The notes beneath the pieces are model-generated. The model saw nothing but the letters and a program-made list of their open reading frames with translations, ran no database searches and was not told the DNA's origin. Positions 1 through 33,154 of a DNA stretch of 33,154 bases are shown in pieces. Made by a program: the position numbers and the translations under genes. This stretch comes from a virus. The stretch covers positions 1-33,154 of IMG/VR virus record IMGVR_UViG_3300020200_000102; one strand, written 5' to 3'. The number at the start of each line of letters is the position of its first letter. The first letter of the stretch is position 1.

Positions 1-22
1 GAAATACCGGAAATAATATATC

Positions 23-127
23 ATGAAATTAAATGATAAACAAAAAGACAATCTTTGGGTTTTAGTGATCACACTTGTTACGATTGAGTTTTTTATTGGC
101 ATGTTGGTATTATCTTATCTTTTATAA
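23..127 (+). CDS. small single-pass membrane peptide (34 aa)
   Basis: A 34-residue ORF begins at ATG 23 and ends at TAA 125-127. A short polar N-terminus (residues 1-11, with K, D and N) is followed by one hydrophobic stretch covering roughly residues 12-34, so the product would be a single-span membrane peptide. No family is recognisable. Tiny membrane peptides of this kind are common among accessory genes of large phages, and a second one lies at 489. Only the open frame and the hydrophobic pattern support it. Confidence 0.4.
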   Translation: MKLNDKQKDNLWVLVITLVTIEFFIGMLVLSYLL

Positions 128-254
128 GTAAATAATCGAGCCGCATGGGGGTTGGGGGTTTTCGAAGAGGGCTAAAAGCCTTGTAAATACAAATATACCA
201 TGGCTAGTTAGATAGTTGACTATAAATAACTATAATAAAAAATAAACAAAAAGT

Positions 255-398
255 ATGAAAACAATGTACAATTATGATGAATTCAGCAAATTGGAAAATT
301 TATTGTTACAAAAGAGTAAAGAAAATTGGATACAAGGGAAAAGAGATAATCAATTTAATGTTTCAGATAAAAGAAGAAAAATTAATTGGAATAATTGA
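255..398 (+). CDS. possible 47-aa hypothetical protein overlapping the next ORF
   Basis: ATG 255 follows an A-rich leader (aaacaaaaagt) like those of well-supported genes in this window. It opens a 47-codon polar, charged frame that starts MKTMYNYDEF and ends at TGA 396-398. It overlaps a 68-aa frame starting at 274, and at most one of the two is likely to be the main product. The start context favours this frame, while length favours the other. No family is recognised. A single indel could also have split one longer gene here. Confidence 0.3.
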   Translation: MKTMYNYDEFSKLENLLLQKSKENWIQGKRDNQFNVSDKRRKINWNN

Positions 399-480
399 TA
401 GACACAATGGACTACTATATAAGCTAGTAAATAGAGAATATAATTTCTTTCAGATGTATTTTATGTCAAAAAATAAATAA
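274..480 (+). CDS. hypothetical protein (68 aa), alternative frame
   Basis: This 68-aa, lysine- and tyrosine-rich frame overlaps the 47-aa frame that starts at 255. Its C-terminal half (GIIDRHNGLLYKLVNREY) reads like a folded protein, whereas its N-terminal third is unremarkable. The two frames may be halves of one gene broken by an indel. No homologous family is recognised. Confidence 0.35.
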   Translation: MMNSANWKIYCYKRVKKIGYKGKEIINLMFQIKEEKLIGIIDRHNGLLYKLVNREYNFFQMYFMSKNK

Positions 481-488
481 AACCACAA

Positions 489-584
489 ATGGAATTACTA
501 TTATTACTAACTTTGTGGGTAGGCATATCTTCTGTTATACTATTCTTGATTCTATACACATGGGATAAAATTAAAAACAAATAG
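489..584 (+). CDS. small single-pass membrane peptide (31 aa)
   Basis: ATG 489 opens a 31-codon frame ending at TAG 582-584. Residues 2-23 are almost entirely hydrophobic, with runs of L, I and V, and are followed by the basic tail WDKIKNK. This is a classical N-out or N-in single-span arrangement with the positive tail likely cytoplasmic. No family is recognised. It sits between a hypothetical gene and the operon that begins at 607. Confidence 0.4.
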   Translation: MELLLLLTLWVGISSVILFLILYTWDKIKNK

Positions 585-586
585 GG

Positions 587-602
587 AATATTTATTCTAA
601 AA
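587..602 (+). promoter_or_regulatory. AT-rich box AATATTTATTCTAAAA just before a start codon
   Basis: The 16-mer AATATTTATTCTAAAA lies 4 nt upstream of the ATG at 607. The identical 16-mer occurs on the minus strand at 25465-25450, 3 nt upstream of another ATG. Shorter ATATTTAT boxes precede the starts at 8705, 21606 (-) and 29894. It could be a late-promoter -10 element or a translation-initiation context. In AT-rich DNA a single copy is weak evidence, so the identity and placement carry the case. Confidence 0.35.
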
Positions 603-606
603 CAAG

Positions 607-882
607 ATGAAACAGCTAATAGAACAGATACGGCTTAAGAAGACAGCAGGCCTTTTAAAAGAGAATCAAGACAGAGCTTACTCAGAAGCCCAATGGCACA
701 TGGACAAGTTCATGGACGACAACGCATCATTTGACGAGTACTATAGCTTGGTACAGGCCAAAGACGTTGAAGGTATGGTAGAATTCTTAGAGAATAATGT
801 GGCATCAGAAGAGATGATGTTAAGTTATTTTCCAGAAGGAGGCACCATAGAAGGATTTGCCCAGCACCTAATCAATAACTAA
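607..882 (+). CDS. small acidic protein with candidate capsid-targeting N-terminus (91 aa)
   Basis: No family is recognised. The N-terminus is basic and amphipathic (MKQLIEQIRLKK) and leads to AGLLKE at residues 14-19, an [L/I]-x-E site like those cleaved by T4-type prohead proteases. The remainder is helical and acidic, with aromatic residues and clusters such as FDEYY. The stop codon overlaps the next start (TAATGATG), so it is translationally coupled to the metallopeptidase-like gene. The shared N-terminal style and the operon suggest it belongs to the candidate packaged-protein set, which is inference. Confidence 0.65.
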   Translation: MKQLIEQIRLKKTAGLLKENQDRAYSEAQWHMDKFMDDNASFDEYYSLVQAKDVEGMVEFLENNVASEEMMLSYFPEGGTIEGFAQHLINN

Positions 883-1652
883 TGATGAAGTTAGTAGACT
901 TACTAAGAGAGGCGAATATAATAAAAGTTCCAGAGGAGGTATTGTCTAAACTCCCAGGAATTTATAAGGACTTAGACACTAATTTTGAGGAGTATTTAAA
1001 ACAAGCTCCTAAGAGTTATTTAAAACCATTAATTCCTAGTAAATTTGATAAAGTATTTAAGTTTAAAGACTTGGCAGGAAAAGACCTTGAGGTATCTGTT
1101 GGTTTATATAACGATGAAGATGACAGTGGAGGAGGAAGGATGGACACAGTCAACGATATTATGTTGATCAACCTAGCTTTTCTTGGTGATGAGGATGCTT
1201 TTTTGGAACTAGGAGAGCATGAATTAGTACATGCTATGGACCCTAAGGTTAGAGACCAAAAGTTATTTGGTGTACAGTATGCTAAGAAAGGAGCGGATCC
1301 AAATAAGAACTTAGAAAAGTATACCAAGTCACCTTGGGAGTTTGATGCATTTACGGCTCCTTTACTAAATAAACTAAAGAAGGGCTTGGATAGATCAGGA
1401 AATAAGGAATTTTTCAAGACATCGATGATGAAGCTATTGTCTGCAATTCCTAAAAAGTCGGTTGAAGATATTATGCAAGATGATGAGTTGTTGAGAAACG
1501 CTTGGTTTTTTAGTACCAAAGAATGGACACAAGAGAATTGGCCAGATGTGTCTAGGTCTTTTTATACAGATATACAGAACATGAAAATGTGGGCAAGTAA
1601 ACCTACTTTATACAAAAGGTTTTTGCAAAGATATGCAACAGTAGTAAAGTAA
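882..1652 (+). CDS. HExxH zinc metallopeptidase-like protein (256 aa)
   Basis: The product carries HELVH at residues 113-117, preceded by a hydrophobic helix and followed by AMD (D120). This is the zincin active-site signature, in which two His bind zinc and the Glu is the general base. The third zinc ligand cannot be fixed by eye; D120 or an acidic residue further downstream are candidates. The N-terminus MMKLVDLLREA matches the MK-L-x-x-L-L-x-E pattern seen in several genes here, with a potential cut after LRE (residues 8-10). Start codons at 882 and 885 are both possible; 885 would give the more typical MKLVDLL. It overlaps the upstream stop and lies 4 nt before the next gene, so it is part of an operon. 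The substrate is unknown. It is not obviously related to the metallopeptidase domain at 31658 beyond the HELVH motif. Confidence 0.7.
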   Translation: MMKLVDLLREANIIKVPEEVLSKLPGIYKDLDTNFEEYLKQAPKSYLKPLIPSKFDKVFKFKDLAGKDLEVSVGLYNDEDDSGGGRMDTVNDIMLINLAFLGDEDAFLELGEHELVHAMDPKVRDQKLFGVQYAKKGADPNKNLEKYTKSPWEFDAFTAPLLNKLKKGLDRSGNKEFFKTSMMKLLSAIPKKSVEDIMQDDELLRNAWFFSTKEWTQENWPDVSRSFYTDIQNMKMWASKPTLYKRFLQRYATVVK

Positions 1653-1656
1653 AAGT

Positions 1657-2547
1657 ATGAAACTAATTGATCTACTAAAAGAGATTGGTGACGCTACGGC
1701 TAGACCGTATGAATGGCAAAATATCCGTGATGATAAAGACTCAATAGAGTATGAATTCAAAACAGATTCAGACTTACGCTACATACTAGAAATCATGCCT
1801 CAAGAGGATGAGGAATTACGCGACTCAGCAATTGTAGAATTTGGAATCACTACAGGAGAACACAACTACTTTAAAGACTTTGAAATCATTACAAATGAAG
1901 GAGAATTGTACAAAGTGATGTCGACTGTTGTCGCCATTTTGAAAGACTTTATCAAAAAACACAAAGAGATAAAACACCTAGTCTTCATAACAGAAAATAT
2001 TAGAACCAATCTATACATACATTATATCAAAAAGCAATTACCTAATGCTAAAATACATTCCAAGTCAAAAAAAGACCAAAATACAGTTATTATAGATTTA
2101 AAAGAAATAGGAGACGCTACAGCTAAACCGTATGAATGGGAGACTTGGTCAGGCTATGAAGATGATAAAGAGTATGGGTTTGAAACAGACTCAGGCTTGA
2201 ACTATAAGTTAGAGATAGCTTTTCAAGAAACAGATAGTGAGAAAGACTCAGCTGCTCTAAGCTTTGGAATTGTAGACAAAGAATCAGATTATTCTGTAGA
2301 CTATGAGGCAATACCTAGTAAAGGTGAACTTTATAAGGTCATGGCCACAGTTGTAGATATACTAAAGGACTTTATAAAGAATTACCCAGAGGTTAGATAC
2401 TTGTACTTTTCGACCAATAAGCAACAAGGAGATCAAAGCTCAAGACTAAAACTATATATGAAGTACATACAGTCACAGATACCGAATGCCAAGATATATA
2501 CAAAGGATATAGATGGTGAAGAAGCTACATATATTACTTTGAAGTAA
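1657..2547 (+). CDS. tandemly duplicated protein with two LKE-IGDATA sites (296 aa)
   Basis: The protein consists of two homologous halves of about 141-146 aa. Half 1 starts at IGDATARPYEW (residue 10) and half 2 at IGDATAKPYEW (residue 151). Each then has an acidic beta-rich part, GELYKVM followed by a hydrophobic helix with LKDFIK, and finally a segment ending in PNAKI (129-133 and 276-280). LKE immediately precedes both IGDATA motifs, at residues 7-9 and 148-150. The N-terminus MKLIDLLKE fits the capsid-targeting pattern, and IIDLKE before half 2 looks like the remnant of a second copy's start, so the gene probably arose by fusion of tandem duplicates. No enzymatic motif is visible. If a prohead protease cuts after LKE, two similar mature domains would result (inference). 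Confidence 0.75.
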   Translation: MKLIDLLKEIGDATARPYEWQNIRDDKDSIEYEFKTDSDLRYILEIMPQEDEELRDSAIVEFGITTGEHNYFKDFEIITNEGELYKVMSTVVAILKDFIKKHKEIKHLVFITENIRTNLYIHYIKKQLPNAKIHSKSKKDQNTVIIDLKEIGDATAKPYEWETWSGYEDDKEYGFETDSGLNYKLEIAFQETDSEKDSAALSFGIVDKESDYSVDYEAIPSKGELYKVMATVVDILKDFIKNYPEVRYLYFSTNKQQGDQSSRLKLYMKYIQSQIPNAKIYTKDIDGEEATYITLK

Positions 2548-2570
2548 AATCTGAGAAAGAAATAAAAGTT

Positions 2571-2795
2571 ATGAATATAGATAATCACCAGAATATAAAG
2601 GATATAAGAAAAAGCTGGAATCAAAGACTCAACTATCTAATAGAAAGAGAAGAGTACGAGATGTGTCAAACCACTAAGAACTTAATAGACAAGATAGACA
2701 CGTTTATAAAGATGAAAGAAACAGTAAAGGACCTAGAGTTCTATGAACAGATGGAAAGACAGGTGGTTATAAGCTTGCAAAATATAGTACCATAA
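2571..2795 (+). CDS. small helical protein, UVR-motif-like (74 aa)
   Basis: This 74-residue, highly charged all-helical protein starts at ATG 2571 after an A-rich leader (aaagaaataaaagtt). Residues 20-45 (RLNYLIEREEYEMCQ, then LIDKID) loosely resemble the paired-helix UVR/UvrB-C motif found in small scaffold proteins. That resemblance is weak and I do not assign a function. It is the last gene before a 413-nt gap. Confidence 0.55.
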   Translation: MNIDNHQNIKDIRKSWNQRLNYLIEREEYEMCQTTKNLIDKIDTFIKMKETVKDLEFYEQMERQVVISLQNIVP

Positions 2796-3089
2796 TTATA
2801 CTAATGGTATAAATGTAATATAAAATTTGACAAACACGGCAGTCAAAGCTAGTAGGTAGAAGCCTACGATCGTGCATATTTTAACTTTGAATAACGTTTA
2901 GGTACTGCAAAAATATGTGTATCTATAAATAAAGTGTTAGAAAGTGTCAGTTTGTGTCAATTTTCTAATGAAAGAGGGTATAAAATAAGCTCCAGATATA
3001 TTGCCGGCAACGCACAACTAGTTCATTTCCAATAAATTAGGAAAGGTATTTACGTATATAACCTATTAATTACCAAAGGCTTATAACTA
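2796..3089. other. intergenic region with a small hairpin
   Basis: No credible ORF is seen in this stretch. GTAGG (2852-2856) pairs with CCTAC (2863-2867) around a 6-nt loop, and CACG upstream can pair with CGTG at 2871-2874 as an outer stem, so a small structured RNA or a 3'-end structure is possible. No U-tract follows, so it is not a canonical terminator. The downstream end of the gap holds the operator and promoter elements listed separately. Confidence 0.3.
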
Positions 3090-3129
3090 ATTGATACTCA
3101 ATTGCTTACATAACTGATTGATTATCAAT
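3090..3129. promoter_or_regulatory. two palindromic operator-like sites
   Basis: Two inverted repeats of the form ATTGA-nnn-TCAAT lie at 3090-3102 (ATTGATACTCAAT) and 3117-3129 (ATTGATTATCAAT, a perfect palindrome about one central base). Their centres are 27 bp apart. They lie 40-100 bp upstream of the promoter motif of the gene at 3208. Three related palindromes occur at 5208-5269 in the same position relative to another copy of the promoter. A repressor or activator binding site is the simplest reading. Confidence 0.55.
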
Positions 3130-3149
3130 AAAGAATTTTAAAAATAGTT
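3110..3149 (+). repeat. 40-bp dispersed direct repeat, copy 1
   Basis: This 40-bp block matches 5250-5289 at 38 of 40 positions, and both copies are on the same strand. It includes one operator-like palindrome and an A/T-rich tail ending AAAAATAGTT. In both places the block starts exactly 59 bp upstream of the TCAAA element of the promoter motif, so the whole 82-bp upstream region keeps the same geometry although the 19 bp between block and promoter have diverged. Confidence 0.75.
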
Positions 3150-3168
3150 CACTCCAGATTTTTTTATG

Positions 3169-3191
3169 TCAAAAAATTGTTGTATATTTAC
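3169..3191 (+). promoter_or_regulatory. recurrent promoter motif (copy 1)
   Basis: TCAAA at 3169 is followed at fixed spacing by TTGTTGTATATTTAC, which ends at 3191. The same arrangement is seen at 4847, 5309, 6137 and, on the minus strand, 28098. The 3' part resembles the Bacteroidota -7 box TAnnTTTG. It ends 16 nt before the TTG start at 3208, implying a very short 5' leader. Confidence 0.65.
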
Positions 3192-3207
3192 TTATTAATA
3201 TTTAAAT

Positions 3208-3435
3208 TTGAGTATAAAATCAATTACAATAGCCGTAGATAAAGATGACCAGGAACTGGCAGTCTGGATTGCAACAGAAGAGGTAGACGGCATGGGGGAT
3301 CAAGAAGTGGCCGAACTTTTAGGATTGAATCCCGATATTGAGGTTGACCTCGGCTGGAGAAATGATGCGGTTACCAAGCGGGCGGCCCAGCTGCTCCAAC
3401 ACTGGCAGGAGCTGAAAGAGGAATCTATTAAATAA
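3208..3435 (+). CDS. hypothetical protein with higher GC than its neighbours (75 aa)
   Basis: A TTG start at 3208 gives MSIKSITIAVDKDDQEL as the beginning of a 75-aa acidic protein. TTG is chosen because it lies just downstream of the promoter motif and the next ATG would remove 28 residues of good protein-like sequence. Residues 25-50 (EVDGMGDQEVAELLGLNPDI) could form a short helix-turn-helix-like or lid region, but no family is recognised. Its G+C is roughly one half, visibly above the surrounding AT-rich DNA, and codons such as CTG, GCG and GGC suggest a different recent origin. Confidence 0.6.
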   Translation: MSIKSITIAVDKDDQELAVWIATEEVDGMGDQEVAELLGLNPDIEVDLGWRNDAVTKRAAQLLQHWQELKEESIK

Positions 3436-3576
3436 ATGAAGAACAAATATCTATTAAATTTATTTTCTATAGCAGCTGAACCTCAGCCAAGATCATTATT
3501 TCAACAGAAAAAGAAAAATCAGAAAAAGACTGTAGTTATTAACAAGACCAAAAAAAATTCTAATAAAAATAAATAA
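3436..3576 (+). CDS. small basic protein (46 aa)
   Basis: ATG 3436 directly follows the upstream stop TAA with no gap. The 46-codon frame is strongly basic, and its last 25 residues are mainly K, N and Q. The abrupt return to AT-rich composition contrasts with the preceding gene. It may be a nucleic-acid-binding peptide or merely a short coupled ORF. No family is recognised. Confidence 0.4.
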   Translation: MKNKYLLNLFSIAAEPQPRSLFQQKKKNQKKTVVINKTKKNSNKNK

Positions 3577-3586
3577 ATCTACTATT

Positions 3587-3895
3587 ATGCATCAAGAAAA
3601 TCCCATTTTGAATTTTGCAGCTTCTAAAATGAATAACAATGTTCGATTTAATGTGACGGTACAATACATTGACGTTTCAGGTTACAGCCACTCTATAGTA
3701 TGCAAGAGTCGTAAAGCCTTGAAGAACGCTAGTGAGTTTTTATCTATATTCAAGCACGAATCCAAGACTGTTAAACAGATCTTGCAAGAGTACCCGGTGA
3801 AGTTAGGTAAGTTTCCTAAGAAGTTCCACAATGATATCAAGAAAGATCTTGAGGCTAAAGGCCTGATCAGTGTGGCTAATTACTTGTTGATGTAA
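3587..3895 (+). CDS. hypothetical basic protein (102 aa)
   Basis: The product has an N-terminal beta-rich half (VRFNVTVQYIDVSGYSHSIV) and a lysine-rich helical C-terminal half ending KGLISVANYLLM. It starts at an ATG 11 nt after the preceding ORF's stop. No known family or motif is visible. Codon use matches the neighbouring phage genes, supporting it as real. Confidence 0.6.
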   Translation: MHQENPILNFAASKMNNNVRFNVTVQYIDVSGYSHSIVCKSRKALKNASEFLSIFKHESKTVKQILQEYPVKLGKFPKKFHNDIKKDLEAKGLISVANYLLM

Positions 3896-3932
3896 TTTTT
3901 AAAACAAATAGCAAAAAATAAAAAATAAAGTT

Positions 3933-4349
3933 ATGGGATTTTTCAGTTGGAGAACACAAGATACTGATAAGAGTATCGCTAATAATTATTCCACACGTAA
4001 GACGTTTGAAGTAGAAATGATGGATAACAAAGGCAATGTATGGACCGAAAATAATTATGATGGTTATGGTGTATTCGGTGGAAAGGATTATTATGAACTA
4101 CTTGCCGAAATGAACGGAGTGACTTCGGATTTAAAAGGTGAGGCCTATACCGATTGTATGAGAGGCAAAGGTATTGAAATTGCTTTTAATGGTAATAGCA
4201 GTGGTGACCATACTGATAATGTGTTATATCCTAATTTAGTTGAAATGGCTAAAGGTTGGAAGTATGACCCGATGGGACCTGAAGGGTGTGAGTATCAAGG
4301 GTTCTTTTATGATAAAGATGAAGATGAAAAAATAATAAACAGCATCTAA
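3933..4349 (+). CDS. conserved phage protein of the 'MGFFSW' type (138 aa)
   Basis: The product begins MGFFSWRTQDTDKSIAN and contains YGVFGGKDYYELLAEMNG. I recognise this combination from a widespread, functionally uncharacterised protein of large phages and some bacteria. The usual order of motifs (SW..TD.SI..N, then DYYELLAEMN) is intact and the length is typical. It has an A-rich start context (aaaaataaagtt). It is followed by the 'MGLDMY' gene, another accessory gene of the same kind. Function unknown. Confidence 0.7.
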   Translation: MGFFSWRTQDTDKSIANNYSTRKTFEVEMMDNKGNVWTENNYDGYGVFGGKDYYELLAEMNGVTSDLKGEAYTDCMRGKGIEIAFNGNSSGDHTDNVLYPNLVEMAKGWKYDPMGPEGCEYQGFFYDKDEDEKIINSI

Positions 4350-4393
4350 TATTACTTATAATTGTAGATAATAAAATAAAAAGTAAAATTAAT

Positions 4394-4768
4394 ATGGGAC
4401 TTGATATGTACGCAATAGCGGTAAAAGGTAAAGTGAATAGTGAAGTAGATTTTAACACTAACAATATAAAGTTTGAAAAAAATGTTCACTATTGGCGGAA
4501 ACACCCAAACCTACATGGTTGGATGAAAAAATTGTACTACAAAAAAGGTGGGAAAGATGATAGTTTCAATGGTAGTAATGTTGTATTGACTGAAAGTGAT
4601 TTGGATAGTTTGGAACAAGATATCATTAATGAGACTTTACCACATACTCACGGTTACTTTTTCGGAGAGTCACAAGGTAATGAAAAGGAAGATGATTTAG
4701 CTTTCATATCAAAAGCTAGAAAATTAATTAAAGAAGGTAAAATAATTTTTTATTCAAGTTCATGGTAA
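4394..4768 (+). CDS. conserved phage protein of the 'MGLDMY' type (124 aa)
   Basis: The product starts MGLDMYAIAVKGK and contains YWRKHPNLHGWMKKLY, the hallmark of a small protein family common in T4-like and other large phages. In some annotations it carries an unsupported 'phosphoglycerate kinase' name. A TLPHTHGYFFG segment follows at residues 80-91. The family has no established function that I know. It pairs with the 'MGFFSW' gene 44 nt upstream, suggesting co-transcription. Confidence 0.7.
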   Translation: MGLDMYAIAVKGKVNSEVDFNTNNIKFEKNVHYWRKHPNLHGWMKKLYYKKGGKDDSFNGSNVVLTESDLDSLEQDIINETLPHTHGYFFGESQGNEKEDDLAFISKARKLIKEGKIIFYSSSW

Positions 4769-4846
4769 ATCGACTCAGCCAAATTTAGTATACGTGATAG
4801 ATATATAGAAAAAAGTGAGCCACTTGAATTATAAACTATATCAAGA

Positions 4847-4869
4847 TCAAATAATAGTCTTATATTTAT
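4847..4869 (+). promoter_or_regulatory. recurrent promoter motif (copy 2)
   Basis: TCAAA at 4847 is followed at the shared spacing by TAGTCTTATATTTAT, ending at 4869, which is 36 nt before the ATG at 4906. It is the most diverged of the plus-strand copies (TCTTATATTTAT instead of TGTTGTATATTTAC) and has no palindromes upstream, so the HTH gene it precedes may be expressed without the operator control seen at 3169 and 5309. Confidence 0.5.
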
Positions 4870-4905
4870 ATTGTTAATAAAAACAAAAACAAAATTAAAG
4901 CAGTT

Positions 4906-5142
4906 ATGCAAAACAATCGTCCTAGCTCTTATGCTAAATTAAACTACACTCAAAAAGTTAGTCGCGTTAATCGCAAACTCCGCAATGGTGACATTACTAA
5001 AGTTGCCGACACCACTGGATTTTCTACTACACACGTTTCTGACGTTATCAGTGGTAAGTATTTCAATGAGCGTATTGTTAACGAAGCTTACGATACAACT
5101 CGTGGCCGTGTATCAAACGCCGTGAAACTTAACAGCTTCTAA
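4906..5142 (+). CDS. small HTH DNA-binding-like protein (78 aa)
   Basis: This basic 78-aa protein has residues 28-52 (GDITKVADTTGFSTTHVSDV, then ISGKY) arranged like a Cro/CI or XRE-type helix-turn-helix: an A-x-x-T-G turn followed by a recognition helix STTHVSDVISG. The ends are rich in N, R and S. It stands alone between its own promoter motif and a strong terminator at 5166, just upstream of three palindromic operator-like sites. It is the obvious candidate to bind those palindromes and the pair at 3090-3129. Binding is inference. A structural or nucleoid-binding role is also possible. Confidence 0.6.
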   Translation: MQNNRPSSYAKLNYTQKVSRVNRKLRNGDITKVADTTGFSTTHVSDVISGKYFNERIVNEAYDTTRGRVSNAVKLNSF

Positions 5143-5165
5143 GCTAGTTAGTGATCCTTTAATCT

Positions 5166-5200
5166 AAGGCCTGGGGTTTTTATCCTGGGCCTTTTCTTTC
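5166..5200 (+). terminator. rho-independent terminator after the HTH gene
   Basis: AAGGCCTGGG (5166-5175) pairs with CCTGGGCCTT (5184-5193) over 10 bp, including two G-T wobbles, around an 8-nt T-rich loop. TTCTTTC follows. It begins 23 nt after the HTH gene stop and isolates that gene from the operator and promoter region downstream. Confidence 0.85.
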
Positions 5201-5207
5201 ATAACTG

Positions 5208-5269
5208 ATTGGTTATCAATAGGCCTAAGTGGTTGATAATCAAGGCTATATAACTGATTGATTCTCAAT
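5208..5269. promoter_or_regulatory. three palindromic operator-like sites
   Basis: Palindromes related to ATTGATTATCAAT occur at 5208-5220 (ATTGGTTATCAAT), 5233-5243 (TTGATAATCAA) and 5257-5269 (ATTGATTCTCAAT). Their centres are 24-25 bp apart, about two to two and a half helical turns, so proteins bound to them could lie on a similar face of the DNA. They sit between the HTH-gene terminator and the promoter motif at 5309. Confidence 0.6.
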
Positions 5270-5289
5270 AGAGAATTTTAAAAATAGTT
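5250..5289 (+). repeat. 40-bp dispersed direct repeat, copy 2
   Basis: This is the second copy of the 40-bp block at 3110-3149, identical at 38 of 40 positions. It contains the third palindrome of the local cluster and ends 19 bp before the TCAAA of the promoter motif, exactly as in copy 1. The conservation of block and spacing, while the filler between them has changed, points to a functional regulatory unit rather than a random duplication. Confidence 0.75.
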
Positions 5290-5308
5290 AGCCAAAAGTT
5301 TTACCAAG

Positions 5309-5331
5309 TCAAATATTTGTTGTACATTTAC
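5309..5331 (+). promoter_or_regulatory. recurrent promoter motif (copy 3)
   Basis: TCAAA at 5309 is followed at the common spacing by TTGTTGTACATTTAC, ending at 5331. It differs from copy 1 by only a few bases. The next gene starts at ATG 5355, with AAAGG 8 nt upstream as a possible weak ribosome-binding site. Confidence 0.65.
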
Positions 5332-5354
5332 TATGTACCAAAAAAATAAAGGAT

Positions 5355-5579
5355 ATGACAATCACCGAAGTAGACCGGATGGACCTAAGACAATTAATAC
5401 CTGCTCTTCATAAGATGGGGCTAAGTCAGACAGCCTATTATTTACAAGGCTTTACAGGTGACAGTCTGTTCACTATAGACAACGTGTGGATCGATAAGGG
5501 TATGGTCGAGAGGCATATTGGCCCAGGCTCTATCATGAAACAGTTAGAGTGTGAGTGCTTGACGTGGGTGTCGTTCTAA
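5355..5579 (+). CDS. hypothetical protein, possibly frameshifted at its 3' end (74 aa)
   Basis: A short protein starting MTITEVDRMDLRQLIPAL, with an amphipathic first helix and a second part containing TIDNVWIDKGMVERHIGPG. No family is recognised. It ends at TAA 5577-5579 after LTWVSF. Directly across the stop, in the +1 frame, a further 33 codons of protein-like sequence run to 5679 without their own start codon, so the true product may be longer, about 107 aa, if frameshifting or an indel joins them. It is expressed from the operator-linked promoter at 5309. Confidence 0.55.
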   Translation: MTITEVDRMDLRQLIPALHKMGLSQTAYYLQGFTGDSLFTIDNVWIDKGMVERHIGPGSIMKQLECECLTWVSF

Positions 5580-5679
5580 AGATTTTATAAACAAAAAATC
5601 TAATGCGTGGTATCCGTCTTTAAGCCAGTACCAGATCTATAAGCTTAGAGAGTTAGGTGTATATGTAACAAATCAATAA
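5563..5679 (+). pseudogene. orphan reading frame without start codon, likely 3' part of the preceding gene
   Basis: From the TGA at 5560-5562 to the TAA at 5677-5679, this +1 frame is open and reads like real protein, for example KDFINKKSNAWYPSLSQYQ and YKLRELGVYVTNQ. It lacks any ATG, GTG or TTG. It overlaps the end of the 74-aa gene at 5355-5579. Explanations are a 1-nt indel (natural or sequencing) in the upstream gene, a programmed +1 frameshift at TTC-TAA-A, or decay of a former gene. Confidence 0.4.
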
Positions 5680-5695
5680 AGAAAAACTCATTCAC

Positions 5696-6091
5696 ATGAA
5701 AATTTCATCTTTCGACCGCAATACTGTTAAAAATCTTCGTAGTGATATCGATGCTGCTTTGGCTACCCTGTCTAAAAAATACGGTATTGAAATCTCTGCA
5801 GGTAATGCTTCATTTACCTCATCTAATGTGACTTATAAAGTGCAAGCTGCTGTTAAAGCCGCTAGCGGTGTAGTCATGACTAAAGAAGCTTCTGACTTTA
5901 ATTTGTATGCTAATCGCGTTTTGGCTGATTATAAGCTTGGTCAAACTATCGAGCTTCAAGGTAAAGAATATGTGATTGCTGGTTGGAAAGCACGAGCTCA
6001 ACAAAATCCAGTTATTGTAACTCATGGTGGTAAATCTTACCGAGTATCTACTGCCATGATCAAAATGTACAATGATCAAAAGTATAAATAA
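5696..6091 (+). CDS. conserved phage hypothetical protein (131 aa)
   Basis: The product begins MKISSFDRNTVKNLRSDIDAA and continues KKYGIEISAGNASFTSSNVTYK, a pattern I recognise from a widespread phage protein family (N-terminal R.DID.AL helix, then a GI...GNA.F segment). The C-terminal half, with LGQTIELQGKEYVIAGWK and GGKSYRVSTAMI, looks like a small beta-barrel. Function is unknown. GC-balanced codons and a clear start after an A-rich leader support it. It lies between two promoter-preceded genes. Confidence 0.65.
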   Translation: MKISSFDRNTVKNLRSDIDAALATLSKKYGIEISAGNASFTSSNVTYKVQAAVKAASGVVMTKEASDFNLYANRVLADYKLGQTIELQGKEYVIAGWKARAQQNPVIVTHGGKSYRVSTAMIKMYNDQKYK

Positions 6092-6136
6092 AAACAAAAC
6101 CGAACTGAACTCACTTTAAAGATTAATTTTTCTAGA

Positions 6137-6159
6137 TCAAATAAATGTAGTATATTTAC
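6137..6159 (+). promoter_or_regulatory. recurrent promoter motif (copy 4)
   Basis: TCAAA at 6137 is followed at the shared spacing by ATGTAGTATATTTAC, ending at 6159, which is 24 nt before the ATG at 6184. No palindromic operator lies upstream. Together with copies 1-3 and the minus-strand copy at 28076-28098 it defines the consensus TCAAATAAA then TGTTGTATATTTAC. Confidence 0.65.
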
Positions 6160-6183
6160 TTAAACAATAAAACAATAAAGGTT

Positions 6184-6999
6184 ATGTCAAAATCAGGAAA
6201 CAATTTTAAGCAAGGTGTTATCACCTCAATCAGTATGGACGAGGCTAAGAGATTAGCTCCAGCTATCTTTGCTACAAGCCCGGCTCCAACAATCAAAAGT
6301 CCAAAGTATTCATTCACTCCTACCTTCGAGGTCATAGACTATATGAAGGATATGGGTTATGCTTTAACAGGTGTTAGACAATCAGCATCTAGTGTAGACC
6401 TACGTAAAAACTGGGGTATTCACCTAGTTAAGTTCCAACACCCGGAGCTGTTTATCAAGAACCCTTTAGGAGAAGTGGAAGCAAGGCCTGAAGTGGTACT
6501 CATTAACTCTCATGATGGAACACGTCCAATTCAATTTGAGATGGGTCTATTCCGTCTAGTGTGTGAAAATGGTCTAGTGATTAAAGACCAAGACATGGGA
6601 TCGTTTAGAGAGCGTCACACCAAGCTAAACTTCGCCGCTGTCAAAGACCTGATCAGTGTAAAGATAGATGGTCTTAAGAATGTCGTGAGCAAGATAAGCC
6701 AATGGAACATGATAGAAATGTCAGATAAAGATAGATATAGCTTTGCAGTAGAAGCATTAGCATTAAGATTATCATCTGATCGTCAGCCAGAACAATATGA
6801 GATATTAGATATATTAAATCCTAAGAGAAAGGCTGATGAAGGCAATACCTTATGGAAGACCTATAACATTCTACAAGAGAACTTGATCAAAGGTGGTTTT
6901 CAATTAAACAACCGTCAAGCTAGGGCTATCAAGAATCCAATCGAAGATTTTAACTTGAACCAAGATCTTTGGACGCTTGCCAACAGTTATAGTAAATAA
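6184..6999 (+). CDS. DUF932-family protein (271 aa)
   Basis: I assign this to the DUF932 / phage-plasmid-like family from the order of motifs: VIDYMKDMGYALTGVRQS near residue 50, an RPEVVLINSHDGTRPIQFEMGLFRL-like region (residues ~97-122, written here only in outline) and LVCENGLVI followed by RERHT. DUF932 proteins are common on plasmids and phages and are thought to be linked to DNA metabolism or anti-restriction, but no activity is established. It has its own promoter motif and AAAGG 8 nt before the ATG. A strong hairpin follows at 7015-7051. Length is typical. Confidence 0.75.
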   Translation: MSKSGNNFKQGVITSISMDEAKRLAPAIFATSPAPTIKSPKYSFTPTFEVIDYMKDMGYALTGVRQSASSVDLRKNWGIHLVKFQHPELFIKNPLGEVEARPEVVLINSHDGTRPIQFEMGLFRLVCENGLVIKDQDMGSFRERHTKLNFAAVKDLISVKIDGLKNVVSKISQWNMIEMSDKDRYSFAVEALALRLSSDRQPEQYEILDILNPKRKADEGNTLWKTYNILQENLIKGGFQLNNRQARAIKNPIEDFNLNQDLWTLANSYSK

Positions 7000-7004
7000 G
7001 TTAC

Positions 7005-7138
7005 TAATAGGGCACTAGTAGGGCGTTAGCACATTGTTAGCGCTCCACTAGCGTCACACAAATGACCTAATTATGGTAGATAGGGGGGCCCTAGTGGGAG
7101 GCACCGCGTTGACTGGCCGCCTGCACCGGGGAATTTTT
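7005..7138. other. GC-rich island with hairpins after the DUF932 gene
   Basis: This 130-nt stretch is much richer in G+C than the DNA around it. CTAGT (7015-7019) and GGGCGTTAG (7021-7029) pair with TTAGCGCTC (7037-7045) and ACTAG (7047-7051), giving a 14-bp hairpin with one A/C mismatch and a 7-nt loop. CTAGTGG (7091-7097) can alternatively pair with CCACTAG (7045-7051), excluding the first hairpin. A TTTTT tract ends the island at 7133-7138. This could be a terminator-attenuator or a structured RNA. A frame open from ATG 7073 crosses it but does not look like protein. Confidence 0.5.
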
Positions 7139-7168
7139 CAACTTTATCTAATTTGTAAATACAGAAAT

Positions 7169-7345
7169 ATGAACGAGCTTAGATCTTTATTAACAGCAAT
7201 TCTAATCATATTAGCAATTCTTGGCTTTTCTTTTCTAGTGATACTATTAAGAGATAATTTTGATATCTTCCAAGTAAAACTAATTACCCTAATCCTTCTA
7301 CTATTCATTGGGCATGCCACTTATAATACAGCAAAAAAACTTTAG
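7169..7345 (+). CDS. two-helix membrane protein (58 aa)
   Basis: From ATG 7169 the product is 58 aa, with transmembrane segments at roughly residues 5-24 and 35-50 separated by RDNFDIFQVK, and a short basic tail (AKKL). An in-frame ATG at 7073 would add 32 residues from the GC-rich hairpin region; I reject it because that part is not protein-like and 7169 has an A-rich start context (tacagaaat). Small two-span proteins can be holins or accessory membrane proteins. There is no specific evidence for either. Confidence 0.5.
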   Translation: MNELRSLLTAILIILAILGFSFLVILLRDNFDIFQVKLITLILLLFIGHATYNTAKKL

Positions 7346-7348
7346 AGT

Positions 7349-7558
7349 ATGACAGTAAGAATTATTAAAATAGAATCTAATAAAGGTATTTGGTACGAAG
7401 TACAAATTCGTTTTCTATATATCTTTTGGCTAGACGCAGATATATTCAACCCAGGGTTTCAGAATATCTACCACAGTCTAGACGAAGCTATGGAAAATAT
7501 TAATAAGCTTAAAAAGACAAAGATAAAAAAATCAATCCAATATGTCATCAAGTTTTAA
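7349..7558 (+). CDS. hypothetical protein (69 aa)
   Basis: A 69-aa product with an N-terminal beta-hairpin-like sequence (VRIIKIESNKGIWYEVQIRF), aromatic residues in the middle and a lysine-rich tail. The segment SLDEAMENI resembles the helix often seen after short phage beta-sheets. It starts 3 nt after the preceding stop, so it is probably co-translated with the membrane protein. No family is recognised. Confidence 0.5.
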   Translation: MTVRIIKIESNKGIWYEVQIRFLYIFWLDADIFNPGFQNIYHSLDEAMENINKLKKTKIKKSIQYVIKF

Positions 7559-7626
7559 CTACTATAAATCCGTATACAGAAATTTACTAAAAAATCGTAA
7601 AAATCAAATTCTAAACTTTCAGAAAT

Positions 7627-7866
7627 ATGCGATTCTTTAAAAAAAGTGAATCTGTAAATTTCCAGGTAAATCCTTTAACTTATCAGCCTGGAGGTATTCA
7701 ATTAACCATTCTATTCTCAGATGGTACTTATGAGATTACTCATAATAAGATTAAATACCCAAAAAAATATACTTTAACCTTAGTAGACAAATACAGCCAT
7801 ACCAAAAACCCTGTAGTAAAGGTATATCATCAATCTGGTATTATATATGAAAAGAATAAGTCCTGA
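7627..7866 (+). CDS. hypothetical beta-rich protein (79 aa)
   Basis: A 79-aa lysine-rich protein that is probably mostly beta strand (GIQLTILFSDGTYEITHNKI, then YTLTLVDKYS). It overlaps the start of the following T5orf172 gene by 20 nt in another frame. No catalytic motif or family is recognisable. Confidence 0.5.
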   Translation: MRFFKKSESVNFQVNPLTYQPGGIQLTILFSDGTYEITHNKIKYPKKYTLTLVDKYSHTKNPVVKVYHQSGIIYEKNKS

Positions 7867-8338
7867 ACAAGCACACTTCTATGTTAAATTAACAGGAGAT
7901 GATCCTCGGAAGATGGAGAAGGCTGTGGCCTTTACATTGACTGATTCCAATGAGCCTGGTTGGCAAGACGTTACCTATTATGGTGAAGGTATTTTAGATC
8001 CTACCTCTAGTGTAAAGAAGCCAGAATGGGTTTATGTGTTAGTTAATAAAGGAGTTCCTGGTATTTGTAAGATTGGTATGACTACCACCTCTGTAAGTAA
8101 ACGTGTCAAAGATATTAATAGTGCTACAGGAGTTATTACTCCCTGGTTCCCTGTCTATAAGTATAAGTGCATCAATAGTAAAATCTTAGAAAAGGCCGTT
8201 CATGAAAAGCTAGGTAAATTAGGATATCGTGTTAACCCTAAACGTGAAGGCTTTGAAATTGACTCTAATACTGCCATTAACTTGATTAAAGAACTAGGAG
8301 ACGATCTTACTGTCACACCTAAAGACTTTAGTAAGTAA
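7847..8338 (+). CDS. T5orf172 / GIY-YIG-like domain protein (163 aa)
   Basis: Residues 62-150 fit the T5orf172 branch of the GIY-YIG superfamily: WVYVLVNKG at 63-71, CKIGMTTTSVSKRVKDIN with the conserved KIG and Arg, a central strand YKYKC, and EKAVHEKLGKLGYR, followed by REGFEI. These proteins are usually predicted nucleases in phages and mobile elements. The first 60 residues are a separate, unassigned N-terminal part. It overlaps the preceding gene. Target DNA is unknown, and a homing role is possible but not shown. Confidence 0.7.
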   Translation: MKRISPEQAHFYVKLTGDDPRKMEKAVAFTLTDSNEPGWQDVTYYGEGILDPTSSVKKPEWVYVLVNKGVPGICKIGMTTTSVSKRVKDINSATGVITPWFPVYKYKCINSKILEKAVHEKLGKLGYRVNPKREGFEIDSNTAINLIKELGDDLTVTPKDFSK

Positions 8339-8388
8339 ATTTGTATATATAATAAAATAGGACCCTTTTTTCAAAAAACGAAACATTT

Positions 8389-8670
8389 ATGTTATATATT
8401 TTGTTAATTATATTATCATTTATTATTTGCTTTCTAATTCTCAAGTTTATTAAGAAAATCATATACATAATAGGTATTATATTAGCTCTTATGATTATAG
8501 GATTTCTTATAATCCCTTTCAATCTCAATCTAGGCATGCAAATTGCTGCCTATATGTTCTCTATACTAGCCTGTCTAGCTGTTATATTCTTATTTAGCAG
8601 TATTCTATCTATGATCATTGTAACTCCAATAACGTTACTGTGGAATAGCATTAAAGGTTTATTTAAGTGA
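8389..8670 (+). CDS. polytopic small membrane protein (93 aa), holin-like possibility
   Basis: The product is almost wholly hydrophobic: segments at about residues 1-18, 22-44, 50-72 and 73-86, with a short basic tail SIKGLFK. Three or four membrane spans are likely. Size and topology are compatible with a phage holin, but no endolysin is next to it and many accessory phage membrane proteins look similar, so I keep it as unassigned. It is separated by 50 nt from the T5orf172 gene and precedes the 449-aa gene. Confidence 0.5.
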   Translation: MLYILLIILSFIICFLILKFIKKIIYIIGIILALMIIGFLIIPFNLNLGMQIAAYMFSILACLAVIFLFSSILSMIIVTPITLLWNSIKGLFK

Positions 8671-8704
8671 TATCGATATTTATTAGTGTATAAATTTACT
8701 ACAA

Positions 8705-10054
8705 ATGAAAGACTTTAATATTGCTAAATACCTTAAAGAAAACTATCAAGGACCATTTAGTATGTTTCAACCTTATACTGATCTTAATCCTTTAAAAGAA
8801 GAAATCAAAGGTAAATTCGCTGATGGCGGAGGAATAAAAAAATCTCCAACAGAAGCAACTATAAAAATGCACATCAATACTTACTCTGTATCAGATGACC
8901 CATACGAGATTGCTAAAGAATTAGGTGAGAAGTATGGCTGGAGTGAAAAAGAAATTGAAAAAGCAGAATCAATAATTCGGAAAAAATATATTAAAGAAGA
9001 TGGCGAGGAGATGGCCGGGGGTAGAATGATGGAAGATGGTGGTAAAGTTACAGATAAAGAATTAAGCTCTGAAAAAGACGTCACTATGAGATTTGATCTA
9101 TCTGATCCTGAGTCTAGTGAAGACGCTTATGAGTGGATTCTCGATAATATTTCTGATAATGAAGATTTTGTAATCTCAAAAAATGAAGATTATGAATTTA
9201 GACAAGCTCCTATTGAAGATATTGTTGACATAATTAATGATAGACTTAAAAATGCTACTATTGATATTGTAAACAATACTATAACTGATGAACTGACACA
9301 AGAGTATCAAGAGTGGGTGAAGCAAAATAATCTTCCTGAAATGAGTGCTGATGAACTTCTTTATGACGATTCTATTGAAAAGACTCCTGAGCAAGAAAAG
9401 TATCTTAAAGACTTTCTTGATAGGTGGGATAGTACAGACGATTATATTACATTAGCTATAACAAACACGCCACAAATAAAAGAAGCTTTTAGTGCTGAAC
9501 AAGAGAAGTTCGATCGTATGATGGGGCTTATTGATAGAACATTAGAAACACAACTTCATAAAATTAAAAATGCAGTAGATAAAGCTAGAAAGATGATGAT
9601 CTCTGACAAATCTATTTTTAATATGCTTTCTACTAGCTCACTAACTAAACAATCAGTTAAAGATCTTGTTGGTGCTGGGTTTGATCCAATGGACATTGTT
9701 GACTTCTTTGCTACCGACTTTTCTATTGCAGAAGATCGTGATAATGTAACTGCCGCAGACAATGCTGCTTATGGTGCAGATCAAGAAATAGGTGAACCTG
9801 TTGAAGAAGAGGTAACTGTATCTTCATCCGGTGTAGAAATGGAAGGTCTAGATGAAGAAATTGATATCTGGCAAATAGCTGGAGATCACCTTGAAGCCTT
9901 TAGATATCAACTAGCTAGCGCTCATGCTGTAGCAAGCCAATCAGGACAGAAAGAATGGGTAAGCGCCATTAATAAAATTGCTTTACGTTTAGATGCTCTT
10001 GAAGGTGCAATGGCAGAAGCCAGTGCTAAACTAGGAGTACTACCTACAAAATAA
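8705..10054 (+). CDS. large acidic protein with candidate capsid-targeting N-terminus (449 aa)
   Basis: The N-terminus MKDFNIAKYLKENYQGPF ends in LKE (residues 10-12), fitting the candidate prohead-cleavage pattern. After it come a Gly-rich patch (FADGGGIKK, residues 38-46), an acidic helical body with many D and E, a second Gly-rich patch AGGRMMEDGGK (103-113), and a C-terminal helical segment DIWQIAGDHLEAFRYQLASA. No enzyme motif is seen. The acidic helical composition would suit a head-internal, scaffold or core protein. It is the last plus-strand gene before the converging block and has its own terminator. Function is unknown. Confidence 0.7.
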   Translation: MKDFNIAKYLKENYQGPFSMFQPYTDLNPLKEEIKGKFADGGGIKKSPTEATIKMHINTYSVSDDPYEIAKELGEKYGWSEKEIEKAESIIRKKYIKEDGEEMAGGRMMEDGGKVTDKELSSEKDVTMRFDLSDPESSEDAYEWILDNISDNEDFVISKNEDYEFRQAPIEDIVDIINDRLKNATIDIVNNTITDELTQEYQEWVKQNNLPEMSADELLYDDSIEKTPEQEKYLKDFLDRWDSTDDYITLAITNTPQIKEAFSAEQEKFDRMMGLIDRTLETQLHKIKNAVDKARKMMISDKSIFNMLSTSSLTKQSVKDLVGAGFDPMDIVDFFATDFSIAEDRDNVTAADNAAYGADQEIGEPVEEEVTVSSSGVEMEGLDEEIDIWQIAGDHLEAFRYQLASAHAVASQSGQKEWVSAINKIALRLDALEGAMAEASAKLGVLPTK

Positions 10055-10079
10055 CTCTTGTTAATCCCATGCATAAATT

Positions 10080-10110
10080 AGCCTCGACTTAATTGTTCGG
10101 GGCTTTTTTA
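10080..10110 (+). terminator. rho-independent terminator
   Basis: AGCCTCGA (10080-10087) pairs with TCGGGGCT (10097-10104), including one wobble, around a 9-nt AT-rich loop, and is followed by TTTTTTA. It lies 26 nt after the 449-aa gene and just before the converging GIY-YIG gene. On the minus strand the tail after the stem (TAATTTAT) is weaker, so it mainly serves the plus strand. Confidence 0.85.
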
Positions 10111-10112
10111 TT

Positions 10113-10556
10113 TTACAGATCTTTTCTATAGAACCTTCCTTGTATATTATCGTTGTATGATTCTATTTGAAGTACTCTTAAATGCATCTGCCAATATACT
10201 TCATAGTAGTTTAACTGTTTCTTACTTTTACAGAATGTTAATATCTCTCTAGTAAAGCAGTCCTCGCCTAGATCTTTCAAGTCTTGTTTGATTAATTTGC
10301 TACTTCCCCAATAAGTATCCCAATTCGATTCTTTCTGTAACTTACGCTTCTTTGGGACGCGCCCAGGTTTGTCCCACACCGCGATCTCCTTCTTGGTCAA
10401 TATCTTGGTCACATTATTATACAAGACCTTTCTACCAATATAGAAACGGCCATCACATATATTAGTGATCTTGTATACGAACCCAAAAGTGTCTGGTGGG
10501 AAATCCTCTAGTGTTCGAAACTCTTTATTATTGTGCAACCACTTCTTATAACTCAT
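10113..10556 (-). CDS. GIY-YIG endonuclease-like protein (147 aa)
   Basis: The motif FGFVYKITNICDGRFYIGRK gives the two GIY-YIG core elements (VY then YIG) with the conserved Arg/Lys after it. TKKEIA, WDTYWGSSKLIKQDLKDLG and a Glu-containing FTREILTFC segment follow in the order usual for a small nuclease family common in T4-like phages. I choose the internal ATG at 10556 (MSYKKWLHNNKEF), which matches the family's usual beginning and has an A-rich leader. An upstream ATG at 10580 would add 8 residues and overlap the preceding gene. It ends the minus-strand tail operon. It could be a free-standing homing or mobile nuclease. Confidence 0.75.
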   Translation of the reverse strand: MSYKKWLHNNKEFRTLEDFPPDTFGFVYKITNICDGRFYIGRKVLYNNVTKILTKKEIAVWDKPGRVPKKRKLQKESNWDTYWGSSKLIKQDLKDLGEDCFTREILTFCKSKKQLNYYEVYWQMHLRVLQIESYNDNIQGRFYRKDL

Positions 10557-10567
10557 TTGGTTTTGTT

Positions 10568-11461
10568 TTAGCTGTCCCACCTTACTATAAATGTCATATC
10601 TGTATTAGGTGGCATTCTGTATGGTCTTGATAGTTTACCCACTACCAATAATTCATTTACATCGTTATATAAACCTACTGTTGTTGAATATGGATCAAAG
10701 TCTGATCCTGTTATTGCATTAATATATGATCCTGTTGTACCTGATTGTATTGCACTATGATTCAATGTATAGTTAAAATCGTTTTCATTAACTATGCACC
10801 TAACTTCATTTTGATACACAGTTAGTTCTGCTGTTAAATCAAGTCGTGTATTATAAGAGCTCTCGAACATTAATGTACCAAATTCTGGAGCCTGTGATGT
10901 GATAACTGCTATTCCTTGAGCATAGAATATATTTCCTACTCTTTGATTAATAACAGTTCCAGAGTTAACTTCTATTAAGTTACCATTACTGTCATCGATA
11001 ATTTGCCAATTTCTTACTTGCATACCATCTACAGTAGAACCAGACATATAAAAACTCTTTCTAGCTATTTGCTGGCCATAAATTAATCTTGGTATACTTA
11101 CAATCCAAAGACCAGCGTCTGAAGCTGTTGGAAAGTATCTAAAGTCATCATCAAATGTTCCTGATGCAGCGGTTGATTGAAGTACATTATCTGCATAAGA
11201 AGCAGTTGTTGGTACAGATCCTGATATATAATTAGAATAATATAGTTGTTTTACTGACTTATAATTTAAAAATGATGCTGTAGATGCGGCAGGTATTTCA
11301 TAGAAGTACGAACTTGTGTAATTAAGCCCTCTTTTATAAGTTATACCTACATTAGACCATAAAGGAGCTGGGCTCACTGTATTATAACTAGCAAAATATT
11401 TTACTTGTATAGGTACAGAGGTTACATCTGATGTCTTCAGTGTATTTGATGCTCTGCTCAT
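10568..11461 (-). CDS. tail fibre / baseplate-associated structural protein (297 aa)
   Basis: The protein is rich in S, T, N, Y and G, with beta-strand patterns and no catalytic motif, as expected for a tail fibre or fibre adaptor. The C-terminal 38 residues begin TTVGLYNDVNELLVVGKLSR (from residue 260) and correspond to the same module in the next gene (12502). CIVNENDFNYTLN just before it matches VRVKNQDYNYTTN there. This module recurs in structural proteins of marine and environmental T4-like phages. The gene is in the late structural operon, 9 nt from its neighbour. The exact position in the virion is unknown. Confidence 0.65.
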   Translation of the reverse strand: MSRASNTLKTSDVTSVPIQVKYFASYNTVSPAPLWSNVGITYKRGLNYTSSYFYEIPAASTASFLNYKSVKQLYYSNYISGSVPTTASYADNVLQSTAASGTFDDDFRYFPTASDAGLWIVSIPRLIYGQQIARKSFYMSGSTVDGMQVRNWQIIDDSNGNLIEVNSGTVINQRVGNIFYAQGIAVITSQAPEFGTLMFESSYNTRLDLTAELTVYQNEVRCIVNENDFNYTLNHSAIQSGTTGSYINAITGSDFDPYSTTVGLYNDVNELLVVGKLSRPYRMPPNTDMTFIVRWDS

Positions 11462-11470
11462 TTTTATTTA

Positions 11471-12502
11471 TTAGAAGTCTAATTTAACTCTTATTAAAGC
11501 TTCTTTAGTAAAGTCTTTTGTGAGAGCTTTAGACATTTTAGCTACTGCTAATAATTCATTATTATCATTATATAAACCAACAGTAGTTGGGAATGTTTGA
11601 GGACTATTAATAAAGTTTGAATAGATTAACGTACCTGAACCTGTAATAAATGATGGGTTAGTTGTATAATTATAGTCTTGATTTTTAACTCTTACAAATA
11701 CATAATCAGAAGAAATAGTCTCTTGAGAGTTCAATTGAAAGTTAGCACCTTTAATTATAGAGGTAATAATATTTGTTGTATTTGTAGAAGCATCACCGAC
11801 AGTACTACCGGATGCAATTACTAATCCAATACCTCCACCAGAGCCTGTTAACATTAGTGCTTTTGGGTTTAACAAAATTAGTCCAATATCAGGCAATAAT
11901 AAACCATAGCTTCCTGAAGGAGTAAATCCCCTTTGAGAAGCTCCTGTTATTAATGGTGTATTAGCTGCTGTACCATTAGATCCTGATACAATATTATAAA
12001 GACGTCCACCGTCTACAGAAGTAATTGTAGTTATGTCGTTAGAATCATCTGTTAATTTAACAAGCCCTTGTGACCCTGATAAATATAAATTAAATGTTCC
12101 TGGAAATAAACTTTCTTTATATCTATTTCTGTCTATTGGCAACGCAATTAAATCAATAGAAGCAGTATTACCAGATCCAAAGTTAACATTAGATTCTGCA
12201 TCTCCATAAATTAAGTTTCTATATTGACCAAAAGTAATTCTTGATGGAGTATTTTGTGCAATAAGAGAGTTAATAGGAGCAGATCCAGAACCTAATATAT
12301 TTCCATAAGCAATTGAAAATTGAATTGACGATGTAGTTGCAGAAACAGACGCATTATATACATCAATATAGTAACTACCTGTATTAGAAGCTGAGGCAGT
12401 GAAAAATGATGTTAGTGTAGTAACATTATTGCTCCATGCTGGTGCTGTAACCGAATCTGAAGATACTACAAAATCTGATGGATCTAATCTAGTAAATGAC
12501 AT
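11471..12502 (-). CDS. tail fibre / baseplate-associated structural protein, paralogue (343 aa)
   Basis: This Ser/Thr/Gly/Asn-rich beta protein has many ITGS and GSG turns. Its last 38 residues start TTVGLYNDNNELLAVAKMSK (from residue 306) and align end-to-end with those of the 297-aa protein, while the N-terminal parts differ. The two are thus paralogues by shared C-terminal domain, which may attach each to the same baseplate partner while the variable parts do different work. It overlaps neither neighbour. Likely exposed on the tail. Confidence 0.65.
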   Translation of the reverse strand: MSFTRLDPSDFVVSSDSVTAPAWSNNVTTLTSFFTASASNTGSYYIDVYNASVSATTSSIQFSIAYGNILGSGSAPINSLIAQNTPSRITFGQYRNLIYGDAESNVNFGSGNTASIDLIALPIDRNRYKESLFPGTFNLYLSGSQGLVKLTDDSNDITTITSVDGGRLYNIVSGSNGTAANTPLITGASQRGFTPSGSYGLLLPDIGLILLNPKALMLTGSGGGIGLVIASGSTVGDASTNTTNIITSIIKGANFQLNSQETISSDYVFVRVKNQDYNYTTNPSFITGSGTLIYSNFINSPQTFPTTVGLYNDNNELLAVAKMSKALTKDFTKEALIRVKLDF

Positions 12503-12509
12503 ATATTAT

Positions 12510-13166
12510 TTAGTTTACTTTTGTGATTGTTACAGGAATAGAAATTCTAGCACCAGAGTCACGACCTGTTACCACTAGTGTTGTAAATAAAGATGAGTTA
12601 GTACCAAATAGTGTGTTAACAGTAGTAGCGGTTAGGTTTATAGTTGTTCCTATAACTGTCTTACTTACGTTAGTTCCTATAGTTGTTGTGCTATTTAAAC
12701 TAGTTGCTTCTGGGGTATTAATACCTACACCATTGAAAGATGCCATAGTTCTAACATCACCGATAGTGGCTGTATAGCCAGACTGTTCGAATGTTGAAGT
12801 AGCCCCAAGATAGTTCAGCGTCTGTGGAGTTATAGCTAGAGAAGCACCCTGCCTTAGAGTAATAGAAGTATATCCTAGGTCTAGAACTGGGATCTTTGCT
12901 GTACCTCTTGGAAGAGTAATTAATTTATATCTCATGATCTCTGTATCATTAGGATAGGCTTGTAGAATTGGCATAGCTTCAATGGCTTCACCATAGAAAG
13001 CAGATCCAGAAGGATGTGTTGGATTGTACAAAGTATAGTCAATCTCATCATCTGCTAAACTAAACTGGGTGATCTGAAAGCTGCCGTCATTACGGGCCAT
13101 AAGTTCACGCCCTTTTTTGGTAAGGATGGCGTCTACTACTACAGAGGTACTACTTAAATATGACAT
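12510..13166 (-). CDS. tail/baseplate structural protein (218 aa)
   Basis: The start MSYLSSTSVVVDAILTKKGR followed by ELMARNDGSFQITQFSLADDEIDY is a pattern I recognise in structural proteins of environmental T4-like phages; a 'LTKKGRELLA..DGSF.I..FALGDDEI' block begins many tail-fibre adaptor proteins. The C-terminal half is Thr/Val-rich beta sequence (TTIGTNVSKTVIGTTINLTA). It lies between the 1410-aa gene and the two fibre paralogues. ATATTTAT occurs 18 nt before the ATG. Precise role unassigned. Confidence 0.65.
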   Translation of the reverse strand: MSYLSSTSVVVDAILTKKGRELMARNDGSFQITQFSLADDEIDYTLYNPTHPSGSAFYGEAIEAMPILQAYPNDTEIMRYKLITLPRGTAKIPVLDLGYTSITLRQGASLAITPQTLNYLGATSTFEQSGYTATIGDVRTMASFNGVGINTPEATSLNSTTTIGTNVSKTVIGTTINLTATTVNTLFGTNSSLFTTLVVTGRDSGARISIPVTITKVN

Positions 13167-13206
13167 ACAAAAATGGCTTTTAAATAAATATATTCAATTT
13201 GGTTTT

Positions 13207-16200
13207 TTATTCTATCAAGTTTTGCTGTTTAAGGGCTTTAATTACATTTCCTGAGTTATCTATGACTGGGGGATCTATATATTGTGGAAATAATAACCCA
13301 TTTTCTACTATACTTTGGTCTTTAGGGTTATACCTTAACATAATATTAGTCTCATCTGGCACATGTTTCCAAACTATATATCTACAAGCTTTAAATTGAG
13401 CGCCGGTAATAGATTCAGTAGGAACACTAGATCCTGACGTGAATAGTGCTAAATTAACCTGGGAATCTAATTGAGCTAATAGAACAGATCCGGTTTTGTT
13501 GTTTACACTTCCAGACTGTCTTACACTTCTAATTGTATATTCAAAAAGTTCATCCCAACCAAGAGATTGACTATTATATAGTGATATTTTATCTCCAGTT
13601 TGAAGTGTAAAAGGAAGTATCGCAGGAGGAAGTAAAGATCCTGACCAGTAAGGGTCTGATGTTGATTGATATGTAAATGGTCCTAACGCACTATTATAAT
13701 AATAGGACATAGTTGAATTAAATATAATTTCATTAGACTGAGATAAAAAATATAAACACGCTTGAGAGCTAGTAAATTGTGTTTGAAAAAATGTAAATGT
13801 ATTTGTGCTACTACCACCACTTGATCCACCACTTGATCCAACAGCTGTTATACTATTAATAGTTATACCACAGTTAGGGAAAAAAGTTGTTCCACATAAA
13901 CTACTTTTATATGGCCAGTGAGATCCTGCATAGACACTTCCTCCGCTTCCATTTCCTGTATTTGAATGCATTGTTAAACTTCCATAACTTACGACACCAC
14001 TCTCTTGTGAAGACAAAATAACAATTTCTGCATTTTGACTAGCAGAACAATCTTCTCCTCCAATATTTAATTGAGCGGTTACATTAATAAATAATTTTGA
14101 ATGAGTCCCAGCAGGCCCGGTATAAGATGCTGAAATATAAAATTCATAATCACTAGTACCACCGCACTGTACACCAGGCTCAGTATTATTTTCTACAGCC
14201 CACCAAAATAAATTCCAATTATTAGAATCTAAATATCCTGAACCAGGACTTAATTCAGACCCTTGTTGAATTTCTGTTCTTTCAGGAACTCTTAATGTAA
14301 ACACTTGAGCATTACTAGAACCACTTAAATTATGTAAGATCGGAAGGTATCTCCAACCACCTTCATATATTTCAAGATCAGGATTATTAACTAATTGTTG
14401 TGTGTATGGGTTAGATTCATCATAATCAAATAAAGATATATTAGCAGTCTCTTGTGATTTAAATATATTTTGAACTGTAAATAAGTTTTTATTTGCCTTA
14501 GTTAAGTCAAGTACGTTTTGGTTGTTGTCTATAATATACTTAATCTGAGCATTTGATCTATAAGGTAAGAACATAGAAGCAGAATATATATCTACAAGAT
14601 AAGCATATTGATATTTTATTTTATCAATTGCAGCAGTATCACCATAAGATATATTTAAAGGACTCTCTACATTATATTCTTGGCTTATTGTTTTTGATCC
14701 ATCATATCTTGGTATAAGTGACCTTTTTAAGTTATAATTATAATCTTGCACTTGTGCATAAGGATTATTAGGATTAGTATATGTATTATAATTATTTACT
14801 TGAGATGCACTTATAGATGCTGTAACTATACCATAATTAACTGGTATTAATTGATTTGAATTATAATCTAAATCAAATAAATCAACAGACTTAACAGATG
14901 AAGTTATATTTTGGTATAAAGCACCTAGATTAACCTGAATAAAATTAGAACTAGTACTAGGTAAGTTTGATGTTTCATTTTGATCAAATGCTTCACCACT
15001 AGTAACAACTATTTTAGATCCACTAAATTCTCCATTATATAATTCTATATTTTGAGAGCTAGTATATGAAGCTAAACCTAAAGGCGTAACTATAAACCCA
15101 TCCCAGCTTGCAGTTCCTATTACAGATCCACCATCACTTCCAGTTATAGTTAGCATATCAATTGACTGTGAATAGTCATTGAAACTAGCACTAGGCTCGT
15201 GACGAGCATACTTATTTCTTTCGTATAAGTGTGACTTGATGATAATACCTGTAGATACATTTGCTCTAGCAGGCACAAAATCTTTAATAGTCTTAAATAA
15301 AGAATTATTATAAAATTTTAATAGGCGTACATATTCCCAAATACTATTAGGTTGCGTATAACTTGCAAAATAAGCATTACTAGCACTAACAAGAGGCTCA
15401 TAAGATGAAGAGTATTGATATCCTGGATCTCCTATTAATTGATTTATATTAAAAAACCCTTGAGACGAGGTAATATTATTATTAATTATATCCGCAGGAG
15501 AGAATCCTACTTCTATATTTGTACTATTTAATCTATTATTGTTAGTATAATATTGAAGTGTTGTGCATGGTGATAATAAAGAAGCAGATAGTTCTAGACT
15601 ACCTGTTACATTTCCTCCTGATCCTGTAACAATTAATATTTTTAAATCAGATGTAGGCAGATCTTGAATCCCTATAGTACCAGATATTGGGTTTCCTCCA
15701 AACTCTTTTACTGTTAAAATACTTTCAGGAATACCATATGTAGCAATTAGAGATTTAATACTTCTTTCTGTGCCTTTTGTTTTAAGTAAATAAGGTAGAT
15801 TATGGTATAGTCTTTTATAAAACTCATCTTGTATAGTAGCTGCAGGAAGAGTAGTTAAACTCGAAGTAACATAGTTAGTGATTTTTTCAGACCCAGTTGG
15901 AGGAAGTAAAGATCCATCCTCATTAATACCAAATAGGGTATAATATAGGTTATCTGATATATTGGTATTTGTATATAATTGTGTGCCAAAGCCGCGTAAT
16001 GCGTCAGAGACGAGGTCCAGCGATATACCAGTATCAGGATTATTTGTTGCATTATACCTATTAGAAACATCTTTATAGTACAACCATATATTATCAAAGT
16101 GCTGTCCAACCATATCAATAAAAGTGATATATGGTTCATTATTTGAATCATCTAGTAGATATTGTGGAACAACACTACGAAGTGCATCTTTATTAGTTGT

Positions 16201-17439
16201 ATCATAGTAAGAAGCACTAAATAGTAGCGATTGTGTAACAGCTGTTGGTACTGTTGTAGTACTACCTAAAAAGTTACTAGCTTTAGATGAGGATACAGAA
16301 TATAGAGCATATGGTTGTGTAGAATTACTTTTTGGCCAAGCCCAACTAGAAGAATTAAAGTATAAAAAGTATTCATATGTATCAAAATTCTTAACAATAT
16401 TATCTATGTATAATTGTAGTGCACTAATACTAGAAGACACAATAGTAGAACTTCCTGCGCCTCCTACTATAGCTCGTTGAGTAGCTATATCAGCACTACT
16501 AGATTCTATTAGTTGTAATTTATATACAAAGTTTCTAACTCTTTCTTCTGCATTAGAAAAGTGAATGAAGTTAGAAAAGCCAGTATAATCAACATTAATA
16601 TCTACAGACTTATCTTGATAAAAACTTAATAGCTTTTGAAATGATGAACTTACTGGACTAGCTATTAGATTATTGTAGTTATAATATGGAGTAGTTTGGC
16701 CATTCTTTGTATTAACATTTATATTAAAGTTAGGACCTCTTAGACCATTAATATCTTGTTGTGGATCTACTTCTATTTGAATATCAACATTAAAACTAAC
16801 AGACTCAGCTACCTTATCTACTATCCATAACTGACTCTTAATATCAAACTCTGTAGGTAGTGGTTCATATAGTTTGATCAATAAATATGAACCCTCTTCA
16901 TCTTCAGTCTGAGCTACATTATTTGCTGTAATAGTTATATTATTTCCAAAATTCAAATAAAATATTGGATAATAATTCTTAGTTGCAATATATGCTTGGT
17001 ACTGTAAAAATCCGCTTCGTATAATAGCATCAGATAATACTTGAGATGCAAGTTTAATTTCACGTCTAGTTTGTGATATTTCTTTTATCCAATATCGTGT
17101 ATTAAATTGAGAATTAAATAACTTTTTATAAAATTTATATTGAACTGTTAAATTTCCTCTATTATAACCGCGGTTACGAAGATCTTTTTCTGGATCTAGT
17201 GTAAGTGCAGAATAAGTATTGTTCTGTGGATTGTTTAATAAAAATGGGTAATAATCAAATGCATCATAATCAACATCTATAAGAGTTCCTTGTTGATCAT
17301 ATATACATAACTCTATATAGTCGTTTGCTGCGCCAAAACTAGAATTAATAAAATTAGTTGTGACTAATGACAGATCTAGCGGAGTCAATTCAATAGGTTG
17401 TTTACCTTCGCCATAATATGTTATATTAACTAATTCCAT
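13207..17439 (-). CDS. very large baseplate/tail structural protein (1410 aa)
   Basis: The largest gene in the window. N-terminal residues 1-150 include LDPEKDLRNRGYNRGNLTVQ and RREIKLASQVL. Residues ~543-583 contain YHNLPYLLKTKGTERSIKSL then IATYGIPESILTVKEFGG, and ~720-742 contain VSTGIIIKSHLYERNKY. I recognise both blocks from large tail/baseplate proteins of environmental T4-like phages. Near residues 1090-1290 lies a cysteine-bearing, Gly/Ser-rich insert with two GSSGGSS linkers (~1201-1208). The position directly after the gp6-like wedge and two small partners suggests a peripheral wedge or fibre-attachment role, like T4 gp7/gp10, but I cannot assign an orthologue. Its start overlaps the upstream stop (TAATG). 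Confidence 0.7.
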   Translation of the reverse strand: MELVNITYYGEGKQPIELTPLDLSLVTTNFINSSFGAANDYIELCIYDQQGTLIDVDYDAFDYYPFLLNNPQNNTYSALTLDPEKDLRNRGYNRGNLTVQYKFYKKLFNSQFNTRYWIKEISQTRREIKLASQVLSDAIIRSGFLQYQAYIATKNYYPIFYLNFGNNITITANNVAQTEDEEGSYLLIKLYEPLPTEFDIKSQLWIVDKVAESVSFNVDIQIEVDPQQDINGLRGPNFNINVNTKNGQTTPYYNYNNLIASPVSSSFQKLLSFYQDKSVDINVDYTGFSNFIHFSNAEERVRNFVYKLQLIESSSADIATQRAIVGGAGSSTIVSSSISALQLYIDNIVKNFDTYEYFLYFNSSSWAWPKSNSTQPYALYSVSSSKASNFLGSTTTVPTAVTQSLLFSASYYDTTNKDALRSVVPQYLLDDSNNEPYITFIDMVGQHFDNIWLYYKDVSNRYNATNNPDTGISLDLVSDALRGFGTQLYTNTNISDNLYYTLFGINEDGSLLPPTGSEKITNYVTSSLTTLPAATIQDEFYKRLYHNLPYLLKTKGTERSIKSLIATYGIPESILTVKEFGGNPISGTIGIQDLPTSDLKILIVTGSGGNVTGSLELSASLLSPCTTLQYYTNNNRLNSTNIEVGFSPADIINNNITSSQGFFNINQLIGDPGYQYSSSYEPLVSASNAYFASYTQPNSIWEYVRLLKFYNNSLFKTIKDFVPARANVSTGIIIKSHLYERNKYARHEPSASFNDYSQSIDMLTITGSDGGSVIGTASWDGFIVTPLGLASYTSSQNIELYNGEFSGSKIVVTSGEAFDQNETSNLPSTSSNFIQVNLGALYQNITSSVKSVDLFDLDYNSNQLIPVNYGIVTASISASQVNNYNTYTNPNNPYAQVQDYNYNLKRSLIPRYDGSKTISQEYNVESPLNISYGDTAAIDKIKYQYAYLVDIYSASMFLPYRSNAQIKYIIDNNQNVLDLTKANKNLFTVQNIFKSQETANISLFDYDESNPYTQQLVNNPDLEIYEGGWRYLPILHNLSGSSNAQVFTLRVPERTEIQQGSELSPGSGYLDSNNWNLFWWAVENNTEPGVQCGGTSDYEFYISASYTGPAGTHSKLFINVTAQLNIGGEDCSASQNAEIVILSSQESGVVSYGSLTMHSNTGNGSGGSVYAGSHWPYKSSLCGTTFFPNCGITINSITAVGSSGGSSGGSSTNTFTFFQTQFTSSQACLYFLSQSNEIIFNSTMSYYYNSALGPFTYQSTSDPYWSGSLLPPAILPFTLQTGDKISLYNSQSLGWDELFEYTIRSVRQSGSVNNKTGSVLLAQLDSQVNLALFTSGSSVPTESITGAQFKACRYIVWKHVPDETNIMLRYNPKDQSIVENGLLFPQYIDPPVIDNSGNVIKALKQQNLIE

Positions 17440-17777
17440 TATATTAAGCTATTAATATCTGTAAACGACTGATTTAAATCTAATAATTGTTGACGAAGTG
17501 AATTAATTTCTTCGATTAAGGCTTGCTTTTCTGCATCTATAACTGAACCACCGATGTATTGTTGGCTTTGTTCAACAAGATAGGTATGTGAGTTAATTGA
17601 TCCTGCAACAGGGATTTCAAAGAATAGATCTTGATAATATTGGAAAAATTGATCTACTGTAACTGTAGGTGTTGTTTCTACGACTACTGGTTGTAATAAC
17701 TCTTCAAACTCTGTATTAACAGCTTTTGTATACGTGTTTATACCATAAATCTTTTTAACTAGATTTATATTTGCCAT
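17439..17777 (-). CDS. small baseplate-operon protein with C-terminal coiled coil (112 aa)
   Basis: An N-terminal 60 residues with VKKIYGINTYTKAVNTEFEE and QFFQYYQDLFFEIP are followed by a Ser/Gln loop, then residues ~80-110 (DAEKQALIEEINSLRQQLLD) with clear leucine heptads predicting a coiled coil. It is joined to both neighbours by TAATG overlaps, so is probably made in fixed ratio with them. It could be a trimeric connector or chaperone for the adjacent baseplate proteins, which is inference. No family name is known to me. Confidence 0.6.
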   Translation of the reverse strand: MANINLVKKIYGINTYTKAVNTEFEELLQPVVVETTPTVTVDQFFQYYQDLFFEIPVAGSINSHTYLVEQSQQYIGGSVIDAEKQALIEEINSLRQQLLDLNQSFTDINSLI

Positions 17778-18880
17778 TATCTAACTACTTTAAAAATAAG
17801 ATTGTTATCTACATCAAAAGAATCTCCGTCTGATAGAGTTGTTCTAATGAGTATTTTATAATATCTTTCTGGTTCTAGACCATTCATATACATATTTAAA
17901 TAACTACTTGTTGAATCACAACTAATCTTTGTATATGAAGTGTCAAAATCTATTACCATATCTTCTGTTTTAACATCTTGAAGAGCCCAATAAGATGTTT
18001 GTGGAAGTGCTTTATTTGTTTTATAAATAGATGAGGTAGTAAATGTTCTTACTGGGTATTTATCTCTAGAATTAATTCTAAACTTATATTTGTCTGTACC
18101 GTATTTGTAAGTATCTGTATTATTTGCTAGAGTTATAACTGTGTTAGAATTATTTATAACACTTAAACTTCCTGTAGAAAAACTACTATCATCCCACTTC
18201 ATTTCAATAGTAGGAGGATAGATTGTATGTGTATCTACCGAAAAGAAACTTAAAACAACATAACTACCAGAATCATTTTCTATTGCTTGAGGATGCTTAA
18301 TTATAAACCCGGCATTTAATGATCCACTGAACCAATTATTGACAATAGATGTTACATTTAGATTAATATCTTTATTTGATTTATAATCGAACGATTGACT
18401 TATAAAAGAACCTGATACGTTTCCTCCTCCAGGTGTTAAAAAATATGATGCATTAGGCCAGCTATTAGATGCACTAACAAATGATCCTGTATTATACCAA
18501 CAAACTCCATTTCTTGTTTGAGGATTATCAGATAATTTACCTGTTCCCATAGACCAAGAAGAAGATACCGCGGCTATTTGTAAACTATACGATGTAGATA
18601 AATTTTCCGCGTTTGCAAGATATAGTCTTAAATTACTTTTCCATGAACCAGTTGTAAAAGTTTTTATTTTATCTAAATCAGTACTACTAAATAACACTAA
18701 AGATCTTCTTAAATCATCTTGTAGTAATGGTTCTGATGGTATAGGTGATACAAAATTATTTAAAGGTTTTTTATTATTTTTTACACTAACTTCTAAAATT
18801 TCATCAAGCCCTGTATTTCTAGCTGGTTGACTAGAATATAATGAAGCATCAGCAGAAGCAAATATTTTATAAACGGCCAT
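17777..18880 (-). CDS. baseplate/tail structural protein, DNRLRE-like domain (367 aa)
   Basis: It starts MAVYKIFASADASLYSSQPA, with NTGLDEILEVS next, and continues with RSLVLFSSTDL, NLRLYLANAEN, SIVNNWFSGSLNAGFIIKHP and YPPTIEMKWDD. This succession resembles the DNRLRE-type beta-sandwich (A-T-L/Y-S..NTG..L.V, then V..W..G, then P.L.V.W). Such domains occur in surface and carbohydrate-binding proteins, so glycan contact or a structural beta-sandwich is plausible. TAATG coupling to the next gene and 10 nt from gp6 place it in the baseplate. Specific orthology to a T4 gene is not claimed. Confidence 0.6.
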   Translation of the reverse strand: MAVYKIFASADASLYSSQPARNTGLDEILEVSVKNNKKPLNNFVSPIPSEPLLQDDLRRSLVLFSSTDLDKIKTFTTGSWKSNLRLYLANAENLSTSYSLQIAAVSSSWSMGTGKLSDNPQTRNGVCWYNTGSFVSASNSWPNASYFLTPGGGNVSGSFISQSFDYKSNKDINLNVTSIVNNWFSGSLNAGFIIKHPQAIENDSGSYVVLSFFSVDTHTIYPPTIEMKWDDSSFSTGSLSVINNSNTVITLANNTDTYKYGTDKYKFRINSRDKYPVRTFTTSSIYKTNKALPQTSYWALQDVKTEDMVIDFDTSYTKISCDSTSSYLNMYMNGLEPERYYKILIRTTLSDGDSFDVDNNLIFKVVR

Positions 18881-18890
18881 TTTTTTACTT

Positions 18891-20747
18891 TTATATTGTT
18901 ACGACTCTACCTTGTATGTCTTGGTTTAAATACTTAACTTCAAATATAGATGGGTCAAGTGAAGGATAAATAACACCATCTAAAGTGCCTGCGGAAATAT
19001 CGTAAGAATATTTACAATATCCATTTGCTATACCGCTTTTATTTACTATATCAACTTTTTTTACAGTTTGTACTCCTTCAACTTGATCTAATATTGTATA
19101 TATGTCACCTAAGATAATAGGTTCATTAATCTGCCAGTTATCTATATTAAAATAATCTTGTAGTGCTAATATTGATCTAGCAATAACATCTTGGCTGGTA
19201 TAGTTTGGTCTAATAACCATATCAAAATTACATGCAATATTAATTATATATGCTGGTTTTATATTTACAGCATCAGTTAACATTCTGTAATCTTTTAAAT
19301 ATGTTTGAATGTTTTGTAGTATTGCTGGTGAAGGTATATCTAATTGACCTTGACTATTTAATCCTAACACATATAAACTGATTGATAGAGGATCTCTTTG
19401 ACCTGGATCCTGATTCATATAGTTTATAAATGTAGCGTCATCTTTTGTAATATATGCTTTTGCTACTTCGCCATATTGAGGTGGCATAGACATGACTCTA
19501 GCAAGATAGTCCTCTTGAGTTACTGCGCGAAGTTGAGTTGGGTATTCAGCTGCTATATTAAATCTTAGTTGTTCTACAGAATCGCCATCACCGCCACCGC
19601 CCGCAGGTTCTTGATTACTAACAACTATTGTATTTTGATAAGTCGTATTTCCAGAAACAGTAAAAGATACTATTTTTGTTAATTGGCCTGTTAGTACATT
19701 TGCAGAAGCACCACCACCTACTAAATATTGGAATGTTATAGAAGTATTTTTTGGAGCAAGACCATAAGTTTGTGTTGTTACAAAATTAGTCGGATCGAAC
19801 GAGCTAGATAGAGTACTTAAACCACCCCCGGTTAAACCTACACTTACTGAATTAGGATTAGGTATTACAGCTGTATCTGCTACAGAATTTATACCTGATC
19901 CAAACTCAATATCTAATGATCCATTAACTTTAAACCTAGAAACAAAACGTCTAGGTACAGTTAATTTTTGTATAATATAAGGCACCTGGTTCTGGTATTG
20001 GTACAAGCTAGGATAATTAGCTGCTGTATTTTCTACTGGTTTTAATATATAATCTTGAGCTAAGTATGGAACTTCATAAAAAGTATTACCACTAGAATCT
20101 ATTGCATCTAAAATAGTAATGATATTACTATCTTGTAGATTAATTGTGGCAAATCTTTGTGCAGCACCAAAAGAAAAAGTTTGAGTCTTGACCTGACCAG
20201 ATAATGCTTGTACACTTTTCTTTAAAAGGTAAGATGTAGGCACATTTGATGCATTAATAGTATAAACTTCTACAGTAGTTGGGTCATATGAAGACGATGT
20301 TGTAAAGTCAACCTTTTGTGGTACATAAAATAATACCGAACTATCTACGTTTGACTTAACTTGCATGCCTTGTTGAATAGTCATTGCGTATGTAAAGTCA
20401 GGACTTACACTAGATCCAACAGTTATAGAAGGCACTTGTTGGTATACATCTAACACAACTGTGGCAGCTGAGACAACCTTTGGTCTATATCCCATCATAT
20501 AAGCCATAGTATATAGGTTTCCTTTCTGTTTAGAGTATTGTAAATAAGTTTCTTGAATTTGATTGTCCAGATAGAATGATAAAACATCTCCTACATAAGA
20601 AGCCATTTCAATAAACATACTACCAGGTGAAGCCTGAGTAAAGTCATTATAGACTGTAGGATAATAGGCTTTTGCATACTCGATCAAATCAGACCTAAAC
20701 GAAGTAAAGTCTTTATTTAAATATTTTATGTCTACTTGATTCAGCAT
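18891..20747 (-). CDS. baseplate wedge protein, gp6-like / baseplate J family (618 aa)
   Basis: Assigned from the N-terminal block KYLNKDFTSFRSDLIEYAK, SPGSMFIEMASYVGDVLSFY, then QETYLQYSKQKGNLYTMAYM and MGYRP, which is typical of T4 gp6 and the wider baseplate-J fold. The central VPRRFVSRFKVNGSLDIEFGSG and the C-terminal RAVTQEDYLARVMSMPPQ also fit. At 618 aa it is close to T4 gp6 (660 aa). gp6 joins wedges into the inner baseplate ring and rearranges on sheath contraction. It lies next to the gp25-like gene, its partner in the wedge core, with only 2 nt between the two genes. Confidence 0.9.
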   Translation of the reverse strand: MLNQVDIKYLNKDFTSFRSDLIEYAKAYYPTVYNDFTQASPGSMFIEMASYVGDVLSFYLDNQIQETYLQYSKQKGNLYTMAYMMGYRPKVVSAATVVLDVYQQVPSITVGSSVSPDFTYAMTIQQGMQVKSNVDSSVLFYVPQKVDFTTSSSYDPTTVEVYTINASNVPTSYLLKKSVQALSGQVKTQTFSFGAAQRFATINLQDSNIITILDAIDSSGNTFYEVPYLAQDYILKPVENTAANYPSLYQYQNQVPYIIQKLTVPRRFVSRFKVNGSLDIEFGSGINSVADTAVIPNPNSVSVGLTGGGLSTLSSSFDPTNFVTTQTYGLAPKNTSITFQYLVGGGASANVLTGQLTKIVSFTVSGNTTYQNTIVVSNQEPAGGGGDGDSVEQLRFNIAAEYPTQLRAVTQEDYLARVMSMPPQYGEVAKAYITKDDATFINYMNQDPGQRDPLSISLYVLGLNSQGQLDIPSPAILQNIQTYLKDYRMLTDAVNIKPAYIINIACNFDMVIRPNYTSQDVIARSILALQDYFNIDNWQINEPIILGDIYTILDQVEGVQTVKKVDIVNKSGIANGYCKYSYDISAGTLDGVIYPSLDPSIFEVKYLNQDIQGRVVTI

Positions 20748-20749
20748 AT

Positions 20750-21163
20750 TTATAAGTTTTGAATAGTCATTGTAACAGAGTCATTCTCATTTGATCTCAA
20801 TAGGCGATAACTAAATTTTATATTAATAGAATTATAGCCTGGGTTTCCTATTATATCTAGGTTTGCAATTTGAACATTTGAAAAGTTAGCCTCTATTTGA
20901 GTTCTAATTGATTCTTTTATATCTTCAAAAGTAAGCTGATCAATAGGTTCAAATAACCTAGCTCTAAGGCCCGCTCCAAAAGTAGGGTTAAATGGTCTTT
21001 CTCTTGGATCCGTTAGTAAGAAATTAATCAAGTTATATTTAGTTTGGTCTTTGGTAGTATATATGGTAGAAAATACATTATCGGCAGCAAAAGGAATCTT
21101 AACACCGACTCCTGTCGATGGTCTGAGGTCTACTACTGATATTTTTTTTAACCCGTATGCCAT
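20750..21163 (-). CDS. baseplate wedge protein, gp25 / GPW family (137 aa)
   Basis: The core LINFLLTDPRERPFNPTFGA, then GLRARLFEPIDQLTFEDIKE and SIRTQIEANF, is the conserved gp25/GPW signature (R-E-R-P..P.FG.GL...LFEP). Length matches T4 gp25 (132 aa). gp25 binds gp6 in the wedge core and forms the first attachment of the contractile sheath. TAATG links it to the upstream gene and 2 nt separate it from gp6. High confidence from family signature and neighbourhood. Confidence 0.92.
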   Translation of the reverse strand: MAYGLKKISVVDLRPSTGVGVKIPFAADNVFSTIYTTKDQTKYNLINFLLTDPRERPFNPTFGAGLRARLFEPIDQLTFEDIKESIRTQIEANFSNVQIANLDIIGNPGYNSINIKFSYRLLRSNENDSVTMTIQNL

Positions 21164-21606
21164 TAAATAGCTCCTTTTTCTTTTAACTTACTCATTAAAC
21201 CAGTAAAATCTGGTATTTCATTAATTTGAACAGTATTTATGTTTGAACTTGATCTAGCTGTACTGAGCATACCTTCAACAGATCCTACAGATACCTGGTT
21301 AGGCTGAAAGGCCATAGCCGGGTGTACATCAGCCGAGGTCATAGAGAAGTCTTCATTCAACATATTATTAGCAGTATCATTCAAAAAAGCTGCCATAGGG
21401 TTATTGGAAGTAAACTTTATTTGAGGCCTACTAGACTGGGTATTCAATGTGCCAGGTATTTTAGCTTTAATTTCTTCTTGAAGAACTTTTTTAGCATCCT
21501 TTATCACAGGAGCTTGACCTTCTTTTAATAGTCTAGGAAGTTCCTCTTTCAGGACAGCTCGTAATTCCTCACGGATTAGCTTTCTTAATGCATCAATTTG
21601 TGCCAT
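21163..21606 (-). CDS. baseplate-cluster protein with long amphipathic N-terminus (147 aa)
   Basis: Residues 1-50 are charged amphipathic helix (ALRKLIREELRAVLKEELPR, then LLKEG), with [L/I]-x-E sites IRE, LKE and LKE. The rest is Asn/Ser/Met-rich, with KFTSNNPMAAFLNDTANNML and a C-terminal DFTGLMSKLKEKGAI. Similar N-termini occur in many environmental T4-like phage proteins. Unlike the plus-strand set, this gene sits in the baseplate operon, so its resemblance to capsid-targeting sequences may be coincidental. ATATTTAT lies 5 nt before the ATG. Function unknown. Confidence 0.6.
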   Translation of the reverse strand: MAQIDALRKLIREELRAVLKEELPRLLKEGQAPVIKDAKKVLQEEIKAKIPGTLNTQSSRPQIKFTSNNPMAAFLNDTANNMLNEDFSMTSADVHPAMAFQPNQVSVGSVEGMLSTARSSSNINTVQINEIPDFTGLMSKLKEKGAI

Positions 21607-21634
21607 ATCTTATAAATATTTTGCCTTGTATATT

Positions 21635-23713
21635 TTATCCTTGTCTTAACTGCTGGATTTGGTTTTCAGCATCTTTTATCTTCTTCAGCCTATCTCTAAT
21701 GATAATTAAACCTAACGGACCTTGTGTAGCAGCTAGAGCAATCTCTTTTTTCCAGCCAGATATTTTATCTTTCAGATCTTCTATTTGTAGCTTGTTTCTT
21801 TCAGATTGTTGCTGTTTTATAATCCCAGAAGAGAATCTTCCACCGGGATCCGTACCTTTTAAATCTGTTGATAATTTAGCAGAGTTAGCCAGCATTTTTT
21901 TCCTGATTCTTCTTCTTAGTGCTTTTCCTCCAGGCAGATTATCAACAAAGCTACCAATACCTAATTCATCATCTTGATTAGATAATGATCCTATATCTGT
22001 TGCACTTATTTGGATGTTATCTATATCTAAAGAATCTTCTCCTAATATTTTAGCAGCGTCTAAAACAGTTACTTGATCTTCTGCAGAAAGGCCAGTGTTT
22101 CCTGCTGTAACTAAACCTTTAGAAACAAGTAGTACTTTAACTTCATTGATTATAATTAAATCTAATGAAGCAAATGTAGGGGTGGATTGAGCAACTATAT
22201 ATCCGTTTGTATCTCTTGCTATACCATATCTTCTTCTTAAGTTAATACCTTCATCGACTACTTGTTCTGTTACTATTTGAATAAGATATTTACCAATCTT
22301 TGCTGTACCCTCCTCTTGTTTATCATTATATAAGTCTAAAAACTTCTGTAATCTATTTGCTGTAGAAGATAAATTATTTATCGTATTTTTTAGCTCTTCT
22401 TTTAACCCATCTTCTACATTAATACAAGATTGTAGATTAAGGTATATTATTTTTAATCTAGCAACAATATTTCTTATTCCAGCTAATAAACTTGAAACTA
22501 CTATAGCCATCAAATTTACTATAAAAGAAATTTGTTGAAGCCTTTTTATTAATTTTTTTTCACCCTTTTCTTTTAAATTTTCTTGATATCTACTTGATAA
22601 AGTAGTTGTAATACCTCCCGTAGTAAATAAATTTGGAACAGGAAGAGCAAGTAGGAATGCAGATATAACATTATATATTCTTATTATAATAATGCATAAT
22701 TTAATTATAAATTGAAGTGTTGTTATATACCCTAATAACTTTTGACCAATTGAATTAATATCATTTGCTGTCTTCATTATACCTTTTAATAATCTAACAG
22801 CTTGTACTGGATTAATAACTAGTCTAGATAATTCTGTAAGAGATTTTTGAATATTTGTGTTTAACGAGCTATCTATAAAAGCAATAGCATTTTTTGGGTT
22901 ATTTAAACCTTGTATAAGAATACAATATTGCCTAACTCCATCAACAAATTTTATTATTTTTTGGACGTCTTCAGAAGGTATTTGTCTAGGGTCAGTGTAT
23001 TTATTAAGGAATCCTAATGAATTTTGTAAAAAGTTTGTAGCAGATGAAACTTGTGGGAAGTTTTCCTTTATAGCTGGGTCATTTAAACCATCTGTTGGAT
23101 TTAAAATAGTACTAGATAAAGATTCATTAATACTTTGAATCAATAAAAATAACTTTACCTTACTTTCAGGGTTATTATTATCTAAATATTCACCATAATA
23201 TTTATCTATTATTTTTTGAGTATCATATGCCTTTTTTTGTAAAAAATATTTTTTTCTTTCTAATCCTGTTAATTCATCTTTATTCTGATTTGGATCAAAT
23301 GGTTTTGCATCAGGAAGTTGATTTAACGAATAGTTAAATATGTCACAAAAATTTACAGATGCTAAATCAGTTAATAAATTAACTAGCCCTCTATTTAATA
23401 GTCTTTTTATTATATTTTCTGAAGGTTTTCCAAGTTTACCATAATAAATTTGATTTATCTTTCCTTGGACTTTCATTATAAACCTAGCAATTACACCTAA
23501 AGCTTTTTCTAATCCTTTAGCTGAAGATGTATTAATATTTAGTTTATTGTTACCAAAATTAACCCAACTTTGATCAAATTTTTTTTGTTTCTCAGCTTCT
23601 CGCTTAGCATTAGCTTCACCTATTTCTTGCGATATTCTATATCCTTCTTCTTGAGAAATACCACTAGGTCCTATAAACTCATCAAGATTAATATTTATAA
23701 TATCATCTGGCAT
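21635..23713 (-). CDS. large tail/baseplate protein with internal hydrophobic helices (692 aa)
   Basis: An alpha-helical, Lys/Asn/Gln-rich protein with two strongly hydrophobic stretches at residues ~327-360 and ~394-415. Its C-terminus has a coiled-coil-like segment, KLQIEDLKDKISGWKKEIAL. It lies between the spike genes and the gp25/gp6 wedge genes. Candidates are a hub protein or the tail tape measure: tape measures are helical with central membrane-like segments, and 692 residues would fit a tail of about 100 nm. No conserved family motif settles this. Its start overlaps the preceding stop (TAATG). Confidence 0.6.
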   Translation of the reverse strand: MPDDIININLDEFIGPSGISQEEGYRISQEIGEANAKREAEKQKKFDQSWVNFGNNKLNINTSSAKGLEKALGVIARFIMKVQGKINQIYYGKLGKPSENIIKRLLNRGLVNLLTDLASVNFCDIFNYSLNQLPDAKPFDPNQNKDELTGLERKKYFLQKKAYDTQKIIDKYYGEYLDNNNPESKVKLFLLIQSINESLSSTILNPTDGLNDPAIKENFPQVSSATNFLQNSLGFLNKYTDPRQIPSEDVQKIIKFVDGVRQYCILIQGLNNPKNAIAFIDSSLNTNIQKSLTELSRLVINPVQAVRLLKGIMKTANDINSIGQKLLGYITTLQFIIKLCIIIIRIYNVISAFLLALPVPNLFTTGGITTTLSSRYQENLKEKGEKKLIKRLQQISFIVNLMAIVVSSLLAGIRNIVARLKIIYLNLQSCINVEDGLKEELKNTINNLSSTANRLQKFLDLYNDKQEEGTAKIGKYLIQIVTEQVVDEGINLRRRYGIARDTNGYIVAQSTPTFASLDLIIINEVKVLLVSKGLVTAGNTGLSAEDQVTVLDAAKILGEDSLDIDNIQISATDIGSLSNQDDELGIGSFVDNLPGGKALRRRIRKKMLANSAKLSTDLKGTDPGGRFSSGIIKQQQSERNKLQIEDLKDKISGWKKEIALAATQGPLGLIIIRDRLKKIKDAENQIQQLRQG

Positions 23714-24159
23714 TATCTAGTAAATGTATTTTTAGATAGAATTTTAGATAGATCTGGGTTTCCACTACCAGTTCCTGTTAATAATAATTCAGCTACATTA
23801 TGTAGTGCACTTCCAGCTGAAGCTATTTGTTGCATAGAAGATCCTATAGCTGTTTCAGACACATTAGTTAATAAACATGCAACCGCTTGTAAACCTTGTG
23901 CTAAAGCAGCTAATTGTTGATTAAGATCTGTACCTAAAACAATAGGTTGACCTAAATCTTTAGCTTTATTTCCTAGTTCAATAACAGGTGATGCTATTAT
24001 AACTTTATTACTAGCATCTAGGTTAATTGTGTTAGTAGATGAAAGACCTACGGCTTGCTTTCCAAATAAAAAGATAGCATCGTTCTTAGCATGAATAGTA
24101 ACTCTTTCACTAGTTAAGATTAGTTGATTGCCTTTATATGGAAAAACTGGTTTAAACAT
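23713..24159 (-). CDS. small spike-associated baseplate protein (148 aa)
   Basis: The N-terminal 70 residues are short beta repeats (NQLILTSERVTIHAKNDAIF, GKQAVGLSSTNTINLDASNK) of the kind that build the triple beta-helix of gp5/VgrG spikes. The C-terminal half is Ala/Leu-rich helical (NQQLAALAQGLQAVACLL). It follows the 307-aa spike/hub gene at 1-nt distance. The two together may equal T4 gp5 split into OB-like and beta-helix parts, but this is inference. It overlaps the next gene by TAATG. Confidence 0.55.
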   Translation of the reverse strand: MFKPVFPYKGNQLILTSERVTIHAKNDAIFLFGKQAVGLSSTNTINLDASNKVIIASPVIELGNKAKDLGQPIVLGTDLNQQLAALAQGLQAVACLLTNVSETAIGSSMQQIASAGSALHNVAELLLTGTGSGNPDLSKILSKNTFTR

Positions 24160-24160
24160 A

Positions 24161-25084
24161 CTACTTTATTATAATGGAAGGTCTAGATACTATGTCTTGT
24201 AGTTCTGGTGACATAATTTCATTAGATATAGGAAGCCTAGGAGTTCTTAAAACTGGCTGAGAGATTGGGGTTACTGGAGTTCCAAATGAGTTGAGAGGAA
24301 AGTTGTTGATGTCCTCTAAAAAGATCTCTTGGGTCGATGTCATATAGATAGCAGACCCATCTTTATTTATATTTTCTACAATATTGTTAAATTTAAAAGA
24401 GACATTTTCTTGCCTTTGACTATTTTGTATGATAGTTATAGGATCACCGTTATTTCCAGAATTAGACCAAGTATTGTCTTGCTTCATTACTGGGACAGTG
24501 GATCCGAATCTAATAGATTGACCAAATCTTCCTTGCATAATAGTATCCCCTTCAAAAGGCTGTAGGTTTCTTACCTGTTGATTTTCTTGGAAAGTATAAC
24601 CAAGAGGGAGTGAAGACCCTGAGACAGCATTCCCAGAATAACCTTGAATGTTACTATACTGTTTTAAAAACTGCGAGTACTCACCCATGTTTGGAAAAGC
24701 TCCGTGATTAGCACGATTCCATAGACTATAAGGAGGAAAATAGAAATATTGTTGGTTAGATACACGATCATTCAACTTTTCTGTTGGGCCTACTATAATA
24801 AACACAATCTCGTTTACTACAGGGTACTGCCTCATAAAGTTAAACATAGGCCAAGCAGGTTCAGAAACCTCTCCAGACTTAGATGTGCCTAAAGTAGAGT
24901 ATAGGAGCTCATATTTAATTTTTCCTATGTCTATTGGGCTACCATAGTCAGGGTCACGTTCTTTAGTATTACCTTTAAATGGGCCTAATATAATAGACTT
25001 AACTCTACCAATCTGAAAGTATTGGCCTATTGATCTACCTACTTTGGAATCAAATCTATTACCAAAAATATATCCGTCTGCCAT
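24161..25084 (-). CDS. baseplate hub / spike OB-fold-like protein (307 aa)
   Basis: The sequence has FQIGRVKSIILGPF near residue 22, FEGDTIMQGRFGQSIRFGST at ~178-197, NGDPITIIQNSQR and SAIYMTSTQEIFLED. This order (an early 'GRV..I' strand, 'GD.I..GRFG.SIRFG', then a shielded 'IYM.S.Q') is one I associate with gp5-like baseplate spike/hub proteins of environmental T4-like phages. No lysozyme domain is present, unlike T4 gp5. It is TAATG-coupled to the upstream 120-aa gene. The spike assignment is moderately confident. Confidence 0.65.
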   Translation of the reverse strand: MADGYIFGNRFDSKVGRSIGQYFQIGRVKSIILGPFKGNTKERDPDYGSPIDIGKIKYELLYSTLGTSKSGEVSEPAWPMFNFMRQYPVVNEIVFIIVGPTEKLNDRVSNQQYFYFPPYSLWNRANHGAFPNMGEYSQFLKQYSNIQGYSGNAVSGSSLPLGYTFQENQQVRNLQPFEGDTIMQGRFGQSIRFGSTVPVMKQDNTWSNSGNNGDPITIIQNSQRQENVSFKFNNIVENINKDGSAIYMTSTQEIFLEDINNFPLNSFGTPVTPISQPVLRTPRLPISNEIMSPELQDIVSRPSIIIK

Positions 25085-25446
25085 TACGCTTGAGGTAGTT
25101 GTTTAGGATCTTTAATCTTAATATTACTTACTTCAGAAAACAACTGCTCAATGTCCTTTTCTGTTAAGATGCTAGAATCTTCTGTACCTTCTTTCTTGGC
25201 TTCAGCAGAGGCTTTTTGGAAAAGTTGCAGGAGTTTCATTAAGACTTCGTCATTCTTAAGACTAGAATCCATGAAGCCTTTAAGTAAAGGCACAATTACA
25301 ATAGCATCGCCTGGGGTCTCAATCATATCAGCAAGTCTCATGATTTCTTGCTTAATTTTGGAGTCCTGATTTTTATGCTTATTGTAAACCTCTTCAACTA
25401 GATCAGCTATCTTTTTACCTTTGAATATCTCTTTTTCGAGTTCCAT
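25084..25446 (-). CDS. conserved helical protein between sigma factor and spike genes (120 aa)
   Basis: An all-helical acidic protein starting MELEKEIFKGKKIADLVEEV, with a central MIETPGDAIVIVPLLKGFMD. Similar small proteins, with a 'GDA.VIVPL.K' core, occur beside baseplate genes in environmental T4-like phages and have no defined function. By size and by location next to the gp55-like gene it could be compared with the T4 late co-activator gp33 (112 aa), but no sequence evidence supports that. The box AATATTTATTCTAAAA lies 3 nt before its ATG. Confidence 0.6.
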   Translation of the reverse strand: MELEKEIFKGKKIADLVEEVYNKHKNQDSKIKQEIMRLADMIETPGDAIVIVPLLKGFMDSSLKNDEVLMKLLQLFQKASAEAKKEGTEDSSILTEKDIEQLFSEVSNIKIKDPKQLPQA

Positions 25447-25449
25447 GAC

Positions 25450-25465
25450 TTTTAGAATAAATATT
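25450..25465 (-). promoter_or_regulatory. AT-rich box AATATTTATTCTAAAA before a start codon
   Basis: On the minus strand this 16-mer is identical to 587-602 (+) and ends 3 nt before the ATG at 25446. It overlaps the end of the sigma-factor gene. Its position suggests either an internal late promoter producing a nearly leaderless mRNA for the spike genes, or an initiation-region signal. Confidence 0.35.
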
Positions 25466-26228
25466 AAAAGTCTTGATTTTCAAGATAGCTATTTAGGATA
25501 GTCTTATAAATGATTTTTAGTTTTTTGATCACTTTGGTGATCGTATTAGACTGAGTATCAGTCATTTCTTTAACATAGATAAAGACTGCTTTTTTATTAA
25601 AAATGTCTATATTTTCTCTCTTTTTAAAGATTTCTAGAATGGCATCGGCCACTTTTATTTCCTCAGGTTTTTCAAATAATTCGAAAAGATTATCATCTAT
25701 ATATTTGATAAAAAGTTCGACCACACCTAACTTATCTAGTTCTGGTTCTGGTTCTTTTACTAAGATCGAGTTGACTAGTGCATTATCATCATGTTGTTCT
25801 CCAATATCTGCTTTGGACACTAACTTCTTGTAGTTTTTTTGATTATAAACGATCAAATACCTTTTAGCTATAGTCCCAAAATAAGAATATGCTTTACCTT
25901 TAGATTGATCATAAAGGTCTATTTTTTGTAAAAGAAAAGAGATCACTTCATATTTTAAGTCTTCTATATTATTAACTTCTGTATAATAAAACTTGAAGGT
26001 ATGGATAATATTTTCTACTAACTTATAGAAGCCATAGTGAATTCTTTCATTGTATATTTTATTTCTTTTGGCTTGATTTGATGTATTCCTATATTCTAGA
26101 ATAGCTTCTTCTGTTTCTAAGGTAAAATAATTATTCTTATTCTTGGGTTTACGTTTTCTAGGTTCACCTTTCTTAGTAAGGAGTATCTCTTCTTCTTTAT
26201 CTAAAATGGTGATCATTTTATTCCCCAA
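25464..26228 (-). CDS. late-transcription sigma factor, T4 gp55-like (254 aa)
   Basis: Residues ~70-150 read like a reduced sigma-70 region 2: ERIHYGFYKLVENIIHTFKF, then DLKYEVISFLLQKIDLYDQS, KGKAYSYFGTIAKRYLI. The DQ-x-K-G-x-A-Y-x-Y-F/G-T-I-A pattern is a sigma region 2.3/2.4-like signature also seen in T4 gp55 relatives. The C-terminal ~50 residues (KAVFIYVKEMTDTQSNTITK) could be a helix-turn-helix. In T4 gp55 (185 aa) directs host RNA polymerase to late promoters. This one is longer, with a basic N-terminal extension. Starts at 26228 (overlapping the upstream gene) or 26216 are both possible. Its target promoters are likely the structural genes that follow. Confidence 0.8.
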   Translation of the reverse strand: MGNKMITILDKEEEILLTKKGEPRKRKPKNKNNYFTLETEEAILEYRNTSNQAKRNKIYNERIHYGFYKLVENIIHTFKFYYTEVNNIEDLKYEVISFLLQKIDLYDQSKGKAYSYFGTIAKRYLIVYNQKNYKKLVSKADIGEQHDDNALVNSILVKEPEPELDKLGVVELFIKYIDDNLFELFEKPEEIKVADAILEIFKKRENIDIFNKKAVFIYVKEMTDTQSNTITKVIKKLKIIYKTILNSYLENQDF

Positions 26229-26490
26229 TAAAGTTGTTTATAGAATCCTGCAATTCCTTTATATTTTCCATAAGACTTAGAAATTCTGGATCGGATTGTA
26301 CCCATAATTTAGAATCAATCTGATTAGCACAGGTATTAACTTCTTTCATACAGTTTTTTATGCCATCAATGAATAGTTGTTGATTTAATACCATTTGTTC
26401 TAATTTTCTATTCTTTGTATATAGATTAAAAATAATCCAACCTATTACTGTTAATACCCATAAGGATATTGCTAAAATTATTGTTAACAT
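26218..26490 (-). CDS. membrane-anchored small protein (90 aa)
   Basis: One N-terminal transmembrane segment (residues ~2-24, ILAISLWVLTVIGWIIF) is followed by a basic stop-transfer NLYTKNRK and a helical cytoplasmic or periplasmic domain with two Cys (CMKEVNTC). The predicted topology is a signal-anchor with the rest as a coiled coil. It overlaps the start of the sigma gene by 11 nt. Similar one-TM helical proteins are frequent next to early/middle genes of T4-like phages. Function unknown. Confidence 0.6.
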   Translation of the reverse strand: MLTIILAISLWVLTVIGWIIFNLYTKNRKLEQMVLNQQLFIDGIKNCMKEVNTCANQIDSKLWVQSDPEFLSLMENIKELQDSINNFIGE

Positions 26491-26501
26491 ATTATATATT
26501 T

Positions 26502-27128
26502 TTATTGTTCAATTCTACTAGCCATTAGATCTGCTTGATGTAGAATATGTACTATATTTGATTTTAATTCTGTATCTTTACTATATGTTATAAAGTATTG
26601 TTTATTTCCTTCTTCATATAACCCGTCATGAAGTTTGATAGCCAGATATTCATTTTCTGTAACCTCTATTCCTTTTTGTTGAAGATAAAATAAACTACGA
26701 TCTGATATTCTCATATGATTAATCTTAGAGTTATACTTATATAAAGCGCCTTGTTTTTCAACATGCCACTGTGAATCATTTGGTATATAGAATGGTAGAT
26801 CTTTTGTACCTACTTTACCAAGGTCATGGTTAATAGCTGAAAAAACCAACTCTTCTGTTGTATAGTTCTTATCCTGGCCAAACTTATCCCATACCTTTTC
26901 AAATACAAGACTAGCCTCAACCACATTGATTACATGAGAGATATAACCACCAGGAAAACAATTATGATGATCTAATTTAGTAGAAGCCGGGGCCATAGCC
27001 AAAACCTCTTCTAATTCTTTATAGAACTTAATCAATTTATCTTTTCTATCACCAGTAATGTACTTATTAATCAGTTCATAGAACCTATTTAAATTTTGTT
27101 GAATCTGTTCAGCAGATAATTTTTTCAC
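26502..27128 (-). CDS. HD-domain phosphohydrolase (208 aa)
   Basis: HD-superfamily metal-binding residues are visible: H65 (GYISHVINVVEA), the HD pair H101-D102 within FSAINHDLGKVG, H167-D168 (IKLHDGLYEEG) and D200 (LHQADLMASRIE). The spacing is that of small HD hydrolases acting on nucleotides or phosphodiesters. Possible roles are dNTP or signalling-nucleotide hydrolysis in phage takeover; the substrate cannot be read from sequence. It is in the same operon as the sigma factor and a thioredoxin-like protein. Confidence 0.75.
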   Translation of the reverse strand: MKKLSAEQIQQNLNRFYELINKYITGDRKDKLIKFYKELEEVLAMAPASTKLDHHNCFPGGYISHVINVVEASLVFEKVWDKFGQDKNYTTEELVFSAINHDLGKVGTKDLPFYIPNDSQWHVEKQGALYKYNSKINHMRISDRSLFYLQQKGIEVTENEYLAIKLHDGLYEEGNKQYFITYSKDTELKSNIVHILHQADLMASRIEQ

Positions 27129-27143
27129 AACTTATTTTTTATT

Positions 27144-27320
27144 TTATTGTTCAGACTCACTATTTATTAGTATTTCTATTTCTTGAAGTTTAGCTCTTAT
27201 TTTTTCTACATGAGCTCTAAGTTCATCAATAGTTCTACTAGTTGATAAAAGTGCATCTTGACCATTAAGGAAGTTATTTAATTCAAATATCTTTCTTAGG
27301 ATTAATTGTTTGTATTTCAT
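27144..27320 (-). CDS. small coiled-coil protein (58 aa)
   Basis: A 58-codon frame from ATG 27320 to TAA 27144, too short to be caught by many gene finders. The sequence is heptad-rich and charged (MKYKQLILRKIFELNNFL, then RAHVEKIRAKLQEIEIL), predicting a helical coiled coil. It fills the gap between the thioredoxin-like gene (9 nt upstream) and the HD gene, consistent with a continuous operon. No known family. Confidence 0.55.
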   Translation of the reverse strand: MKYKQLILRKIFELNNFLNGQDALLSTSRTIDELRAHVEKIRAKLQEIEILINSESEQ

Positions 27321-27329
27321 ATTGTTAAT

Positions 27330-27650
27330 TTATAATTTGATTATATAATTTATTAATTGATCTATCGAGTACACACCAATTTTTATTATACCATCTACTA
27401 TTTGTTCTTTCTTTTCTATTTTGTCGTAGTCTTCTGTAAAGTAAATTATTTCTTTTATTTCATCGTTTATGTTCAGTAAAATAACCATAGGATATGTGCT
27501 AACACCGGCTAGACTTTCTACTTGATCACACAGATCATCGTTTTCATCACATGGATAATACTTAAAAGAATTATTAAAAAAGTCAAGCTTATTTTTTAAA
27601 GCTTTACACTTAGAACAATCTTTTAAAATCAAAATTATAACTTTTTTCAT
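27330..27650 (-). CDS. thioredoxin/glutaredoxin-like protein (106 aa)
   Basis: An N-terminal strand VIILILK followed by DCSKCKALKNKL gives a CxxC (C12-S-K-C15) at the start of helix 1. STYPMVILL (P54) supplies the cis-proline that precedes the third strand of the thioredoxin fold. Length is that of small phage redoxins, which in T4 (nrdC) serve ribonucleotide reductase. Extra Cys at ~34 and 41 may form a second disulfide. The partner here is unknown. It starts 5 nt after the upstream ORF ends. Confidence 0.75.
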   Translation of the reverse strand: MKKVIILILKDCSKCKALKNKLDFFNNSFKYYPCDENDDLCDQVESLAGVSTYPMVILLNINDEIKEIIYFTEDYDKIEKKEQIVDGIIKIGVYSIDQLINYIIKL

Positions 27651-27654
27651 ATAC

Positions 27655-27804
27655 TTATTCTTCTATATATTCTGTATCTATTTCTTTCATTAGATTTACC
27701 CAAAACAATTGTTCATCTTTTTCCATAGTGTCAAATGTAAATGATAAATATATATATAAAGCTTCTAATTGTTCTTCTGTTATTTTATTTTCTTTTATTT
27801 CCAT
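27655..27804 (-). CDS. small acidic protein (49 aa)
   Basis: A 49-codon acidic ORF from ATG 27804 to TAA 27655, beginning MEIKENKITEEQLEALYIYL and ending EYIEE. It is the first coding frame of the minus-strand operon, 5 nt before the redoxin. The aromatic/acidic helix is unlike any family I know. A weak promoter-like TCAAA...TATATAG lies at 27853-27831 just upstream. Confidence 0.5.
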   Translation of the reverse strand: MEIKENKITEEQLEALYIYLSFTFDTMEKDEQLFWVNLMKEIDTEYIEE

Positions 27805-27830
27805 ATAAATAATTTTATATAGGGTATTGT

Positions 27831-28075
27831 CCTATATAGAAGTTTTTATTTGACTTTATTTTTTGTTGTGGTTTATATTTAAAAGCCCTAAGCGGAATAA
27901 ACCGTCGGAATTTGCCGATATTCTTTTAAACCTTCACTTTCAACTATTTTTATATACCTGAAGCATTTCTTAGTCTTAGCTCCTGGTAGCCGTTCTAGCT
28001 AGTCACTCTAAAACTCACTCATGGAATCTCACCAAGCTATGGTATAGATATTGACTTAACCCGGCATTAGTTATA
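27831..28075 (-). other. structured leader or small RNA candidate
   Basis: This 245-nt gap starts just downstream of the minus-strand promoter motif at 28076-28098 and has no plausible ORF. It is richer in G+C than its surroundings and holds several potential hairpins. On the minus strand these include ACCA-TAGCT-TGGT and TAGC-TAGAACG-GCTA; CGG/CCG pairs nest inside GAATA/TATTC near 27895-27927. It may be a 5' leader with regulatory structure or a phage sRNA. No known RNA family is recognised. Confidence 0.4.
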
Positions 28076-28098
28076 ACTAATATACAACATTTATTTGA
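28076..28098 (-). promoter_or_regulatory. recurrent promoter motif (copy 5, minus strand)
   Basis: Reading the minus strand from 28098: TCAAATAAA, then TGTTGTATATTAGT, at exactly the spacing of the four plus-strand copies. It lies 270 nt upstream of the first minus-strand coding frame. Opposite, TTATATTAG at 28146-28154 precedes the primase ATG, so the two operons probably share a divergent promoter region. Confidence 0.6.
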
Positions 28099-28158
28099 AA
28101 CAGAAAAATTTATTTATAAATATTTTTTTTCCTCGTTTTTTTATCTTATATTAGTAAA

Positions 28159-29088
28159 ATGGATAAAGAGCTACTTGTTTTAGGATTGTTGGAGAATGTG
28201 CTGGGTAAAGGAAAAGGCTCTAAAACCACTATGGACTATGCATTTTATTGCCCAGTTTGTAAACACCACAATCCAAAACTTATTATAAATATTAAGACAG
28301 GACAATACAATTGTTGGACCTGCCATCCACCTACTAAAGGTAAAACACCAGTTTCACTTTTCAAAAAGATTGAAGTTCCTACAGAGAAGATGATCGAGAT
28401 GAAAGGATACTTTCAAGGTGATAATATAAAGATTAATACCATAAAATATAATAAAGTAACTCTACCAGAAGAATTTATTTCTTTAAGTAACCCAGATAAA
28501 TCACTAGAAGCAAGACATGCTCTAGTCTATTTAAAAAAGAGAAAAATAGGGGTTCAAGAAATACAAAAATATAACATTGGTTATTGCAAGAAAGGCAGGT
28601 ATCGTAATAAGATAATAGTTCCTTCATATGATCATAATGGTAATATTAACTATTTTGTGGCTAGATCTTTTGAGAAAGACCCATTTCAGAAGATAGATGC
28701 TCCTAGTTGTAATAAAAACGATTTGATCGGTCTAGAGTTCTTTATAAACTGGTCGGTTCCTGTAATATTATGTGAAGGAATATTTGACGCTATAGCAATT
28801 AAGCGTAACGCTATCCCATTATTTGGTAAGACTATTTCTAAGTCACTCATGATGAAACTTGTTGAATCTGAAGTAAAAACAGTATATTTAGCATTAGACA
28901 AAGACGCTCTAAAAGAAGCATTAGATTATTCACAAATTCTTCTCAATCAAGGGAAAGAGGTTTATCTTATTGAGCTAGAAGGGAAAGATCCATCTGATCT
29001 TGGATTTGAATATATGACAAAAATATTACATCAAGCAAAGCCATTTACATTTAGTGATCTTCTACTCAAAAAAATACAATTAATATGA
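28159..29088 (+). CDS. DNA primase with zinc finger and TOPRIM domain (309 aa)
   Basis: N-terminal zinc-binding domain: C31-x2-C34 ... C52-x2-C55 (CPVCKHHN and CWTC). The middle region has LKKRKIGVQEIQKYNIGYC, as in DnaG-type primases. The TOPRIM domain has the catalytic Glu E206 in VILCEGIFDAIAI and the DxD pair D247/D249 in LALDKDALKEA. At 309 aa it is close to T4 gp61 (342 aa). It would make RNA primers for lagging-strand synthesis with a replicative helicase not present in this window. Its stop overlaps the next start (ATGA). Confidence 0.85.
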   Translation: MDKELLVLGLLENVLGKGKGSKTTMDYAFYCPVCKHHNPKLIINIKTGQYNCWTCHPPTKGKTPVSLFKKIEVPTEKMIEMKGYFQGDNIKINTIKYNKVTLPEEFISLSNPDKSLEARHALVYLKKRKIGVQEIQKYNIGYCKKGRYRNKIIVPSYDHNGNINYFVARSFEKDPFQKIDAPSCNKNDLIGLEFFINWSVPVILCEGIFDAIAIKRNAIPLFGKTISKSLMMKLVESEVKTVYLALDKDALKEALDYSQILLNQGKEVYLIELEGKDPSDLGFEYMTKILHQAKPFTFSDLLLKKIQLI

Positions 29089-29879
29089 TTGAAAAATCAA
29101 AAAACATTTATCGAGATAAGTTCTTGAAACATCTTGTTGAAACAGACCCAGAATTAAAACAAATCACTCTTCACGATGCCAGGTACTATCAAATATCTCC
29201 TGGTGTTTTTTATCCTTCGGTTACTACAATATTAAACTATTTTCCAAAAGGTACTTTCTTTGAAACATGGTTGAAAGACACTGGACATAATGCTGATATT
29301 ATAATGAAGCGTGCTGGAGATGAAGGCATCCAAGTCCATGATGCTATAGATAAGTTTTTAAAAGGCAAAGAAATTCGTTGGATTGAAAGTGACGGTCGAG
29401 TTAATTATAATATTCATGTATGGAAAATGATCCTTTCTTTCGTTGATTTTTGGATTACTTATAAGCCAACACTACTTTTGTCTGAAGAGTTTGTGTTTTC
29501 TGATATTTACAAGTATTCTGGTACTCTAGATATTCTTGTTGAAATTAATGGTGAAAAGTGGCTACTGGATATTAAAACTTCTAATAGTATATATGACAGT
29601 TATTTCTTACAAATATCTGCTTATGCTAAAGCATATGAAGAGAGATATCTACAAAAAATAAATCATAATGGTATTATATGGTTAAAATCTAGTAAATATG
29701 GTCCAGATAAATCAGGTAAGAAAATGCAAGGTAATGGCTGGGAGATCATAAAAGGTAAGAAAACTATAGATGACTACTTCCAGATGTTCTTACATACATA
29801 CGAGACCTACAAGATTATGCACCCAGAAGTAGATATTGAGTTGACCACTCTTCCAAACACGGTTAAACTAGGTCAGTAA
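29085..29879 (+). CDS. PD-(D/E)XK nuclease, RecB/Cas4-like (264 aa)
   Basis: The catalytic series of the RecB-type PD-(D/E)XK nucleases is present in order: H85 in GIQVHDAID, E134/E135 in LLSEEFVF, D149 in YSGTLDILVE, D162-x-K164 in WLLDIKTS and the following QxxxY-type helix LQISAYAKAY (Q176). The family cuts or resects DNA in recombination and replication. It has no iron-sulfur cysteine cluster, unlike typical Cas4. Translation is coupled to the primase by a 4-nt overlap, pointing to DNA metabolism. Confidence 0.85.
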   Translation: MIEKSKNIYRDKFLKHLVETDPELKQITLHDARYYQISPGVFYPSVTTILNYFPKGTFFETWLKDTGHNADIIMKRAGDEGIQVHDAIDKFLKGKEIRWIESDGRVNYNIHVWKMILSFVDFWITYKPTLLLSEEFVFSDIYKYSGTLDILVEINGEKWLLDIKTSNSIYDSYFLQISAYAKAYEERYLQKINHNGIIWLKSSKYGPDKSGKKMQGNGWEIIKGKKTIDDYFQMFLHTYETYKIMHPEVDIELTTLPNTVKLGQ

Positions 29880-29893
29880 ATATTTATAGTAGT

Positions 29894-30679
29894 ATGATTA
29901 AGCTACTAGATTTGTTAATTGAAGCCAAAGGCCAAAAGAAGGCTATTGTCATGGCAGGTGGAGCTGGTGTCGGTAAGTCTACCTTTGTTAAGAAGATCAG
30001 ACAAGACCTACAAAAGAATGGCTGGATAGAGCTGAACGCTGACAAATATGTAGAAGACCCTGAGTCTGACATGTTTAACAACTTAGCTAGAGCATCTATT
30101 AGAATAGACAAAGTAGAACTTCCTGAGACCATTAAGTCTGGAAAGAACTTCTTGTATGACACTACTGCAAGTAACGTACAAAGAGTCACTTCTATCAAAG
30201 ATAATGGCTATGATGTTATGATAGTCATGATCTATACTAACCCAATAGTTAGCTTCTCTCGTAACTTTAAACGTGAACGTAAAGTACCAACTGTAGGAGT
30301 CCTATCTAGTTGGAACAACATATACAAGAACATTGATACCTATAAAAAGACCTTTGGTAACAACTTCTATCTAGTTCAAACTACCATGACAGCTGAAGAA
30401 GAGTCAATGGTAAAAGAGTTTGAGAAGGCGTTCAAGCAAGGTAAGCTGAAAGAGTTCTTTGAGAGCTTACTATCCTCAGACAAGTTTAAGTCAACATTTA
30501 GAAAGGACCCAACTAAACAGAAGAGCCCTGAAGAGATTGCAAAGTCAAAAGCTATAGTAGACAAGCAGATCGACATACTAGCTGGTCAATTCGACAAGAT
30601 AGAGAAAGACGTTGAAAGAGTTAAGCCTGTGACTATGGATCAAGCAGTCGCTAAAGCAAAACAGTTTATTTCTAAGTGA
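29894..30679 (+). CDS. P-loop kinase, zeta-toxin/AAA_33-like, with candidate capsid-targeting N-terminus (261 aa)
   Basis: The Walker A motif GGAGVGKST sits at residues 22-30, right after the N-terminal MIKLLDLLIEAKGQKK. Downstream ELNADKYVEDPESD and FLYDTTASN, then IVMIYTNPIVSFSRN and RERKVP, follow the plan of zeta-toxin/AAA_33-type small-molecule kinases (base or sugar binding acidic motif, then an Arg-bearing lid). The first residues fit the MK-L-x-x-L-L-x-E pattern with a potential cut after LIE (8-10). The substrate is unknown: nucleotide, UDP-sugar or protein. ATATTTAT lies 6 nt before the ATG. It is the first gene of the coupled operon. Confidence 0.75.
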   Translation: MIKLLDLLIEAKGQKKAIVMAGGAGVGKSTFVKKIRQDLQKNGWIELNADKYVEDPESDMFNNLARASIRIDKVELPETIKSGKNFLYDTTASNVQRVTSIKDNGYDVMIVMIYTNPIVSFSRNFKRERKVPTVGVLSSWNNIYKNIDTYKKTFGNNFYLVQTTMTAEEESMVKEFEKAFKQGKLKEFFESLLSSDKFKSTFRKDPTKQKSPEEIAKSKAIVDKQIDILAGQFDKIEKDVERVKPVTMDQAVAKAKQFISK

Positions 30680-31074
30680 TTAAATTAATAAACATATTAA
30701 CTGAGAATGTACATCCGACTTTACAAAAAATTTCTGATGAAGTATCGTCTAAATTATATTGTAATAGGTTTGGCAACTGTGTTCATTTTGCAGAGTTGTT
30801 TGTTTCTGCTGTAGAAAAATATGCTCCTTCATTATTAAATACTTTTTTTGTTATAGAAGGATATGTAACTACAACAGCAGGTAAATTTGAACATACTTGG
30901 ATTGAAACAAAAGACGGAGATAAAATAGACCCAACTTTTGATCAATTCCAAGGAGCTATTAAAAAGATAACAAAAAGCAAAAAGTTTACAGCAGAAAAAT
31001 ATTTAGAAGATACAAAAAAAGGCACTTGGTTTTCTAAAAGAAGAGATGAATTGCCGCAAACTATATATAGATGA
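30676..31074 (+). CDS. transglutaminase-like cysteine peptidase-fold protein (132 aa)
   Basis: A GTG start overlaps the previous stop (GTGA). A Cys-His-Asp set in transglutaminase order is visible: C35 in NRFGNCVHFAELF, H73 in KFEHTWIETKDG and D85 in KIDPTFDQF. The fold can be hydrolase or transferase on peptides or amides. N-terminal MIKLINILTEN matches the capsid-targeting pattern, with LTE at residues 8-10. Small size (132 aa) suggests only the catalytic core. Assignment rests on the residue pattern and has no family-level proof. Confidence 0.6.
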   Translation: MIKLINILTENVHPTLQKISDEVSSKLYCNRFGNCVHFAELFVSAVEKYAPSLLNTFFVIEGYVTTTAGKFEHTWIETKDGDKIDPTFDQFQGAIKKITKSKKFTAEKYLEDTKKGTWFSKRRDELPQTIYR

Positions 31075-31661
31075 TCAACATAGACCATATAGGACGCCAG
31101 ATTGTAGAAGACCTTTTAAAAGAAGCGTCTTCAGATGTAGGCCCTTGTTTTTATCCTGGCAAATTTAAACCGCCACATAAAGGCCACTTTGAAGCAGCTA
31201 AGTATATTGCTTCTAAACCTTATATTAACAAGGTCTATATTATTATATCTAGAGTTACCAAGTTTGATATAACTGCAGAAGATTCACTTTATATATGGAA
31301 AGAATATTTGAAAGCGGAACCTAACCCAAAGATTCAGGTTTCTATTTCAAAAGAATCAACTCCTATAAAAGATATTTTTGTTTTTATGGATAATAATCCA
31401 GAAGTAGATCCTATTTATGTGGCCGGAGCAGCAGAAGAAGTAGAAGGTATAGGTTATTTTGATGCAATACAAAAAAGGTTTCCTGATCGTATAAGAAAAG
31501 AAATAATACCTGATCAATTTGAAAGAATATCTGCTACTCAAATGCGTAATGCAATAGAGACAGGAAACATAAAAAAGTTTGAGAAGTTTATCCCAGACTC
31601 AGCATATAATAAAGGAGCCACTAAAGATGTATTTAGTAGACTGTTGAAAATAATAAAATGA
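31071..31661 (+). CDS. HxGH nucleotidyltransferase, NMNAT/cytidylyltransferase-like (196 aa)
   Basis: GKFKPPHKGHFEAAKYI (HKGH at residues 36-39) is the nucleotide-binding HxGH motif, and ISATQMRNAI (from 153) equals the C-terminal ISSTxxR-type motif typical of NMN or pantetheine adenylyltransferases. YIIISRVTK and DPIYVAGAAEEVEG fill the Rossmann core. The N-terminus has a 20-residue amphipathic extension with IVE and LLKEAS (a potential LKE cut at residues 16-18). It would transfer AMP or CMP to a phosphorylated substrate such as NMN. Overlaps both neighbours by ATGA. Confidence 0.78.
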   Translation: MINIDHIGRQIVEDLLKEASSDVGPCFYPGKFKPPHKGHFEAAKYIASKPYINKVYIIISRVTKFDITAEDSLYIWKEYLKAEPNPKIQVSISKESTPIKDIFVFMDNNPEVDPIYVAGAAEEVEGIGYFDAIQKRFPDRIRKEIIPDQFERISATQMRNAIETGNIKKFEKFIPDSAYNKGATKDVFSRLLKIIK

Positions 31662-32917
31662 CAAATACAGAAAAGATATTAACCGTTGAAGATTTTGTTA
31701 AATTTGCTGTACAAAGACTCGGTATTAATAAAGTGCCTAAATTAAAGTTTACTAGTGACAGAGATTGGGCAGTTGAGCGTCATAGCTTTGGTCAATACAA
31801 TCCTAATGACAATATATTAGAAGTTTATATTAATAATAGAAACATGGCTGACATACTTAGAACACTTGGCCATGAATTAGTACATCACAGACAAAATGAA
31901 CTAGGTAAAATAAAAAACGATTCTGGTAATACTGGCTCTGAAATAGAGAATGAAGCAAACGTCCAAGCAGGAGTGTTAATGCGTGATTATGGTTATATCA
32001 ATGATACTATTTATGAAGCAGTTATTCCTACACTAAAACAAATATATGAGGTAGAAAAATCTGGACGTATTCAAATCTATTGTGATATGGATAGTGTGCT
32101 ATGTGACTTCGAAGGTAGATTTGAACACTACTACGGTGTACCACCTAGAGAGTACGTTAGCGAAAAAGGTCAAAAGATTATGGAAAAAGCCATCGACAAA
32201 ATAGGTGTAGTTTATTGGTCAAATATGCCTTGGATGCCAGACGGCAAAAAATTATGGGAGACTATAGGAAAATATAACCCTATTATCTTAACTAGTTCTG
32301 GTAATTTTGAATATGCAAAAAAAGGTAAGCTAGAGTGGATCAAAAAGAATCTGAACCCACAGCCACAAGATATTATGTTTGCTAATACTGGAAAGAAGTT
32401 TGAAGTGATCAAGAATAAAACACCTGAGGAAATCAAGAGTTCAATGTTAATAGATGATTATTATCCAAATCTTGCTCCATGGAGAGATATTGGTGGTATT
32501 GCTATCATGTATAAATCATATGATCAAGTAAGTGCAATACTAGATAAGTTTAGATTAACAGAAGACAAACTTTCTTATAATATTATTTCATCAGAACAAT
32601 TTAATAAAATATATGTTGAAGATCGTTTAAAAAAAGCTTACTTTGGAAATAAATATAAAAAAGATATTGTGACTGATATTAAACAGTATGGCAAAGGTGA
32701 TTATTGGTGTGTTAGTGAAAATTGTATAGATCACTATAGGGAAAATTCAAACTATATAGATGAAGATGAAACAATTTTACCAACAGGACTAAAAATAGCT
32801 GTAGGCAATCAAGATACTTTTGATAAATATGAAAAAGAAATTAAATTAAAAGCAGATGGATTTTATGATCCACAATTTGATACATATGGTTTAGTTTTGT
32901 TTAAAAAATATAAATAA
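31658..32917 (+). CDS. fusion: HExxH metallopeptidase-like, HAD nucleotidase-like and unknown C-terminal domain (419 aa)
   Basis: Domain 1 (~1-120): GHELVHHRQNE (HELVH at 72-76), followed by IENEANVQAG with an E that can be the third zinc ligand. Domain 2 (~137-300): HAD-type 5'(3')-deoxyribonucleotidase-like with IYCDMDSVLCDFEG (D143/D145), LTSSG (212-216), K near 253 and LIDDYYPN (D266/D267). Domain 3 (~305-419) is unrecognised. The linker at 116-137 holds IYE sites at 118-120 and 129-131. Unlike its neighbours its N-terminus (MTNTEKILTVEDFVK) lacks a clean [L/I]-x-E. Joined to the nucleotidyltransferase by ATGA. Catalytic residues of both enzymes look intact. Confidence 0.75.
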   Translation: MTNTEKILTVEDFVKFAVQRLGINKVPKLKFTSDRDWAVERHSFGQYNPNDNILEVYINNRNMADILRTLGHELVHHRQNELGKIKNDSGNTGSEIENEANVQAGVLMRDYGYINDTIYEAVIPTLKQIYEVEKSGRIQIYCDMDSVLCDFEGRFEHYYGVPPREYVSEKGQKIMEKAIDKIGVVYWSNMPWMPDGKKLWETIGKYNPIILTSSGNFEYAKKGKLEWIKKNLNPQPQDIMFANTGKKFEVIKNKTPEEIKSSMLIDDYYPNLAPWRDIGGIAIMYKSYDQVSAILDKFRLTEDKLSYNIISSEQFNKIYVEDRLKKAYFGNKYKKDIVTDIKQYGKGDYWCVSENCIDHYRENSNYIDEDETILPTGLKIAVGNQDTFDKYEKEIKLKADGFYDPQFDTYGLVLFKKYK

Positions 32918-32922
32918 GTTAT

Positions 32923-33051
32923 ATGATACCTAATGAGTCAACACTCAAGAAAGAGTTTTCGAAGCGTGATGTCCAAATAATGTGTAACCTTATAACCGGT
33001 AAATCTGGTGATAAAACACAGATTCAAGCAGGCTACGAAAAAATCAACTAA
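32923..33051 (+). CDS. small basic protein (42 aa)
   Basis: ATG 32923 begins a 42-codon frame ending TAA 33049-33051. The sequence KEFSKRDVQIMCNLITGKSG followed by DKTQIQAGYEK fits a short 'K-x-D-V-x-R-x-x-N-L-I-x-G ... T-x-x-Q-x-G-Y' motif that I have seen in small phage ORFs and as an N-terminal element of larger proteins. It has no assigned function. It starts 5 nt after the fusion gene. Confidence 0.5.
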   Translation: MIPNESTLKKEFSKRDVQIMCNLITGKSGDKTQIQAGYEKIN

Positions 33052-33066
33052 ATTAGCTAAATAATC

Positions 33067-33154
33067 ATGAAAATGACAGAATTAGAATTAAAGCAATTAA
33101 TTAGAGAAATAATTAAAGAAGGCTTAGAAGATACTTCTTGGACAAATGAAAAAG
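33067..33154 (+). CDS. partial gene with [L/I]-x-E-rich amphipathic N-terminus
   Basis: ATG 33067 opens a frame that runs off the window. The visible residues MKMTELELKQLIREIIKEGL then EDTSWTNEK form an amphipathic helix with two sites of the [L/I]-x-E type (IRE, IKE). This is very close in style to the other candidate capsid-targeting N-termini, and it continues the same strand and operon direction. The function of the body is not visible. Confidence 0.6.
   Translation, partial: MKMTELELKQLIREIIKEGLEDTSWTNEK

Follow-up and report, generated by a model that had tools for sequence, protein, structure and literature searches.

In bacteriophage T4, gp21 cleaves after L/I-x-E, and the first ten residues of IPIII are enough for packaging (PMC9026906); T4 IPs block type IV restriction enzymes (PMC12373910). 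A second described system is formed by the polyvalent proteins of phages and conjugative elements, the release of which is ascribed to embedded peptidase domains and which Iyer et al. (2017) compare with viral polyproteins (PMC5512222). Head-protein propeptides, cutting at (L/I)xE and packaged multidomain polyvalent proteins are already known; in the papers searched, we found no description of effector chains cut by a prohead protease.

Here, we analyze a 33,154-base virus record (the whole stretch, hereafter the window) carrying T4-like tail genes. With a probability of roughly 0.7, its gene at 1657-2547 encodes a precursor of two head-packaged proteins, which is targeted by a leader and cut by a gp21-type protease after each of two LKE triplets; packaging, cleavage, injection and effector function are what we infer from the comparisons presented below.

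Results

The phage fragment and its two-unit gene

The baseplate wedge protein of the window is 44% identical to its counterpart in Flavobacterium phage immuto and ~90% identical to proteins from many IMG/VR contigs. The source of the fragment is an uncultivated freshwater T4-like phage group related to immuto. The window also carries a SegE-type GIY-YIG homing endonuclease gene (PF19835, 1e-29) amid the tail genes (10113-10580, minus strand) and a gene for a T5orf172 GIY-YIG-like protein (7847-8338).

The gene at 1657-2547 (plus strand) encodes P0001, a putative two-unit precursor of 296 aa delimited by its ORF, Pfam matches and an alignment of its copies. Its leader, MKLIDLLKE (1657-1683, plus strand), ends in an (L/I)xE site (LKE, residues 7-9, nt 1675-1683), resembles the T4 capsid-targeting propeptide and has counterparts in the MVKLIDLLRE and MIKLIDLLTE of single-copy relatives. 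Unit 1 (residues 10-150; 1684-2106, plus strand) and unit 2 (residues 151-296; 2107-2544, plus strand) are both DUF6934/GNAT-like modules according to Pfam, relatives and predicted structure. Unit 1 closes with a second LKE (residues 148-150; 2098-2106, plus strand), the proposed inter-unit cleavage site, to which the junctions of relatives and a linker in the structural model point.

An earlier note made from the sequence alone had described residues 10-150 and 151-296 as homologous copies, and the alignment bears this out: 71/140 positions are identical (50.7%), with a local score of 344 against a mean of 34 and a maximum of 63 for shuffled sequences. The translation likewise confirms the observation that IGDATA(R/K)PYEW stands directly after both LKE triplets. 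P0001 matches Pfam DUF6934 (PF22028) in two stretches (8e-18 for the whole protein; 65.2 bits against a gathering cut-off of 27), and this is its only Pfam domain above the cut-off. A match of copy 1 to a cyanophage DNA polymerase (E 4-9) was dismissed as chance. Three further [LI]xE triplets, all in predicted strands or strand edges, lie within unit 1 (residues 43, 59 and 111); thus, the triplet alone is not rare, and its position is what is significant.

One suggestion of the note had to be abandoned, namely, that IIDLKE before copy 2 is the relic of a second MKLIDLLKE. IID belongs to the beta-strand that closes copy 1 (residues 141-147) and aligns with ..YITLK-stop at the end of copy 2 and ..SIKLK-stop in a single-copy gene. 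On this alignment, the leader-derived part could at most be LKE itself, and the simplest origin of the fusion would be that one copy became connected, at its 3' end, to the LKE from the leader of the following copy.

Predicted structure of the module

DUF6934 is a Pfam domain of unknown function; the family is a general one, and the literature search found no paper naming it. In the AlphaFold model of copy 2 (pLDDT 83), coil extends over the ten residues that follow the site, and in the full-length model, the domains span residues 20-147 and 161-294, with LKE 148-150 opening the linker; the relative placement of the two domains is not fixed by this model because its pTM is 0.55. The fold is predicted to be GNAT-like: the top Foldseek matches of the module model are nearly all GNAT (E 4e-4), and VIA gave Z up to 8.8 (rmsd 3.2 over 116 residues, ~10% identity to GNAT), although such a Z may mean a shared arrangement only. 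The acetyl-CoA motif Q/R-x-x-G-x-G/A is not preserved in the family alignment: the main helix opens with the consensus VTNKGELYRVMAT, which lacks both the second G/A and the leading Q/R. Such a degenerate motif in the modelled fold makes a binding role more likely than a catalytic one. A plausible role for the units, to judge from the T4 IPs, is anti-defence or host takeover after injection.

Conservation of the triplet at internal junctions

A key question is whether the LKE between the copies persists in relatives; its lack of conservation there had been named in the earlier note as an argument against cleavage. Pattern scans with P0001 alone revealed no relative in viral or genome contigs, and relatives were obtained via alignments; the search patterns contained no LxE. 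When the collected loci were searched iteratively with a profile, 141 module hits were obtained in 117 proteins, with many of the hits located within proteins of 300 to 1551 residues. Scans of bacterial genomes and plasmids found no bacterial DUF6934 homologues. Junctions were anchored on the module without using LxE, at least 100 residues upstream were required, and similar junctions were removed, leaving 23. The triplet is conserved: [LIVM]xE exactly precedes the module in 22 of these 23 non-redundant internal junctions, against a background of 1.9% per position (p 3e-37, a naive value because the count comes from related sequences). In the remaining junction, LKE is shifted by one residue, giving 23/23 if such a shift is allowed. 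In proteins with several copies, the site stands before every copy that aligns from the module start, as LSE/IQE in L115, LKE/LKE in L175, LEE/LTE in L196, LDE/MSE in L198, VNE/INE in L218 and VFE/INE in L219.

The most serious alternative, which we nevertheless consider unlikely, is that P0001 is packaged but stays uncut, i.e., the leader is removed at LKE-9, the internal LKE belongs to the linker or fold, and the two domains act joined. The module start VGEA..KPYxW is itself highly conserved, so that LxE could be part of a longer N-terminal element, and the three other [LI]xE triplets of unit 1 caution that this weak motif does not by itself imply cutting. However, the triplet is kept where both the sequence and the spacing after it differ (IFE-GVDSYQW, LTE-AFDRP, LxE-xYPF), conservation falls to background from P4 upstream, and the ten residues past the site are those modelled as coil. 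Moreover, LxE precedes unrelated units: a G[RA]YD..HEIEH unit has the site before it in 8/8 contexts, and in L154, a DUF6267 Pfam match begins a few residues past LSE. Across these alignments, the LxE triplet does not appear to be a property of the module fold. A point against cleavage is that the residue after the junction is I/V here, whereas it is A or S after the matching Glu in T4 gp23 and in the protease and capsid candidates of immuto described below.

When leader-bearing units were compared broadly and automatically with long proteins, a nearby site was present in 111 cases and absent in 56; this comparison was contaminated by baseplate proteins and loose alignments, and only clear single pairs were taken from it, the counts relied on being those anchored on the modules.

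Single-copy relatives, their leaders and the prohead protease

Single-copy versions with a start like MKLIDLLKE-IGDATA, which the earlier note had proposed looking for, were found. L110 and L111, which have the same neighbors, carry one copy at the syntenic place, beginning MVKLIDLLRE-VGEATSRPYDW; the DNA identity between L110 and the window is 84% for the 607-882 gene and 79% for the 3587-3895 gene. Stand-alone copies elsewhere also start with such leaders, that of immuto being MIKLIDLLTE-SLFPF. In two huge phages, the single copy starts with MKYLNS(V/I)Y(N/D)L(I/L)FE-(G/S)VDSYQW, and leader-bearing single copies also occur in many IMG/VR contigs. In the cultured T4-like Vibrio phage ValKK3, DUF6934-like paralogues stand in a row (L004 and L007, 63948-67286 and 100479-103790); their leaders are of the form MKFSEYQ..LTE/LNE, and one example reads MKFSEYQNELTE-AFDRPAQ. 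An internal form, SSVNLTE-AFDRPSK, is present in ORF276 of ValKK3 or its relatives. ORF203 of this phage (DUF6934-like) adjoins an ADP-ribosyltransferase gene, and the N-terminal part of the ADP-ribosyltransferase gives a sub-threshold DUF6934 match (E 0.044). In L182 (3340-5986), five consecutive tandem module genes each have their own leader, ..EKLILE-(I/V)G(E/D), and so parallel the polyproteins in unfused form.

Peptidase_S77, the family to which T4 gp21 belongs, was detected in 13/13 long contigs carrying the module, in immuto (9e-35) and in three relatives identified by their baseplate (G012, G029 and G035); it was not found among the ORFs of the window, a 33-kb fragment. The immuto protease begins MNNPLLINVTPFKGLLTE-S, and the immuto gene at the place expected for the major capsid protein contains QIVSE-ANVTG near residue 59; its location and its likeness to T4 gp23 make this gene a candidate capsid gene. 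Both sites would fit an (L/I)xE specificity with V allowed at P3. A point against the precursor reading is that N-terminal (L/I)xE is only modestly enriched over all immuto ORFs (23% vs 15% in internal windows).

Could P0001 instead be an ordinary intracellular two-domain protein without a virion role, its likeness to protease substrates being due to chance or descent? The general character of the DUF6934 family agrees with this reading. We regard it as improbable, since leaders of the MKLIDLLKE kind are found on several unrelated genes of the window as well as on stand-alone units, and since it leaves both the conservation of the site and the co-occurrence with Peptidase_S77 unexplained.

Interchange of leader-bearing genes and chains

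The precursor reading of P0001 gains further context from other genes of the window. Upstream lies a 91-aa gene (607-882, plus strand; syntenic in L110) with a leader-like N-terminal stretch ending in LKE (residues 17-19). Adjoining the two-unit gene is a leader-bearing gene (882-1652, plus strand; MMKLVDLLRE-A) with a zincin-like HELVH motif, read by eye; it is absent from the syntenic single-copy relative L110. A cluster of three leader-bearing genes (29894-31661, plus strand) encodes a zeta-toxin-like kinase (MIKLLDLLIE), a 132-aa protein (IKLINILTE) and a nucleotidyltransferase-like protein (EDLLKE). The first of these (29894-30679, MIKLLDLLIE-A), a zeta-toxin/P-loop kinase-like protein (PF06414, 5e-12), is a candidate packaged kinase.

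A second probable polyprotein (31658-32917, plus strand) consists of a HELVH unit, IYE (residues 129-131), a HAD unit (QIYCDMDS), LTE (residues 300-302) and a third unit. The HAD unit, fused after IYE in the window, is a stand-alone leader gene in immuto (MKKVMGNLADLLLEE-SDFMPKYQIYCDMDG). In relatives of this protein, DUF6934 is the unit after LxE, in place of the third unit of the window, which follows FRLTE and differs from DUF6934. Three such HExxH-HAD proteins end in a C-terminal DUF6934 unit after FRLQE, FRINE or FRLNE, and this unit is homologous to the stand-alone leader gene of immuto. A third possible multi-unit protein (8705-10054, plus strand) has the leader MKDFNIAKYLKE and an internal IAE (residues 341-343), and its final part is similar to a leader-bearing gene that stands alone in L112. 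Similarly, the A-type unit occurs stand-alone in L116, L117 and L122; in L115 and L120, unit A stops where the stand-alone A genes stop, and the fused forms go on with IQE or ISE and a second unit. Longer relatives contain several distinct effector-type domains per polypeptide, HExxH-like units included. From these comparisons, the joining of head-packaged proteins into cleavable chains seems to be common in this phage group.

It is very improbable that the fusion is an artefact of assembly or sequencing, in which two neighboring single-unit genes were joined by mistake: the fused form of this subtype occurs only in this contig, and its close relatives L110 and L111 have one copy, but the reading frame is continuous, copies only 50% identical do not fit collapsed or erroneous repeats, copy 1 continues from its last strand directly into LKE with no second leader or start between them, and other fused pairs occur in the independent contigs L115, L175, L196 and L198.

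Discussion

In the mechanism that we propose for P0001, the nine-residue leader MKLIDLLKE would bring the chain into the prohead core, as the T4 capsid-targeting sequence does. A gp21-type prohead protease would then cleave behind both LKE triplets, at residues 9 and 150, freeing two small proteins of GNAT-like fold (141 and 146 aa). These would be carried into the host together with the DNA and would probably serve as binding proteins directed at the host or its defences. P0001 would be the most compact case of an organization general to this phage group, with effector units encoded either as leader-bearing genes or in chains of up to 1551 residues, with (L/I/V)xE before each unit.

A broader reading, for which we put the odds only slightly above even, is that these proteins belong to a widespread undescribed polyprotein class of dsDNA phages. 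Uncultivated T4-like phages would chain many injected effectors, including nucleotidyltransferases, HExxH proteins, HAD enzymes, GNAT-like modules and others, into precursors of up to ~1550 residues with one leader, to be cut by the head maturation protease into equal numbers of mature proteins. If this is true, one targeting leader can carry any number of injected proteins into the head, in equal amounts and by means of the existing capsid protease. The rule of a leader or internal (L/I/V)xE followed by a unit would allow packaged effectors to be recognized and cut out in silico in many unannotated long proteins of T4-like environmental phages. The finding also makes it possible to test concretely whether polyproteins serve tailed phages in the way they serve RNA viruses.

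Both copies of P0001 match DUF6934 (PF22028), and the phage copies of this domain bear a leader or site ahead of it. With respect to processing, prohead proteases acting on T4 gp22, gp67 and gp68 and on phiKZ and SPN3US head proteins provide a parallel, in that one protein is cut at several short Glu-ending motifs by a gp21-related protease (PMC9026906, PMC10052503); however, the extra cuts there mostly destroy scaffold or propeptides, whereas here they would liberate several folded proteins. Polyvalent proteins resemble the longer chains in that unrelated effector-like domains are joined in one polypeptide and predicted to be packaged and injected (PMC5512222). They differ in that here, the triplet of the head maturation protease precedes each unit, and the units interchange with leader-bearing single genes; furthermore, the window gene repeats one domain, while its longer relatives join distinct ones.

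The closest likeness in gene architecture is to T4 IPI-IPIII and Alt, which have a short N-terminal leader ending in (L/I)xE and diverse mature parts; the T4 IPs also share a gp21-type protease in the phage group and a probable injected host- or defence-directed role (PMC9026906, PMC12373910). T4 Alt was considered as a carrier of the module domain and rejected, since comparison of the module with its sequence gave no convincing similarity. According to its annotation, T4 itself keeps a broken second copy of the initial portion of alt (L280 23066-23451, alt.-1 and alt.-2), i.e., a partial tandem duplication of a packaged protein. The difference from the T4 IPs lies in the number of units: T4 has one unit per gene, whereas P0001 has a second site inside the chain, and its relatives have several.

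Follow-up and report, generated by a model that had tools for sequence, protein, structure and literature searches.

Why should a kinase, a Cys/His/Asp-pattern protein and a nucleotidyltransferase, encoded side by side in a viral genome fragment, begin with the same short N-terminal plan? The question is raised by the operon at the end of a 33,154-nucleotide stretch from an uncultured virus, hereafter the window. An initial annotation had noted this plan at several genes and read it as a T4-like capsid-targeting sequence on a set of enzymes packaged with the DNA. The features that bear on this reading are as follows; a slash stands after the Glu of the leader.

588..595, + strand: ATATTTAT box, preceding gene 607
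607..882, + strand: 91-aa protein with a variant leader, type C, ...RLKKTAGLLKE/N
882..1652, + strand: zincin metallopeptidase (EHELVH), leader MMKLVDLLRE/A
1657..2547, + strand: tandem-repeat protein with two DUF6934 stretches (Pfam DUF6934, E 8.2e-18), leader MKLIDLLKE/IG
8676..8683, + strand: ATATTTAT box, preceding gene 8705
8705..10054, + strand: 449-aa protein, leader type A MKDFNIAKYLKE/N (FNIAKYLKE/N)
21163..21606, - strand: gene with type-B N-terminus LRKLIREELRAVLKE, adjoining gp25/gp6 genes
29880..29887, + strand: ATATTTAT box, a late-gene-like element of the clade, 6 nt upstream of the kinase start codon
29894..30679, + strand: P-loop kinase of zeta-toxin/CPT type (Pfam Zeta_toxin, E 4.6e-12; CPT, E 9.5e-5), leader MIKLLDLLIE at 29894..29923, next residue A
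30676..31074, + strand: 132-aa Cys/His/Asp-pattern protein, GTG start codon, leader MIKLINILTE/N
31071..31661, + strand: nucleotidyltransferase, cytidyltransferase/NMNAT-like (PHROG 395, E 3.6e-8, residues 137-193; PHROG 3041, E 1.6e-6, residues 29-183), leader site ...VEDLLKE/AS
31658..32917, + strand: fused zincin-type domain (HELVH, read in the sequence) and 5'-3' deoxyribonucleotidase domain (PHROG 2643, E 9.4e-23, residues 139-305)
32923..33051, + strand: truncated remnant of 42 codons, resembling by eye the start of a 192-aa gene (27217-27795) of the relative G001
33067..33154, + strand: gene cut at the window end, N-terminus ELKQLIREIIKE, leader type B MKMTELELKQLIREIIKEG

The shared N-terminal plan is real and more extensive than first described: it is present at every gene for which it had been claimed, and further cases were found at 21163-21606 and in many proteins of relatives. 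The pattern h-x-x-h-h-x-E falls within residues 2-20 of eight of the 43 predicted window proteins, where 0.8 were expected, and in seven of 391 interior 20-residue windows (binomial P 8.7e-7 for the N-terminal excess); this regular expression was composed after the examples had been seen, and two tests that do not depend on the window, the position-10 register and the DNA-level pattern search described below, point the same way. The Glu lies at residue 10 in genes 882, 29894 and 30676, at 9 in 1657 and at 18 in 31071. In gene 1657, IDLKE/IG reappears ahead of the second repeat. Within the operon one complete gene, 31658-32917, has no clear leader. It is also possible that the N-terminus of 21163-21606 is merely a coiled helix such as tail proteins ordinarily have.

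The leader can be compared with that of T4, where mutational mapping of IPIII assigns residues 4 and 7 to targeting and residues 8 and 10 to processing (PMC9026906, section 2.6). The main form seen here, MIKLxD[IL]LxE, is hydrophobic at 4, 7 and 8 with Glu at 10, and coincides with the mapped T4 leader position by position. We scored this register as hydrophobic residues at p-6, p-3 and p-2 plus Glu at p. Among 1283 proteins from the window and six relatives it peaked at p=10 (23 vs 3.5 expected, P 5.6e-12), and positions 9, 12 and 13 were likewise elevated (11, 14 and 11). T4, P-SSM2 and Mel-JY01 each had four position-10 proteins against 0.7 expected, one of those in P-SSM2 being probably UvsX, while the protease-negative phi14:2 and SPO1 together had none against 0.8. 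The position-10 peak was absent from HTVC008M (1 vs 0.5 expected), which does encode the T4-type prohead protease (Pfam S77), and the looser h-x-x-h-h-x-E test was not significant in P-SSM2, Mel-JY01 or G003. A MIKL-type regular expression matched 15 protein starts, compared with eight matches across 357,483 interior residues.

Two other statistics carry less weight. In the window and six relatives, the residue following the Glu was small at 59 of 147 N-terminal sites vs 190 of 650 interior sites (P 0.007). Because the protease-negative controls also showed an excess (10/18 vs 47/145, P 0.049) and T4 showed none (10/31 vs 35/96), this measure does not discriminate; P-SSM2, HTVC008M and Mel-JY01 together likewise lacked an excess (12/50 vs 122/359). 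In eight genomes (G001, immuto, T4, HTVC008M, G002, G003, G007 and the window), pairs of non-homologous proteins with a common N-terminus were more numerous than in any of 30 shuffles or of 30 interior draws; no such excess was seen in Mel-JY01, phi14:2, P-SSM2, SPO1 or G004. As this signal comes partly from secretion signals and similar starts, we regard it as supporting evidence only.

The leader is carried by bodies that appear unrelated. A DNA-level search for MIKLxD[hydrophobic]LxE recovered at least 102 proteins (104 matches minus one duplicate and one product of <60 aa), in 54 body families without a BLASTP link, distant homology among some of them not being excluded. A clear gene start, with no more than 30 open codons upstream, was found for 97 of the 102, vs five of 21 with a scrambled pattern. 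Domain matches among the tagged bodies include zeta toxin (10), NUDIX, RNase_T, NT5C, and ART-PolyVal and MPTase-PolyVal with one member each; two Mel-JY01 proteins with MIKL starts, ART-like by eye, had no Pfam or PHROG match. Synonymous codons vary within the leader, at Leu4, Asp6 and Leu8, and it is therefore the peptide that is conserved.

Within families the leader is often retained, and in some it is exchanged. It was present in all 12 relative loci read for the kinase (16 loci in total, some near-identical), in all eight read for the nucleotidyltransferase (10 in total), and, as [M/L]IKLxD[IL]L[KI]E, in seven of the nine metallopeptidase relatives read, the exceptions having Lys in place of the Glu (L223) or being a fused protein without the leader (L224). 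Different leader types occur on the same body in a pair of Cys proteins that are 58% identical, and in further pairs with identities of 54, 62, 44% and less. Nine mixed-leader families were detected, some of them false or chained (terminase; the two largest), and the leader regular expressions also pick up native N-termini such as that of terminase; we thus limit the claim of swapping to the re-aligned pairs and the Cys protein.

The metallopeptidase model (882) has a pLDDT of 84, with 55 over the first ten residues and 76-97 over the next eleven blocks, placing the leader outside the confident part; its best fold matches, including the small metallopeptidases selecase and abylysin, were not significant (E 0.39 and worse). 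The initial annotation called the 30676 product transglutaminase-like, and support for this is weak. No Pfam or PHROG match was found; C35, H73 and D85 are conserved in the sole diverged homologue found, whose leader differs; the model (pLDDT 67) was built on a two-sequence alignment; and the top PDB fold matches, which include several cysteine proteases (LapG, Cif, IdeS, GtgE), were not significant (E 0.59 and worse). A PDB sequence search gave three weak matches for this protein (E 0.072-0.54) and, at E 0.01, nothing for the kinase or the nucleotidyltransferase. A papain/transglutaminase-like fold thus remains a tentative assignment.

A T4-type leader calls for a T4-type protease. No S77 protease is encoded in the window, a 33-kb fragment, but near relatives encode one, including the near-complete G001, which has baseplate, kinase, nucleotidyltransferase, exonuclease and primase genes in common with the window at 70-83% identity. 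S77 is also present in immuto, in all six relatives of 103-183 kb and in six of 12 further contigs with relatives, many of these 12 being short. Across contigs, S77 accompanied the leader pattern in 34 of 76 cases vs three of 41 with the scrambled pattern (P 1.3e-5); the 42 leader contigs that lack it are mostly short, but two (G036, G040) exceed 100 kb. This comparison used 76 of 80 pattern loci: L244 and L279 were omitted, L264 is the S77-positive G004 contig, and L299 lies on the same contig as L265. The major capsid protein, for which an ORF was obtained from 71 of a separate set of 80 loci under the filter used, bears the plan at its N-terminus in 70 of the 71 read, the exception being 5'-truncated.

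The box found near the kinase start codon precedes 22 of 54 leader genes vs 137 of 1229 others (P 6.6e-8), and the enrichment was significant in three of seven genomes taken singly. In immuto it precedes seven of 23 structural and none of 34 metabolic genes, sets that we chose from the annotation. It could be a late promoter-like element, but it lies close to the start codon, and such a role is not proved in the absence of transcript data. The T4-orientation late promoter TATAAATA stood before none of the 54 leader genes and 23 of the 1229 others, and we ruled it out as the clade's late element.

The shared leader, its register, the unrelated bodies, the leader swapping, the co-occurrence with S77 and the late-like box are thus shown at the sequence level. 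The explanation we favour, and consider likely, is that the shared N-terminus acts as a capsid-targeting leader of the T4 type, and that the enzymes bearing it form a broad set, exchangeable between phages, that is injected; most computable predictions of this reading held, whereas packaging, cleavage and injection are inferred without virion data. The tagged enzymes would be expressed late, their leaders attaching to the scaffolding core within the prohead alongside the major capsid protein with its same N-terminal plan. The S77 protease would then cleave after the Glu of [L/I]-x-E and release each enzyme inside the head, from which it would enter the next host along with the DNA. Early action, ahead of phage transcription as proposed at the outset and perhaps directed at host defence or metabolism, is, like core binding, inferred rather than shown.

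Other explanations of the leader must be weighed. It might be a core-binding and processing tag on proteins that aid head assembly or remain in the capsid without being injected, as suggested by the same plan on the major capsid protein and by the T4 core proteins, which the same protease cleaves (PMC9026906). We think this unlikely: the bodies that could be named are accessory enzymes (kinases, NUDIX, ART-PolyVal, MPTase-PolyVal), the tagged set differs among phages (at E 1e-5, G001 has no counterpart of the tagged genes 607, 882 and 30676), and in T4 the head ejects Alt along with many internal proteins (PMC9026906).

Still less probable is an amphipathic helix with a purpose outside the head, such as membrane or host-protein binding, tail assembly or stability. 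In its favour, type B also begins gene 21163, next to baseplate genes, and both models that were made place short low-confidence helices at the leader. Against it stand the exact T4 register, the association with S77, the capsid protein with the same plan and the finding that a single body can bear different leader types. Chance, start-site composition or a DNA or RNA element dictating the first codons can be all but dismissed; the looser h-x-x-h-h-x-E expression does match many unrelated proteins, but the scrambled-pattern control, the synonymous variation at the three leader codons and the rarity of the MIKL-type expression in protein interiors all argue otherwise.

Close precedents for the capsid-targeting reading exist in T4 (Alt and the internal proteins), in P1 (the Dar proteins) and in the polyvalent proteins, which are predictions, and the initial suggestion that no such set had been described needs correcting. 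Leader-based discovery of T-even internal proteins has already been published (PMC12373910). As with the gp21-cut leaders of T4 IPI-IPIII and Alt, we find some ten residues, hydrophobic at 4, 7 and 8 with Glu at 10, common to otherwise unrelated proteins, with an S77 protease in close relatives and one ADP-ribosyltransferase-type body. Unlike T4 (MKTYQEFIAE), this clade has its own leader, MIKLxDILxE, several leader types and far more body families, at least 54 in one pattern search. Polyvalent proteins, too, have been predicted to bring unrelated enzyme domains into the host as an injected set (Iyer et al., 2017; PMC5512222), and both ART-PolyVal and MPTase-PolyVal occur on tagged proteins here. 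However, polyvalent proteins join 2-15 domains per polypeptide, whereas here each protein has its own leader and few were seen to be multi-domain: in the window only the leaderless 31658 and the 1657 repeat have several, two each, and the architecture of the 102 tagged proteins was not resolved one by one. Without any sequence comparison having been made, we note a likeness to P1 DarB, a large injected protein sent to the head by an N-terminal signal of which 30 residues suffice for a reporter (PMC9024508), and to the phiKZ and SPN3US head proteins that are packaged with the genome, cut after Glu by a diverged gp21 homologue and ejected (PMC9026906; PMC5694885).

A bolder reading, towards which the balance tips slightly, is that T4-like phages of a large environmental clade, which likely infects Bacteroidota, use a delivery code that is both general and modular. 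Enzymes from dozens of unrelated families would each bear one of four or five interchangeable leader types (MIKLxDILxE, FNLxKYLxEN, LRQIIKEE, RMQKLAGIxxE and IIINERQLRQIIE) that sends them to the prohead core, to be released by the protease and injected, making the exchangeable arsenal of each phage legible from sequence alone. Injected phage proteins are normally identified by virion proteomics on cultured phage; if the leader has its T4 meaning, the same could be learned from sequence for many uncultured relatives. Flavobacterium phage immuto (host Flavobacterium sp. LMO8) offers a cultured test, and the leaders a natural set for protein delivery. Candidate leader sites in immuto are MIKLIDLLTE/S (24569), MRLLELLRE/A (112261), FLVE/N and FLTE/N (103806, 118632, 117631) and IITE/S (111675). 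If the reading is true, the injected set would include kinases, an ADP-ribosyltransferase-type protein, bodies of NUDIX, nuclease and protease type and many more of unknown family, all active before any counter-defence could be transcribed from the phage genome.

The initial annotation had claimed that window enzymes of different folds share a short N-terminal leader resembling the T4 capsid-targeting sequence, and the N-terminal sequences it gave were confirmed as written. Within residues 2–20, the motif h-x-x-h-h-x-E occurs in 8 of 43 predicted window proteins versus 0.8 expected from interior windows. Excesses were also found in the phages immuto (24 versus 8.6 expected) and T4 (22 versus 9.2), and in the relative genomes G001 (16 versus 6.6), G002 (21 versus 9.1), G007 (18 versus 7.4) and G004 (12 versus 6.5, P 0.03). 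The excess was non-significant in HTVC008M, P-SSM2, Mel-JY01 and G003, as well as in phi14:2 and SPO1, the two genomes free of the S77 (gp21-type) prohead protease. Because this regex was derived from the noticed examples, regex-independent tests carry more weight.

In T4 IPIII, mutational mapping assigned targeting to residues 4 and 7 and processing to residues 8 and 10 (PMC9026906); in the kinase leader MIKLLDLLIE, Leu occupies the mapped positions 4, 7 and 8, and Glu position 10. Counting this register (hydrophobic at p-6, p-3 and p-2, Glu at p) across 1,283 proteins of the window and six relatives gave 23 at p=10 versus 3.5 expected, with positions 9, 12 and 13 also elevated (11, 14 and 11). 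At p=10, T4, P-SSM2 and Mel-JY01 had 4 each versus 0.7 expected, HTVC008M had 1 versus 0.5, and phi14:2 and SPO1 together had 0 versus 0.8. Three of the four T4 proteins we take, by their sequences, to be IPIII, IPI and gp24, the fourth being another protein. The P-SSM2 set has its own leader version (MKSFSQFLTE and two similar), plus a fourth protein that we take to be probably UvsX, i.e. a native N-terminus.

A DNA-level search of viral contigs for M-I-K-L-x-D-[hydrophobic]-L-x-E returned at least 120 stretches in at least 80 loci, yielding 103 distinct proteins, 102 of them with ≥ 60 residues. At most 30 open codons lay upstream in 97 of these 102, and none combined a start codon with > 60 upstream open codons. 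A scrambled control (same codons, different order) gave 41 stretches across the whole collection; 21 ran for ≥ 60 residues, five of them with ≤ 30 upstream open codons. Leu4, Asp6 and Leu8 are each encoded by varying synonymous codons, so that selection acts on the leader peptide. The bodies behind the leader formed 54 families (BLASTP from residue 15, E 1e-3, single linkage). At most 47 of the 102 proteins had any Pfam match at E 0.001: zeta toxin (10), AAA_33 (8), DUF5872 (4), DUF5824 (2), DUF6934 (2), and single members of NUDIX, RNase_T, ART-PolyVal, cell-wall hydrolase, NT5C, CPT, MPTase-PolyVal and others. Six of ten bodies chosen by eye lacked a Pfam match at E 0.01.

Leaders are also exchanged between related bodies. 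The window's Cys/His/Asp protein (gene 30676) is 58% identical to a homologue in the IMG/VR locus L214 that starts with MKLQEQINRIQEMMGV. Re-aligned pairs couple MIKLKSLIRE with LREIIKEE (bodies 54% identical), MIKLIDILNE with YIENIIKEILSE (62%) and MIKLLDILNE with FNLRKYLAE (44%); bodies of other type-switched pairs, including nucleotidases of immuto, G007 and the locus L301, are 28–42% identical. The kinase leader MI[KRSG]L..[LI]L.E was retained in 12 read loci of 16, down to 30% identity. Among nine metallopeptidase relatives read, seven retained the leader, one had Lys for Glu and one was fused without a leader. The metallopeptidase model has a mean pLDDT of 55 over the first ten residues versus 76–97 in the next eleven ten-residue blocks.

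Other arrangements were observed. In window 31658–32917 a zincin precedes a fused deoxyribonucleotidase; relatives encode the latter as an independent protein that carries a leader of its own:

Stand-alone deoxyribonucleotidases with leader
immuto, 109856
G007, 78382
L301

Window 1657–2547 encodes a tandem duplicate of a DUF6934-type domain, with a leader-like IDLKE|IGDATA recurring ahead of the second copy, possibly an internal protease site. Window 32923–33051 appears to be a truncated 42-codon remnant, as compared by eye, of a gene whose G001 counterpart is 192 aa. In L214 (3300044678_002325; 7309–12262, - strand), eight adjacent genes share another N-terminus (type E), MKIIINERQLRQIIESE or close variants, and some of the bodies seem mutually related; no S77 protease was found across the 78.7 kb of this contig.

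The window is a virus fragment, judging from its open ends and size (33,154 bases). Against G001 (an IMG/VR contig of 162,469 bases), its baseplate genes gp6 and gp25 match with 80% and 83%, its kinase, nucleotidyltransferase, exonuclease and primase 70–81%, and gene 31658 58%; genes 607, 882 and 30676 had no G001 match at E 1e-5. By gp6, Flavobacterium phage immuto and Microcystis phage Mel-JY01, each at 44%, come closest among named phages; a Bacteroidota host is possible, as a guess only.

The fragment itself lacks an S77 protease. One is encoded by G001, immuto, T4, KVP40, P-SSM2, HTVC008M and Mel-JY01, by all six further relatives of 103–183 kb, and by six of the 12 remaining contigs that held relatives, a set with many short members; none was found in phi14:2 or SPO1. 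In contigs of at least ~44 kb, S77 occurred in 18 of 26 with the leader versus one of seven with the scrambled pattern (P 0.014), and in smaller contigs in 16 of 50 versus two of 34 (P 0.003; both size classes together, P 1.3e-5). A G001 protease homologue was present in 71 of 80 capsid loci. These loci supplied 71 major capsid ORFs, 70 of which start with the leader plan (e.g. MANLVQSLLTES or MSNLVNSLLES), the sole exception being truncated at its 5' end. The same 70 carry QLxxE at residue ~60, the position at which T4 gp23 is cleaved.

The octamer ATATTTAT was enriched upstream of genes, the form TATTTATA being used for immuto and G007. This TATTTATA form corresponds to T4's TATAAATA read in reverse complement, and in this clade it lies on the coding strand; the T4 form, also tried, preceded none of the 54 leader genes. 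In gene lists hand-picked from the immuto annotation, seven of the 23 structural entries had the box upstream, among them those for terminase, portal, sheath, tube and tape measure; of 34 replication or metabolism genes, none did. Pooling the window and six relatives, it preceded 22 of 54 leader genes versus 137 of 1,229 others (P 6.6e-8), an association significant singly in G001, G002 and the window and non-significant in G003, G004, immuto and G007. Window boxes lie upstream of leader genes 607, 8705, 21163 and 29894, and of three others:

Box ATATTTAT(A) in the window
588, + strand
4862, + strand
8676, + strand
29880, + strand
25464, - strand
21619, - strand
13191, - strand

The box is often only 3–20 nt upstream of the start codon, so mRNA leaders would be very short or absent. 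It may be a clade-specific late-gene element; a promoter role is not shown. For window 25464–26228 (- strand), Pfam gave only a weak, sub-threshold hit to sigma-70 region 2 (E 0.028); the product is perhaps this phage's late sigma factor. In immuto (NC_055915, ~60–76 kb), a second box, ATATTTAG, lies ~25 nt upstream of many small genes, perhaps as an early promoter, and TAGGTATCAATAATTAAA-like words are likewise enriched.

The leader MIKLxDILxE is more secure than types A, B, C and E, since one protein from the baseplate region has a type B N-terminus and the leader regexes also pick up native N-termini such as that of terminase. Gene calls were simple longest-frame, so some start positions are wrong.

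Capsid-targeting leaders are already known as a kind: ten-residue targeting, packaging and injection are established in T4 (PMC9026906; PMC3012670), T-even internal proteins were found via their leader (PMC12373910), polyvalent proteins are predicted injected multi-domain sets (PMC5512222), and in P1, DarB is packaged by means of an N-terminal signal (PMC9024508). Judged from titles and abstract openings, literature on capsid targeting sequences contained nothing on this clade, nor did further literature searched describe these leaders. Thus, within the literature searched, a clade-wide leader code with several interchangeable forms and this breadth of enzymes appears new. The initial annotation's further proposal, that the tagged enzymes are packaged and injected, remains inferred, as does their cleavage, without experiment. 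On the reading we favour, modelled on T4 internal proteins and Alt, the leader would bind the prohead core, and the S77 protease would cut it after Glu, releasing the enzyme for injection. Judging from body families and T4 precedents (PMC12373910; PMC9391042), and with no data here, the likely targets of the injected enzymes would be nucleotide signals, NAD, host proteins, and restriction or other first-response defences.
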